Source: Mytilus galloprovincialis
Lineage: Eukaryota; Mollusca; Bivalvia; Mytilida; Mytilidae
Length of the DNA: 64,000 nt
Assembly: GCF_965363235.1 (NCBI RefSeq)
Contig: NC_134851.1
Location: 41,072,321-41,136,320 of the forward strand
Reading direction: 5' to 3'
Numbering within the stretch: the first letter of the stretch is position 1; every line of letters starts with the position of its first letter. Below the pieces are notes generated by a model. It was not told where the DNA came from and did no database searches. It saw only the letters and a program-made list of their open reading frames with translations. This document shows positions 1 through 64,000 of this stretch, in pieces. Made by a program: the position numbers and the translations under genes.

Positions 1-380
1 TTATAAGTTATGACATAAGTTGCTTCCCTTTGTGAATTCTAGACTGGAACTATACAGTCCCAATGCTGATGCTACCCATGCATAGCATGAAAGGTTCAAA
101 GTGATAGTGATATGCGTTTTAACCAATTTTTAATGACAAATAACTATTGGACTGGTATTAAAAGTTTCAAGCTAAACAAACGATTAAATGAAATTAAGGG
201 ATTTCAATGACTTAAAGATACCACACAGTTCGCACTGAAAATTTGCTCTTTTTACTAGCTGTTCATGGTCAGTGGAAATGCATGTCCCTTCAAAGGGAAA
301 TAACTCATAAAATTAATGTCTAAATACAAGGTCAATTACGGAATGGACAAGTAGACTGTTAAAGATCAACAAAAGCAGCT
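1..380. other. No recognisable feature
   Basis: AT-rich sequence with no supported coding region or repeat boundary. Confidence 0.5.
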
Positions 381-916
381 GTATTTTCAACGTTTGGGTT
401 TCATTGCTTGCACACGACTTTCTATTGCACTTTATTCAGTGTGAGACGTAGTATATACTTGATCTTTGTGATAACGGCTTTAGCACTGTTCGCACTTTCT
501 GATAAGGTACTGTAATGTACTGTATTTAGTAATTCTAATGTCCGTTGGTCAGTAACACATTTGGATTTTTCGGTAATAACCAATAATAATTGATGTTGGT
601 TCAAAATCGAAACACGTACGATAAAAAAAAAAATGAACTCTTTTAGCCAATAATAGCTCTATCATCCTAAAATAACATTTGGTGGGACTTGTTGACCCAA
701 CTATCTGAAAGTTACATTTTGCAGGAATCGAAGTTGTTTGTCAAGCATTGGTCCCCGGTTAACCCGCCAACAAATTTTTTTTAATGTGTTTTGTTTGTTA
801 ATGTATAAGCGGATATTATCAAGCCGAGGACAGTCAATATGTCTATAAACCGGCCATAGTCGAACAAAAATATGAATAAACTAACAGAAACCATTAAAGA
901 TCTACCACCACACATC

Positions 917-1905
917 CCCCTTTTTGTCTCGCCTTGACGGAGTCAAAAAGCGAGACATAGGTATGCTGTTTCCGGCGTCGGCGGCGACGGCGGCGTCAAC
1001 AATGTATTAGTTTGTGATTAGGTCTAGTTTATAGTGAACCACAAGTGATAGGTCAATGACATTTGGTATGCAGTTGTATAAGCATTGGCACATCTTATTT
1101 CCATGGACATTATTTGGCCCTGCCCCCTCAGTCATGGTCTATTGACTTTGAAACTTTTGTTTAGTTTACATGTATTAGTTTGTGATTAGGTCAGTTTATA
1201 GGGAACCACTAGTGGTAGGTCAATAATATTTCGTATGCAGTTGTATAAGCATTGGCATATCTCATTTCCATGGAGATTATTTGGCTCCGCCCCCTTAGTC
1301 ATGGTCTATTGTCTTTGAAAATTTTGCGTAGTTTACATGTATTAGTTTGTGATTAGGTCAGTTCAAGGGGAACCATTAGTGGTAGGCCAATGTTAATTGG
1401 TATTCAGTATAAGCATTAGCATATCTCATTTCCATGGCGAATATTTGGCCATGCCCCCTCAGTCGTGCTCTATTGACTTTGAAACTTTTGCTTAGTTTAC
1501 ATGTATTAGTTTGTGCTTAGGTCAGTTTAAGATGAACTGGCAATGTTAAGTCAATGATATTTGGTATGCAAATATATTGGCATTTGCATGTATCGTTTCT
1601 ATGGAGATTATATAGCCCCACCCCCTCATCATGGTTCATTGACTGAAACATTTACATAGTTTACAAGTTTATGTTTGTGTTTAGGTTTGTTTAAAGGGAA
1701 CGACTTATGATAAGTCAATGGTATTTTGTATGCAGTTGTATTGGCATTGGCATATCTCATTTCCATGGATATTGTGTAGCCATGTACCTTCAGTCATGGT
1801 TAATCGACTTTAAATATTTGCATAACTTGCATGTTAAAGTATAATTGCTATTTTGATTTCAACATTTGCATTATCAAAATTACAAAAAGGCGAGACATAT
1901 CTCTG
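917..1905. mobile_element. Non-autonomous TIR element with ~165-bp tandem core
   Basis: The ends carry short inverted repeats: TTTTGTCTCGCCTT near 918 and AAAAAGGCGAGACA near 1,884-1,897. Inside are about five direct repeats of roughly 165 bp, each opening with TGTATTAGTTTGTG (near 1,003, 1,171, 1,339, 1,502 and a diverged one near 1,666). The left end also has a small hairpin and a GGCGGCGACG run. No coding capacity is seen. The paralogous place at about 6,780 has no such insert. The design (short TIRs around a tandem core) resembles the pearl/HINE class described in bivalves, but the family is not identified. Confidence 0.7.
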
Positions 1906-2047
1906 TGATAACAGTTTATTGAAAATACAAAACACAAATTAGAGATAACTGTATTGTATTTGAAGCTTTGTCCGCTTCATAATGTAATAAAATTTGATAA
2001 AAAGAAGATTTTGAAAAGATTTTTATAGGTGCAAAATGTGAGTTGTT

Positions 2048-2365
2048 GTGCTTATTACTGGAGAAATTACATGTCAATACATTTCGGAATTCAAAATGTT
2101 GGCTTCCTTAGTTACAGCCAGGGAGATAGAGCATTTTACGCTTATTGTCATCCAATCAGAACCATTGATACAAAATAATTGCATAAGAATTGTTATATGT
2201 TATGACAAAAACAAAACAACAACTGATGTGGTTTTTGACTTGAAACAGACGCACACACATGTGCTGGTGAGAAACAGACACAAACACATATGTGCCGGTG
2301 TTGATTGTTTGAGGATCTCAACCCGCATTGGTAATCACGACATATTCCATGTTGAGATGGACTAA
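2048..2365. other. Spurious ORF region; duplicated non-coding DNA
   Basis: A 105-codon plus-strand frame is present, but the paralogous sequence at about 6,785-6,965 does not keep the same frame, so it is probably not coding. Confidence 0.5.
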
Positions 2366-2849
2366 CACATTATTTCTAAGTACATACAATAGAAATCAAC
2401 AGATTTTTTTTACTGTATAATAACGATAAAGTAAACTCTACTGCATGTAAGAATGCTTACTGAACTAGTGCACATTTTTATTTAGGGGTCAGCTGAGGCC
2501 CATCTCCGGTTGTGGAATTTTCTCGCTGCGTTGAAGACCCATTGGTGGCATTTTGGCTGTTATCTGCTCTTTGGTCGGGTGGTTGTCTCTTTGACATATT
2601 ACCCATTTCCATTCTCAATTGTATTTCATTTTCTAAATGCAAGCTCAATTTACTTTAAGATAACTAGATGAAATGAAATCATGTCGTCCAACGCTCTAAT
2701 ATGTTTTGCTTCAGGAACATTTTCGTTTCTAGTGTACCTGATGTCAGTCAAACCAGAAGTACATGTTATACACACTGAAATAGTTAACAAATGTTTTATT
2801 TAACGCTATTTTTTTTATAATTTATGAGAATTGAGTTCTGTCAAATAAA

Positions 2850-3475
2850 GACCGGGACACATTTTATTAAACGTGCAGCATCTGTTTGACGGAAATGAAC
2901 TTTATGTGTCATTTGCTCTCTTGTGGAGAGTTTTCTCATTGTTAATCATACCACATCTTCTTTTTTTATATATTAAATCTGTTGATTTTCGTTTTGTATA
3001 TTGTAGAAAAACGATGGATGTTGTTGGTTGCTGTCTGTCTTATTTGATTTGCGTCATATATTACTGGCTTAAGTTAGTTTTCTCTTTTGAAATGTTTCAT
3101 GTTTTTATTTAGCTTACTTAACGGTTTACGTTTTGCTCATTGTTGAAGGTCGTACGATGATATGTTCTTGTTTAAATCCATGTTCTATGGCCTTTTGACA
3201 AGTACAGCAGGATCTGCTTACCCTTCCGGTGCATCTTAGCTTCATCACCCCCCGGTTTTCGGTAGGGTTTGTTTTGTCAATCTTCAGTTTCTATGTTTTG
3301 TTTTGTATACAGTAACTATTGTTTGTCTTTTTATCGTTTTTTTTATTTTTTTGCCATGGAATTGTCAGTTTGTTTTTGACTTATTTGTTTGAATATTCCT
3401 TTGGTATCGTTCGCCTCTTTTTAAAAGACGGTTATCTCATTGGACAGTATACCACATGTCCTTATTTTATGTAGT
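2850..3475. repeat. Dispersed mussel-type repeats, two modules
   Basis: The first module (about 2,890-2,985) contains a GGAGAGTTTTCTCATTG / CATACCACATCTTC pair. The second (3,075-3,470) contains GTTTTGCTCATTGTTGAAGG, AGCAGGATCTGCTTACCC and a CCATGGAATTGTCAGTTTG stretch. Related copies occur at 7,490-7,890, 9,100-9,640, 18,740-18,930, 21,720-21,910, 35,370-35,510, 45,700-45,810, 53,150-53,335 and 55,245-55,430. I recognise them from memory as abundant in mussel DNA. Confidence 0.7.
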
Positions 3476-3685
3476 GGACTGAATTTAAAAGTTTATTTGT
3501 ATTATATACTCAGAATCAGAAGACATTTGAGACCTCATTGAATGAAAGCAATATTATTGAAAAGTGGCTGTTTTCCGTGACAAGAAAGTCTTTGCATTAG
3601 AGCGATCAAATCAGAAACTATTCTTTACTTCTAGAATTTTTTATTTCGAATTGTTTCTTTTCGAATAATCAATACTCCTTGGAAT

Positions 3686-5094
3686 TCAATGTCGTAGCCA
3701 GCCAGAAAATGATTCCCAACCATGCGCATTACTATGAATGTATCCATCACCAGCATATGAAGAATGAACGCGCACAAAGACCGAATCGCCTTTGGTAACG
3801 CTTGCCACAACGGTCCCACTTACAGAGCCATCACCGTCATCCCTTGCGCGAAGGAAGGATGACCCCATAAATAGTGTTGTTTATCATGAGTTCGGTAGGA
3901 TGTTCCCCGAAATAAACTCTGGTTACCCATATGAACACGTAAACCCCACTTGTTGGTGCGGTGAAGATTCCGGTCACGTGGTTGTACCCATTTCCTACAT
4001 TGGTAACGGATACGTCGTATATTAATGTTAGATGAGCTAGGGTTAATTTCTGAAGGGACATGTAGGAATATAACACAACAAGTCCATCGCTGGCTATGTT
4101 ATCTTGTGATAGAATAAAACGCTCTGAAAAATGAGAGTCGTGTAGTTAGTTACTTTACCTCGAACATTATCATTCGATTTTGCGTTCAACAGCCAGTGTA
4201 TTGATTTTTTGTCATAAATTGATAACACCATATTCTTTCATTTCTATTATATTAACAGTATTTTGTATTTTGTAATTTTGCCTTTGCTTTTTTTGCTTTG
4301 TAATCGCAAAAAAAAAGTAATGCCCCCTGGCTTGAGGTATTCTGTTATATTTTTACAGGTATTGTGTATTTATAACTTCTCTTAAGTCTTGACGGTAAAC
4401 TAAATTAAAAATGTTTGCTCCATGTAATATTGTTATTTTTGAGACGAAGAACATCGTCTAAAGTGCTGTTCAATTGTTGAGGTGATATTTTAAATTCTAT
4501 TTTTTGGGGTATTTTAATTTCACTTGAATTATTTGTTTATTATGTACTTTTACAAACAAACTAGTTTTAAGTCTATAATCGACAGTTATACTATCCTTTA
4601 TCAAAATATCAAAATGAAGGTGTTTAAACCTTAAAATTACCTTTCCGAAAAATTGCATTCAATGTAGGATTAACAATTTCATTGACCGATCCATTTATTC
4701 CACTTTTATAATCCGTATTTTCCTGCTTTTCCACATTTTCGTGTGGAGAAATATTACTGCTTTTCCCAACATAATCCTTCGGATCGGAAAATTTCCCAAC
4801 AAAATTATTTTCAATCACTTTCAAACGACGTTCCAGTTTCCGACGGTATTCTATGTCAGTTTTCTTTTCGGTCATTAAATCTTAAATATGGTTACTTTGG
4901 ATAGTAACTGTTGTTTCAAGATCGTTTATCCGGGCACTTTGTTTTTGAACGACATTATCCAATATCTGAACGGTCTCGCGCAATTCTAACATTTCTTTAT
5001 AAATGATTTTCAAATCAATTCTTTCGTTATCAAGTTTTCCATAAACCTGGCTTATTGTAAGAAAAATAAAACTTAAAGAAAATTGGAGTTTCAT
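3686..5094 (-). pseudogene. C1q-domain protein, copy 1, broken
   Basis: This is a two-exon gene for a secreted C1q-domain lectin-like protein, a family greatly expanded in bivalves and linked to pathogen binding. Exon 1 (5,094-4,641) starts with a signal peptide (MKLQFSLSFIFLTISQVYG), then a charged helical, coiled-coil-like stretch, and ends at a GTAATT donor. Exon 2 (4,123-3,686) follows a TTTTTCAG acceptor and encodes the C1q jelly roll: [36 protein letters not shown], and in another frame GSVSGTVVASVTKGD and FVRVHSSYAGDGYIHS. An in-frame TAA interrupts exon 1 at 4,884-4,882, and a frameshift near 3,850 separates the two halves of the C1q domain. It is a pseudogene or a damaged allele; a sequencing error in one of the two sites cannot be excluded. 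Confidence 0.85.
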
Positions 5095-5099
5095 TGTTC

Positions 5100-5880
5100 T
5101 AGAAAAGGAAAATGAGGTTCGGTAAGTAATCTAGCAGTTTTTATAAGTTCTGAATAATTCGATAAGAATCAACCTTGCAAATGGACTTTAAATCTTCATA
5201 TATCTTATTTTCAGTTCAGAGGCGTAGAATCTGGTACAAAAGGAGAAAAGTGCTTCCCTGAGAGGAGAGGACACTAATTATTCTCTTCAATCTACGAATA
5301 TAAATTAAAGGATATTTTGGATATAATTATGTCAAGAAGTCAGCAACCGAATAAAGAAAATATAACAAGACAACCTACAGTACAGGTTTGATATGCATAA
5401 AGTTACATGTACTTAGTTTAGATTTGTTCCGAAAGAACGGATTTTTCTGCATGTCTTACGATAAATTAGTACTTCGATTGGATATCTTAACCTGTTCTTA
5501 GCATACCAGTCCTGATCCCCAACAATAGAAAGATGTCTACAGATTATTATGTCAATGTTTGAATTTACTTGAAATACAGCCTAAAAACAGACCACAAGGA
5601 CAATATTAGTTTATAGTATAAACAATGTTTTATCATACAACTAATAAATACATAATCTATTAATAGACTTAATCACGAACCCAATACTTAGTACCACATT
5701 ATTTCTCTAATCTTTAATTTTTGGCCTATTTTTTCTGTTCATTTTTTATCCTAATCATTCTGCACATTTTGTCCATTAATTTCTTCTCTGTAAACCCTAT
5801 CTAGATCATCTTTCAATGGTTACACTATTTCCTATATTACTGTTATGGCTACGTCAAAATGATGTTTAATGCAAGACAAT
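5100..5880. other. 5' flank of C1q copy 1, then unassigned DNA
   Basis: 5,100-5,300 matches the upstream flanks of C1q copies 3 (11,050-11,220) and 4 (47,510-47,640), sharing ATAAGAATCAAC and TTTCAGTT segments. It probably holds the ancestral C1q promoter and 5' region. Nothing is recognised in 5,400-5,880. Confidence 0.5.
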
Positions 5881-6019
5881 GACTCTCGGTATTTCAAACG
5901 CAGTGATTGTATGACAAGAAATTAACTTCATTGAATGTGAGACATAGAATATACTTGATCTATGTGATTAAAACTTTAACATCGTTCGCCTTTTTGAATT
6001 CAGGAGTCAGAAGTATGAC

Positions 6020-6570
6020 AGTTATCACTTCGTTTGATGTATTTGAGCTCTTGATTTTGCCACTTGATTAGGATTTACATCTAGATATTGACTATGAAGA
6101 TAGGTTGAAAACAACACTTTACGACAAAAGAGATGATTTCAGCTTCACAGTAGTGAAACATTGGGAAGCTGAAATCATCACTTCGTAAATTTTACGGACG
6201 CCATCACGAGTTGGTTGACCGTTATTGAATATCTGTTATAAAGATGAGATCGGATATGTTCATTATGTCGTAACTACAATCCCGCTCCCTTTTCACGAAT
6301 GTGACTTACCGAATTAGACTTTTTACCATTATTTTTTGACATTTTCACATATTGTGTCTGTTTCTTTTATTCAAGCAACATTATCAATATTATTAAATTT
6401 GATGCGACTATCGTACAAGTGAGAGGTTTAGTGCTATAAAACCAGGTTCAATCTACCATTTTCTATATTTGAAAAAGCCTGTACCAAGTCAGAATATGAC
6501 AATTGTTGTCAATTCGTTTAATGTGTTTTGTCATTTGATTTTGCCATGTGATTAGGGACTTTCCGGTTGA
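6020..6570. repeat. Fragments of dispersed mussel repeats
   Basis: 6,125-6,330 holds GATGATTTCAGCTT with its inverted partner AAGCTGAAATCATC, then ACGGACGCCATCACGAGTTG. 6,390-6,560 (GAGAGGTTTAGTGCTATAAA, CTGTACCAAGTCAG) is the reverse complement of a family that recurs at 31,990-32,200. Both look familiar from mussel genomic DNA. Neither is coding. Confidence 0.55.
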
Positions 6571-7269
6571 ATTTTCCTCGGAGTTCAGTGCTTTTGTAAA
6601 TTTACGTTTTGGTAGGAAGTCAAGCCTAAGTCTCCGGTTAACACGCTAATATTTTTAAAAAGTAACGTTTATTGTTTGTCTATCAGTAAGGAGATATGAG
6701 GCAATATGTCTCTAACCCGCCCAGGGTCGAAGTTGTGAATAAACTAACAAAAACCATCAAAGATCTACAATTAATTACACACACATGGTTGAAAATACAA
6801 AACATAATTGCTATATGACAAAAAACAAACTACAACTGACGCGGTTCCTGACTCGAAACAGACATACACATACACATGTAATGGGGGTTTTTCCTTTGGA
6901 AGTCTCAAACCATATTTGGTATCACGACATTAAACTGTTTCTCGTTGAGATGGACAAACAAAATATTTGTAAAAGTCTTTCCAATAAAAATGAGCAAAAT
7001 TTGTTTTTGATTTTATTGTAACGATTTAGTAAACTATTATACTGTATATATGAATGCTATCATTTTCTTAAAGCAGGCTTACTGTATTTAAAGATAACTA
7101 GATGGAATAAATTCATGTCTTCCAACACTCTAATATGTGTTACTGCATTTTTGTCTCGAGCGTTCATGCCGTCAGTCTTTCCAGAAACACATGTTATACG
7201 CATTGAATCGGTTACTTAATCTTTTTTTATTCTTCGCTTAAATTGTATAATTTACGATAATTGAGTTTG

Positions 7270-7890
7270 GTCAAATGACGTTTTAATTGATTGGTGGTTG
7301 CTTAACGTCCAGTGGCAAATGTTTCATGCGTGTTCAGGACGAGAACAAGTTTACATTAAATACAATCAGGAGAATGAAGACCGGGTAAACTAATATTTTA
7401 CTTGTACCATCTTTTTCACAGAATAAACATAAAGCGGTCGATTTCAGTTTTGTAAACTATATAAAACCAATGGAAGTTGTTTTTCTTTCATATTTATTTC
7501 GCATCATAAATCACTAGCCTTAGTTAGTTTTCTCTTTTGAAATGTTTTACATGTTGTTTTTAACCTTCATATTGGTTTTACGTTTTGCTCAATATTGAAG
7601 GTCGATGATCTTGTTTACATTTTTTGACATGTGAAGCAAGATCTGCCTACCATTCTGGGCATCTGAGATCATCCATTGTTGTTTTTTTTTGGTGCGGGAG
7701 TGCGTGTTGCCCAATCGTTAGTTTTCTATGTTGTACACTAGTTGTGGTTTGTCTTTTAGTCGTTTTTATTTTACCATGGAATTGGCAGTTTGTTTTTGAC
7801 AGAAGTGTCTGAATATCCATTTTGGTATCTTTCACCTCTGTATTGGAACGACGGTTGTCATATTTGCAATTACACTACATCTTATTCTTT
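7270..7890. repeat. Dispersed repeats downstream of C1q copy 2
   Basis: 7,277-7,372 is a truncated member of the family with GGTTGCTTAACGTCCAGTGG and TTCAGGACGAGAAC (fuller copies near 20,760 and 54,750). 7,490-7,890 matches the two-module repeat at 3,075-3,470. Frames on either strand through this stretch are incidental. Confidence 0.65.
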
Positions 7891-8099
7891 CATGTAGTCG
7901 ATCAACTTCAAAGGTCAATATGTAGGACCGTTAGAACCAATCGGAAGACATCTTAATTTTAGACTCATTGAATCAAAGACATATAATGGAAAGTTGCTTT
8001 CTTCTGTGACAAAAAAATCTTTGTGTTAGAACGATGAAATCATAATCTATCATTTTTCGTCTATAGAATTTTCTATTTCGAATTGTTTCTTTTTGAATT

Positions 8100-8475
8100 T
8101 TGAATTTAATGTAGAATCCAGCCAGAAAATGTTGAACGACCATATGAATGTATCCATCATCTGCAGATGAGGAATGGACGCACACAAAGATCGAATCGCC
8201 TTCAATAACGTTAGCCACAACGGTCCCACAAACAGAACCATCATCGCCATTTTTTGCTTGGAGGAAGATCACTCCATAGACAGAGTTGTTAATCATAAGC
8301 TGGATATGATGTTCATCAGATGAAACTCTGATTACCCATATGAACACTTACACTCCACTTGTTGTTGCGGTGAAGATTCCTGTCACGTGATTATAACCGC
8401 TTCCTACATTGGTAACGGTGACGTCATATATCAACGTTTGATGGACAATAGGGTTGTATTCTGGAGTGCACAGAT
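8100..8475 (-). pseudogene. C1q-domain exon 2, copy 2, broken
   Basis: Only the second exon survives. The minus strand reads IYDVTVTNVGSGYNHVTG, then a TAA replaces the TAC tyrosine of the conserved GVYVFIW motif near 8,349, then FIWVIRV, HIQLMINNSVYGVIF, GSVCGTVVANVIEGD and a scrambled C-terminus in which the DGYIHSNAHG segment is shortened and shifted. No exon 1 or signal peptide is found upstream (8,500-9,500). This is a dead partial duplicate of the same family as copies 1, 3 and 4. Confidence 0.85.
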
Positions 8476-8627
8476 TTACTAGCTCTCCGATGTCCATTGA
8501 AATTGTCCTTTTTCAGAAAAGACGACAAATAAAATAAATTTATAATTTCAAGGTCAACTATAGAATGAACAATAACGCTTTGCTCATTGTTGAATGTCTT
8601 ACTAGGATCTCTTATTGTTTGGATTCG

Positions 8628-9098
8628 TGTCATATCGTCGCTGGGCTTCTAAAATGTTGTAAATTACAAATTTTTCAAGAAAAAAATTTCTCACAAACAG
8701 GCTTTGAAAATTTTGGCAAAATGCATGCTTCCAAAATGTCGTATGTGAACTTGAACATTTTTGTAAATAGCAGTGAAATAAAAACGTTGACACTTCTGGA
8801 TTATCCAAGAACTTAAATTATTTTCACAGAAATAAAGAAATGTACAATTACTTTTTTCCCAAAACCATTCTACAACGATTTTCAAGTTTTCATACAACAT
8901 TTTGGAAGCAAACTTTACAAACAACTGACTTTGGTGATTTTGTAATATGTCTTATTTCACACATTTTGATTGGTCTAACTGTATGCTATTTTGTGATAAC
9001 AAAGATTTCCTCCCGCCCAGACCATTGGTGTCAAAAAGTATTTTTAGCCAAAAAAGTCATATACGACATTTTAGAAGCCCAGCGACGATATGGTCTTT
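8628..9098. mobile_element. Nested inverted-repeat element (MITE-like)
   Basis: Outer arms pair: CGTCGCTGGGCTTCTAAAAT near 8,636 and its inverse ending near 9,090. Inner arms pair as well: GCTTCCAAAATGTCGTATG near 8,729 and CATACAACATTTTGGAAGC near 8,890. The element splits a dispersed repeat, whose halves lie at 8,565-8,620 and 9,100-9,180. It has no coding capacity. Confidence 0.6.
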
Positions 9099-9229
9099 CA
9101 ACGTTTGGTGCAGGAACTGCGTACCCTTCGGTAGAGCTTGATATCAATTAAGGTTTTCGGTTGGGTTCGTTTTGCTCACGGACAGTATTTAGTTTTCTAT
9201 ACTGTGTTTTATATTGTTTTATATAGATA

Positions 9230-9640
9230 TAAGAAAATGTGGTATGAGTTCCAATGAGAAAACTCTCCATCCAGGTCACGATTTGTAAAATTAAACCTTT
9301 TTAGTCTAAAGTACACGTACGGTCTCCAACACAGATGATTGGATTACACCAAACAGTAAGCTATAAAGGGCACCAAACAACGACTAGTGTAAAACCATTC
9401 AAACGGGAAAACCAGTGGTCTAATCTTTATAAAAAACGAAAAACGAGAAACATTTATCAACCACATCAACAAACGAAAACCACCGATTTTTGTATACTTT
9501 CTTAGGTCTTTTGATCTTTTTTTAAATTGGTTTGGCATTGTCAGTTTGATTTTGACTTATGTGTTCGGAACCTATCGCCTTTCTTTTTGAAAGATGGTTG
9601 TCTCAGTGGCAAATATACTACATCTTCTTTTATGTAGTGG
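9230..9640. repeat. Dispersed repeat, GAGTGCCAATGAGACAAC family
   Basis: GTGGTATGAGTTCCAATGAG at 9,239 starts a ~300-bp block with CTATAAAGGGCACC and CCATTCAAACGGGAAAACC. A second copy lies inside the TIR element at 59,785-59,990; short forms are at 23,850, 41,440 and 57,375. 9,535-9,640 is the CATTGTCAGTTTGATTTTGA module that flanks all four C1q copies. Confidence 0.6.
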
Positions 9641-9819
9641 ACCCAATTTTGACCTTTGATTTGGATTATATACTCAGAAAAAGAGGGCCTTTGGGGACTT
9701 TTTTTAATCAAAACAATAGTATTGAAAAGTGGCTATTTACAAGAAAATGATACCTTGAGAACGATTATATCAGAGACAATTCTTAAATTCACTATTTTAT
9801 TTCAAAAGTATTTTGGACT

Positions 9820-11042
9820 AATTCATATTCCTTGAAATTCAACGTAGAAGCAACCAGAAAATGACCATGCTCATTACTATATATATATCCATCTCCAGCA
9901 TATGAAGAATGAACAAGCACAAAAAGCCACAACGGCCCAACAAACAGATCCATCATCATCATTCTTTGCGCGGAGGAAGGTGACTCCATAGAATGAATTG
10001 TTTATCATAAGTTGGGTAGGATGTTCACCAGATGAAACTCAGTTACCCAGATGAACACGTACACCCCGCTTGCTGGTGCGGTAAAGATTCCAGTCACATG
10101 GTTGTACCCATTGCCTACATTAGTAATAGGGACGTCGTATATGAATTATGTTAATGTTAGATGAGCACTAGGGTGATTTTCTGGATTTGACATATATGCA
10201 TAGAATGCAACAAGTCAATCGCTGGCTATGTTGTCTTGTGGTAAAAGTAGCCGCTCTGAAAAATGAGAGACGTGTAGTTAATACAAGAATGTGTATCGTT
10301 TACCTCGAACACTATCATTCGTGTATGCGGTCAACAGACCAAAATTATACATTAAATAAACATAAAACTAAGCATTCCAGCTTTACTTAGCAATAGTTAT
10401 GATTGCATAAACACTGTAAAGACTGCACACAAATACCTGTCTGAATCCAAACTAAATTGTTAAATTGTGACTTGGATGGAGAGTTGTCTCATTGGCACTC
10501 GTACCACATCTTCCAGTATCTATAAACAAAACATATCCAAACCGTTTTATTATGTGCTGTTCAGTGATTTTGAATATAATAAGGGCTTCTCTCCTTTTTA
10601 TTTGTTTAAATTGTTTTAGGGTAACCAAATACAAAGATCAGTAAAAAAAAAATCTCTAGTAAAGCCCGAGTTATGCCGCTTTGTGCGAGAAATATCAAAT
10701 TTTAAAATTAGATGATCTAAACTAAATGACACAAATCAAAAATTACCATAGAAGCAAGACATTGTCGGCTTTTTTGTTTTAATTCCATTTGAAAATTAGT
10801 TTATTATCTTCATTCACAGGCATACTAGTTTTACGTTAATAGTCAACAGTATATTCTATATCAAAATAATTAAGGTTTCTAAATCTTACCTTTCCGAGAA
10901 ATTGCATTAAATTTAGGATGAACCATTTCTCTGACATATAACATTTCTTTGTAGATGATTTTAAAATCAATTCCGTCGTTTTCCAGTTTTCCGTAAGCAT
11001 GGATTATTGAAAGACAAAGACAAACAAAACTGAGCGAATCAT
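9820..11042 (-). pseudogene. C1q-domain protein, copy 3, broken
   Basis: Exon 1 (11,042-10,890) begins MIRSVLFVFVF, a signal-peptide start, but meets an early stop and has lost most of the coiled-coil region seen in copy 1 (153 versus 454 bp). It ends at a GTAAGA donor. Exon 2 starts at 10,255 after a TTTTTCAG acceptor and shows [18 protein letters not shown] and [14 protein letters not shown], then shifts frame just after (near 10,045). Further small deletions follow in the SGTVVA and SNAHG regions. It is the positional counterpart of copy 4 at 46,020-47,504. Confidence 0.8.
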
Positions 11043-11049
11043 TTTCTTT

Positions 11050-11372
11050 AGAAGAGGTACGATCTAAAATCTGACTGCATTAATCTATCATTCTAAAAAT
11101 GTTTTGATAAGAATCAACTTTGTAAATGTACTATTCATATCTCTTGTTTTCAGTTCAGGGGCGTTGGGGCCGAGGCAGGGGTGACAAATGCTTCCCTCCT
11201 CTCAAGATATCGAAAAATGAAAAAAAAACAAAAGAAAAGAATAGAAAAAGAACTCTATTTTAAGTCTTCAAACTACAAAGAAAAATAAAATTTTATTGTA
11301 GGACATACGTCAAGGAAAAAGCTACCGAACAAAGAAAAAAACTTACGAAATGTAAGACAACAACTATATCTG
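11050..11372. other. C1q copy 3 upstream flank
   Basis: Shared with 47,510-48,010 of copy B apart from the MITE at 47,733-47,931, which A lacks. No gene seen. Confidence 0.5.
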
Positions 11373-13116
11373 TTTATTTACAACCACTGGGTCGATGCCA
11401 CTGCTGGTGGAGATTTATTTCCCCGAGGGTATCACAAGCCCAGTAGTCAGCACTTTTCTACCTCAGGCATAGATTACCTTAGTTGTATTTGGCAAAACTT
11501 TTAGGAATTTTGGTTCTCAATGCTCTTCAACTTCGTACCTTATTTGGCATTTTAAACTTTTTTGGATTCGAGCGTCACTGATGAGTCTTTTGTAGACGAA
11601 ACGCGCGTCTGGCGTATATACTAAATTTAGTCCTGGTATCTATGATGAGTTTATTTACAACCACTGGGTCGATGCCAATGCTGGTGGAGATTTATTTCCC
11701 CGAGGGTATCACAAGCCCAGTAGTCAGCACTTTTTGTGCTGACATGAATTTTCATTGGTATGGTTATATTTATAAATTTACTGTTTACAAAATTTTAGAA
11801 TTTTTTGAAATACTAAGGCTTTTCTACCTCAGGCATAGATTACCTTAGTTGTATTTGGCAAAACTTTTAGGAATTTTGGTTCTCAATGCTCTTCAACTTC
11901 GTACCTTATTTGGCATTTTAAACTTTTTTGGATTCGAGCGTCACTGATGAGTCTTTTGTAGACGAAACGCGCGTCTGGCGTATATACTAAATTTAGTCCT
12001 GGTATCTATGATGAGTTTATTTACAACCACTGGGTCGATGCCAATGCTGGTGGAGATTTATTTCCCCGAGGGTATCACAAGCCCAGTAGTCAGCACTTTT
12101 TGTGCTGACATGAATTGTCATTGGTATGGTTATATTTATAAATTTACTGTTTACAAAATTTTAGAATTTTTTGAAATACTAAGGTTTTCTACCTCAGGCA
12201 TAGATTACCTTAGCTGTATTTGGCAAAACTTTTAGGAATTTTGGTTCTCAATGCTCTTCAACTTCGTACCTTATTTGGCATTTTAAACTTTTTTGGATTC
12301 GAGCGTCACTGATGAGTCTTTTGTAGACGAAACGCGCGTCTGGCGTATATACTAAATTTAGTCCTGGTATCTATGATGAGTTTATTTACAACCACTGAGT
12401 CGATGCCACTGCTGGTGGAGATTTATTTCCCCGAGGGTATCACAAGCCCAGTAGTCAGCACTTTTTGTGCTGACATGAATTATCATTGATATGGTTATAT
12501 TTATAAATTTACTGTTTACAAAATTTTAGAATTTTTTGAAATACTAAGGCTTTTCTACCTCAGGCATAGATTACCTTAGCTGTATTTGGCAAAACTTTTA
12601 GGAATTTTGGTTCTCAATGCTTTTCAACTTCGTACCTTATTTGGCATTTTAAACTTTTTTGGATTCGAGCATCACTGATGAGTCTTTTGTAGACGAAATG
12701 CGCGTCTGGCGTATATACTAAATTTAGTCCTGGTATCTATGATGAGTTTATTTACAACCACTGGGTCGATGCCACTGCTGGTGGAGATTTATTTCCCCGA
12801 GGGTATCACAAGCCCAGTAGTCAGCACTTTTTGTGCTGACCTGAATTGTCATTGATATGGTTATATTTATAAATTTACTGTTTACACAAATTTTAGAATT
12901 TTTTGAAATACTAAGGCTTTTCTACCTCAGGCATAGATTACCTTAGCTGTATTTGGCAAAACTTTAAGGAATTTTGGTTCTCAGTGTTCTTCAACTTCGT
13001 TCCTTATTTGGCATTTTAAACTTTTTTGGATTCGAGCATCACTGATGAGTCTTTTGTAGACGAAACGCGCGTCTGGCGTATATACTAAATTTAGTCCTGG
13101 TATCTATGATGAGTTT
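11373..13116 (+). repeat. Tandem array of a ~366-bp dispersed repeat
   Basis: Five head-to-tail units. GATGAG junctions fall at 11,644, 12,010, 12,375, 12,741 and 13,108, a period of 365-367 bp; the first unit is about 95 bp short through an internal deletion. Each unit has TTTACAACCACTGG, a CCCCGAGGGTATCAC block, and near its end a hairpin-prone GACGAAACGCGCGTCTGGCG. The array is flanked by ATCTG on both sides, and copy B has the uninterrupted site near 48,026. Related single copies: 26,686-27,005, 41,535-41,650 and 46,352-46,590. The frames found inside are not coding. Confidence 0.9.
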
Positions 13117-13398
13117 ATCTGTAATCGTCTCAAACAATGAAAGGTGTAAATGGGTTATTATGTCAAGTTCTGAGTCGTTCGAATCTATACATGAAAACAT
13201 TTAAAAACTCATTAAGGAGCTACCGTTTTACTGGGAAAGGGGGAGGGGGTAGGATTGAAAAAATGGTCCTGTATTTTGTTAGTTTTAATCTTTGTCCTGC
13301 CTTTTCACTCTATTCGGTCTAGATTTGTTTTAGTATAGTTTATCCTGATTTTTGTTTACACAAAATGACATCCTGTTTTATATTTACTCAAAAATCAT

Positions 13399-14283
13399 CA
13401 CCGTGTACCACCGTACAGCGGATATAGGTACTATCCAAGCGAACGTGAGCGATTTTGATCTTACACGGTGACGAAAATCTTTTTTGATTTGTTCACATTA
13501 TATCAATGTGTACTTCAATTTAAACATAATTGCTGTTTTAAGAAATTATTTGTTTGTAAGTTTATGGGTAGAGATGTCTCATTATTTTCCTAAAACAAGA
13601 TGGATTACTTAAACATTGTAAAAGCATGTGCAAATTCTTGTCAAATAAGTTGCGGCCCTCGTCTCATCCGATATAATTCTATAGTCATTGCAACTCTTTT
13701 TCTGATAGAAGGTCAATGTGTGTGTGAAATAAGTATAGCTGTTTCAATAATTGGCATTGAAATCTTTCATACATATGTTAGTTTTCGATATTTTATCCCT
13801 AAAAAAGTGTTGTGTATGGTGTTTAGCTGACCACATTAATCCTTATGTACGGTGCATAGTTATGTTGTTGTACACCGTACACAAAACATTATTTTAATAC
13901 TCGTTTTTTACCCGAACAGTTTCAAGGAATGAGTATCACAAGTTAGTTTATGATTGGTGACTTATACTTTTGCCCTGTATTAGGTTTCTTTCAGATAAAA
14001 CATGTAAATGTCTCAACAACTGTATCGAAAATGAAAGTTCGTGTTGACATTCACAACTATTTGCGCTTGTACAAGTTAATTGTTCTTATTAGAATATCAA
14101 ATCTGTTTAATGAATAGGAAAAAATCGATGCGAAAATTATTTGGGAGCAGGAATTTCAAATGTTGAGAAATGCACTTTGAATATTGATCAAGCAAAACAA
14201 AGATTTTCGTTACCGTGTAAGGTCAAAATCGATCATGCCCGCTTACTTAGTACCCATATTCGGTGTACTGATGATACACGGTG
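13399..14283. mobile_element. 885-bp TIR element with 5-bp target duplication
   Basis: Ends are inverted repeats of about 80 bp starting CACCGTGTAYCA. Flanks are direct ATCAT repeats (13,394-13,398 and 14,284-14,288). In copy B the same place (near 48,312) reads through AAAATCATGTCC with no insert, which fixes the boundaries. The interior has a 76-codon frame of no recognised family. Superfamily unassigned; a 5-bp duplication is uncommon for the large cut-and-paste groups. Confidence 0.85.
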
Positions 14284-14589
14284 ATCATGTCCATCCATTT
14301 TCTCTCTCATCCTAATCCCCCCTTCCCCACCTTTGAAAACCAAATGGTAGCTACCTAAGGCAAAATAAGATGAGTGAGACGACCCACATGGATACTTCAG
14401 ACACCCGAAGGTACTTAATATTAAAGTATTTGTGCTCTCACTCTCGAATCGCAACATGCTTAATATGTTACATACATGTAGTCACATGTTCATTTCTGAA
14501 AGAGAAAATGGTTGCCTCCCTTGACTGACTGCAGTCTTGTATGGGGAATAAAGCATATATGCAGTCCTGTTGTTTTGATGTACATGTTT

Positions 14590-14820
14590 CGTGGATTTTA
14601 CATCAACAATAAAATGCTGTGGATACCTTATTATTCGTTGGATACCAACTTTCGTGCATTTAGTTGGTGGGGGTGCACCACAAAACTAAATTTTCAACCA
14701 ATGACAGATTTCCTGTATGCAAACTTCGGCAAAACCACGAAAATAAAAAATTATGTAAATGTAAGGTTTCCTCAATCCATGAAAACAAGTGATTCCGAAG
14801 TATTTTGAATCAAATGCCAT
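14590..14820. repeat. Dispersed repeat, TTCGTGGATT family
   Basis: Contains TTTCGTGGATTTTACATC, GGATACCTTATTATTCGT and CAACCAATGACAGATTTCC. The paralogous copy is at 48,605-48,835, so the insertion predates the A/B duplication. Confidence 0.5.
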
Positions 14821-14889
14821 TCGAACCTTCATCCGATCTGATGTTAAAAAAGGGGCTTTTTTTTCTTTGATATAGGATTTCACTGATTG

Positions 14890-16030
14890 AAGTATACTCT
14901 CAACTTAAATTACAACTAACAACCTAACAAATAAAAACTTTCGCAATCGCAATGAGAATCATTTCGTTTATTTTGAACTCATGATCATTTTCATTTTTTC
15001 AAACAGACCACAATTTACATCCTATGTAAATTAGTATCTAGGTGCCTGTACAAGTCACTCAAGACTATTTTGTTTCTGGTTTAAACTTTAAAATATAAAA
15101 AAAATGTGCAATAGTGAAACGATTTTCTTTGGAATATTGATTTTCTTTATAGTAGTGCATTGGGTTTTTCTGCCATATTTATACGTCCGTTTCCCCTCAT
15201 TTTCAATATTTTATTATGCAAAAAAAGACATTCTATAAATACATCAATTCCCTTTCCGTCTATGAAATGTAACATTGTGTAAAGATACTTCTTTCTTTCT
15301 TTATTCTACGTAATTTGATTAAAAATAAAGCTATTTCATCACATCGAAACTTTGGATCTCAATTGTTTATATGCAATAGTTTTGTTTTAATTTGGTACAC
15401 ACTTTTGCTACATTGTACAGTTTAAAAAAAACACGAAATCAAAATTGAAATTAAGCTTTTCTATTTTTCATTTTTATTCAATAGTAGTTTTACATGTTTT
15501 AAAACTGCACATATTCGTCCGAACGGGTCAATTTAAGAACGTTAAACAAATGCCAGTTTCAACTTGTTAATTACACATATGAATAAAATATAATCATGTA
15601 AAATTTGATAAAAGGCCAGATAATTAAGTAAAGGATATAACCGATAACAGTTTCCTCTGTAAAATATTGTTTAACACGTCGAAATAGGCAAAACAGAAGA
15701 AAAGCAAGGAAAGATTTATTTTCATCAAGTATGAAAACTGTTTTGTGAATACACTTTCTTTACATTAAAACTATCGTACAAGTTGGCCCTTTTAAACAGT
15801 AGCTCAACTTAAAAAAATAGACAAAAAAAGTACAGCTGAAGGTAAACAACATGAATTGCTACCTGAAGAATAAGACACAAGGTATGCATATCACGACTAC
15901 TCATGTTCACCGCTCATAGCTTCCGTGAACATCTTTACATGCGTTTTGTGTTTCAAAATGGGTAAAGTGATGAAAATATTCTCTTAATGCAAAAACGAAG
16001 AAAGAGGTGTCGTTATAAGTAACTGTGTCA
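14890..16030. other. Duplicated non-coding DNA
   Basis: Aligns with 48,900-49,790 of copy B (shared TTAGTATCTAGGTGCCTGTA near 15,030 and 49,030). AT-rich; no gene recognised. Confidence 0.5.
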
Positions 16031-16039
16031 CTCCTGTTC

Positions 16040-16420
16040 GTTCTCACTCTTATATCCCCACTCTCTTTCAGCCAGCCTCACTTTCTCTCATCAATCCACT
16101 CTCAATATCCAACGCTCTCTCCCACACTCGCTCTCTATCTTTCTCCCACTCGCTTCACTTTATCCACCTCTTTCGCTCTCTCCCACTCTTCAACTCTCGA
16201 TCTCTCCCACTATCGCTCTCTTAGACTATCGCTCTCTCCCACTCTTGCTCTCAACCACTCTTGCTCTCTCCCATTCTCTCTCTCTCCCACTCTCCTAATC
16301 TCACTTTCTTGCTCACTAGCTTTGTCCACTCTCACTTACTTGCTCTCTAGCTTTGTCCCACTCTCTCCCACTCTCGCTACCTCACAATCTCTCTTGCTTA
16401 CCCACTCTTTGCTTCCCTCC
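16040..16420. repeat. CT-rich low-complexity tract (copy A)
   Basis: Runs of CTCTCCCACTCTCGCT-like units on the plus strand. Open Leu/Ser/Pro-rich frames result from composition alone. Equivalent tracts: 36,240-36,970 (C, longest) and 49,840-50,130 (B). Confidence 0.8.
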
Positions 16421-16589
16421 TTAGAAGCTGATCTAATGAATATTTTCGTGTGCAATTTATAGCCGAACAAAAGATACAGCAAAGCGGTTTCTGGTACAGG
16501 CAGTGCTTATGTTCTGCTCCGTCGAGACTTTGTATGAACAAGTCCATCTATTCAGGAGAACACCACTGCCTACCAGTATCCGATCGGCA

Positions 16590-16705
16590 CCCTCACCTTC
16601 ATTTTTTTTTTATCTTTATTCAATCACCCTAACCTTCATTTTTTTTAATCTTTATTCAATCACCCTCACCTTCTTTTTTTTTATCATTATATCACCCTCA
16701 CCTTC
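16590..16705. repeat. Short tandem expansion, CACCCTCACCTTC units
   Basis: Three to four units of about 45 bp (CACCYTCACCTTC, poly-T, ATTCAATCAC). Copies B (50,320) and C (37,145) have the single ancestral CTCACCTTCAGTTA. Expansion is specific to copy A. Confidence 0.7.
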
Positions 16706-17029
16706 AGTTACACTACATTAGGAGAGGAGCAAACATTACATTGGACGTGAAACATTTTATCTCAATACAAATTTTGTATGCTGTGGTATTTTTCCAATTA
16801 ATTCCTTGCAGTTTAACCTTCATAAAGGAACTCCATGTTATGTTCCTATCATTTGCAAAATGGTTGTTAACCATTCTATTCATCTTTTGAGTATAATTGG
16901 CTTAACATGTTTCAATTGTTTAATAATTGAGAAAATTACAACAAAACATATTAAGGGGTGATTACTTTAATTGATTTATTTTTGAATTCAAATAAATTGA
17001 AAAACGTGTTACATGTAATCAACCTCTCA

Positions 17030-17310
17030 TACCGTGTTCGAACTGGTTCCTTGATAGAAATTAGTCAAAAACCATCCACTGTCCTGACAGCTAATCGGTC
17101 TTCCATAGTGATAATGTCTTCCGATTGGACTTAGCTTTGCTAGATGTTTGTTTAAATCTCGACAGGGCCAATAGAATGTATGTCATTTCGTATGGCCATA
17201 TAAATCCCAATTGGTTACTTGTCATTTTAATGAGTGTCATCAATTGACCTAGAGTTCCCAACCGTTTCCAAACCTTTCCACAGCAGCAGAGTTCATCCCG
17301 GTTTTTTTGG
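17030..17310. other. Block retained in all three copies
   Basis: Aligns with 50,665-50,905 (B) and 37,485-37,705 (C); shared CATCCACTGTCCTGACAGC and CAATTGACCTAGAGTTCCCA. No coding signal seen. Confidence 0.5.
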
Positions 17311-17532
17311 GGTTTTTTTTTTGGGAGGGGATGTTATTTACCATGTTGTTTGTAGTGCTTTGTCGACAATTTTGTGTCTCCTCGTCTTGAGACTTTTATT
17401 CTTTGTCTACGTAGAAGTCTGTCTTTCTTCAACATATTCAACATATAGTATTGTATTTGCACTATGACACATGTGTTTCCCACTTGATCGTCATTTATGT
17501 TCTTTTGGTATAATAAAAAAATACCAACATAA

Positions 17533-17625
17533 CGTTTTATTAAACAGACGCAGAACTCAACATTACAGAACCAAATATTAAACAGACGCAGTGTTCAACA
17601 TTACAAAACAGACGCAATCAATGCT
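17533..17625. repeat. 38-bp minisatellite, short allele (copy A)
   Basis: Two to three units with CAGACGCAG, CTCAACATTACAGAA. The same repeat is at 51,205-51,285 (B, similar length) and 38,155-38,545 (C, expanded). Confidence 0.75.
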
Positions 17626-17741
17626 AAACATAATATAACTAAAGAAACAAACAAAATACTTTCAATTTAATAATTTTGAGTCCCAATACAGAACGATCTT
17701 ATTTGTGATTGATTAAGAAACCTATCATCCTTCAAGTCTAC

Positions 17742-17781
17742 ATCAAACTATGGCTTCGTCGCTTTTTACCACAGTTTTTAT
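17742..17781 (-). promoter_or_regulatory. Decayed SECIS element, selenoprotein copy A
   Basis: Minus-strand counterpart of the SECIS at 51,411-51,450. The 9-bp stem (AAACTGTGG with CCATAGTTT, one G-U wobble), the A-rich apical loop and the 3' TGAT remain. The essential 5' core reads ATAA instead of ATGA. Loss of the UGA/GA non-canonical pairs should abolish SBP2 binding, so the copy A transcript is unlikely to recode its UGA. Confidence 0.8.
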
Positions 17782-18714
17782 TTATTGATAAAATGATAGC
17801 TTTAAAAAATAAAAATATGAACGGTGTACTCGACTTTTTAATGAACATTTCATTTATTTTACTTTCAGCTTTAATGACGAATATTTTCGTCTTGCTCAGA
17901 TTTTCAACTAAATCTAGTTTTGTTTAATGTAGTGGTTGTTTCCTTAAATTTATCGCCAACTTATTTCTCTACTATAAGTAACTGAATATATTTTTAAGGT
18001 AAAGATATTCACGGATAAATTGATATTTTATTGTTTTCCTATTTTTGTCTACTTTATTTTAAAATACTACTTTATCACTTATCAAAATAATGTATTTCCC
18101 CCATAGCCTTCAACTAATTTATTTAAAACAGAATTATTGCCTTGTGTCGTAAAGTTTCAGTTTAGTAAAAAAAGATTAAATATTCAATTTGTTGTTGTTG
18201 GTTTTTTTATTAAGAGTTCCACTTTTTTATTTCGTTTGTTTAAGTGTTTGGTTTTTACATCTTCTTTCGTTTAATGGAATATGAATATTATGGCAAATGC
18301 GAGTAGAATTTTTGTTTTACATTTTTCAAATATTTTGATGTCCGTCTTTTTAATAAAATCCCGGTTTAACAAATGACACAACTAGCTTTCCTGCACGTTG
18401 ATAATTCTTTTGGTTCCATGCCACAATCAGCTTGCCGTATAACCTCAATCAACTGAAACATAAAAAATATAGTGACCATTGAAATCCATTTATTTTCTGT
18501 GACAATCAAAATTATTTCTGATTTTTTTTTTTTTGCAATCCCATCCCCTTTTATATTTATATATATGTCCATGGCTAACAAGTATCACTTAAGCTAACTC
18601 ATTATTCTGGTCAATCTAGATAATTATTTGGTATAGTTTTTGGTGACAATTACATTTAAGTCTTTGTTTAAATCGAGAATGGAATGAAAAAGACTGTATT
18701 TGGCCAAGTGCATA

Positions 18715-18935
18715 AAACTTTCATTAATCTACAGGACATTTGCATGTGGAGCAGGATCTGCTTACCCGTCCGAAGCGCCTGCGCCATCCTGGTTATTGCA
18801 TGTATTCGTGTTGCTCGGCTTTCGGTTTTCTCTGTTGTGAATAACAAGTACTGTTAGTCTCACTCTGTTCATCGTTTTTCGTTTCGTTATTGAATATCTC
18901 TTTGGTATATTTTGACTCTCTTTTGAATGACTTCA
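18715..18935. repeat. Dispersed GAGCAGGATCTGCTTACC repeat in intron 3
   Basis: Matches the second module at 3,200-3,470, with CGTGTTGCTCGG and TATCTCTTTGGTAT. Also present at 53,145-53,335, so it predates the A/B duplication. Confidence 0.6.
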
Positions 18936-19206
18936 GTTCATAATTCTATCGGTTTACCTTTATTCAGTTTTTTTTTATTTATATCTAAGGCTACCAAATA
19001 CTTTAATCATACGGACCAGTGGAGCCCAACGCTAAAGATTATTAGACACAACCTTGGACTAATAAACATGATAAAAAAAATCGAACTTACATCCTCTTCG
19101 ATTGGCCAACCTTTCAACTTCAATTTAGAAAAAAACCTCTTTATCATTGATCGTAATTTCAAATGAAGCTAAAAATATATATATATATATATATCATGTG
19201 TATAGG

Positions 19207-19985
19207 TATAGAGTATTACATTGATTCAAGACGTGAGTTATCGGATTTATCCAATCGTGATAGTTAAATTATCGAATTTAAAGTCCTCGCCGAGGCTCGG
19301 ACTGAAAAATTTATAATTGAACTAGCGAGATTTGATAAATCCGATAATCTACAAGTTAAGTACTATCTAATTATCAGTTTCTCTAATGATCAAAAGATAA
19401 AATTTCTAAACTAAACATCCCCTTCGAGTGCCTTGTACTTTCCAGTCAATTGTCAATTGCATTAACATCTGTTAGAACACTCTGATAATTTCATGGAGCT
19501 GAAAAAGGTTATGACCCTTTTAATCAGCAAATCATCATCTGAGATCACAGGCAACCACACGTTGATTAAATGTTTTTCTCTAATTCTATGGAAATTTCCT
19601 TTCCGAACCCATTGTATAAAATAATTTAATCAACGTGTGGTTGATTGCCGGTGATCTCAAAAGATCATTGGATGATTTTAAAGGTCATGACCTTTTTAGC
19701 ATCAAAATATGCTATAACAGGTGTTAATGAAATTGACAACTTCATGCAATGTGAAAGGCACTTGAAGGGGATTTTCGGTTAACAAAAAAAGAATTTTTTT
19801 TTTTTCATTAGAGAAGCAGATTCTTACATAGTTACTCGTGGATTATTGGATTTATCCAATCTCGATAGTTTAATTATAAATTTTAAAGTCCTCGCGCAGG
19901 CTCGGACTTTAAATTGATAATTTAACTATCTCTTTATCATTGGATAAATCCAATAATCCACTCGTATCAATGTAAGAATCTATGT
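19207..19985. repeat. 780-bp nested palindrome
   Basis: Two arms of about 390 bp face each other (left from 19,207 GAGTATTACATTGAT, right ending 19,985). The centre is near 19,600, with ACACGTTGATTAAA against TTTAATCAACGTGTGG. Within each arm is a ~110-bp palindrome: TTATCGGATTTATCC with GATAAATCCGATAA on the left, TTATTGGATTTATCC with GATAAATCCAATAA on the right. The arms have diverged from each other. Copy B keeps only the left arm (53,610-53,970). It resembles a foldback or MITE pair; no coding capacity. Confidence 0.8.
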
Positions 19986-20019
19986 TTATACAATGTGTTT
20001 TGAAAGGGATATATTTCCA

Positions 20020-20300
20020 TAGCATTAGAGAAATAAAAATATTTGTGATGTTTGCCAGTGAAACCCCTCTCCACCAGAGACTAAGTTAACTGACATAAAA
20101 TTCGAGGTTTACAATTATAGGTCACAATACAGCCTTCAACAATTAAATAAAATCCATATACTACATAGTTATCTATAAAAGGACAATAGATGACAAACGT
20201 ATAAACATTCAAGCGTGAAAACTTACTAGGGTTATTTACATGACAATGAACGAAAAACCCAATATGATATACTGCATTATATTGAAGTTATGTGTACAGA
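20020..20300. repeat. Dispersed repeat remnant
   Basis: Contains CAGCCTTCAACAATTAAATA and ACAAACGTATAAACATTCAA, a diverged inverse of the family at 21,720-21,910. Shared with 54,025-54,250. Confidence 0.4.
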
Positions 20301-20759
20301 TGATAGTAAGTTAATTCTAAAAATCATTCGCTTCTCATCTTACTCAATATTTCTATTTGATCTCTCTCGAAGACGATTGGTCGTTTTCCCTGACATTTAT
20401 TCCAAACTTTAATTCGGATTATGATATTGTCATTTATAGAATAACAAATTATTTTCCCTTAGGATTTCTATCTTTTCATTTGAAACAAATATATTATGAT
20501 ATGTGGGAAAAAGTATAAAATTACATCTATCAGGAACCGCTTCAATGTTAAAATACACAAGTTTTTGTCTTGTTGTCTTTTATTTGAAAATGTTTGATAA
20601 ACTAATTCGAACAGTACAAGAAAGGGATAATTATTTTAAAATGCTTCAAAAACTAGGAAGAAAATTGCACTTGTCTTGTTACGGGATGTACAAGCACGCT
20701 GCAAGTTACGTCTGGTATGAAAAGGGAGATTATCTGTTATTTATAATATTCGACCAAAA

Positions 20760-21060
20760 TTGATTGATTTATTGTTGGTTGCTTAACGTCCAGTGGCAAA
20801 TATTTCATGCATATTCAGGACGAGAACAATTTCACAATAATTTCAATAGGTAGGTCTTGTCAAAAGAGAGGCCATCTTGGATATTGGTCGGGGAAATTTA
20901 GACTGCCACTGGAAAATGATGGTATATTGGACAGGGACAAACATTTTGCCTTGCAACAGGCCACCTCCGAACCCCTCATAGAGTTGTTGCAAGGGTTCTT
21001 AACGTGCAAATACTATGGCACTCTCTTTACACGAGGCATCGGATGCAAAATTGTAAAACA
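20760..21060 (+). repeat. Dispersed repeat R (GGTTGCTTAACGTCCAGTGG)
   Basis: About 300 bp ending with a TTTACACGAGGCATCGGATG block. Other copies: 54,750-55,048, 22,866-23,290 (split by a MITE), 56,405-56,835, 23,920-24,190, 57,455-57,700 and a fragment at 7,277. The long minus-strand frames in these copies are incidental. Confidence 0.7.
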
Positions 21061-21182
21061 TTTGATAATTGATATAATACTTAATTCATGTACGTCCAAG
21101 ATATACTTGATATATTTGTCAATGGACACCAAGAAATTTCATCGTCAACAAATAATGTAAAACGGTATCGGTTCCTTTTTTT

Positions 21183-21645
21183 ATGCCCCACCTACGATAG
21201 TAGAGGGGCATTATGTTTTCTGATCTGTGCCTCCGTTCGTCCGTCCGTGCGTCCGTGCGTCCGTGCGTCCGTTCGCTTCAGGTTAAGGTTTTTGGTCAAG
21301 GTAGTTTTTAAAGAAGTTGAAGTCCAATCAACTTGAAACTTAGTACACATGTTCCCCATGATATGATCTTTCTAATTTCAATGCCAAATTATAGTTTTGA
21401 CCCCAATTTTATGGTCTACTGAACATAGAAAATGATAGTGTGAAGTTCAGTTTAAAGTTTTTGGTCAAGGTAGTTTTTGATGAAGTTAAAGTCCAACCAA
21501 CTTGAAACTTAGTACACATGTTCCCTATGATATGATCTTTCTAATTTTAATTCAAAATTAAAGTTTTGACCCCAATTTCACGGTCTACTGAACATAGAAA
21601 ATGATAGTGCGAGTGGGGCATCCGTGTACTATGGACACATTCTTG
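21183..21645 (+). mobile_element. CGTCCG-type non-autonomous element
   Basis: Starts with a self-complementary ATGCCCCACCTACGATAGTAG AGGGGCAT-like hairpin, then a CGTCCGTGCGTCCG run, then two ~165-bp direct repeats (CAACTTGAAACTTAGTACAC and GGTCTACTGAACATAGAAAA in each), and ends GGGGCATCCGTGTAC. Copy B is empty near 55,165, so the insertion postdates the duplication. Relatives lie at 27,771-28,128 and 38,545-38,812. Confidence 0.8.
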
Positions 21646-21719
21646 TTTGTACTGTTACACCAATGTCCCAGGTTAGGGAGAGGGTTGAGTGCTCACAAAC
21701 ATGATTATTTTTTTTACAT

Positions 21720-21910
21720 TAATAAGGCCGTTAGTTTTCTCGTTTGAATTGTTTTACATTTTCATTTTGGGGTTGACTATGCGGTATTGGCTTTGCTCAT
21801 TGTTGAAGGCCATACGATGACCTATATAGGTGTTAATTTCCGTGTCATTTTGGTCTCTTGATGACAGTTGTATCATTGGCAGCCATACCACATCTTCTTT
21901 TTTATATTAA
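21720..21910 (+). repeat. Dispersed repeat, TTGCTCATTGTTGAAGGCC
   Basis: Begins GTTAGTTTTCTCGTTTGAAT and ends CCATACCACATCTTCTTTTT. Also at 55,245-55,430. A very familiar mussel repeat. Confidence 0.7.
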
Positions 21911-22865
21911 CCCCGCAATAATATTTAAGTGCATGTCACAAGCAGGAGTTTCCAGTTCAGTGGTTGTTGTTGGTTCGTGTCTGTTTTATGTTATTTTCTT
22001 CGCAAGTTGTATTTTATAGTTTACGTCGTTATCATTCTAGTTTAGTAAGTGTATTATGTCTGCACCACCGGAATGTCTCGTCTCGCAAAAAAAAAATATA
22101 AATGAGAACGCCTTTAAGCAATTTGTTTACATCGACAAGTATTTATCAATATTTGACAGAAAAAAAACGAAAATATCAAGACACATTTGTATTAAATTCT
22201 AAGGTATATGTTTCGGCATAGGATTTTGTCTTTCACTTCACAACTCCGGACATTGCATGTAAATCTAAGGTAAAGTGAAACCTTTCTGAACCTAACCGCT
22301 TCGGGACTTGAGATTGTGTTCGGTTCTGGTTTTATAATCAGGTTCATAACAAATACAACTTTATATGACTTGACTTAAAAAACATAGTATGGGTTAGACA
22401 GGTTTCACTGTATATAATTTTTGTCATATATATTTTCCTATATTTCTGTATTGGAAACTATACGTACTCCTGCGACCTTTTGACCCTACGACGTCAGCAC
22501 TAGGTACCTCGGCAAGGATGCGCCTACGAAGCGCCTCATACTTGCCTACGTAACCTCATCCGCTACTGTAAAATATATGAAATGAGATGTTAACATACAA
22601 GTATTTTTAAAATGGATGAGAAAATCTCATTGTTGTTAGTGCATGTAGGTTATAGATATAATAAGGAAATCACTTCTTTTTTAAACTGGCAATATTTGTG
22701 TATGCGTTCGAAAAATAGTACTTCCATACATTGTTTTCAAGATAAATATGAGATTAAAAATCATAAATCAAATGAAATGGGAATTAGAAAATGAAGATAT
22801 TTATAGATTACACTTAAAGTTACAGCACTGCATTTTCCATAAATATGTGGTTCATTTCAATGAAC

Positions 22866-23290
22866 GATTGATTGACCAGTGGCAAATATTTCGTGCATGT
22901 TCAGGACGAAAGCAAATTAACAATGAATAAGTCATGTAGTATATGTGAATCGCGATGAGAGGCGGAAAATTTGGACTTCCACTGGAACAAGAGGGTGTGC
23001 TTGTAACCAACTTATTTTTGAGGAAACTTTTTTTTCGCGTTTAGATCTTTCAAGTTCATAACGAAACGGTTTAATTTGACGATTTTCAAACTACTTGATG
23101 TAGTCAAATAATGAAAGATCCTATTTTTACATATTCGCGGCGAATAATGTACGAGCAATGATTTTACTGACGAACGTAACGAGAATAAATCGCTCGCTAA
23201 AATTAGTTGGTTTACTGTACTGGATAGAGACAGCAATTCAGCCACGCAACAGGCTACCTTAGGATCCCTCAGAGTTGTAAAACGGTTTAT
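22866..23290 (+). repeat. Repeat R copy split by a TIR MITE
   Basis: Repeat R halves flank a 211-bp element (23,004-23,214) with inverted ends TAACCAACTTATTTT and AAAATTAGTTGGTTTA. The same nested arrangement is at 56,405-56,835 (MITE 56,541-56,751), so both insertions predate the duplication. Confidence 0.7.
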
Positions 23291-23520
23291 ACTATATACA
23301 AGAGCCATCGGATTTAACTTTTCAAGATTTTTTCAATTATTTCCGCTTTACTGCTGGTCGGAAGATTACTAAAATTATTATCAATTTAAGCGCTTATTGG
23401 CTATTTCGTAGCATCCAGCCGTTTTAATAAGGCGTAAAAAAGGGGGTTTAAATTGAAGAGAACCACAGACCCTCAGCATAAAATCCTTGACAATCTAAAT
23501 TGGAATCTAAAACATCTGCC

Positions 23521-23594
23521 ATTTGCGGATTCACAACATGAGTGTTCACAACCTAGTCGTATAGCTTCTAGATCACTTGGTCACCACGATGCCT
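23521..23594 (-). repeat. tRNA-derived SINE-like head
   Basis: Minus strand has an A-box-like GTGACCAAGTGATCTAGAAG and a B-box-like GTTGTGAATCCGC about 45 bp on, but no complete cloverleaf. A paralogue is at 57,055-57,132. Not a functional tRNA gene. Confidence 0.45.
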
Positions 23595-23919
23595 GATTGT
23601 CGGGAGAAGACACATATATGACAACATGTCTTAACCCCCCTAATGGTGTTCTTATGTCGAATAAAAATAGAAATTTAAAATAAAAAATATAGAATTACTT
23701 CCCATTCAGGTTTTATTTGTAAAATTAAAAAAAATATGTATAATTGTTTCAAATTTTATGTAAATAATTAGAACTTGAAAATATTGTATAGTCTAAACTT
23801 AAAGTTCTGCATTTTCCATTTAAATCAGTATGTAGATATAAGAAGATGAGGTATGAGTGCCAATGAGACAACTCTATATACAAGTCACTATTTGTAAAAG
23901 TAGCCCATTTTAATGAATT

Positions 23920-24190
23920 ATTGATTGATATTTTTTTACGTCCAGTAGCAAATAGTTCATGTATGTTTAGAACGAAGACAAGTTTATACATGTTATAATG
24001 CTTTAGTCCAGTGATAGAGGTTGATCGGGATAAAAATGCGAAAAATTCGGACGGCCACTGGAACAAGAGGATATATTTGGATAGAAACAAAAATATAGCC
24101 TTGCAATAGCAACACCCCCCTCCCCCCAGGTATTCGGCAGTTTCATAACGTGCAGAGAGCGATGCACTATATATACACGAGGAATCTGAT
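23920..24190 (+). repeat. Repeat R, diverged copy
   Basis: Contains TTTTACGTCCAGTAGCAAAT, CACTGGAACAAGAGGATA and ATACACGAGGAATC. The paralogue is 57,455-57,700. The 151-codon minus-strand frame here is not conserved intact in copy B and is rejected. Confidence 0.6.
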
Positions 24191-25244
24191 TTTAAATCCC
24201 CCATATTAAGGGGATGCTGTTGTCGCTTTACTGCAGGTCGGAAGATCGATTAATTGATTGTAATCCTGATGGTGTTCTCATGTCGGGGAACATATAAATT
24301 TAAAATATAAGATATTGAATTACTTCCTATTCAGGTATGTTTTGTGAAATTAAAACTTGCTGTGTCATGATTATCTGAATAATCCTTTATATGTTCACAG
24401 ACCATTTTATAATAGATCATATAATATGTGTTTAATGTAATATATACCTTTAAAAATAACTTAATTAGAAAAGAAGTCTAGGTCATGCATTATATATCGA
24501 TATTTATGAAAGTTTTCAATTTGTATATGCTTGTTCTTAAAAACAAGTCAAATACGCTATTGATTCTATGATAAATTGATATTTAAGGTAAACGACTTAA
24601 ATTTGATAAATAATAATGTTTTTAAAATAAATAAGATAGAATTATTCGAAAATGGAAACGGGTAATGTTTCAAAGAGACAACAGATGCCGCACTTATTTC
24701 CGAAACATACAAATGAATACTCGCATTGTTACTATAATTGTTGCTTAATCAAAACAGTAACACACACTTCTTTCTTTCTTTCTTTAAATAATACCAGTAC
24801 ATAAGCTCTGACATTTTTATCAGTTGTACATTTTGACCCATCATACGAGTACCTCAATTATAAGCATCATTTGATTTTTGCAATGGGACCTACGTACATT
24901 TCAAGACCCAGATATAGATTCAATTTCTGGGATTATGCATTGTTTTTTTTTAAATTTATTTATCTGTTTGAGGAGAGGGAATTATTATCCATCAAAAGTT
25001 CGTCCGGAACAATAAAAACATATTTGCGTTTGACGTTGAGCAAACACCAAGCAATCGATCTACCTAAACTAAATTGAAATTCATCTGAAACTAAATAATG
25101 AAAAAAATAATATCACAGCTGATTCCGTTAAAGTTTTAAAAAAATCTTAAAATAATCAATGTGAATAATAAAATTAAAATAATAAAAAATTATATGAATA
25201 AATACAATAACATACCAATATTCTACATGAACTTTCACGCCCAT

Positions 25245-26685
25245 CTTTTTTCTATTTTAGTTTTCCTTATACACAGATCATCCTGTACTATTTGTGGTTA
25301 AACTTAATACAGGTATAATACAGGTACATTTAGATAGTTTGAAAAAAATGCTTCATCATATACTGATTAAATATCGTTGATACAGATCTAAATGTGTGAC
25401 TTATATTTACATAGAAATTATCACAACTCGACCTTGTCGCGGCTAGTAATTTTTTCTTCAAAAATTATTGATCATTTTGATTGGTTTATATTTGATAGTA
25501 ATATTTGCATTTTATTTTGATAGAAATTCGCTTAAACTTTATCTTGCGAGTATTGAAGTTGTATAATTGGTAATCTTTCTCTCGGAAATAAAGATTCAAC
25601 AGTAGCTTTCAAAGTAATTTAATATCTACAGTTACATTGTAACCATCAAATTTACAATTTTACTCTTCAATAGACTGATTATTTTCATATTACCGACTTT
25701 TGACATCGGATTGTATAACTCTTCGACAGGTTACAATCTCTGTTGTAGGACATCCTGGTACTCGGTCAAGTAAGAGCTACCTAAAGAAGTAAAATCAAAT
25801 ACATAAACGGTTCATATTTTCATTTTATTTTTTTTAAGGGGGAGTGGTTTACTATTAACTAAAATTGTGCCAATTGAAAGCTTGCTTTTATATTTTTACG
25901 TTGCTTTCACTTGAAAGAGTACCAGAATTTCCAATCGGCGAAGTCGATGACCTTTTTGAAAGATATCAACTGCGGAGTCAAAAGTCAGTATTATAACAAA
26001 AAGTCTATAATTGTCAAGACTGGAAGTTCGCTAATCAGAAAATAAAAAAGCATGCGCAGATTCGAGTTTTGCAAGTTATCGAACATTGCATTACTTCATT
26101 CTAAATTTATTATAGTTTATTTGATTAGATAAATTGTGAATTGGAAACGTGTAAAAATAACAACAACCCGGCCAAAATAATTAAATAAACATCAGAAGGT
26201 CCCAAATGAGTCTTCAATACAGCAAGAAAAATCCACAGCCGTATATAAATGAAATAAAATTTTAGAAAAAAGACCCACATCGTTCACTCTTTTCATTTTA
26301 ATTAATTTCAAAATTATTTTTTAGTTAACTCAAATCATTAGAACATTGCAAAAACGTTTCATACGATTTAATTGTTTTAATTTTCGCCTTTCAAACCAAA
26401 GATGATTCGGCTTACGATTTTACATCCAAATGAAATTATAAAAAGAAAGAATTCACTTCTTAATTATTGATCAACTTCTGTTCATGCATAACAAGAATCT
26501 GATGTTCAGTAGTTGTCGTTTGTTCATGTGGTTCATATTAAGTGTTTCTCGTATTATATATAGCTTAGACCGTTGGTAATCCCGTTTTGACAGTTTTACA
26601 CTAGCCATTTTTGTGGCCTTTTATTTTTGTTCGGTGTGAGCCAAGGCTACTTATTAAAGACCATAATTTAGCCTACAAAACCTTT
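25245..26685. other. Upstream region of selenoprotein copy A
   Basis: 25,245-25,330 matches the 5' flank of copy B (58,746-58,830) and probably holds the 5' UTR; the start codon context AAAGATGGG is favourable in both. 25,400-25,990 aligns with 58,920-59,130 and 60,555-60,790. From about 26,010 to 27,410 the sequence is absent from B. No promoter motif could be assigned. Confidence 0.5.
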
Positions 26686-27005
26686 GATGACTATATATAT
26701 TTACACCACTGGGTCGATGCTCGATGCCACTGCTGGTGGACGTTTCGTCCCCGAGGGTATCACCAGCCTAGTAGTCATCACTTCGGTGTTAACATGAATA
26801 TCAATTATATGTTGTTTTTTTTTTATAAATTTCCTGTTACAAAACTTTGATTTTTTTCGAAAAACTTTGGCACAACTTTATGGAATTTTTGGTCCTCAAT
26901 TCACTTCAACTTTGTATTTGTTTTGGCTTTATAACTATTTTCTGAGTCTTATGAAGACGAAATGGATGTCTGGCGTATTAAATTATAATCTTGATACCTT
27001 TGATA
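26686..27005 (+). repeat. Diverged single copy of the 366-bp repeat family
   Basis: Shares CACTGGGTCGATGC, CCCCGAGGGTATCAC and AAGACGAAATGGATGTCTGG with the array at 11,373-13,116. Older than the array units by divergence. Confidence 0.75.
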
Positions 27006-27770
27006 ACCATTTGTATGTTATTAGCTCAACCTCAACTAACAGTGTTGTTGTTATTAGAATGCCATTGGATAGGTCACGTGGTCTTTGTGAAGATCTTCTG
27101 TTTTTGAATGTTAAGGTTTCAGCATTCCTGATGAAAGTACATCCAGAAAAAAATATCAAGACTTATTATCGTCTAAAAGTAAATTATCAAAATCATTAAA
27201 TTAAAGGCTTCTTGGACTGAAAACAACCTTAAATTTCATATCAGTCATTGAAATGGCAAATTTATGACAATCACGGTGAAAAGCATTCTACTAAAATGTA
27301 AAGTATTTTAAAGTTTTGGTCATTTCTGTTTGAGATTAGAGCATCACATTCAATATTGTTTTCAATTGATATGACGAGATTTTATAATTTTATAAACTTT
27401 GGCAAACACTCTTAGAAGATATCAAATGTATTATTTTGTAAGCCAGGTGTGCATTATGCATGAAGTAAAATTATCTCTGATAGAAGTTTTCTCTTAAGAG
27501 GATTGCTTCTTTGCTTATAATTGCAGTTCCTTCCTTACAATAATTTTATCCCTACAAATTAGCTCGACACGACTTATATACTACTTTCTTTACGTGTCTC
27601 TCCTTTGTCAGGATCGTGTGATTCGGTGGTCGTCATTTATCTATGCCTTTCATATTTGTTATTCCAAACTTAAATGTTGTAACTTATGCCGTTAGTTGTT
27701 CTAATATAACATGTTTCCCAGTTTTCATGTCGGGCCATTCATTTGTGACTAAACAGTATTCGATGTTTTA

Positions 27771-28128
27771 AGCCCCATTTCTTGGCATTATGATTTCTGG
27801 TCTGTGCGTCCATCCGTCCGTTCGTCCTTGCGTCCGTCCGTTCGTCCTTGCGTCCTTCCGTTCGTCCGTCCGTTCGTCCGTACCTCCGTACCTCCGTTCG
27901 TCCGTCTGTCCCGCTTCAGGTTAATGTTTTGGTTAAAGTTTTTTGTCGAGGTAGTTTTTGCTGATGTTCAAGTCCAATCAACTTGAAACTTAGTACACAT
28001 GTTTCCTTTGATATGATCTTTCTAATTTTAATGCCAAGTTAGAAATTTTTCCCCATTTTCATGGTCCACTGAACATAGAAAATAATAGTGCGGATGGGGC
28101 ATCCGTGTACCGGGAACATATTATTGTT
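27771..28128 (+). mobile_element. CGTCCG-type element near the TRIM 3' flank
   Basis: CGTCCGTTCGTCC runs, CAACTTGAAACTTAGTACAC, and terminal GGGGCATCCGTGTAC. A counterpart lies in copy C (38,545-38,812). Copy B shows an unfilled ACAGTATTCG / TTGTTGAA junction near 61,570. Confidence 0.75.
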
Positions 28129-28129
28129 T

Positions 28130-28710
28130 CTTAGTGTTGAAGGCCATTCGGTTACCTATACATTACTTTCCGCTATATAGATGAAAGAATAAAAAAAAAA
28201 CATTGGTTTTTAAAAGTCAGCCTTTGATCTATATGTTTTAACAAATGGTGCTATTTTTATTTGTTTAGATTCAATGACAAAACATTCAGGTATTTTTTTT
28301 AAATATTTGATCTAATTATAGAAGTCTCAAATTACTGACTCACAATTTTGATTTTTCATAAACTAAAATAGAATGTGTGACCGAAATATGCATACCCAAC
28401 TTTATATTGCTCTTCTCTTCCTCTGTGTGCAAGTTTGAAAAGTTACTTCCGACTAGTACAAAAAAACTATCAATATATTTTTGAAGTTGTCATTATTTAT
28501 TAGAAAGTCTCATATTCATTACACTTCATATTTAAATAAGTATAGGATCACCTTCAGCTAAATCTGAAAAAATTTCAAACAAAAGAAAAATTAGAAAACT
28601 TGGTTAAATAAATCAATTTGTCATTAAAATACAAAAACAAAACTTATTGTTTATATTTCGGCTAATCACCAATTCTTACAGTCATTTCAGTGTTCAATAG
28701 CCAGTGTTCA
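28130..28710. other. Shared 3' flank of the TRIM-like genes
   Basis: Aligns with 38,815-39,405 and 61,590-62,140. No coding signal; part of the segmental duplication. Confidence 0.6.
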
Positions 28711-28715
28711 TTATA

Positions 28716-28869
28716 GGATTAAACACATTTTTTCTAGAGGTTATTGATGTGTAAACCGGGGCGGTTAACTCACAAACTGAATAAAAGTCCGAAGGACTTT
28801 TATGTCAAGTTTGTGAGTTAGAGACCCGGTTTACACATCAATAACCTCTAGAAAAAATGTGTTTAATCC
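28716..28869. mobile_element. 154-bp near-perfect hairpin (MITE)
   Basis: Two ~75-bp arms (GGATTAAACACA outward, AAAAGTCC GAA GGACTTTT at the centre) flanked by TTATA on both sides. Copies B and C lack it. It lies within a ~760-bp block (28,712-29,470) found only in copy A, ending a few bases past the TRIM stop codon. Confidence 0.8.
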
Positions 28870-29470
28870 TTATAATTCTTCAGCCAAACATACGCGATTA
28901 TTAATTTACATTATTACTTTGATGGCTACTATATGTACCATCAGAAGCACAATGGCATGTCGTAACCAAGGAGTACGCCGCCATCTTGACTTTCTAAAAA
29001 TTTAAATGTTCTATAAATGCAACAGAATCTAAAATGAACTAGCACCTACCTCAAAAACTTCATTTTGATTAGATACTATCCGAATTTGAAGCGTACAAGT
29101 AACGAAATAATCTTCCGTCTGGAAGTTTTCAATCGTATGACGCCGTGTTTTGCCATGACGTAAATTCGCCAAATTATTCGTGAAATTTCCCGGAATTTTA
29201 TTCAAATTTTATTTTTATACATTTTCGAAGCTCAAGTGCATGTATTTTATTTCTTCTTTTTTTTATTATTATATATGCATTAGAATAGAAACAACTGTTA
29301 TGCAATTGTTTTATAATCTCAACTTGCTGAAGATCCCAGTACCCCTGCAAGAATGTGTATCGCGCATGAATAGCTTACAAAAGTAGTTTCGGAAACATGG
29401 TTTATCGAAGTGTAAACCAAGAGAAAAATTCTACTTGACCAATGCAATTCAAGTATTTATAGATATTCAA
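28870..29470. other. Copy A-specific DNA beside the TRIM stop
   Basis: Not present in copies B or C at this position. No recognised family or gene. Confidence 0.5.
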
Positions 29471-29482
29471 ATGATATAAGAA

Positions 29483-31129
29483 TTATTGGGTTTTATAGAT
29501 ATTGATAGATCTACCACGGTCGTTTAAGACTAGCAGTTCTTTTGTTTCATCGTTGAAAGATATATCCAACGGTTCATTGATACCATCGTCTGCTGACAAG
29601 ACAATGTCATATTTCTGTCCATCATTAGATATTTTATGTATGTTGTTTGATCCACATCCTGCTACATACAAATCCCCACGGTCATCTACAGCTACACCAA
29701 TAGCACCTTTCAGGTCAGGACTGCTGTATATCTCCTCTTCTTCTCCATCCGAAGAAACTAAGAATACTTGATCATTACCAAAGTCAGTACAATATACATT
29801 ATCATCCTGATTGGCACAGATATCATTAGGATCAAATGTTGTTCGTATTACTTTCAGAACTTTACCCTTGATATCCACTATTGTTAGAGTGTGAGGTTTA
29901 TTTTTTACCCAGATCTTATCCTTTACAGTGGTGATTCCTCTACAGATTCCTTTAACTTTAAATCTCCTACCAGGCTTCAATGATGTCAGGTTAATGATCT
30001 GGATACCGTCATCACCAACAGATACTACAGCATGGGTTTTGTCAAATAAGCTGATATTACGTGGTTCATAATCCATATCAAGCATGCCTGAGATTGATCC
30101 ATCAAGTTTACAAACAAAAAGTTTAAAGAGGTCATCATAGAGGAGTAACTTATCGCCAGGAATAAAGCATCCTCTATTGATAATTACTCCATTACCTAAT
30201 TTCGTGGTCTGGAATGAATGTGTCAGTGATAACTTTCTTTCGTCTTTCACTAGAAATTGACCTTGTTGATCGATATCAAGTACAGGCATTTGGACTTGGA
30301 CATTTTCAACTGTTATTGTACCCAAGACTTGGACTAGTTTCTTAATTTTCGAGTCCAATTCTAACGGATGATATTTAAGTATCGGAACAGTAGCTGTTTG
30401 AATTTCTCTGATTTCTAATTCTTTCTGGTAAGTTTTTGCATCTAGAAATTTTACCACCTGGAATAAATGAACTTCTGATGTGTGATGCTTCAGTGAATTT
30501 AGATCACTTTTCCATGTAGACAGCGAGTCTGAGCTAGATTCTATGCTATTTATGTTTCGAGACACTCTCCCAGTACAATTTTCATACTTAGAATCAATAT
30601 CTTTATGTATCTCTGCTTCTAACGTATCTAAATGAGCAATGACTTTCCGTTTCATTTCAGACACCCTGGTCTTTATTTTGGTACGACTTTTTTCCAAATC
30701 TACAAGTGTTTTCTCATTTTGACTCCTTCTGTTCTCTGTAACTTGACATAGGTTTGAAATTCTTCTCTCTAGATCAGAAATAGCGGTACCATCTTTCACG
30801 CCTCTAGCAGCTTTTTCAATTGAAATGATAGACTTGCAATTCTGATGTGATATCGGAACACATGACACGCAGACTACCTTGTCATGTTGACAGCAGTACA
30901 GTGCAATCTTTTGATCTGGATGATTGTCGCAGTTCTTGGACAATGTAAGAAGTGACGAACTGAGTTGTGACATCTCTTTCATTGGTACTATCTTGTGAGG
31001 CGGGGACATCCTTTCGTGAACTCTAGAACACGTCTTGCATACAAGTTCACTGCAGTCACTGCACCAAGATACAGCTGGAATGTCTTCATCACTACGCTGA
31101 CAACCAGCACAGAATTTACTGTCCGCCAT
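29483..31129 (-). CDS. TRIM-like B-box/NHL protein, gene 1
   Basis: A 548-residue cytoplasmic protein of the TRIM2/3/56/71-like type without a RING finger. B-box 1: Cys7, Cys10, Cys23, Cys26, Cys31, Cys34, His38, His45. B-box 2: Cys67, His70, Cys79, His82, Cys87, Cys90, His95, Cys98. A coiled coil follows (about 115-220), then an NHL-type beta-propeller (about 310-548) with repeats such as GVAVDDRGDLYVAG and VYCTDFGNDQVFLVSSDG. The frame extends upstream, but a TTTTTTTATTCTTACAG acceptor ends one base before this ATG, so the upstream hydrophobic stretch is intron and there is no signal peptide. Coding is in one exon. Such proteins are expanded in bivalves and thought to act in innate immunity; lacking a RING, ligase activity would need a partner. 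The sequence just beyond the stop differs from its paralogues. Confidence 0.9.
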   Translation of the reverse strand: MADSKFCAGCQRSDEDIPAVSWCSDCSELVCKTCSRVHERMSPPHKIVPMKEMSQLSSSLLTLSKNCDNHPDQKIALYCCQHDKVVCVSCVPISHQNCKSIISIEKAARGVKDGTAISDLERRISNLCQVTENRRSQNEKTLVDLEKSRTKIKTRVSEMKRKVIAHLDTLEAEIHKDIDSKYENCTGRVSRNINSIESSSDSLSTWKSDLNSLKHHTSEVHLFQVVKFLDAKTYQKELEIREIQTATVPILKYHPLELDSKIKKLVQVLGTITVENVQVQMPVLDIDQQGQFLVKDERKLSLTHSFQTTKLGNGVIINRGCFIPGDKLLLYDDLFKLFVCKLDGSISGMLDMDYEPRNISLFDKTHAVVSVGDDGIQIINLTSLKPGRRFKVKGICRGITTVKDKIWVKNKPHTLTIVDIKGKVLKVIRTTFDPNDICANQDDNVYCTDFGNDQVFLVSSDGEEEEIYSSPDLKGAIGVAVDDRGDLYVAGCGSNNIHKISNDGQKYDIVLSADDGINEPLDISFNDETKELLVLNDRGRSINIYKTQ

Positions 31130-31960
31130 TCTGTAAGAATAAAAAAACATAGCGTCTGCAGTTAAGATATTCACTAAAAGAATGAAAAGTGTTGCGGCCT
31201 TCTTTGACCTCATATGGTCTGTAAAATATAAACATAGATAGTATTTTATCTTATTGCATTTTTCAGAAGAAAAGATATAAAAACATTTTTATCCTTTTAA
31301 AGCGAGAGTGATCACTCTGACCTGTCCCAACTACTTATCAGATAATAGCTGAATAACTGCAAGTTTTCAAGAAAAAAACAAGAAATCAAGAATGAGGTCA
31401 AAAACTAAATGTTACACAATTACAGTACATCAAGTTCTCCATATTATATAAGACAACATGATAGTTTGTGACACTACAAAATATATTTCACATTATTAAG
31501 AGTGTAAAGAATTTCTAGGAATAAATCTTTTGAAAAAATAAAATATCAGTTGGAATAAATAGACGAGTAAAAAGGTAAAGAACATAGTACGGAAATATAT
31601 TAACTGTTATCTTAATATCGTAAGAAAACATCAAATAGTGAAAATATGAACTCTTATAACAATTAAAACAAATGGGACTCGGGAGGGGATTCCGTGCATT
31701 AGCGTCTTTGGTCAAGACAAATGTCAAAAACATTGTCACACATAATATCGATTCGTATTTACCAGAGATTAACACTGTCACTTTTGATGTGAAGTAACTA
31801 CATGTATAAACAAATTCAAGGGAAAAATTGGTATATGAACACAGCTTTAGTGTTTGCGTGTTCATTATAATGTCCCCATATCTTTTCATTATAATGCAGA
31901 AACGAATAACGTCTTTCTTGAAAATGTCAGTATACTACAAATGAAGGGCGAAAGATACCG
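31130..31960. other. 5' intron and flank of TRIM-like gene 1
   Basis: Aligns with 40,912-41,005 plus 41,655-42,460 (C) and 63,802-64,000 (B). It begins with the acceptor side of a 5' UTR intron. The non-coding first exon was not located. Confidence 0.6.
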
Positions 31961-32230
31961 TGCAGAGGAAAAAGTAAAATCACAAAAATACTGAACTCAG
32001 AGGAAAATCAATTTGGAAAGTCCATAATCACATGGCAAAATCAAAAAAACAAAACGCATCAAAAACGAATGGACAAGAACTGTCATATTCCTGACTTGGT
32101 ACAGGCATTTTCAAATGTAGGAAATGGTGGATTAAACCTGGTTCTATAGCGCTAACCCTCTCACTTTAATAACAGTCTCATCAAATTCCGCTACATTTTT
32201 AAATGATGCGTTAAATAAACAGTCACAATT
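31960..32230 (+). repeat. Dispersed repeat, CTTGGTACAGGCATTTTC family
   Basis: Contains GGTGGATTAAACCTGGTTCT and GCGCTAACCCTCTCAC; the inverse of the fragment at 6,390-6,560. Confidence 0.65.
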
Positions 32231-32276
32231 AATAAAATAGTCAAAATATGGGTACATCAGTCATCATCGTATAACA

Positions 32277-32643
32277 ATTTTAAAAGGAACAATTTAACAG
32301 GACACAAAAACATCTACTATCTACGAACACATGGATTGATTTGAGTGTCTGACGTCAGAAAAATTATATACGTCACATACATTTGTCGTTCAATTAGCAT
32401 ACAAACAATTTTAAAATTTACATAGGCAATGTACGCATACAGGGTTAAAAAATCAAAAGTATGTAAGAATAAATTACAGAAATAGACCGAGATTCAAACT
32501 AGTCCAAAAGTTATACATAGAATTTATGAGAATCCAAAAGTTTTAAAAGGAACAATTTAACAGGACACAAAAACATCTATTATCTACGAACACATGGATT
32601 GATTTGAGTGTCTGACGTCAGAAAAATTATATACGTCACATTC
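32277..32643 (+). repeat. Two direct ~105-bp repeats
   Basis: 32,277-32,380 and 32,536-32,643 share ACAGGACACAAAAACATCTA and TGTCTGACGTCAGAAAAATT, nearly identical, about 260 bp apart. Copy C does not show the pair. Confidence 0.75.
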
Positions 32644-32651
32644 AAACTCAA

Positions 32652-33655
32652 AGATAGAAAATAAACAGACAACGTCGTGGATAAAAAAGAAAATAAACAG
32701 ACAACGCCGTGGCTAAAAAGAAAATAAATAAACAACGCCGTGGCTAAAAAGAAAATAAACAAACAACGCCGTGACTAAAAAGAAAATAAACAAACAACGC
32801 CGTGGCTAAAAAGAAAATAAACAGACAACGCCGTGGCTAAATAGAAAATAAACAAACAACTCCGTGGCTAAAACATGTAAAAAGAAAAAAATAACAAACA
32901 ACACCGTGGCTAAAAAGAAAATAAACAAACAACGCCATGGATAAAAAGAAAATAAACAGACAACGCCGTGGCTAAAAAGAAAATAAACGAAAACGCCGTG
33001 GCTAAAAAGAAAATAAACAAACAACGCCGTGGCTAAAAAGAAAATAAACAGACAACGCCGTGGCTAAAAAGAAAATAAACAAACAACGCCGTGGTTGAAA
33101 AGAAAATAAACAGACAACGCCGTGGCTAAAAAGAAAATAAACAAACAACGCCGTGGCTAAAAAGAAAATAAACAAACAACGCCGTGGCTAAAAAGAAATT
33201 TAACAGACAACGCCGTGGCTAAAAAGAAAATAAACAAACAACGCCGTTGCTAAATAGAAAATACACGAACAACGCCGTGGCTAAAAAGAAAAAAAAAACA
33301 ACGTGGCTAAAAAGAAAATAAACAAACAACGCCGTGGATAAAAAAGAAAATAAACAGACAACGCCGTGGCTAAAAATAAAATAAACAGACAACGCCGTTG
33401 CTAAAAAGAAAATAAACAAACAACGCCGTGGCTAAAAAAAAAGACAACGCAGTGGCTAAAAAGAAAATAAACAAACAACGCCGTGGCTGAAAAGAAAATA
33501 AACAGACAACGCCGTGGCTAAACAGAAAATAAACACAACGCCGTGGCTAAAAAAAAATAGACAACGCCGTGGCTAAAAAGAAAATAAATAGACAAGGGCG
33601 TGGCTAAAAAAGAAAAAAAACCAGACAAGGTCGTGGCTAAAACAGAAAAAAATCC
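32652..33655. repeat. 31-bp minisatellite, about 33 units
   Basis: Unit GAAAATAAACAAACAACGCC followed by GTGGCTAAAAA, with point variants and small indels. The corresponding place in copy C (42,465-42,500) has one unit. Because 31 is not a multiple of 3, long Phe/Leu-rich minus-strand frames arise and are not genes. Confidence 0.95.
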
Positions 33656-33659
33656 AGAC

Positions 33660-35170
33660 AATTCAGTATCTCAATTAAAAATAAAAACACCTCGAATGCC
33701 TTTGCATGTAGTTTTCAAATAATCATAACATACGTACTTTTTATATGTTATTTTCGAAATTGCGGTTTGTAAGCTACTTTGAACAACCTTGGTGACCGAC
33801 GTAAACAAACAATTTGTATTTGTATTGTTTATCATTAGAAGTTTTACTTTTCTATTATAAATATGATTGTTTGATTTAACTTACCTATCCAGTTTGTTTA
33901 AAACAAAAACTTTGTCTTTTGCTTTTATCAATCAAGGTAACTTAAAATTACTTTCGTTTTCAGTGGAAATTCCCAATTAATTAAAGGGAGATTATTTAAA
34001 TGCTCCAAAGGTGATTTGACTGAATCGGTGGTTAAATTTAAATCGCATTTGTATTAATGTTGATAAAAAGAAAAAGATATGTAAAGACCGTGAAGCTAAC
34101 CAGTTTGTGAGTACAATTATTTATAGTAAATGGGTCATTACAAATGTTCTGTCGCTTATATAGTTGCCTTAATGGTTACACAACATACCGTTTAGCGGGT
34201 TATTTTTGCGTGTTCAGATCTGTATATAGGGCGTACATCTACCCGAAACATATGACAAGAAAAGGGAAATATATTATTTTTTGCACCATAATTAAATTGA
34301 TTGCAAGCTTTGTATATACTAAATTTCACATCTTTAATAAACAGTGATTTCATGGGAATGGGAATGGGCAGGGATACATTAGCGGTGTCTTAAGAGCGGC
34401 GTATAGTGAGAACATCTACCCAAAAGATAAGAAATTAAAGGGAACTCAGTAATCAACAAATCAATCTATGTTTATCTTCGAAAAAATAGTAGCTTATATT
34501 CAATTCCTGGATTACTATGCATTAATACATGTACCTGTGTCAGGAAACCAAGTTTTATCTGAAAAGCATGTGAATGTCTGAACAATCAAGTCGTTCAGTC
34601 ATGTTCACTTCGCTTGAAATTATTCCAATACTGATTAGATACTTTTCAGAAAAAAATACGTATGATGTTGGTTTCTGCAACTAAAATCAAAAGGATACTG
34701 AAAGTCTAGGCATAGACTGAACAGTTCTTAACCGACAACAACCAGATTGTCTTAACAGTGCTGAATTTACCTCAAAGAAATTGAAAGACTAACAATTACT
34801 TAAGGATAGACCTTGGGTCATGGCGATAACTCTTTATACCAGTTATGCGTTTGTAAAAGTCAAGTTTCGTCAATATCTTTTAAGCATTTCCCTGAAGCAG
34901 ACGGGAAATTCTATGTAACCTAGAACTTTATAATGTATATATGAAAATTGTACATTAGAATGTTATATTATGAACCTTGCTTTGTGCTAGTATGCTAGTT
35001 TACACTAAACCTAAAGACATTTCTCTTAACACATTTTTGTATCTTGGACTAATTTAACGCTTGATTTGACCTGGCTTTTGGGAATTTATAACCTATCAAA
35101 AAAAATGTCAAAACCTGTATTAAAATCTGTTGTTTGACCTGTCTAGGAATTGAACATATAACCTATTAAC
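33660..35170. other. Duplicated non-coding DNA
   Basis: Aligns with 42,510-44,310 (shared CAAAGGTGATTYGACTGAATCGG and TTGACCTGGCTTT). Copy C has an extra ~440 bp at 43,650-44,090. No gene recognised. Confidence 0.5.
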
Positions 35171-35390
35171 CTTCTTGCGGCACACAACCAGGAGACTATT
35201 CAGACGGAATGTACAATCAAAATGTCTTGTGGCACAAAACTAGGAGACTATCCGGACAGATTGTACCATCAAATTTTCTTGCGGCACACAACTAGGAGAC
35301 TATCCGGATATATGTACAATCAAAACTTCTTGCGGCATACAACTCGTAGAATATCCGGACAGAATGTTCAATCAAAACTTTTGTTTTGTG
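35171..35390 (+). repeat. ~54-bp tandem repeat, four units
   Basis: Units with CTTGCGGCACACAACTAGG and AGACTATCCGGACAG. Copy C has one unit (44,305-44,360). Confidence 0.85.
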
Positions 35391-36239
35391 CCCTTTATAG
35401 CTTTTTGTTCGGTTGGAGCCAATGCTTCGTTTTGAGGCCATACTTTGATCTATGGTGGTTTACTTTTACAAATTGTGAACTGTGTGGAGAGTTGTCTCAA
35501 TGACACTCATACCACATTTTCGTATGACGCTCATATTAAAAAAAGTTAAAAAGGCCTTGTTACAATTTGAAAAATGTAAACCATTGTATCTGTTCGGCAT
35601 CTATTCACATGTTGGTTTTCTTTTATTGTTTATATTGTATTTCATAGAATTTATTTTAATCTAAATACTATTAAAGTATTCAATTGTTTTATTTACTCTT
35701 ACTCCTTCACTTACTCACTCTCAAACATTTGTGTAACCGTTCACCCGCTCATCCATCTAATTCTCTCACTTGTCTTTTCGCTCATTCTACCACTTACTTT
35801 TATCCCCGTTCTCTAGCTTGTTCATACACACAGCTTCTCGCTCACTCATCGCTTGGTCATCCACTAACAACTCACGTTTTCTCTCGCTGACTCATGAAGA
35901 TACTCTTCACTGATAATTCTCTAACTGTTCCATTTACTCAATATCTTGCCGCATATCAACTTAACCCCTGTCATTTCCTTGGTCTCTGTCTCATCTACTC
36001 ACTTCAATGTTTCGCTTGCCCATTTATTCACTCATTCCGTTTCACTCATTCATGCACTCTATCGTTCACCAACTCTTGCGTAGCCTCTCACTCTCATCCT
36101 TTAACCCACTAAACATTCAATCCACTAACTAATTGTTTTTCCCGCTCTTTCACGTATCTATCCGGTTTCTGACCCAGTCTTCCACCTTGACACTCAGGCA
36201 TCCATTCACTCACACTCGCTAATTCTCCTACTCTAACAC

Positions 36240-36970
36240 TCAGCATCGCCTTCACTCCCCTTCAGTTTCTAAATCTCACATCCTCACTCTCTCTCATCCA
36301 CGCGCTCTCTCTCGTCCACTCGCTTCACTCAATCCGCCCTTTTCGACTCTCCCTTTCGCTCTCTACCAATCTCGCACTCTTGCCCACAATCACTCTCTCC
36401 CATTCTCGCTCAATCTCACCCCAACTCTCAATCTCTCCCCTACCACTCTCTCCCTCTCCCACTTTCGCTACCTCGCTTTCCCACTCTAGCTACCTCGATC
36501 TTCCACTCTCGCTCTTCCACTCTCCTACTCCCGCTTTATTCTACTATGTCGCTCTGTTCTACTCTTCGCTCTGCTCTACTCTTTGCTCTGTTCTACTTTC
36601 GCTCTTTCCCACTCTCTCTATCGCTCTGTTCTTCTCTTCGCTCTGTTGTACTCTCGCTCTCGCTCACTCTCTCTTGCTTACCTACACTCGCTCTGTTCCA
36701 CTCTGTCCAACTCTCTCCTACTCTCGCTCTTTTCTACTCTCGCTCTGTTCTACTCCCGCTCTGTTCTACTGTTGCTCTGTTCTACTCTCGCTCTGTTCTA
36801 CTCCCGCTCTGTTCTACTGTCGCTCTGTTCTACCCTTCGCTCTGTTCTACTCTTGGTCTTTCCCACTCTCTCAATCGCTCTGTTCTACTCTCGCTCTCTA
36901 TCTCTCTCTCTTGCTGCCTACCTACTCTTGCTTACCCACTCTTGCTTACCTACTCTTTGCTTCACTCCTT
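36240..36970. repeat. CT-rich low-complexity tract (copy C)
   Basis: About 730 bp of CTCTCCCACTCTCGC units that pass into CTCTGTTCTACTCTCG units from 36,540. The longest of three allelic-like tracts. Long Leu/Ser frames in all plus-strand phases are compositional. Confidence 0.85.
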
Positions 36971-37725
36971 AGAAACTGATGCAGGCTTGATATGTTCCTG
37001 TGCAATTTGCAGCCGAGCAGGAGATACATCATAGCGGTGTCTGGAACAGGCAGTGCTTATGTTCTGCTCCGTTAAGACTATGAATGAACAAGTCCATCTT
37101 TTCAGGAGAACATCACTGCCGACCAGTATCCGACAAAGATCGGCACCCTCACCTTCAGTTAGACTTCATTATTAGAGGAGTAAATCATTAGATTGGACGT
37201 GACACATTTTATTTCAATAAAAATTATGTTTGCTGTGGTATTTTTCCAATTTATTACTTGCAGTTTAATCTTCATAAAGGAATTGTATGTTATTTTGCTA
37301 TCATTTGCAAAATGGTTGTTTAACAGTCTATTCACTTTTTTAGTGTAATTGGCTTAAGAGGTTTCAATTGTTTAATAATGGAGAAAATTACATCTAGACA
37401 TATTAAGGGGTGATAACTATAATTGATTGTTTTTAAATTCAAAAGAATTGAGAACGTTTTACGTGTAATCAACACCTCCTTTCGTGTTCGAACTGGTTTC
37501 TTGATAGAAATTAGTTAAAAACCATCCACTGTCCTGACAGCGAATCGGTATTACATATTGAGAATTCCGATTGAACTTAGCATTGTTAGATTTTTGTTTT
37601 AACTCTCGAAAGGTATGTCTTTTGGTATAGCCTTATGAATCCTGACCATTAACTTGTCATTTTAAGGAGTATCATCAATTGACCTAGAGTTCCCAACCGT
37701 TCCCAGCCTTTCAAATGCATCCTGA

Positions 37726-37751
37726 CTTTTTTTTTTTTTTTTTTTTTTTTC
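37726..37751. repeat. Poly-T run
   Basis: About 24 T followed by CATTTAGCAACCAACAATCA, the inverse of the start of repeat R. Confidence 0.7.
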
Positions 37752-38154
37752 ATTTAGCAACCAACAATCAATCAATCAATTATTTTTTTGTTTTTTCGGA
37801 GGGGGTGTAGAGTTTGTGTTGCTCAATCTGTAATTTCCCATGTAGTGTGTAGTGTTTTGTGTTTATAAATTATCCGTCTCCTCGTCTTTTATTGTTTGTC
37901 CATTGAGAAGTCTGTCTTTCTTTAACATATAGTATTTCATTCGCACTATGGTATCCCCCCTCTTTTATTATTTCTGTTCTTCTGGTATCAAAAAGAGAAT
38001 TTCACGAAAGAGAAAGGCGAACGTGACCAAACGGGAAATGAAAAACTCACAAGTCAAAGACAACGGACAACGCAAATTCAAAATACGAAATATGACAAAA
38101 GACAAACAACATTTTACTTAAACACATTTATGTTAGGTAAAACAAATTCAATTT

Positions 38155-38545
38155 AAGCAATAACATAACTGAATATTAAATAAACACAATGTTAAACACT
38201 ACCGAACTTTTAAAATATCAAACAGACGCTTCTCGATAATACAGAACTATAAATTAAATAAACGCAGTTTTTGATATAGCAGAACTATAAATTAAACAGA
38301 CGCAGTGCTCAACATTACAGAACTAGAAATTAAACAGACGCAGTGCTCAACATTACAGAATTATAAATTAATCAGACGCAGTGCTCAACATTACAGAACT
38401 ATAAATTTAACAGACGCAATGCTCAACCTAAGAGAACTATACATTAAACAGATGCAGTGCTCAACATTACAGAACTATATATTAAACAGACGCAGTGCTC
38501 AACATTACAGAACTATAGATTAAACAGACGCAGTTCTCGATATTC
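38155..38545. repeat. 38-bp minisatellite, expanded in copy C
   Basis: Seven regular units at 38-bp spacing (starting near 38,297) with CAGACGCAGTGCTCAACATT, preceded by about three degenerate units. Copies A and B have two to three. Confidence 0.9.
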
Positions 38546-38812
38546 CGTTCGTCCGTTCTTCCGTCTGTTCCGCTTCAGATTATAGTTTTGGTTAAAGTTT
38601 TGGTTAAAAACCAAAAAACAATTTTGGAGGTACTTTTTTATGAAGTTGAAGTTTAATCAACTTGACACTTGGTACACATGTTCCCTATGATATGATATTT
38701 CTACTTTTAATGCGAAATTAGAGATTTTCCCCCTTTTTCACGGTCAACTGCACATAGAAAATAATAGTGCGTATGGGGCATCCGTGTACTGGGGACACAT
38801 TCTTGTTTCTAA
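38545..38812 (+). mobile_element. CGTCCG-type element, partial
   Basis: 5'-truncated counterpart of 27,771-28,128, ending GGGGCATCCGTGTACTGGGG. Confidence 0.7.
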
Positions 38813-39379
38813 TTGTTGAAGGCCATTCGGTAACTTATACATTACTCTCCGCTAAATAGATGAAAGAATAAAAAAAAAAAACATTGGTTTTGAAAAGTCA
38901 GCCTTTTGTCTTTATTTTTAACAACTGGTACTATTTTAATTTGTTTAGTTTCAATGAGGAAACATTCAGGTATTTTTTTTTTTTAAATATTTGATCTAAT
39001 TGTAGAAGTCTCAAGTTACTGATTCACAATTCGGTCTTTTATGAACTAAAATAGAATGTGTGAACGAAATATGCATACCCATCTTTACATTGTTCTTCTC
39101 TTCCTCTTTGAACAAATTTGAAAAGTTACTTCCGACTAGTACAAAAAACCATATCAATATATGTTTCTAGATTTTTTAATGTGTTATTATTTATTATAAA
39201 AAGTTTCCTATTCATTACACTTCATAACTTAATAGGTATTGTATCACTCTCGGTATGGTTCAACAGTTTAATCTGAAAAAGTTTCAAGCAAAAGCAACAT
39301 TAGAAAACTTGGTTATATAAACCAATTTGTCATTAAGATATAAAAACTTATTGTTTATATTTCGGCTAATCACCAATTC

Positions 39380-40911
39380 TCACATTTTAGTGTTCATTAG
39401 CCAGTGTTCATATGTGCATTGGGTTTTGAAAATATTGATAGATCTACGATAGTTCTTTACGACTAATAGTTCTTTTGTTTCATTGTTGTAAGATAAACCG
39501 GTCGGTCGATCGATGCTATCGTCTGCTGAAAAGACAATGTCACGTTTCTGTCCATCATTATATATTTTATATATGTTGTTTGATGTATATCCTGCTACAT
39601 ACACATCCCCACGGTCATCTACGGCTACACCATAACAACCGGCCAGGTCAGGACTGCTGCATATTTCACGTTCTTTTCCATCCGAAGAAACTAAAAATAC
39701 TTCATTACTGGCTATGTCAGTACAATATACATCCCCATCTTGATTGGCACATATATCATAAGGATCAAATGTTGTTTGTAATACTTTAAGAACTTTACCA
39801 TTGATATCCACAATTGTTATAGTATTTTATTGATTTTTTACCCATATCTTATCCTTCACACTGGTGATTCCACTACAGCTTCCTTCAATTTTAATTCTCT
39901 TATCAGGCTTCAATCATGTGAGGTCGATGATCTGGATATCTGCACCACCTACAGCTACTACAGCATAGTTTTTGTCATATAAACTTATATTTTGTGGTGC
40001 ATAATCCAATTCAATCCTTATGGAATTCGATCCATCAAGTTTACAAACAAAAAGTTGTTTCTCCCTGTACCTACAGAGAGTAACCTATCATCAGATATAA
40101 AGCATCCTCTAGTGATACCTACTTCATTTCCTAATTTTGTGGTCTGGAATGAATATATCAGCGACAACTTTATTTCATCTCTAACGAGAAAATGATATTG
40201 TTTGTCTATATTTAGTACAGGTTTTGGTACTTGGACATTTTCTACCGTTATTGTACCCAAGTCTGGGACTAGTTTTTTAATTTTCGACTGAGATTCTGAC
40301 GGAAAAAAATTTAGTATCGGAACAGTAGCTGCTTCGATTTCTCTGATTTCTTATTCTTTCTGGTAAATTTTTGCATCGAGAAATTTTACCAACTTGAATA
40401 AAAGAACTTCTGATGTGTGTTGCTTCAGTGAATTTTGATCACTTTTCCATGTAGACAGCGAGTCTGCGCTGGATTGTATGCTATTTCTGTTTCGGGACAC
40501 ACTCTCAGTACCATTTTTATACTTAAAATCAATATCTTTATGTATCTCTGCTTCTAACGTATCTAAATAGGCCGAAATAGTGGTACCATCTTTTACGCCT
40601 CTATCAGCTTTTTCAGTTGAAATGATAGACTTGCAATTCTGATGTGATACCGGAACACATAACACGCAGACTACCTTGTCATGTTGACAGCAGTACAGTG
40701 CAATCTTTTGATCTGGATGATTGTCGCAGTTCTAGGACAATGTAAGAAGTGAAGAACTCAGTTGTTGTATCTCTTGCGTTGGTATTACCTTGTGAGTCGT
40801 GGACATTCTTTGGTGAACTCTAGAACACGCCTTACATACAAACTCACAGCAGTCACTGCAACAAGATACAGCTGTAATGTGACAACCAGCACAGAATGTA
40901 TTGTCAGCCAT
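39380..40911 (-). pseudogene. TRIM-like B-box/NHL gene, copy C, broken
   Basis: Paralogue of the genes at 29,483 and 62,152. The splice acceptor before the ATG and the MADNTFC start (40,911) are retained. Lesions: loss of several residues between the first and second zinc ligands of B-box 1; a TAG for the lysine before B-box 2 (40,734-40,732); an in-frame loss of about 46 codons from the coiled coil (near 40,566); a TAA after KIYQKE (40,353-40,351); a frameshift near 40,060; further stops near 39,830. The last third is open again to a stop 12 codons beyond the usual end. Non-functional as a full-length TRIM. Confidence 0.9.
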
Positions 40912-41006
40912 TCTGTACGAATAGAAAAACATGGGATCTGCAGTAAAGATTTTCACTAAAACAATGAAAATTTTTTGCGGCCTTCTTTGACCTCATGTGG
41001 TCTGTA

Positions 41007-41655
41007 AAGAGTTTTTGGTTAAATTTCGAAATGAGAATGGAAATGGGGAATGTGTCAAAAAGACAACAACCCGATAATTGAACAGACAACAGTAAAAGGT
41101 CACCAACATGTCTTCAATGCAGCGAGAAATTCCTGCATCCGGAGGCGTATTTCAGCTGGCCCCTAAACACATGTATATACTACTTCAGTGATAATGAACG
41201 CCATACTGAACTCCAAATAGTACACAAGAAACTAAAATTTCAAATAATACAAGACTAACAAAGACCAGAGTCTCCTGACTTGGGACAGGCGCAAAATTGC
41301 GGCGGGGTTAAACATATTTATGAGATCTCAACCTTCCCCGTATACCTCTAGCCAATGCAGAAAAGTAAACTCATAACAATACGCACATTTAAATTCAGTT
41401 CAAGAGAAGTCCGAGCTGGACATAGATAGATATAGGAAGGTTTGGTATGAGTGCCAATGAGACAACTCTCCATTCAAATAACTATTTATAAAAGTAAACC
41501 ATTATAAGTCAAGGTACGGTATAGATAGAAGTTATCAAAGGTACCAGGATTATAAGTTAGTACGCCAGACGCGCGTTTCGTCTACATAAGACTCATCATC
41601 GACGCTCATGTCAAAATATTTATAAAGCCAAACAAGTAAAAATTTGAAGAGCATA
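41007..41655. repeat. Three dispersed repeats inserted 5' of the TRIM pseudogene
   Basis: Absent from A (near 31,218) and B (near 63,902). 41,030-41,410 carries CCGGAGGCGTATTTCAGCTG and GACTTGGGACAGGCGCAAAA. 41,430-41,520 carries GAGTGCCAATGAGACAACTC. 41,535-41,650 is the 3' end of the 366-bp repeat in inverse orientation, with CCAGACGCGCGTTTCGTCTA. Confidence 0.7.
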
Positions 41656-43649
41656 GACATACATAGACATAGACGGTATTTTATCTTATTGCATTTATCA
41701 AAAGAAACGATATCAAAAAAAAATTATCCTTTAAAAGCGAGAGTGTTTTCTCTGACCTGTCTCAACTCCTTATCAGATATAAACTTCAGAAAAAAAAAGA
41801 AATTTTATATCTATAAGTTTTTCTTTTCAAGAAAAAAAAAGAAATCAAGAATGAGGCTAAAAACTAAATGTTACACAATTACAGTACATCAAGTTCTCCA
41901 CGTTAAATAAGACAACTGGATGATAGTTTGTGACACTACATAATATATTTCACATTATAAAGAGTGTAAATCTTTTGAATAAATAAAATATCATATACTA
42001 CAGTTGGAATAAATAGACGAGTAAGAATGTCTTAAATAATTTAAGAAAATTGGAAAGAAGATAGTACGGAAATATAATAACATGAATAATGTTATCTTAA
42101 TATCGTAAGAAAACTTCAAATAGTGCAAATAATGATCTCAAGTAAGAATACAAAAATCGCAATGTAGAGGGGAGTCTCTGCATAAGCGTCTTTGGTCCAG
42201 AGAAATATCAGGAATATTGTAAAAAAACAGCATCGATTCGTATTCAGAGAAAAATACTGTCACTTTTGATTTAAATTAACAGTTTCTATTAAAAAAAAAT
42301 CAAAGTGAAAATTGCTATATGAACACAGCTTTAGTGTTTGAGTGTTCATCATATGTCCCCATTTCTTTTCATCATAATGCAGAAAAAAATAACGTATTTC
42401 TTGATAATGTCCGTATATTCCAAAGAAGGGCGAAAGATACCATGCAGAGAAACTTTCAAACTCGTAGATAGAAAATAAACAGACAACACCGTGGCTAAAA
42501 AACAAAACGAAATCCAAACAATTCAGTATCTCAATTAAATATAAAAACACCTCAAAATTCCTTTGCATGTAGTTTTCAAAAAATGTTATATGTTATTTTA
42601 AAAATAGTGGTTTGACATCTACTATAATTAACCTTGGTTACCGACGTAAACAAACCATTTGTATTGTCATCGTTATCATTAAAGTTTTACATTTCTATTT
42701 TGGAGACAAGTATGATTGTTAGATTAAACTTACCTGGCAAGTTTGTTTAAAACAAAAACTGTGTCTTTTGTTTTTTATCAACCGAGGTAACTTAAATTTA
42801 CTTTCGTTTTCAGTGGAAATTCCCATTCAATTAACAATGACTAAAGGGAGATCATTTAAATGTTCCAAAGGTGATTCGACTGAATCGGCGCGTAAATTTA
42901 AATCGCATTCGTATTTATGTTGATAAAAAGAATAAGATATTGTAAGACCGCGTAGCTAACCAATTTGTGTTTACAATAGTAGATTGGTCATAACAAAAGT
43001 GTTGTCCCTAATATAGTTGCCTTTATTGTTACACAGCATACTGTTTAGCGGGTTAGTGTTCAGAGCTGGGTATAGGGCGTATATCTACCCGAAACATGTG
43101 AAAAAAGGGAACTATGTTATTTATTGCAATAGAATTAAATTTATCAAAGGCTTTGTATTAATTACCTCACAAATCTTTAATAAACAATGAGTCCATTGAA
43201 ATGGGGCGGGGAAACATTCACGGCTGGTTAAGAGCGGTGTATAGCGCGCACATCTACCCAAAATATATGAAAAGAAAAGGGAACTAATTTATTAAAAAAT
43301 CAATCTACGTTTATCTTCGATAAAATAAGTAGTGTATAAAAGGACATTAAATTCCTGGATTACTGTGCATTGATACCGGTGCCAGGAAACCAAGCTTTAT
43401 CTGAAATGATGTGAAAGTCTGAACAATAAAGTCGTTCAGTCATGTTCACTTCGCTTGAAATTATTCCAGTACTAATAAGATGCTCTTCAGACAATTAATT
43501 ATGATGTTGATGTATACTAGTACACAAAGAAGGTAACTGAAAAGTATTGACATAGACTGAACCGTGCTTAAAATACCTCAAGGAAATTGAAAGTTTTACA
43601 ATTACTAAAGGGTAGACCTTGGTTCATGACCCAGATAATGCATATTTGT

Positions 43650-44090
43650 AAACATTGTAAAGGAACATTGTTTAGCAAAGCAAATCGTGCAAATTGAAGG
43701 GTAACAAAGCAATTAAACACGTATTAACAATTGATATTTCAATATTGTATTCAACTGTGATATGTATGCATAATAAAACGCATATGAATTAATGACAGCT
43801 GATTCGAATAGAAATACACATAGTTAATTTTCCGGCATTTGATGTCTTATCCTGGACGAAAAAAGTCTCAATTAAGCCAATAGCTGTTGCTGTATCTCAG
43901 CCTCATTATAATGCAACCAATCATAATCTATACGTGATAAGTAATATGTTCAAGATGGCGTGTATTTCGACTGAAACTAATAGCTCCACACCGTTATGCG
44001 AAGCAACAAGACTTACAATGTACTGTGCGTACTTTTCAACGATAGATCTGATACTTAACGTCCGTCGGCAAATGTTACAGACATATAATT
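43650..44090. other. Copy C-specific insertion, unclassified
   Basis: Interrupts the alignment with 34.9 kb of copy A. It contains a 63-codon plus-strand frame with no recognised match and no clear terminal repeats. Confidence 0.4.
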
Positions 44091-44549
44091 TAGAATGTTA
44101 TATTGTGAACCTTGCTTTGTGCTAGTATGCAAGTTTGCACTGAACCTGATGACATGTCAAAGAGCACGTGTTTGTATCTTGGACTTATTTGAATCCTGAT
44201 TTGACCTGGCTTTGGGAACTAGCCCATAAAAAATAAAAAATAAAAACTGTATTAAAAAATTTTGTTTGACCTGTCCAGGAATTAAACATTTAACCTCTTA
44301 ACCTTCTTGGCACACCGAACTAGGAGACTATTTTGACAGAATGTACAATCAAAATACATTTGCACACTCCAGTGACTGATTCTAGAGGGACAATTTTATG
44401 TGAATTCTTAATTTATTCACCATCACTACCGTCATTTCTAATGCTGATCTAGTGGACAGTCATTTTAAATTATAAGTTTAAACAGATTTGTTTATAGTGG
44501 ACTGGGAAACAAGTTATTACAACTTAAGTAATATTAATCCCTTTCAATA

Positions 44550-44815
44550 ATTGCGGGTGCGAGTGCTGCCTTGTAGCGGCATTAGCCTGCTCTTTTTCGA
44601 AATATACAAGGGTGTATTTAACGTGCAAGAGGTATTGGCTCTCTCTTAAGCCATTTATCGTCCCCTTCCGACAGACTATCATCGTTTCCTCCAGACCATA
44701 CTCGCAATTGGTGTCAAGGGAGAGCTAAAAAGTCAGACCCTGAAATTTTATCCCCGGAGCGAGAATCAAACCAGGAACCTTTGCTTTTGTAGTCCGATGC
44801 ACCTTTTTTTCTCTT
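44550..44815 (-). mobile_element. tRNA-derived SINE
   Basis: The minus-strand head has GCATCGGACTACAAAAGC and a B-box GGTTTGATTCT like the 3' half of a tRNA. A body follows with GGTCTGGAGGAAACGATGAT, AAGAGAGAGCCAATACC and GGCAGCACTCGCACCCGC. The layout matches bivalve SINEs I recall, but the family name is not confirmed. Confidence 0.7.
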
Positions 44816-45240
44816 GATAAAATGTAATTCAAATATATACGATGAAAATGTAATAGACAGTACCTGGTGTCACAAGCAGACAGTTACATATCAACTAAAA
44901 AGATAAAAGTAGTGAGAGATGTACTTTCTTAACAATGTTTCAAATAGTCTACTAAATTGAGTTGAAATTGGGAATCAAACAATATAAAATTTCTTCTTTT
45001 ATAGACACTAAATCTTGCTATACTCATAATGAAATTAGCGAAATAAAAATTAAAATCGTTACTTCTCTTCAAAAAACCCACAAGCATCGCTTGGTCGAAA
45101 TCAGGCGTATTGACAAAGGTATCATCAAAATTACACATAAAACTGCAATAACCACTACACCACAGCTCTGCTTTTATGAATCTTTAATATTGATTCCTTC
45201 ATAACAGTTTGACGACTTGAAGATCAAATACAATGTACTT

Positions 45241-45597
45241 TTTAGTAAATTTAAACTTGTAAACTTCAATGATGACTTAGCGAATTATTATGACTTTTTA
45301 TGTCATTGTAATTTTATTTATCTAAAAAAATATAAAAATTCAGGACACGGCACGACATTTATATTTATCTATGAGGTCTTTTGTTAAAGTTTTCCCTTGT
45401 ATTATTTGAAATACTTTTGAGTAAAATTGAACTTGTAAAAAATATTGATGACTCAGCAAATTATTACGACTTTTTATGTTATTATAATATCGTTCATCTA
45501 AATAAATATCAAAAAAAACAGGACACGGCACAACATCTATATTTATCTATAAGGCCTTTTATTAAATGTGTCCCTTTTATAATTTGAAATACAAACA
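45241..45597. repeat. 177-bp tandem duplication, two units
   Basis: Units at 45,241 and 45,418 share ACAGGACACGGCAC-like, TATATTTATCTAT and TATTATTTGAAATA segments, about 80 percent alike by eye. No gene. Confidence 0.8.
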
Positions 45598-46019
45598 AGT
45601 ACTTGTGCAAATGGCATTAAACATGATAGATTTTTCACATAAAGTTTATTTCCTTTATAAATAAAAAAGTAACTGATTTTTGTGTTTTGGTCAATTTTAC
45701 ATTTTTTGACATGGCATGGCATTGTCGGTTTGTTTTTGATTTTAGTGTTTGAATATCCTTTTGGTATTTTTCGCCTTTCTATTTGAAATATTGATTTCTT
45801 ATTGACAAATATAATTCATTTTCTTCTTTTATGTGATTGTTAAAAGTTAATTTGTATCATTTAGAATCAGACGACTTTTCAGACTCTTTGAATCAAAGCA
45901 TTATTATTGAAAAGTGGTTGTCTTCCGTAACAAGAAAGTTTTTGCATAAGTGCGATTTAATCAAAAACTACTCTTAACTTCTAGACTTCTTTTCGAATAA
46001 TCAAAATATTCATTTGGAT

Positions 46020-47504
46020 TCAACATAGAAGCCAGCCATACAATGATGGTCGACCATGTATATTATTATGAATATATTCATCACCGGCATAAGAGGAATG
46101 GACGCGCACAAATACCGAATAGCCTTTTTTAATGTTAGCCACAACGTTCCCACTAACAGAACCATCATCGTCATTTTTTGGCCGGAGGAAGGTGGTCCTA
46201 TACTCGGCGTTGTTTATCATGAGTTTGGTAGAATGTTCCCCGGAATAAACTCGGGTTACCCATATGAACACATAAATCCCACTCGTTATTGCAGTGACGA
46301 TTCCAGTCAGGTAGTTGTACCCATTTCCTACATTGGTAACAGGGACGTCGTATATAAACTCATCATAGATACCAGGACTACATTTTTTATATACGCCAGA
46401 CGCGCGTTTCGTCTAAAAAAATACTCATCAGTGACGCTTCAATCCAAAAAAGTAAAAAAGGCCAAATAAAGTACGAAGTTGAAGAGCGTTCAGGACCAAA
46501 ATTCCTAAACGTTTTGCCAAATCCAGCTAAGGTAATCTATGCCTGAGGTAGAAAAGCTTAAGTATTTCAAAATATCTAAATGACTTTTTTAATGTAAGAT
46601 GGGCACTAGGTAATTTTCTGGTTTTAACATGTAGGAATAGAACGCGACAAATCCATCGCTGTCTATGTTATCTATTAATAAAAGTAGACGCTCTGAAAAA
46701 TGAAAGACGTGTAGTTAATACAAGCAAGTGTATGATTTACCTCGTACACTATCAATGTATCATTCGAGTATGCGGTCAACAGCCCAAAATTATCATTAAA
46801 AACATATAACTAGGCATTCTGGCTTACTTAGCAATAGTTATGTGAGGATTTACGAAAACACTGTTGATAAACACCTGTCCGCATCAAAACTAAACAAAAT
46901 ACAAACCGTATTATAATGTTACTTTTTAGTTATTTTGAATATCATTAAGGCTTCCCTCCTTGTCAATTGTTACAATTATTCTGAGGGTGAACAATAACAA
47001 AGATCACAAAAACAAATCCCTAGTTAAGCCCGAGTTATGCCTCTTTGTGCGACGAATATCATATTTTAAACTAAAACTAACAAAAATATTAAAATCACAC
47101 AATTTAAAATCTTCATAGTACCAATATATAGTGTTTGTTTTTTAATTTTGATTCGGCTTATAAATAATTTTATGATGTACTTTTACAGACATCTAGTTTT
47201 AAGTCTTGAATCGACAGTTACATCCCATATCAAAATATCAAAAATGAAGGTGTTCAAACCTTACCTTTCCGCAAAAATGCATTTATTCTAGGATTAATCA
47301 TTTATTTGGCCAATCCATTTAGGTCGGGAATACGAACACGTTGTTGCTGAACGAAATTTTGTCTAATTTCTGAACGGTCTCGCATTATTTTAACATTTCT
47401 TCATACATTATTTTTAAATTAATTCCGTCGTTTTCCAGGTTTCCGTAAACATAGCTTATTGTAAGACAAAGACAAACAAAACTGAGACATATCGAGCGAA
47501 TCAT
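46020..47504 (-). pseudogene. C1q-domain protein, copy 4, interrupted
   Basis: Exon 1 (47,504-47,265) encodes a clean signal peptide (MIRSICLSFVCLCLTISYVYG region) and ENDGINLKIMYEEML, then meets a TAA. It ends at a GTAAGG donor. Exon 2 (46,692-46,020) begins after TTTTTCAG with SDGFVAFYSYM and ends with an open C1q half: [58 protein letters not shown]. Between these parts a 240-bp repeat has inserted exactly in the exon (46,352-46,590), between the residues before IYDV and the rest. The C1q half itself is the best preserved of the four copies. Confidence 0.85.
46352..46590 (-). mobile_element. 5'-truncated member of the 366-bp repeat inside a C1q exon
   Basis: Read on the minus strand it ends GATGAGTTT, the same 3' end as the array at 13,116. 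It lacks the first third of the unit. The three other C1q copies have uninterrupted sequence at this point. Confidence 0.85.
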
Positions 47505-47732
47505 TTTCTATAGAAAATATTGGGAGTAAAATCTGACCGTATTTATCTCTCTTAAAATGTTTCGATGAGAATCAACCTTGTAAATGAACTTTAATTCATA
47601 TCTCTAGTTTTCAGTTAAGGGGCACAGAAAAATTCTTCTCAAGATATTGAAAATAGAAATAATATTAATGAAACAGGACAATGGCTAAAGTCCTCAACCT
47701 CCAAAGATGAATAAAAGGATATGTGGGAGATA

Positions 47733-47931
47733 CCGTATAGCGGGAAATTTTTGCGGGAGAAAATTTCGTGATTTTCATTGAATAAGGTATACAAAATATT
47801 TTGGCGGTTATAAATTTGGAGGATTTAAACTTTTATCAATAATTTTACATGTGCGCTTTTAAATTGGCGGAATTCATTTTGGCGATTTTGTTCTTTCTGC
47901 GAAAAATAAGAGAAAATAACCCGCTTTACGG
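47733..47931. mobile_element. 199-bp TA-flanked MITE
   Basis: Inverted ends CCGTATAGCGGG and CCCGCTTTACGG between TA dinucleotides. The matching part of copy A (near 11,310) lacks it. Tc1/mariner-type by TA target. Confidence 0.8.
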
Positions 47932-47999
47932 TACGTCCAAACATGAAAATGATTGCCTCCCTTGTCCATGGGACAGCAACCGAACAAAGAAAATAACTA

Positions 48000-49365
48000 C
48001 AAAATGTAAGACAAGAACTATATCTGTGATAGTCTCAAACAATGAAAGGTGTAAATATGTCATTACGTCAAGCTCTGAGTTGTCCGAGTCTATACAAGAA
48101 AACATTTAAAACTACGTATTAAGGAGCTACCGTTTGTATTACTGGGAGAGGGGATGGTGGGGCTTGGATAAAAAAAAAATTGTCCTGCATTTGTTTAGTT
48201 GTAATCTCTGTCCTGCGTTTTAATTTATCACTCTATTTGGTCTAGTTTTTTAGTATAGTTTTCTGATTTGTTTACATAACATGACACCCTGCCTTATTTT
48301 TTCTCAAAAATCATGTCCTGCCTTTTTTCTCTCATCCTAACTCCCCCTCCTCCACCTTTGAAAACCAAATGCTAGCTATCTAATGCAAAAGAAGATGAGT
48401 TAGACCACCCACATGGATATTTCAGACACCCGAATGTTCTTCATATTAAAATATTTGTCCTCTCACTCTCGAATCGCAACATGCTTAATATATTACATAG
48501 TCATATGTTCATTTCTGAAAGAGAAAATTTTTGCCTCCCTTGACTGACTGCAATCTTGTATGGGGAATAATGTATATAGGCAATCCTTTTGTTTTAATGT
48601 CTATGTTTCGTGGATTTTACATCAACAATGAAATACTGTGGATACCTTATTATTCGTGGGATACCATTTTTCGTGCATTTCGTTGGTGTGGGTGACACCA
48701 TGAAACGAAATTTTCAACCAATGACAGATTTCCTATAGGCTTGTATGCAAACTTTGGCAAAACCACGAAATTAGATATTCATGTAAATGTAAGGTGTCCT
48801 AAATCCACGAAAATAAATGATTCCGAAGTATTGTGAATCAAATGCCATTTTAACGTTCATCCAATCTGATGTTAAATAAAAGGGCTTGTTTTCTTCATTA
48901 TAGGATTTTACTCAACTCACAAATAACAACCTAATAAATGAAAACTTTCACAATCGCAATGAGAACCACTTCGTTCATTTTGAACACATGAACATTTTCA
49001 TTTTTTTGTAAACAGACTACAACTTACACCCTAAGTAAATTAGTATCTAGGTGCCTGTACAAGTCACCCTATACCATTTGGTTTCAGGTTTAAACTTTAG
49101 AATATAAAAAAGGGCAATATTTGAACGCTTTTCTTTGGTATATTGTTTTTTCTTTATAGTAGTGCATTAGGTTTTTCAAATGCCAGTTTCCACTTTGTTA
49201 ATTACACATATGAATGAAATATATCATTTCGATTGTTTTTGTGAAATTTGATAAAAGGCCAGATAATTAAGTAAGGGATATAAGCCAATAACAGTTTATT
49301 ATTTTCAATATTATACAGAATGGATTGTTAGATGCTTATATCTTACTTAAAGCATTGTTTAACAC
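48000..49365. other. Duplicated non-coding DNA with dispersed repeats
   Basis: Aligns with 13,117-15,680 minus the 885-bp TIR element. 48,605-48,835 is the TTCGTGGATT repeat. No gene recognised. Confidence 0.5.
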
Positions 49366-49369
49366 GTCG

Positions 49370-49482
49370 AAATAGGTAAAACAAAAGAAAAAGCAAGGAA
49401 AGACTGAAATAGGTAAAACAACAGAAAAGGCAAGGAAAGACTGAAATAGGTAAAACAAAAGCAAACGCAAGGAAAGACTTAT
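49370..49482. repeat. 37-bp tandem triplication
   Basis: Three units of GAAATAGGTAAAACAA plus GCAAGGAAAGACT. Copy A has one (15,680-15,715). Confidence 0.85.
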
Positions 49483-49839
49483 TTTCATCAAGTATGAAAA
49501 TTGTTTTGTGAATAAACTATCTTTACATTAAAAATATCCTACAAGTTGGTCCCTTTAAACAGTAGCTCAACTCAAAACAATAGAAAAAAAGAAAGTACAG
49601 CTGTGGTAAACAACATGTATTGCCACCTGAAGAATAAGACACAATCTATGCGTATCATGAGTTTTGCGTGCTCAAGGACTTCTCATATTCTCCGTTTAAA
49701 GTTTCCGTCAATAACTTTACATGCGTTTTGTGTTTCAAAATGGGTAAAATGATGAAAATATATTCTTAAAGCAAAAACGAAGAAAGAGATGTCGTTATTA
49801 GTGATTTTGTCTCTTCTTCTCGTCTTCACTCTTACATCC

Positions 49840-50130
49840 TCGCTCTCTCTCAGCCAGCCTCATATTCTCTCATCCCCACACTCCCACTCTCCCACTCTCG
49901 CTACCCCTCCCTCCCACTCTCGCGCAATCTCTCGCTTTCTCCCACTATCGCTCTCTACCAATCTCGCTCTCTCCCACTCTCGCTCTCTCGCAGTATCACT
50001 CTGTCCCACTCAAACACTCTAACACTCTCATATTTTGGCTCACTAGCTCTGTACCACTCTCCTAATTTTTTGCTCTCTAGCTTTGTCCCACTCTCTCCCA
50101 CTCTCGCTTCCTCACAATCTCTGTTGCCTA
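49840..50130. repeat. CT-rich low-complexity tract (copy B)
   Basis: Same CTCTCCCACTCTCGC composition as 16,040-16,420, shorter. Not coding. Confidence 0.8.
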
Positions 50131-51204
50131 CCTACTCTTTGGTTCCCTTCTTAGAATCTGATGTAATGGATATGTCCTTGCACAATTAACAGCCAAACAA
50201 GAGATACATAATAGCGGTGTCTGGTACAGGCAGTGCTTATGTTCTGCTCCGTCAAGACTTTGAATGAACAAGTCCCTCTAATCAGGAGAACACCGCTGCC
50301 TACCTGTATCCGATCGGCATCTCACCTTCAGTTAAACTTCATTAGGAGAGGAGCTAAACATTACATTGGACGTGAAACATTTTATATCTATACAAATTTT
50401 GTATGCTGTGGTATTTTTCCAATTAATTCCTTGCAGTTTAACCTTCATAAAGGATCTGAATAATATTTTGCTATAATTTGTAAAATGGTTGTTAACCATT
50501 CTATTCACCTTTTGAGTGTAATTGGCTTAAGATGTCTCAATTGTTTAATAATTTAGAAAATTACAACTAGACATATTAAGGGGTGATAACTATAATTGAT
50601 TTATTTTTTATTTCAAATGAATTGAGAACGTGTTACGTGTAATCAACCTCTCCTACCGGGTTCGAACTGGTTCCTTGATAGAAATTAGTCAAAAACCATC
50701 CACTGTCCTGACAGCTAATCGGTCTTTCATAGTGATAATGTCTTCCGATTGGACTTAGTTTGCTAGATGTTTGTTAAAATCTCGACAGGCCAATAGAATG
50801 TATGTCATTTCGTATGGCCATATGAATCCTAATTGGTAACTTGTCATTTTAATGAGTGTCATCAATTGACCTAGAGTTCCCAACCGTTCACAAACCTTTC
50901 CATAGCAGCTGATCATGAGTTCATCCCTGTTTTTTTTGTTTTGTTTTGTTTTGTTGTGTTGTTTTTATTTGTTTTTTTTTTTTTGGGGGGGGGGGGAGTT
51001 ATTTACGATGTTGTTTGTAGTGCTTTGTCGACAATTATGTGTCTCCTCGTCTTAAGACTGTTATTGTTTGTCTACGTAGAAGTCTGTCTTTCGTCAACAT
51101 ATTCATCATCTAATATTGTATTTGCACTATGGTACATGTGTTTCCCCCCTTTATCGTCATTTATGTTCTTCTGGTATAATGATAAAAAAAAGCAGAACTT
51201 TTAA

Positions 51205-51290
51205 TCAAACAGACGCAGTACTCAATATTACAGAACCATATATTAAACAGACGCATTATTCAACATTACAGAACAGACGCAATCAATGCT
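51205..51290. repeat. 38-bp minisatellite, short allele (copy B)
   Basis: Two to three units with CAGACGCAG and TTACAGAACC, as at 17,533. Confidence 0.7.
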
Positions 51291-51410
51291 AAACATAATA
51301 CAACTAAAGAAACAAACAAAACACTTTCAATTTTAATGTCTTTAATAATTTTGAGTCCCAATACAGAACGATCTTATTGGTGATTGATTTAAAACCTATC
51401 ATCCTTCTAC

Positions 51411-51450
51411 ATCAAACTGTGGCTTCATCACTTTTTACCACAGTTTTCAT
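51411..51450 (-). promoter_or_regulatory. SECIS element of the selenoprotein gene
   Basis: On the minus strand: core ATGA, a 9-bp stem AAACTGTGG with CCACAGTTT, a 15-nt apical loop opening TAAAAAGTG that supplies the conserved unpaired adenines 10 nt after the core, then the 3' TGAT. Below the core, after an internal loop, CTATCAT (51,460s) pairs with ATGATAG (51,390s), giving helix 1. It lies about 680 nt past the stop codon, with ATTAAA poly(A) signals 65-80 nt further on. This fits the eukaryotic SECIS consensus bound by SBP2. Confidence 0.88.
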
Positions 51451-51643
51451 TTATTGATAACATGATAGCTTTAAAAAATGAAAAATATGAACGGTGTACT
51501 GGACTTTTTAATGAACATTTCATAAATTTTACTTTCAGCTTTAATGACGAATATTTTCGTCTTGCTCAGATTTTAAACTAAATCTAGTTTTGTATAATGT
51601 AGTGGTTGTTCCTTAAATTTATCGCCAACTTATTTCTCTACTA

Positions 51644-51842
51644 CTGTAAATTTAGAAATTATTGCGTGCATTTATTATTGCGATTTTGTCATTTTAGACT
51701 TAAATGCGATTTTAATTTTCACGATTTTGAGAAAAATCCTGTTAAATTCATATAAAATATTTCAAAATGCGACTTTAAATTTCACTACTCAGTCGCATTT
51801 TTCGCAATAATAAAAACCACGCATTAATTTCTGAATTTACAG
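51644..51842. mobile_element. TA-flanked MITE in the selenoprotein 3' UTR
   Basis: 199 bp, inverted ends CTGTAAATTTAGAAATTATT and its near-inverse, flanked by TA. Copy A has the empty site (near 17,977). It sits between the stop codon and the SECIS. Confidence 0.88.
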
Positions 51843-52127
51843 TATAATTAACTGAATATTTTTTTAAGGTAAAGATATTCACGGATAAATTGATATTTTA
51901 TTTTTTTCCTATTTTTGTCTACTTTATTTTAAAATACTATTTTATCATTTATCAAAATAATTTATTTCCCCATAACCTTCAACTAATTTATTTAAAACAC
52001 AATTATTGCCTTGTATCGTAAAGTTTCAGTTTAGCATAAAAAGATTAAAATATTCAATTTCCTGTTGTTGTTTTTTTTTATTAAGAATTCCACTTTTTTA
52101 TGTCCGTCTTTTTAATCACATCCCGGT

Positions 52128-55100
52128 TTAACAAATGACACAACTAGCTTTCCTGCACGTTGATAATTCTTTTGGTTCCATGCCACGATCAGCTTGCCGT
52201 ATAACCTCAATCAGCTGAAAAATAAAAAAATTATAAGTCGTATTTCAGCAATTTATTGATAAAGAGAGGCACACATGTCAAAGGGATATTCAATCTTAAA
52301 AGTCAAAAACAAACTATAACCATACTATGGCAAAACAACAACACAAAGACCGTACACAAAACATTTTAACATAGAAAAAAAAGACAGCAAGAACTCCATA
52401 AAAAACGGAGGGGATCTCATTCTTGTGCTCTGAAATGATGGTTTCGTCCTGCTCAATGTCCGACTACCGTAACTGAGGTTTTTTTTGTTGCTTTATTCAA
52501 ATTGCAATAAGGTGCACTCGACTCCAATTCTAACTGACTAGGATTGCCAGTTTTTCTATCGAAGGTCGGTGGGTTTTTTTGCGGACACTCTGGCTTTCTC
52601 CACAAATAAAAACTGGCCTCCACAAAATAGCCAAGTGGTGCTTAAAAGTGGTGTTAAAACACAGAAAATGAAATCAAATTGCAATGCATGCATCAGTTGA
52701 ATGGTTTATATCATCTCACCTACAATCTTTATAAACTAATATCTACTTGTTAATTGTTCAGCTACCGTTCAACTGTTTGTGTATAGACTGGTGGATATGT
52801 TTAAAGAGGGAACGTTACTTGTGAAACGAAAAGCAACCTTGAATAACTGCCGCTATGCGTCTTCTTTGTATGCACATAATGTATTTAGTCACGTTTTTCT
52901 ATGTGTGACAATTTTTTCGTCTGTGGCCTTCTAATCGGTCTATTCCTATAGGAGACAGTGACCATTGAAATCCATTTATTTTCTGTGACAATCAAAATTA
53001 TTTCTGGTTGTTTTTTTGCTATCCCATCCACTTATATGTCCATGGCTAACAAGTATCACTTAAGCTAGCTTAGTAAATCGGGAATTGGAATGAAAAAGAC
53101 TGTATATGGCCAAGTGCCTAAAATCTTCAGTAATCTACAGGACATTTGCAAGTGGAGCAGGATTTGCTTACTCTTCCGAAGCGCCTGCGACCATCCCGGT
53201 TATTGCATGTATTCGTGTTGCTCGGTTTTCGGTTTTCTCTGTTGTGAATAACAAGTACTGTTAGTCTCACTCTATTCATCGTTTTTCGTTATTGAATATC
53301 TCTTGTATATTTTGACTCTCTTTTACATGACTTTAGTTCCTAATTCTATCGGTTTACCTATATTCAGTTTTTTATTTATATCTAAGGCCACCAAATATTT
53401 TAATCATACGGACCAGTGAAGTCCAACGCTAAAGATTATTTAACACAAACTTGGACTACTAAACATGATAAAAGAAATCTAACTTACATCCTCTTCGATT
53501 GGCCAACCTTTCAACTTCAGTTTAGAAAAAACCTCTTTATCATTGATCGTAATTTCAAATGCAGCTTAAGAAAAATATATATATATATGTATCATGTGTA
53601 TAAATATAGAGTATTACATTGATACACGACGTGAGTTATCGGATTTATCCAATCGTGATACATGTAGATAAATTATCAAATTTAAAGTCCTCTCCGAGGC
53701 TCGGACTGAAAAATTTATAATAAAACTATCGAGATTTGATAAATCCGATAATCCACACTTTACTATCTTATGCTAAGTTTCTCTTATGATTAAAAGATAA
53801 AATTTCTAAACTAAAAATCCCCTTCGAGTGCCTTGTACTTTCCACGAAGTTGTCAATTGCTATTAGAACATTTTGATAATATCAGGTAGCTGAGAAAGGT
53901 TGTGACCATTTCACTCGGCCAATCATCATCTGAGATCACAGGCAACAATACATTGATTAAATTGTTTTGTACAATGGTTCCGAAAGGGATATATTTCCAT
54001 AGAATTAGAGGGATAAGATGTGTTATGTTTGCCAGTGAAACTCCTCTCCACCAGAGACTAAGGTAACTGACATAAAATTCGAGGTTTACAATTATAGGTC
54101 ACAATACAGCCTTCAGACAATGAATAAAACCCATATACTACATAGTTATCTATAAACAGGCCAATAGATGGCAAACGTATAAACATTCAAGCGTGAAAAT
54201 TAAACTTACTATAGGGTTATTTTCAAGACAATGAACGAAAAACCCAATATGATATACTGCATTATATTGAAGTTATGGGTACAGATGATAGTAAATTAAT
54301 TCTAAAAATCCTTCGCTATTCATCTTACTCAATATTTCTCTTTGATCTCTCTCGAAGATGAGGGTCGTTTTCCCTGGCATTTATTTCAAACTTTAATTCG
54401 GATTATAATATTGTCATTTATAGAATAACAAATTATTTTCCCTTAGGATTTCTATCTTTTCATTTGAAACAAATAAATTATGATATGTGGGAAAAAGTAT
54501 AAAATTACATCTATCAGGAACCGCTTCTATTTTAAAAGACACAAGTTCTTATTGTCTTTTGTTTGAAAATGTTTGATAAACTAATTCGAAAAGTACAAGA
54601 AAGGGATAAATATTTAAAAATGCTTCAAAAACTAGAAAGAAAATTGCACTTGTCTTGTTATAGGATGTACAAGTACGCTGCCAGTTACGTCTGGTTGGAA
54701 AACGAAGATTATCTGTTATTTATAATATTCGACCAAAATTGCAAAATTGATTGATTGATTGTTGGTTGCTTAACGTTCAGTAGCAAATATTTCATGCATA
54801 TTCAGGACGAAAACAAGTTCACAATAAATACAATAGGTAGGTCTTGTCACAAGAGAGGCCATCTGGGATGATGGTCGGGGAAATTTGGACTGCCACTGGA
54901 AAATGAGGGTATACTGGATAGGGACAGAAATTTTGCCTTGCAACAGGCCACCTACGGACCCCTCAAAGAGTTGTTGCAAGGGTTCGAAACGTGCAAATAC
55001 TGTGGCACTCTCTTTACACGAGGCATCCGATGCAAAATTGCAAAACATTTGATAATTGATCTAATACTTAATTCATGTACTTCCAAGATAAACTTGAAAT

Positions 55101-58100
55101 ATTTGTCAATGGACAACAAGAAATTTTGTCGTCAACAAATAATGTAAAACGGTATCGGTTCTTATTTTGTACTGTTACACCAATGTCCCAGGTTAGGGAG
55201 AGGGTTGAGTGCTCATAAACATGATTCATTTTTTTACATAAATAAGGCCGTTAGTTTTCTCGTTTGAATTGTTTTACATTGTCATTTCGGGGTTGACTAT
55301 GCGGTATGGGCTTTGCTCATTGTTGAAGGCCGTACGATGACTTATAGTTGTTAATTTCTGTGTCATTTTGGTCTCATGTTGACAGTTGTCTCATCGGCAA
55401 CCATACCACATCTTCTTTTTGATATTAACCCCGTTATAATGTTCAAGTGCATGTCACAAGCCAGCAGTTTCCGGTTCAGCGGTTGTTGTTGGTTGGTTTC
55501 TGTATTTTATAGTTTACGTCGTTATCATTCTAGTTTACAGTAAGTTTATTATGTCTGCACCAACGGAATATCTCGTCTCGCAAAAAAAAAAAAGATAAAG
55601 GAGAACGCCTTTAAGCAATTTGTTTACATCTACAAGTATTTATCAATATTTGACAGAACAAAACCGAAAATATCAAGACACCTTTTGTGTAAAATTCCAA
55701 GGTTTGTTGCTTAGGTCTAGGATTTTGTCTTGCACTTCACATCTCCGGATATTGCATTATTGTAAATCTAAGGTAAAGTGAAACCTTTCTGAACCCAACC
55801 GCTTCGGGACTTGAGATTGTGTTCGGTTCTGGTAAAAGTTTGGTTTTATAATCAGGTTCATTACAAATAAAACTTTATATGACTTGACTTAAAACATAGT
55901 CTGGTTAAGACAGGTTTCATTGTATATAATTTTTGTCATATATATTTTCCTATATTTCTATATTGTAAACTATACGTACTTCTGCGACCCTTTGACCCTA
56001 CGACGTCAGCACCAGGTACCTCGGCAAGGATGCGTCCACGAAGCGCCTCATACTTGCCTGCATAACCTCACCCGCTACTGTAAAATATATGAAATGAGAT
56101 GTTAACATACATGTTTTCATAAGTATTTTTAAAATGGAGATACAAAAATCTCATTGTTGTCAGTGCATAAAGTTAATGAATAACATAAGGAAATCATTAC
56201 TTTTTTAATCAAAAAAAAAAACTGGCAATACTTTTATATGCATTCGCAAAATATTACTTCCTTGCATTGTTTTCAGGATAAATTTAAGATTAGGAATCAT
56301 AAATCAAATTAAATAAGAATTAGAAAATAAAGATATTTTATAGATGACACTTAAAGTAACAGCACTGCATTTTCCATAAATATGTGGTTCATTTCAATGA
56401 ACGATTGATTGACCAGTGGCAAATATTTCGTGCATGTTCAGGACGAAAGTAAATTACCAATGAATAAGTCATGTAGTATATGCGAATCGCGATGAAATGC
56501 GGGACATTTGGACTTCCACTGGAACAAGAGGGTGTTCTTGTAACCAACTTATTTTCGCGGATACTTTTTTTTTCGCGTTGAGATCTTTCAAGTTCACAAC
56601 GCAACGGTTTAATTTGACGATTTTCAAACTACTTGATGAAGCCAAATAATGAAAGATCCTTTTTTTACATATTCGCGGCGATTAATATACGAGTAACGAT
56701 TTTACTGACGAACGTCAGGAGAATAAATCGCTAGCTGAAATTATTTGGTTACTGTATTGGATAGAGACATCAATTCAGCCACGCAACAGGCTACCTTAGG
56801 GTCCCTCAGAGTTGTAAAACGGTTCATACTATATACAAGAGCCAGCGGATTTAACTTTTCAAGATCTTTCAATTATTTCTGCTTTACTGCCGGGTGAAGA
56901 TTGCTAAAATTATTATCAATTTAAGCACTTATTGGCTATTTCGTAGCATCCAGCTGTTTTAATAAGGAGGACAAAAGGGGGGGGGGGTAAATTGAAGAGC
57001 ACAAACGATCCTCACCATAAAATCCTTGCCGATATAAATTGGAATCGAAAACATCTGCCATGTGCGGATTCACAACCTGAGTGTTCACAGCCTAGTGGTA
57101 TAGCTTCTAGACCACTTGGTCACCACGATGCCTGATTGTCGGGAGAAGACACAGATATGACAACATGTCTTAACCCCCCCCCTTATGGTGTTCTTATGTC
57201 GAATGAAAATAGAAATTTAAAATAAAAAATATAGAATTATTTCCCATTCAGGTTTTATTTGTAAAAATTAAAAAAATATGTATAATTGTTTCAAATACTG
57301 AAAATATTTTATAGACTAAACTTTAAGTTCTGCATTTTCTATTTAAATCAGTATGTACTAGATATAAGAAGATGAGGTATGAGTGCCAATGAGACAACTC
57401 TATATCCAAGTCACTATTTGTAAAAGTAGCCCATTTTAATGAATTATTGATTAATATATTTTTACGTCCAGTAGCAAATAGTTCATGTATGTTTTGAACG
57501 AAGACAAGTTTATACATGTTATAATGCTTTAGAATAGTGATATAGGTTGATCGGGATAATAAAAATGCGAAAAATTCGGACGGCCACTGGAACAAGAGGA
57601 TATATTTGGATAGAATCAAAATTGAGCCTTGCAATAGGCCCCCAGCAGTTCTACAGTTTCATAACGTGCAGAGAGCGATGCACTATCTATACACGAGGCA
57701 TCGGATTTTCAATTCCCCATAAAAAGGGGATGCTGTTGTCGCTTTACTGCAGGTCGGAAGATCGATTAATTGATTGTAACCCTGAGAGTGTTCTCATGTC
57801 GGGAAACATATAAATTTAAAATATAAAATATAGAATTACTTCCTATTCAGGTATTTTTTGTGAAATTAAAACTTGCTGTGTCATGATTATCTGAATAATC
57901 CTTTATATGTTCACAGACCATTTTATAATAGATTCTATAATATGTGTTTAATGTATTATATACCTTTAAAAATTACTTAATTAGAAAAGAAGTCTAGGTC
58001 ATGCATTATATATCGATATTTATGAAAGTTTTCCATTTGTATATGCTTGTACTTAACACACAAGCCAGATTCGCTATTGATTTTATGATAAATTGATATT

Positions 58101-58745
58101 TAAGGTAAACATGGTAAACGACTTAAATTTGATAAATAATAATGTTTTTAAAATGTACATAGAATTATTAGAAAATGGAAACGGGTAATGTTTCAAGGAA
58201 ACAACAGATGCCGCACTTATTTCCGAAACATAGAAATGAATACTCGCATTGATACTATACTTGTTGCTTAATCAAAATAGTAACACACACTTCTTTCTTT
58301 ATTTATTCAAAAGATACCATTACATAAGCTCTGACATGTTTATCAGTGGTACATTTTGACCTATCAGACGATTTCTTTAAGTATAAACATAATTTTACAT
58401 GTATTTTTAGAAATGGGACCTACATAATTATATGTTTTAGACCAACATAATTATAGATTCAATGCCAGGTATTATGCACATTGCTTTTTCATTTATCTGT
58501 ATAAAGGAAGGGAATTATTTTCTATAAAAACTTGGTCAATAACAATAAGGACATATTTGCGTTTGACGTTTAGCAAACACCAATCAATCGATCTACCTAA
58601 ACTAAATTGAAATTCACCTGAAACTATTTGAATGAAAAAATCAATATCACAGCTGAATCCGTTTAATTTAAAAAAAATCTTAAAACAATAGATGTGAATA
58701 AAAAACAATAACATACCAGTACTCTACGTGAACTTTGACGCCCAT
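52128..58745 (-). CDS. Selenoprotein W/MIEN1-like (Rdx family), 4 exons, Sec-containing
   Basis: Coding exons on the minus strand: 58,745-58,717, 56,077-55,980, 53,564-53,488, 52,214-52,128 (29, 98, 77 and 87 bp). Every junction has GT/AG and the phases join exactly (TG|T, A|CT, GAT|CTG). The 96-residue product starts MGVKVHVEYC, then SG-Sec-GY, giving the CxxU redox motif at Cys10-Sec13 with UGA at 56,070-56,068. It continues KYEALRGRILAEVPGAD, AFEITINDKEVFSKL, GWPIEEDLIEVIRQADRG and ends CVIC, a CaaX box. The fold is thioredoxin-like. FEIxIN, FSKL and LIExIRxA match human MIEN1 (C35/Rdx12), whose own motif is CxxC and whose end is CVIL; SELENOW shares CxxU. A SECIS follows at 51,411-51,450. 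Known roles of the family are redox signalling and, for prenylated MIEN1, membrane-linked cell migration; the role here is inferred. Confidence 0.93.
52235..52950. repeat. Dispersed repeats inserted in intron 3 (copy B only)
   Basis: 52,250-52,470 is a diverged inverse of the CATTGTCAGTTTG module. 52,490-52,680 carries GCGGACACTCTGGCTTTCTC and AAATAAAAACTGGCCTCCAC, a repeat common in molluscs from memory. Copy A goes straight from exon 4 acceptor to the shared intron (near 18,470). Confidence 0.65.
53145..53335. repeat. Dispersed GAGCAGGATTTGCTTAC repeat
   Basis: Paralogue of 18,715-18,935. Confidence 0.6.
53610..53970. repeat. Single arm of the nested palindrome
   Basis: Matches the left arm at 19,207-19,600, including the inner TTATCGGATTTATCC / GATAAATCCGATAA pair. 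The facing right arm is missing and the shared flank (AAAGGGATATATTTCCATAG) follows directly. Confidence 0.8.
54750..55048 (+). repeat. Dispersed repeat R, copy B
   Basis: Paralogue of 20,760-21,060. It retains AATACAATAGGTAGGTCTTG and TTTACACGAGGCATCCGATG. Confidence 0.7.
55245..55430 (+). repeat. Dispersed repeat, TTGCTCATTGTTGAAGGCC
   Basis: Paralogue of 21,720-21,910. Confidence 0.7.
56405..56835 (+). repeat. Repeat R split by a TIR MITE, copy B
   Basis: MITE 56,541-56,751 with TAACCAACTTATTTTCGCGG at one end, as in copy A. Confidence 0.7.
57055..57132 (-). repeat. tRNA-derived SINE-like head, copy B
   Basis: A-box-like GTGACCAAGTGGTCTAGAAG and B-box-like GGTTGTGAATCCGC on the minus strand. 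Paralogue of 23,521-23,594. Confidence 0.45.
57455..57700 (+). repeat. Repeat R, diverged copy
   Basis: Paralogue of 23,920-24,190. Confidence 0.6.
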
Positions 58746-59131
58746 CTTTATTTTTTCTTTTTAGTTTTCCTGATACACAGATCCTCCTGTGATAGTTGTG
58801 GTTATACTTATAACAGGTATAATACAGGTAGATAGTTTGATAAAAATGCTTCGTCATATACTGATTAAATATAGTTGATACAGATCTAAATATGTGACTT
58901 ATATTTACATAGAAATTATCACAATTCGACCTTGTCGCGGATAGTAATTTTTATTAAGTTGATAATTTTGATTGGTTTATAAATTCGATAGTAATATTTG
59001 CATTTTAATCTTAACGAAATTTTGATTACTTTTTCTTGCAAGTATTGAAGATGTATAATTAGAAATAATTATTCAAAAATAGCATTCAAAATTGACAATT
59101 TCACTCTTCAATAGACTCATTATTTTCATAT

Positions 59132-60552
59132 AAATCCCCAGTCCCACTAGACCACGATTGCACCACGCTCACCGCGATCTAAAATAAATTTAGATCGTGG
59201 TGAGGTCGCGGTATGAGCGGCATGAAAATGTAAATTTTCGTTGCTTTCACGATGCCACTACGTCCTCATTACGCTTCTACAACGATCCCGCTACGATTAT
59301 ACCATGTTCTCACCGCGCTTAATCTGCGACCTTACTACGCTTATCAAGATCTTTCTACGCTCGTCACGTTATCACTACGACCATACCACGAGTTATCCGA
59401 TTGCAACACGATCTTAATGCGATTATATCACGTTCTTCCCACGATTATACTACGTTCATACCGCGATCGTACTACGTTCTCAGCAATAACATCAACATCG
59501 TGTTCCATGTTAAAAATATAATACAGTTCCATTCCTTCTATTTCTGATTAATACGTAGATTTCTCGGAAACAATACAGTCATGCCACCAAAATCTACTAG
59601 AACACGTGGGCGTGGTGGCAGGGGTTGATGTAGAGGCAGAGGGAGCTAAGTAACGAATCCTAATCAAGCAGAGATGTCGGACCGTCCAATCCAACCTAAA
59701 TTACAACCTATTTCATAAAGCTCAAATGACCATATGTTAGTGAACGATAGCAGAGATGACACAGATGTGTCAATAGATATAGAAAGTTGTGGTATGAGTG
59801 CCAATGAGACAACTCTCTATTCAAGTAACAGTTTATAAAAGTAAACCATTCTCGTCCAAGGTACGGCCTTCAACATGGAGCCTTCGGTCACACCGAAAAG
59901 CACGTTATAAAGGGCCCAAAAAAATACTAGTGTAAATCTATTTAAACGGGAAAACAAACGGTCTAATCTATATAAAAAAAGAGAAGCATGGTTGAGCCGT
60001 TAGAGCAAATGGATAATAACATTCAGACAAACAAAATGTAGGGAATTTTTTTTATATATTTCATGTAAAACATGAAAATGAGAATGATGGTCGTAGTGTG
60101 AACGTAGTCAGGTCGTGGGAAGAGCGTGATGAGCACGGCAAGGGCGTGCTACAATCGTACTATGGTCGTGAACAGCGTTGTATAGTTGTAGTGGAAACGT
60201 ACTTGGGTCGTGGTGAGAACGTGATGGTCGTAGTGAGGTCGTGATAACGTCGCTGTGAGATCGTAGTGCAATCAAAATAGAATCATGCTTTCGCTACGAT
60301 TGTACAGCGACATTTGCGATCTTACTACGATCTTAGTGCGCTCACACTACGCTTCTACTACGACCTGATTTGCCACGACCGCACCACGATTGTTTTGAAC
60401 ATGTTCAAAGATGGCCACGATCTTCAAGATATTGAAGACCTCACCACGATCGTGATACGACCTTACTGCGATCTACTCGATCCTACTACGATCATTAAAA
60501 TTTGCATTTTTTTCACAGATCGTAGTGCGATCGTGGCGTAGTGGGACTGCGG
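59132..60552. mobile_element. 1.42-kb TIR element with dense subterminal motif arrays
   Basis: Ends are CAGTCCCACTA (59,139) and TAGTGGGACTG (60,549). TAT flanks both sides, and copy A reads uninterrupted TTTTCATATTACCGAC (near 25,691). About 360 bp at the left and 470 bp at the right are packed with CTACGATC/CCACGATC-like 8-mers on both strands. The interior has a short MPPKSTRTRGRGGRG start that stops at once, perhaps a remnant of an element gene, and carries a nested dispersed repeat (59,785-59,990). Superfamily unassigned. Confidence 0.85.
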
Positions 60553-60849
60553 TATTACCGACTTTTGACATTAGACTGTTTAACATTTCAACAAGTTACT
60601 TTCGCTGTGGTTGGACATCCTGGTACTCGGCCAAGTAAGGGCTACCTAAAGAAGTGAACTCAAATACATACTTTTTATGTTGCTCTTACTTGAAAGTGTA
60701 CCAGAACGTGCAACTGGCAAAGTCTGTTACCTGTCTAAAAGATATGAACTGCGGAGTCATAAATCTGTATTATAACGCAAAAAATAGTCTTTATTTGTCA
60801 ATATTTAGAAAAAGTTTGAAAAGATATAAAATGTAATTACTTTGTGAGA

Positions 60850-61340
60850 CAGGTGCGCATTATGCCTGCAGTAAAATTATTAGTGGCGCTCTGATAAAAT
60901 GTTTTCTTTTAAAAGGATGGGTACTCTGCTTATGATTGCAGTTCCTTACAATAATTTTATCCCTCAAAATGAGATCGCCACGACTTTTACTATATTTTAC
61001 TATTGACTACTGGTTTCAAATAAAACTACTTTTTTATGTATCTCTCCTAAGTCAGGATCCTGTAATTCAGTGGTTGTCATTTATCTATGTCTGTCATATT
61101 TGTTTTTCTTGAGTGTTGTTTAACCATTGTGGTGACGTCAGCCTATTCATGTGCCGTGGATTCTTTTTCAAGAATCAACGCTTCCTAACTCAGTCGCTGA
61201 AATGAGCTCACCATGTTATATACATTGCTTCCTTTGTGTGCCTACTTTCATTAAGTTTGAATTGACTAATTTACTATTTCTGCTCACTAGTGGAATTGTT
61301 TTAATAACTTACCTATACATTTTGAAATTTCCATATGCCT
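60850..61340. other. Non-coding DNA between selenoprotein and TRIM genes
   Basis: 60,820-61,090 aligns with 27,430-27,665. Nothing recognised in the rest. Confidence 0.5.
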
Positions 61341-61430
61341 TCTCTGGGAATCGAACCCATCCATGAATTTTGTTATATGTTAATGATATCAACATTTCCA
61401 TGAAACCTCTGGGCTACCAATCGGTTACGA
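61340..61430 (-). repeat. tRNA-like SINE fragment
   Basis: Minus strand has A-box TAGCCCAGAGG and a perfect B-box GGTTCGATTCC, about 58 nt apart. The acceptor stem does not pair, so this is not a working tRNA gene. Confidence 0.45.
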
Positions 61431-62151
61431 TTTAAATGTCTAATTTTAATCATGTTAAGGAGTGTTATTTGCGAAAAATACCAGTCAAGAGAATGATAAA
61501 TTTCGCGAGCCGTAAGTCGAGGGAAATTCATTATAAAGACTAGGCCATTTATTGGTGCCTATACAGTATTCGTTTTTTCTTCAATTGTTGAACGCCAGTC
61601 GCTAACCTATACATTACATTCCGCTAAATAGATGAAAGAATAAAAAAAAAGTCAGCCTTTGTTCTCTTTTTCTAACCTCTGGTGATATATGTCTATGACA
61701 CGATTCAATGAGGAAACATCACTGACAGGTATTTTTTTTTTTTAAATATTTGATCTAATTATAGAACTCTCAAATTATTGACTCACAATTTTAGTCTTTC
61801 ATGAACTTAAATAGAATGTGTGACCGAAATATGCATACCCATCCTTTATAGTGCCGTTCAGTGTGCAAGTTTGAAAAGTAACTTCCGACTAGGACAAACA
61901 ACCTATCAATATATTTTTCTAGATTTTTGAAGTTGTCATTCTTTATTAAAAGTCTCATATTCATTACACTTCATATTTAAAAAGGTATTATATCACACTT
62001 GGCTAAATCTGAAACAGTGTCAAGTACAAGCAAAATTAGAAAATTTGGTTATATAAATCAATTTGTCATTAAGACACAAAAAAAAACTAATTGTTTATAT
62101 TTTGGCTTATCACACATTATTACAGTCATTTTAGTGTTCATTAGCAAGTGT

Positions 62152-63801
62152 TTATTGGGATTTATAAATATTGATAGAGTTTCCATATTCGTTTAAGACT
62201 AACAGTTCTTGTGTTGCAATGTTGTAAGATAAACCAATCGGTCCATAGATACCATCTTCTACTGACAAAACAATGTCATGTTTCTGTCCATCATTAGATA
62301 TTTTATGTATGTTGTTTGATATTTGCCCTGATACATACACATCCCCAAGGTCATCTACAGCTACACTATTAGCAGTTTTCAGATCAGGACTCTTGTACAT
62401 CGCACGTTCTTTTCCATCCGAAGAAACTACGAATACTTTATTACTATCCCAGTCAGTACAATAGACATCACCATCCTGATTGGCACAGATGTTTCTAGGA
62501 TCAAATGTAGTTTGTATTACTTTATGCACTTTACCATTGATATTCACAATGGTTAGAGTGTAAGGTTTATTTTTTACCCAGATCTTGTCGTTTACACTGG
62601 TGATTCCTTTACAGGTTCCTTCAACTCTTAGTATCCTGCCAGGCTGCAATGAGATCAGGTCGATGATCTGGATACCTGCTTCACCACCAGATACTACAGC
62701 ATGGGTTTTGTCATATAAGCTGCTATTGTGTGGTGTATAATCCAATTTAATCACGTTAAAGTTTGATCCATCAAGTTTACAAACAATAAGTTCCTTGCCC
62801 TTGTATTGACAGAGAAGTAACTTATCATCAGGAATACAGCATCCACTTAAGATATGTACTCCATTACCTAATTTCGTGGTCGGGAATGAATGTGTCAGTG
62901 ATAACTTTCCCTCGTCTTTCACTATAAATTGACCTTGTTGATCGATATCTAGTACAGGCATTTGGACTTGGACATTTTCAACCGTTATTGTACCCAAGTC
63001 TTGGACTAGGTTCTTAATTTTTGACTCAGATTCTGACGGATGATATTTAAGTATCGGAACAGTAGCTGTTTGGATTTCTCTGATTTCTAATTCTTTTTGG
63101 TAAGCTTTTGCATCTAGAAATTTTACCACCTGGAATAAATGAACTTCTGATGTATGTTGCTTCAGTGAATGTAGATCACTTTTCCATGTATACAGCGAGT
63201 CTGCACTGGATTGTATGCTATCTTTATTTCGGGACACACTCTCAGTACAATTTTCATACTTAGAATCAATATCTTTATGTATCTCTGCTTCCAACTTATC
63301 TAAATGCGCAATGACTTTCCGTTTGATTTCAGACACCCTTGTCTTTATTTTGGTTCGACTCTTTTCCAAATCTACAAGTGTTTTCTCACTTTGACTCCGT
63401 CTGTTCTCTGTAACTTGATATAGGTTTGAAATCCTTCTCTCTAGATCAGCAATAGCGGTACCATCTTTCACGCCTCTAGCAGCTTTTTCAATTGAAATGA
63501 TAGACTTGCAATTCTGATGTGATATCGGAACACATGACACGCAGACTACCTTGTCATGTTGACAGCAGTACAGTGCAATCTTTTGATCAGGATGATTGTC
63601 GCAGTTCTTGGACAATGTAAGAAGTGACGAACTCAGTTGCTGTATCTCTTGCGTTGGTAGTACCTTGTGAGGCGGGGACATCTTTTCGTGAACTCTGGAA
63701 CAAGCCTTGCATACAAGTTCACTGCAGTCACTGCACCAAGATACAGCTGTAATGTCTTCATCACTGCGCTGACAACCAGCACAGAATTTACTGTCCGCCA
63801 T
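62152..63801 (-). CDS. TRIM-like B-box/NHL protein, gene 2
   Basis: A 549-residue paralogue of the gene at 29,483-31,129 with the same start (MADSKFC), all sixteen B-box zinc ligands at the same positions (Cys7 to Cys98), coiled coil and C-terminal NHL-type propeller (VYCTDWDSNKVFVVSSDG, SVAVDDLGDVYVSG). No RING. The acceptor TTTTTTATTCTTACAG ends one base before the ATG. Its upstream frame differs from gene 1 by one T in that tract, which confirms that the upstream reading frame is intron and not protein. Most differences from gene 1 lie in the propeller, the likely ligand-binding part. The non-coding 5' exon is outside what can be recognised. Confidence 0.9.
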   Translation of the reverse strand: MADSKFCAGCQRSDEDITAVSWCSDCSELVCKACSRVHEKMSPPHKVLPTQEIQQLSSSLLTLSKNCDNHPDQKIALYCCQHDKVVCVSCVPISHQNCKSIISIEKAARGVKDGTAIADLERRISNLYQVTENRRSQSEKTLVDLEKSRTKIKTRVSEIKRKVIAHLDKLEAEIHKDIDSKYENCTESVSRNKDSIQSSADSLYTWKSDLHSLKQHTSEVHLFQVVKFLDAKAYQKELEIREIQTATVPILKYHPSESESKIKNLVQDLGTITVENVQVQMPVLDIDQQGQFIVKDEGKLSLTHSFPTTKLGNGVHILSGCCIPDDKLLLCQYKGKELIVCKLDGSNFNVIKLDYTPHNSSLYDKTHAVVSGGEAGIQIIDLISLQPGRILRVEGTCKGITSVNDKIWVKNKPYTLTIVNINGKVHKVIQTTFDPRNICANQDGDVYCTDWDSNKVFVVSSDGKERAMYKSPDLKTANSVAVDDLGDVYVSGQISNNIHKISNDGQKHDIVLSVEDGIYGPIGLSYNIATQELLVLNEYGNSINIYKSQ

Positions 63802-64000
63802 TCTGTAAGAATAAAAAACATAGCTTCTGCAGTAAAGATATTCACTAAAAGAATGAAAAGTGTTGCGGCCTTCTTTGACCACATATGGTCTGTAAAAATA
63901 TCAACATAGATAGAATGTTATCTTATTGCATTTTTCAGAAGAAAAGCTATAAAAACATTTTTATCCTTTTAAAGCGAGAGTGGTCACTCTGACCTGTCCA
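63802..64000. other. 5' intron/flank of TRIM-like gene 2
   Basis: Closely matches 31,130-31,322, including AAAGCGAGAGTG.TCACTCTGACC. Ends at the window edge. Confidence 0.6.

Follow-up and report, generated by a model that had tools for sequence, protein, structure and literature searches.

We analysed a window of 64,000 nucleotides whose minus strand carries a four-exon gene of the Rdx family with an in-frame UGA, a SECIS-like hairpin beyond its stop codon, and a damaged tandem copy of the same gene (Table 1). In the intact gene, here called copy A, the exons join in phase over 291 nt into a frame of 96 residues closed by TAA. All three introns (2639, 2415, and 1273 bp, from the exon coordinates) begin with GT and end with AG, the acceptor ends being cag, aag, and cag. 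A TAA lies upstream in frame with the ATG, with five codons in between, so an earlier in-frame start would require a further exon. The TGA at codon 13, at the U of a CxxU motif (CSGU), is the single internal stop among the 96 codons, and the frame is free of frameshifts. A sequence-only reading of the same DNA had proposed this exon structure and the position of this UGA, and its coordinates, exon lengths, and splice sites all held. It had also described the gene as hidden from ORF scanning; none of the 10 ORFs (≥60 aa) overlapping 51400-58750 translates any exon in the coding frame.

Table 1. Features of the two gene copies in the window.
Feature	Coordinates	Strand	Description or basis
Copy A exon 1	58717..58745	-	29 bp; ATG start; MGVKVHVEYC, last codon split; donor CTG|gtatgt
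Copy A exon 2	55980..56077	-	98 bp; holds CSGU motif; acceptor end tttacag, donor GAA|gtacgt
In-frame UGA, predicted Sec codon 13	56068..56070	-	alignment with MIEN1 and TGA in bacterial relatives
Copy A exon 3	53488..53564	-	77 bp; donor GAT|gtaagt
Copy A exon 4	52128..52214	-	87 bp with TAA; C-terminus CVIC (CaaX-like)
Terminal-inverted-repeat element, ~200 bp	51644..51842	-	TA-flanked; between copy A stop and SECIS; not in copy B
SECIS-like hairpin, copy A 3′ UTR	51391..51470	-	core 51450-51411; folding and grammar scan
Copy B exon 1	25216..25244	-	4 differences from copy A, 4 of 4 synonymous
Copy B exon 2	22468..22565	-	UGA retained at 22558-22556
Copy B exon 3	19091..19168	-	extra T in a T run, giving a frameshift
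Copy B exon 4	18366..18452	-	tblastn and alignment with copy A
Copy B SECIS region	17716..17803	-	core ATAA for ATGA; one stem C to T; 5-nt insert

The hairpin lies ~680 nt past the copy A stop codon. Its core consists of AUGA (51450-51447), a 9-bp stem, a 15-nt loop beginning UAAAAA, and GA (51413-51412), and a lower helix of 7 bp pairs 51468-51462 with 51402-51396. Folded as 81 nt it has a minimum free energy of -21.2 kcal/mol, compared with -9.97 ± 2.47 for shuffled sequences (z -4.55; 0 of 200 as good); longer flanks weaken the contrast (z -2.97; 1 of 200 as good). We scanned both strands of the whole window with our own grammar of the eukaryotic SECIS (AUGA/GA core, stem, and apical AA, all present in the hairpin), which was written after the candidate had been seen, and obtained two hits of any score, the better one being the hairpin at 51450-51411. 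The 2482 dinucleotide-shuffled windows averaged 1.42 hits each and together held 32 that scored at least as well as the hairpin, a chance rate of ~1e-4 per kilobase of a single strand. The Rfam SECIS models yielded no match at the gathering score over the whole window and none on 51000-52300 with the E limit raised to 10, in searches run without a positive control; four other Rfam matches on that segment (two sRNAs, a miRNA, and a snoRNA, at E 4 to 8.7) were treated as chance. The SECIS claimed earlier in the 3′ UTR at 51,411-51,450 was borne out in its coordinates and its pairing and ranked first in the grammar scan; the Rfam models did not match it. The predicted fold agrees with published accounts of the element, which describe an AUGA-containing kink-turn core and, at the apex, an AAR motif that in form 1 sits in the terminal loop (PMC2746813, PMC8659212). 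The SECIS-binding protein known from molluscs (Lottia) is the SBP2L form (PMC2746813). Between 52127 and 50800 there are 16 AATAAA/ATTAAA hexamers, 10 before the SECIS, 1 inside it, and 5 after it. A transcript ending among the first 10 would be without the SECIS, which counts against recoding in copy A; a TG-rich stretch comes after the hexamers at 51346 and 51337, and ends there would retain the SECIS in the mRNA.

A tblastn search of the window with the copy A protein recovered all four exons a second time on the same strand, 33.5 to 34.4 kb from their counterparts. The sequence-only reading had overlooked this second copy, the exons of which fall between 25244 and 18366. The duplicated unit also includes a B-box/NHL gene (29483-31213 and 62152-63882). 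Identity between the two copies is alike in exons (86-98%) and in sampled parts of the introns (91-93%), so that plain identity is uninformative and the case for selection rests on the codon pattern. Across the whole frame dN/dS is 0.115 (Fisher p 5e-5), from 11 synonymous changes over 63.2 sites and 5 nonsynonymous ones over 221.8, in a test where counts are small, the constraint may belong to either copy, and gene conversion is possible. Exons 1, 2, and 4 by themselves give 10 synonymous and 4 nonsynonymous changes (p 9.5e-5). The 12 codons before the UGA hold 5 synonymous changes and 0 nonsynonymous ones, and the 80 compared codons after it hold 6 and 5 over 53.8 and 186.2 sites (dN/dS 0.23, p 0.018), or 5 and 4 when exon 3 is set aside (p 0.037). 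These counts point to purifying selection between the copies that is strong across the whole frame and modest 3′ of the UGA alone, much of the signal coming from the codons 5′ of it. They suggest, with modest statistical support there, that the region 3′ of the UGA was translated; the stronger argument for this region is the match to MIEN1, which reaches the tail of the protein.

Copy B has kept the UGA and carries lesions in its frame and in its SECIS core. Its SECIS region retains a stable fold (z -4.08), with one stem pair now G-U. Deletion of the AUGA abolished SBP2 binding to a GPX4 SECIS (PMC2746813), and together with the AUAA core this suggests that copy B is probably not recoded. We consider copy B a tandem duplicate from which the full protein is probably no longer made, and the low overall dN/dS suggests that the damage is recent. 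That copy B is still functional, its extra T a homopolymer assembly error and its AUAA core still working, seems decidedly unlikely. Such a reading would fit a lesion that is a change in T-run length, and the dN/dS near 0.1 for the pair suggests long constraint on both copies; however, it has to accommodate two independent lesions in one copy, one in the frame and one in the SECIS core, as well as the loss of SBP2 binding from the GPX4 element.

To place the protein, family searches were run with Cys written in place of the UGA residue. Rdx was the one Pfam family matched (PF10262; 57.2 bits, E 2e-15, curated cut-off 22.6), and the NCBIfam model TIGR02174 CXXU_selWTH (SelT/SelW/SelH CxxU) gave 62.8 bits with a cut-off of 34.2; NF041051 of NCBIfam scored 38.8 bits, under its cut-off of 88. 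Among PDB chains, the spliced product matched human C17orf37/MIEN1 best (2ljk; 65.2 bits, E 5e-17) across residues 2-95, a span that takes in the tail, ahead of mouse SELENOW (2npb; 24.9 bits, E 2e-4), which was matched over residues 2-67. Two other chains matched at E >1 and were treated as chance. The matched stretch of MIEN1 scores 27 bits with SelW, so MIEN1 is closer to the copy A protein than it is to SelW. The signatures of Rdx, SelW, and MIEN1 that the sequence-only reading had recognised thus stand as far as the Rdx family is concerned, and the placement becomes sharper: MIEN1/Rdx12-like (SelW2) instead of generic SelW.

Copy A resembles human MIEN1 (Rdx12, C17orf37) in 44% identity over the matched stretch, in a match that runs to the tail, and in a CaaX end (CVIL in MIEN1, CVIC in copy A). 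It differs in that MIEN1 has Cys for Sec and Phe in place of Trp63, and the 2ljk chain has 23 residues ahead of the matched stretch. With SELENOW (SelW1) copy A shares the Rdx family and an equally placed redox motif; unlike the MIEN1 match, this one scores lower and stops at residue 67, short of the CaaX tail. Orthology to SELENOW in place of the MIEN1/SelW2 type would account for the common motif and family and for an N-terminus that begins at the start of SelW, without the extension of MIEN1. The identities are also close over short stretches (44% for MIEN1, 35% for the 69-residue SelW stretch). In addition, a tree of 16 bacterial and 3 animal rows, which has very long branches and unsettled bootstrap values, does not group the copy A protein with MIEN1. 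Nevertheless, 65 bits against 25 in favour of MIEN1 and a C-terminal match that extends to the CVI make SELENOW orthology quite improbable. SelW2, the form of MIEN1/Rdx12 that carries selenocysteine, is the best label for copy A.

The copy A UGA stands opposite the second Cys of CEPC (CxxC) in human MIEN1. We also scanned bacterial and archaeal genomes for relatives with an alignment carrying Cys at the UGA residue, using one pattern that demanded Cys at that residue and another located elsewhere; TGA was thus not built into the scan. From 250 pattern matches 17 relatives were confirmed, and all 17 have TGA at the homologous codon, in a small and non-independent sample, mostly Bacillaceae, from a scan that could find only relatives with the AFE-type motif. 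Two of them carry a second stop further downstream. These SelW-like loci share the TGA codon and the AFE-type motif with copy A; unlike copy A, they have Asn after the TGA codon where copy A has Gly, and their matches stop by query residue 82 of 96. In viral contigs, 7 stretches matched a pattern and none was confirmed as a relative. The SECIS rules of bacteria differ from eukaryotic ones, and the bacterial TGAs say no more than that TGA occurs at this codon elsewhere in the wider family.

We infer with high confidence that the copy A UGA is very probably read as selenocysteine and not as a stop. The earlier description of a complete Rdx-family selenoprotein gene is by a wide margin the best reading, backed by the family profiles, the placing of the UGA at the redox position, the SECIS-like hairpin, and the codon-level selection. 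A reading of copy A as itself a pseudogene, in which a Cys codon had simply mutated to the stop UGA and the hairpin arose by chance, could draw on the damaged copy next to it, the lack of an Rfam SECIS match, and the modest significance of selection 3′ of the UGA. We judge this very improbable: the UGA is the sole internal stop of an unbroken 96-codon frame with three intact introns, it is common to both copies, and it coincides with TGA in each of the 17 bacterial relatives that the scan confirmed. Moreover, the bias towards synonymous sites persists among the changes 3′ of it, and a hairpin of this kind is rare by chance. It is scarcely credible that TGT or TGC in a Cys-form MIEN1 gene was misread as TGA in sequencing or assembly, as the Cys at this position in mammalian MIEN1 might suggest, given that TGA is read in both diverged copies and a SECIS-like element lies downstream.

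Copy A is thus most likely a working animal SelW2-type gene, the Sec form of MIEN1/Rdx12. Once transcribed and spliced, its mRNA would present the UGA at codon 13 within CSGU, and the form-1 SECIS ~680 nt after the stop would recruit a SECIS-binding protein and eEFSec, causing the ribosome to insert selenocysteine. The predicted product is a thioredoxin-like oxidoreductase of 96 residues. The most interesting detail of copy A is its CVIC end, a CaaX terminus of the MIEN1 type, which is probably prenylated and would anchor the protein to the cytosolic face of a membrane. A final Cys in a CaaX motif fits farnesyltransferase better than geranylgeranyltransferase. Human MIEN1, with its CVIL end, is geranylgeranylated (PMC6738349); it has a thioredoxin-like fold and a redox potential of -225 mV, and its redox motif has been proposed to face the membrane (PMC3527542). 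The CxxU pair of copy A may act on the thiols of membrane-bound signalling proteins, reducing or sensing them, a role proposed for MIEN1.

The SelW2 kind is already known from vertebrates, flatworms, and Trichoplax, and copy A adds a further member. SelW2 has been described as a selenoprotein in bony fish, frog, and elephant shark, and its Cys relative in tetrapods is Rdx12 (MIEN1), proposed to derive from SelW2 before the amphibian split (PMC3316567); SelW2 has also been reported from Schmidtea, Schistosoma japonicum, and Trichoplax (PMC3828610). It is described in these papers as a Sec-bearing Rdx12 homologue with CxxU, and the likeness to copy A is one of description. The main text of the two papers (PMC3316567, PMC3828610) does not mention a CaaX or prenyl end of SelW2. 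For the mollusc Lottia, three SelW-type selenoproteins are tabulated in PMC3473315; a Lottia SelW2 is not counted here, as a figure legend in PMC3828610 has SelW2_b and the text calls the pair SelW1. Among the matches listed for open-licence papers, none concerned a bivalve or mussel SelW2. Genes of this type are easily misannotated, and a vertebrate survey found selenoprotein genes right in 11% of cases in Ensembl, 5% in GenBank, and 77% in RefSeq (PMC12822975); the present locus supplies exact coordinates for one of them.

Testable points come from the damaged copy B and from a CaaX end carried by a Sec form, and copy B is a natural control for the role of the SECIS core. The locus also has a bearing on how MIEN1 arose: a Sec protein with a CaaX end in an apparent invertebrate would place the membrane anchor first. 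We give roughly even chances to the full account, in which the copy A product would be a prenylated, membrane-anchored selenoprotein and copy B a selenoprotein gene dying by loss of its SECIS core and its frame. The CaaX anchor would then predate both the vertebrates and the Sec-to-Cys switch, and mammalian MIEN1 would be what is left of an ancient membrane selenoprotein after its conversion to Cys.

Both the predicted selenoprotein gene and the B-box/NHL gene lie inside a large tandem duplication in the window, formed by 14284-31327 and 48310-63999 at a spacing of ~33-34 kb, with matching blocks of 78-96% identity. A partial third unit is found around 36939-43571. Separate repeats in the window are a tandem array at 11453-13118, with a period of ~366 bp and 97-98% identity among copies, and a minisatellite of ~31 bp period spanning ~1 kb at 32650-33661.

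B-box/NHL ORFs, NHL-type fragment and the inverted-repeat element (copy A, the predicted four-exon gene, probably of MIEN1/SelW2 type)
Feature	Position	Strand	Location
B-box/NHL (TRIM-like) ORF, 576 aa	29483-31213	minus	
B-box/NHL (TRIM-like) ORF, 576 aa	62152-63882	minus	
143-aa fragment with NHL-type matches	39380-39811	minus	
MITE-like inverted-repeat element, 200 bp, TA-flanked	51842-51644		3′ UTR of copy A

No further copies of the MITE-like element were found within the window. The sole other match to our SECIS grammar, at 26338 on the minus strand, was set aside as chance, being weaker than that of copy A, with one mismatch, and lying upstream of exon 1 of copy B (the damaged tandem copy), outside any 3′ UTR seen in the window.

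The bacterial Rdx relatives (L001-L017) comprise Bacillaceae, Neomarinimicrobiota, one Tectomicrobia MAG, and one row labelled Chryseobacterium; the last hardly differs from a Cytobacillus row and could carry a wrong label or stem from contamination. All of these relatives carry TGA at the CxxU codon.
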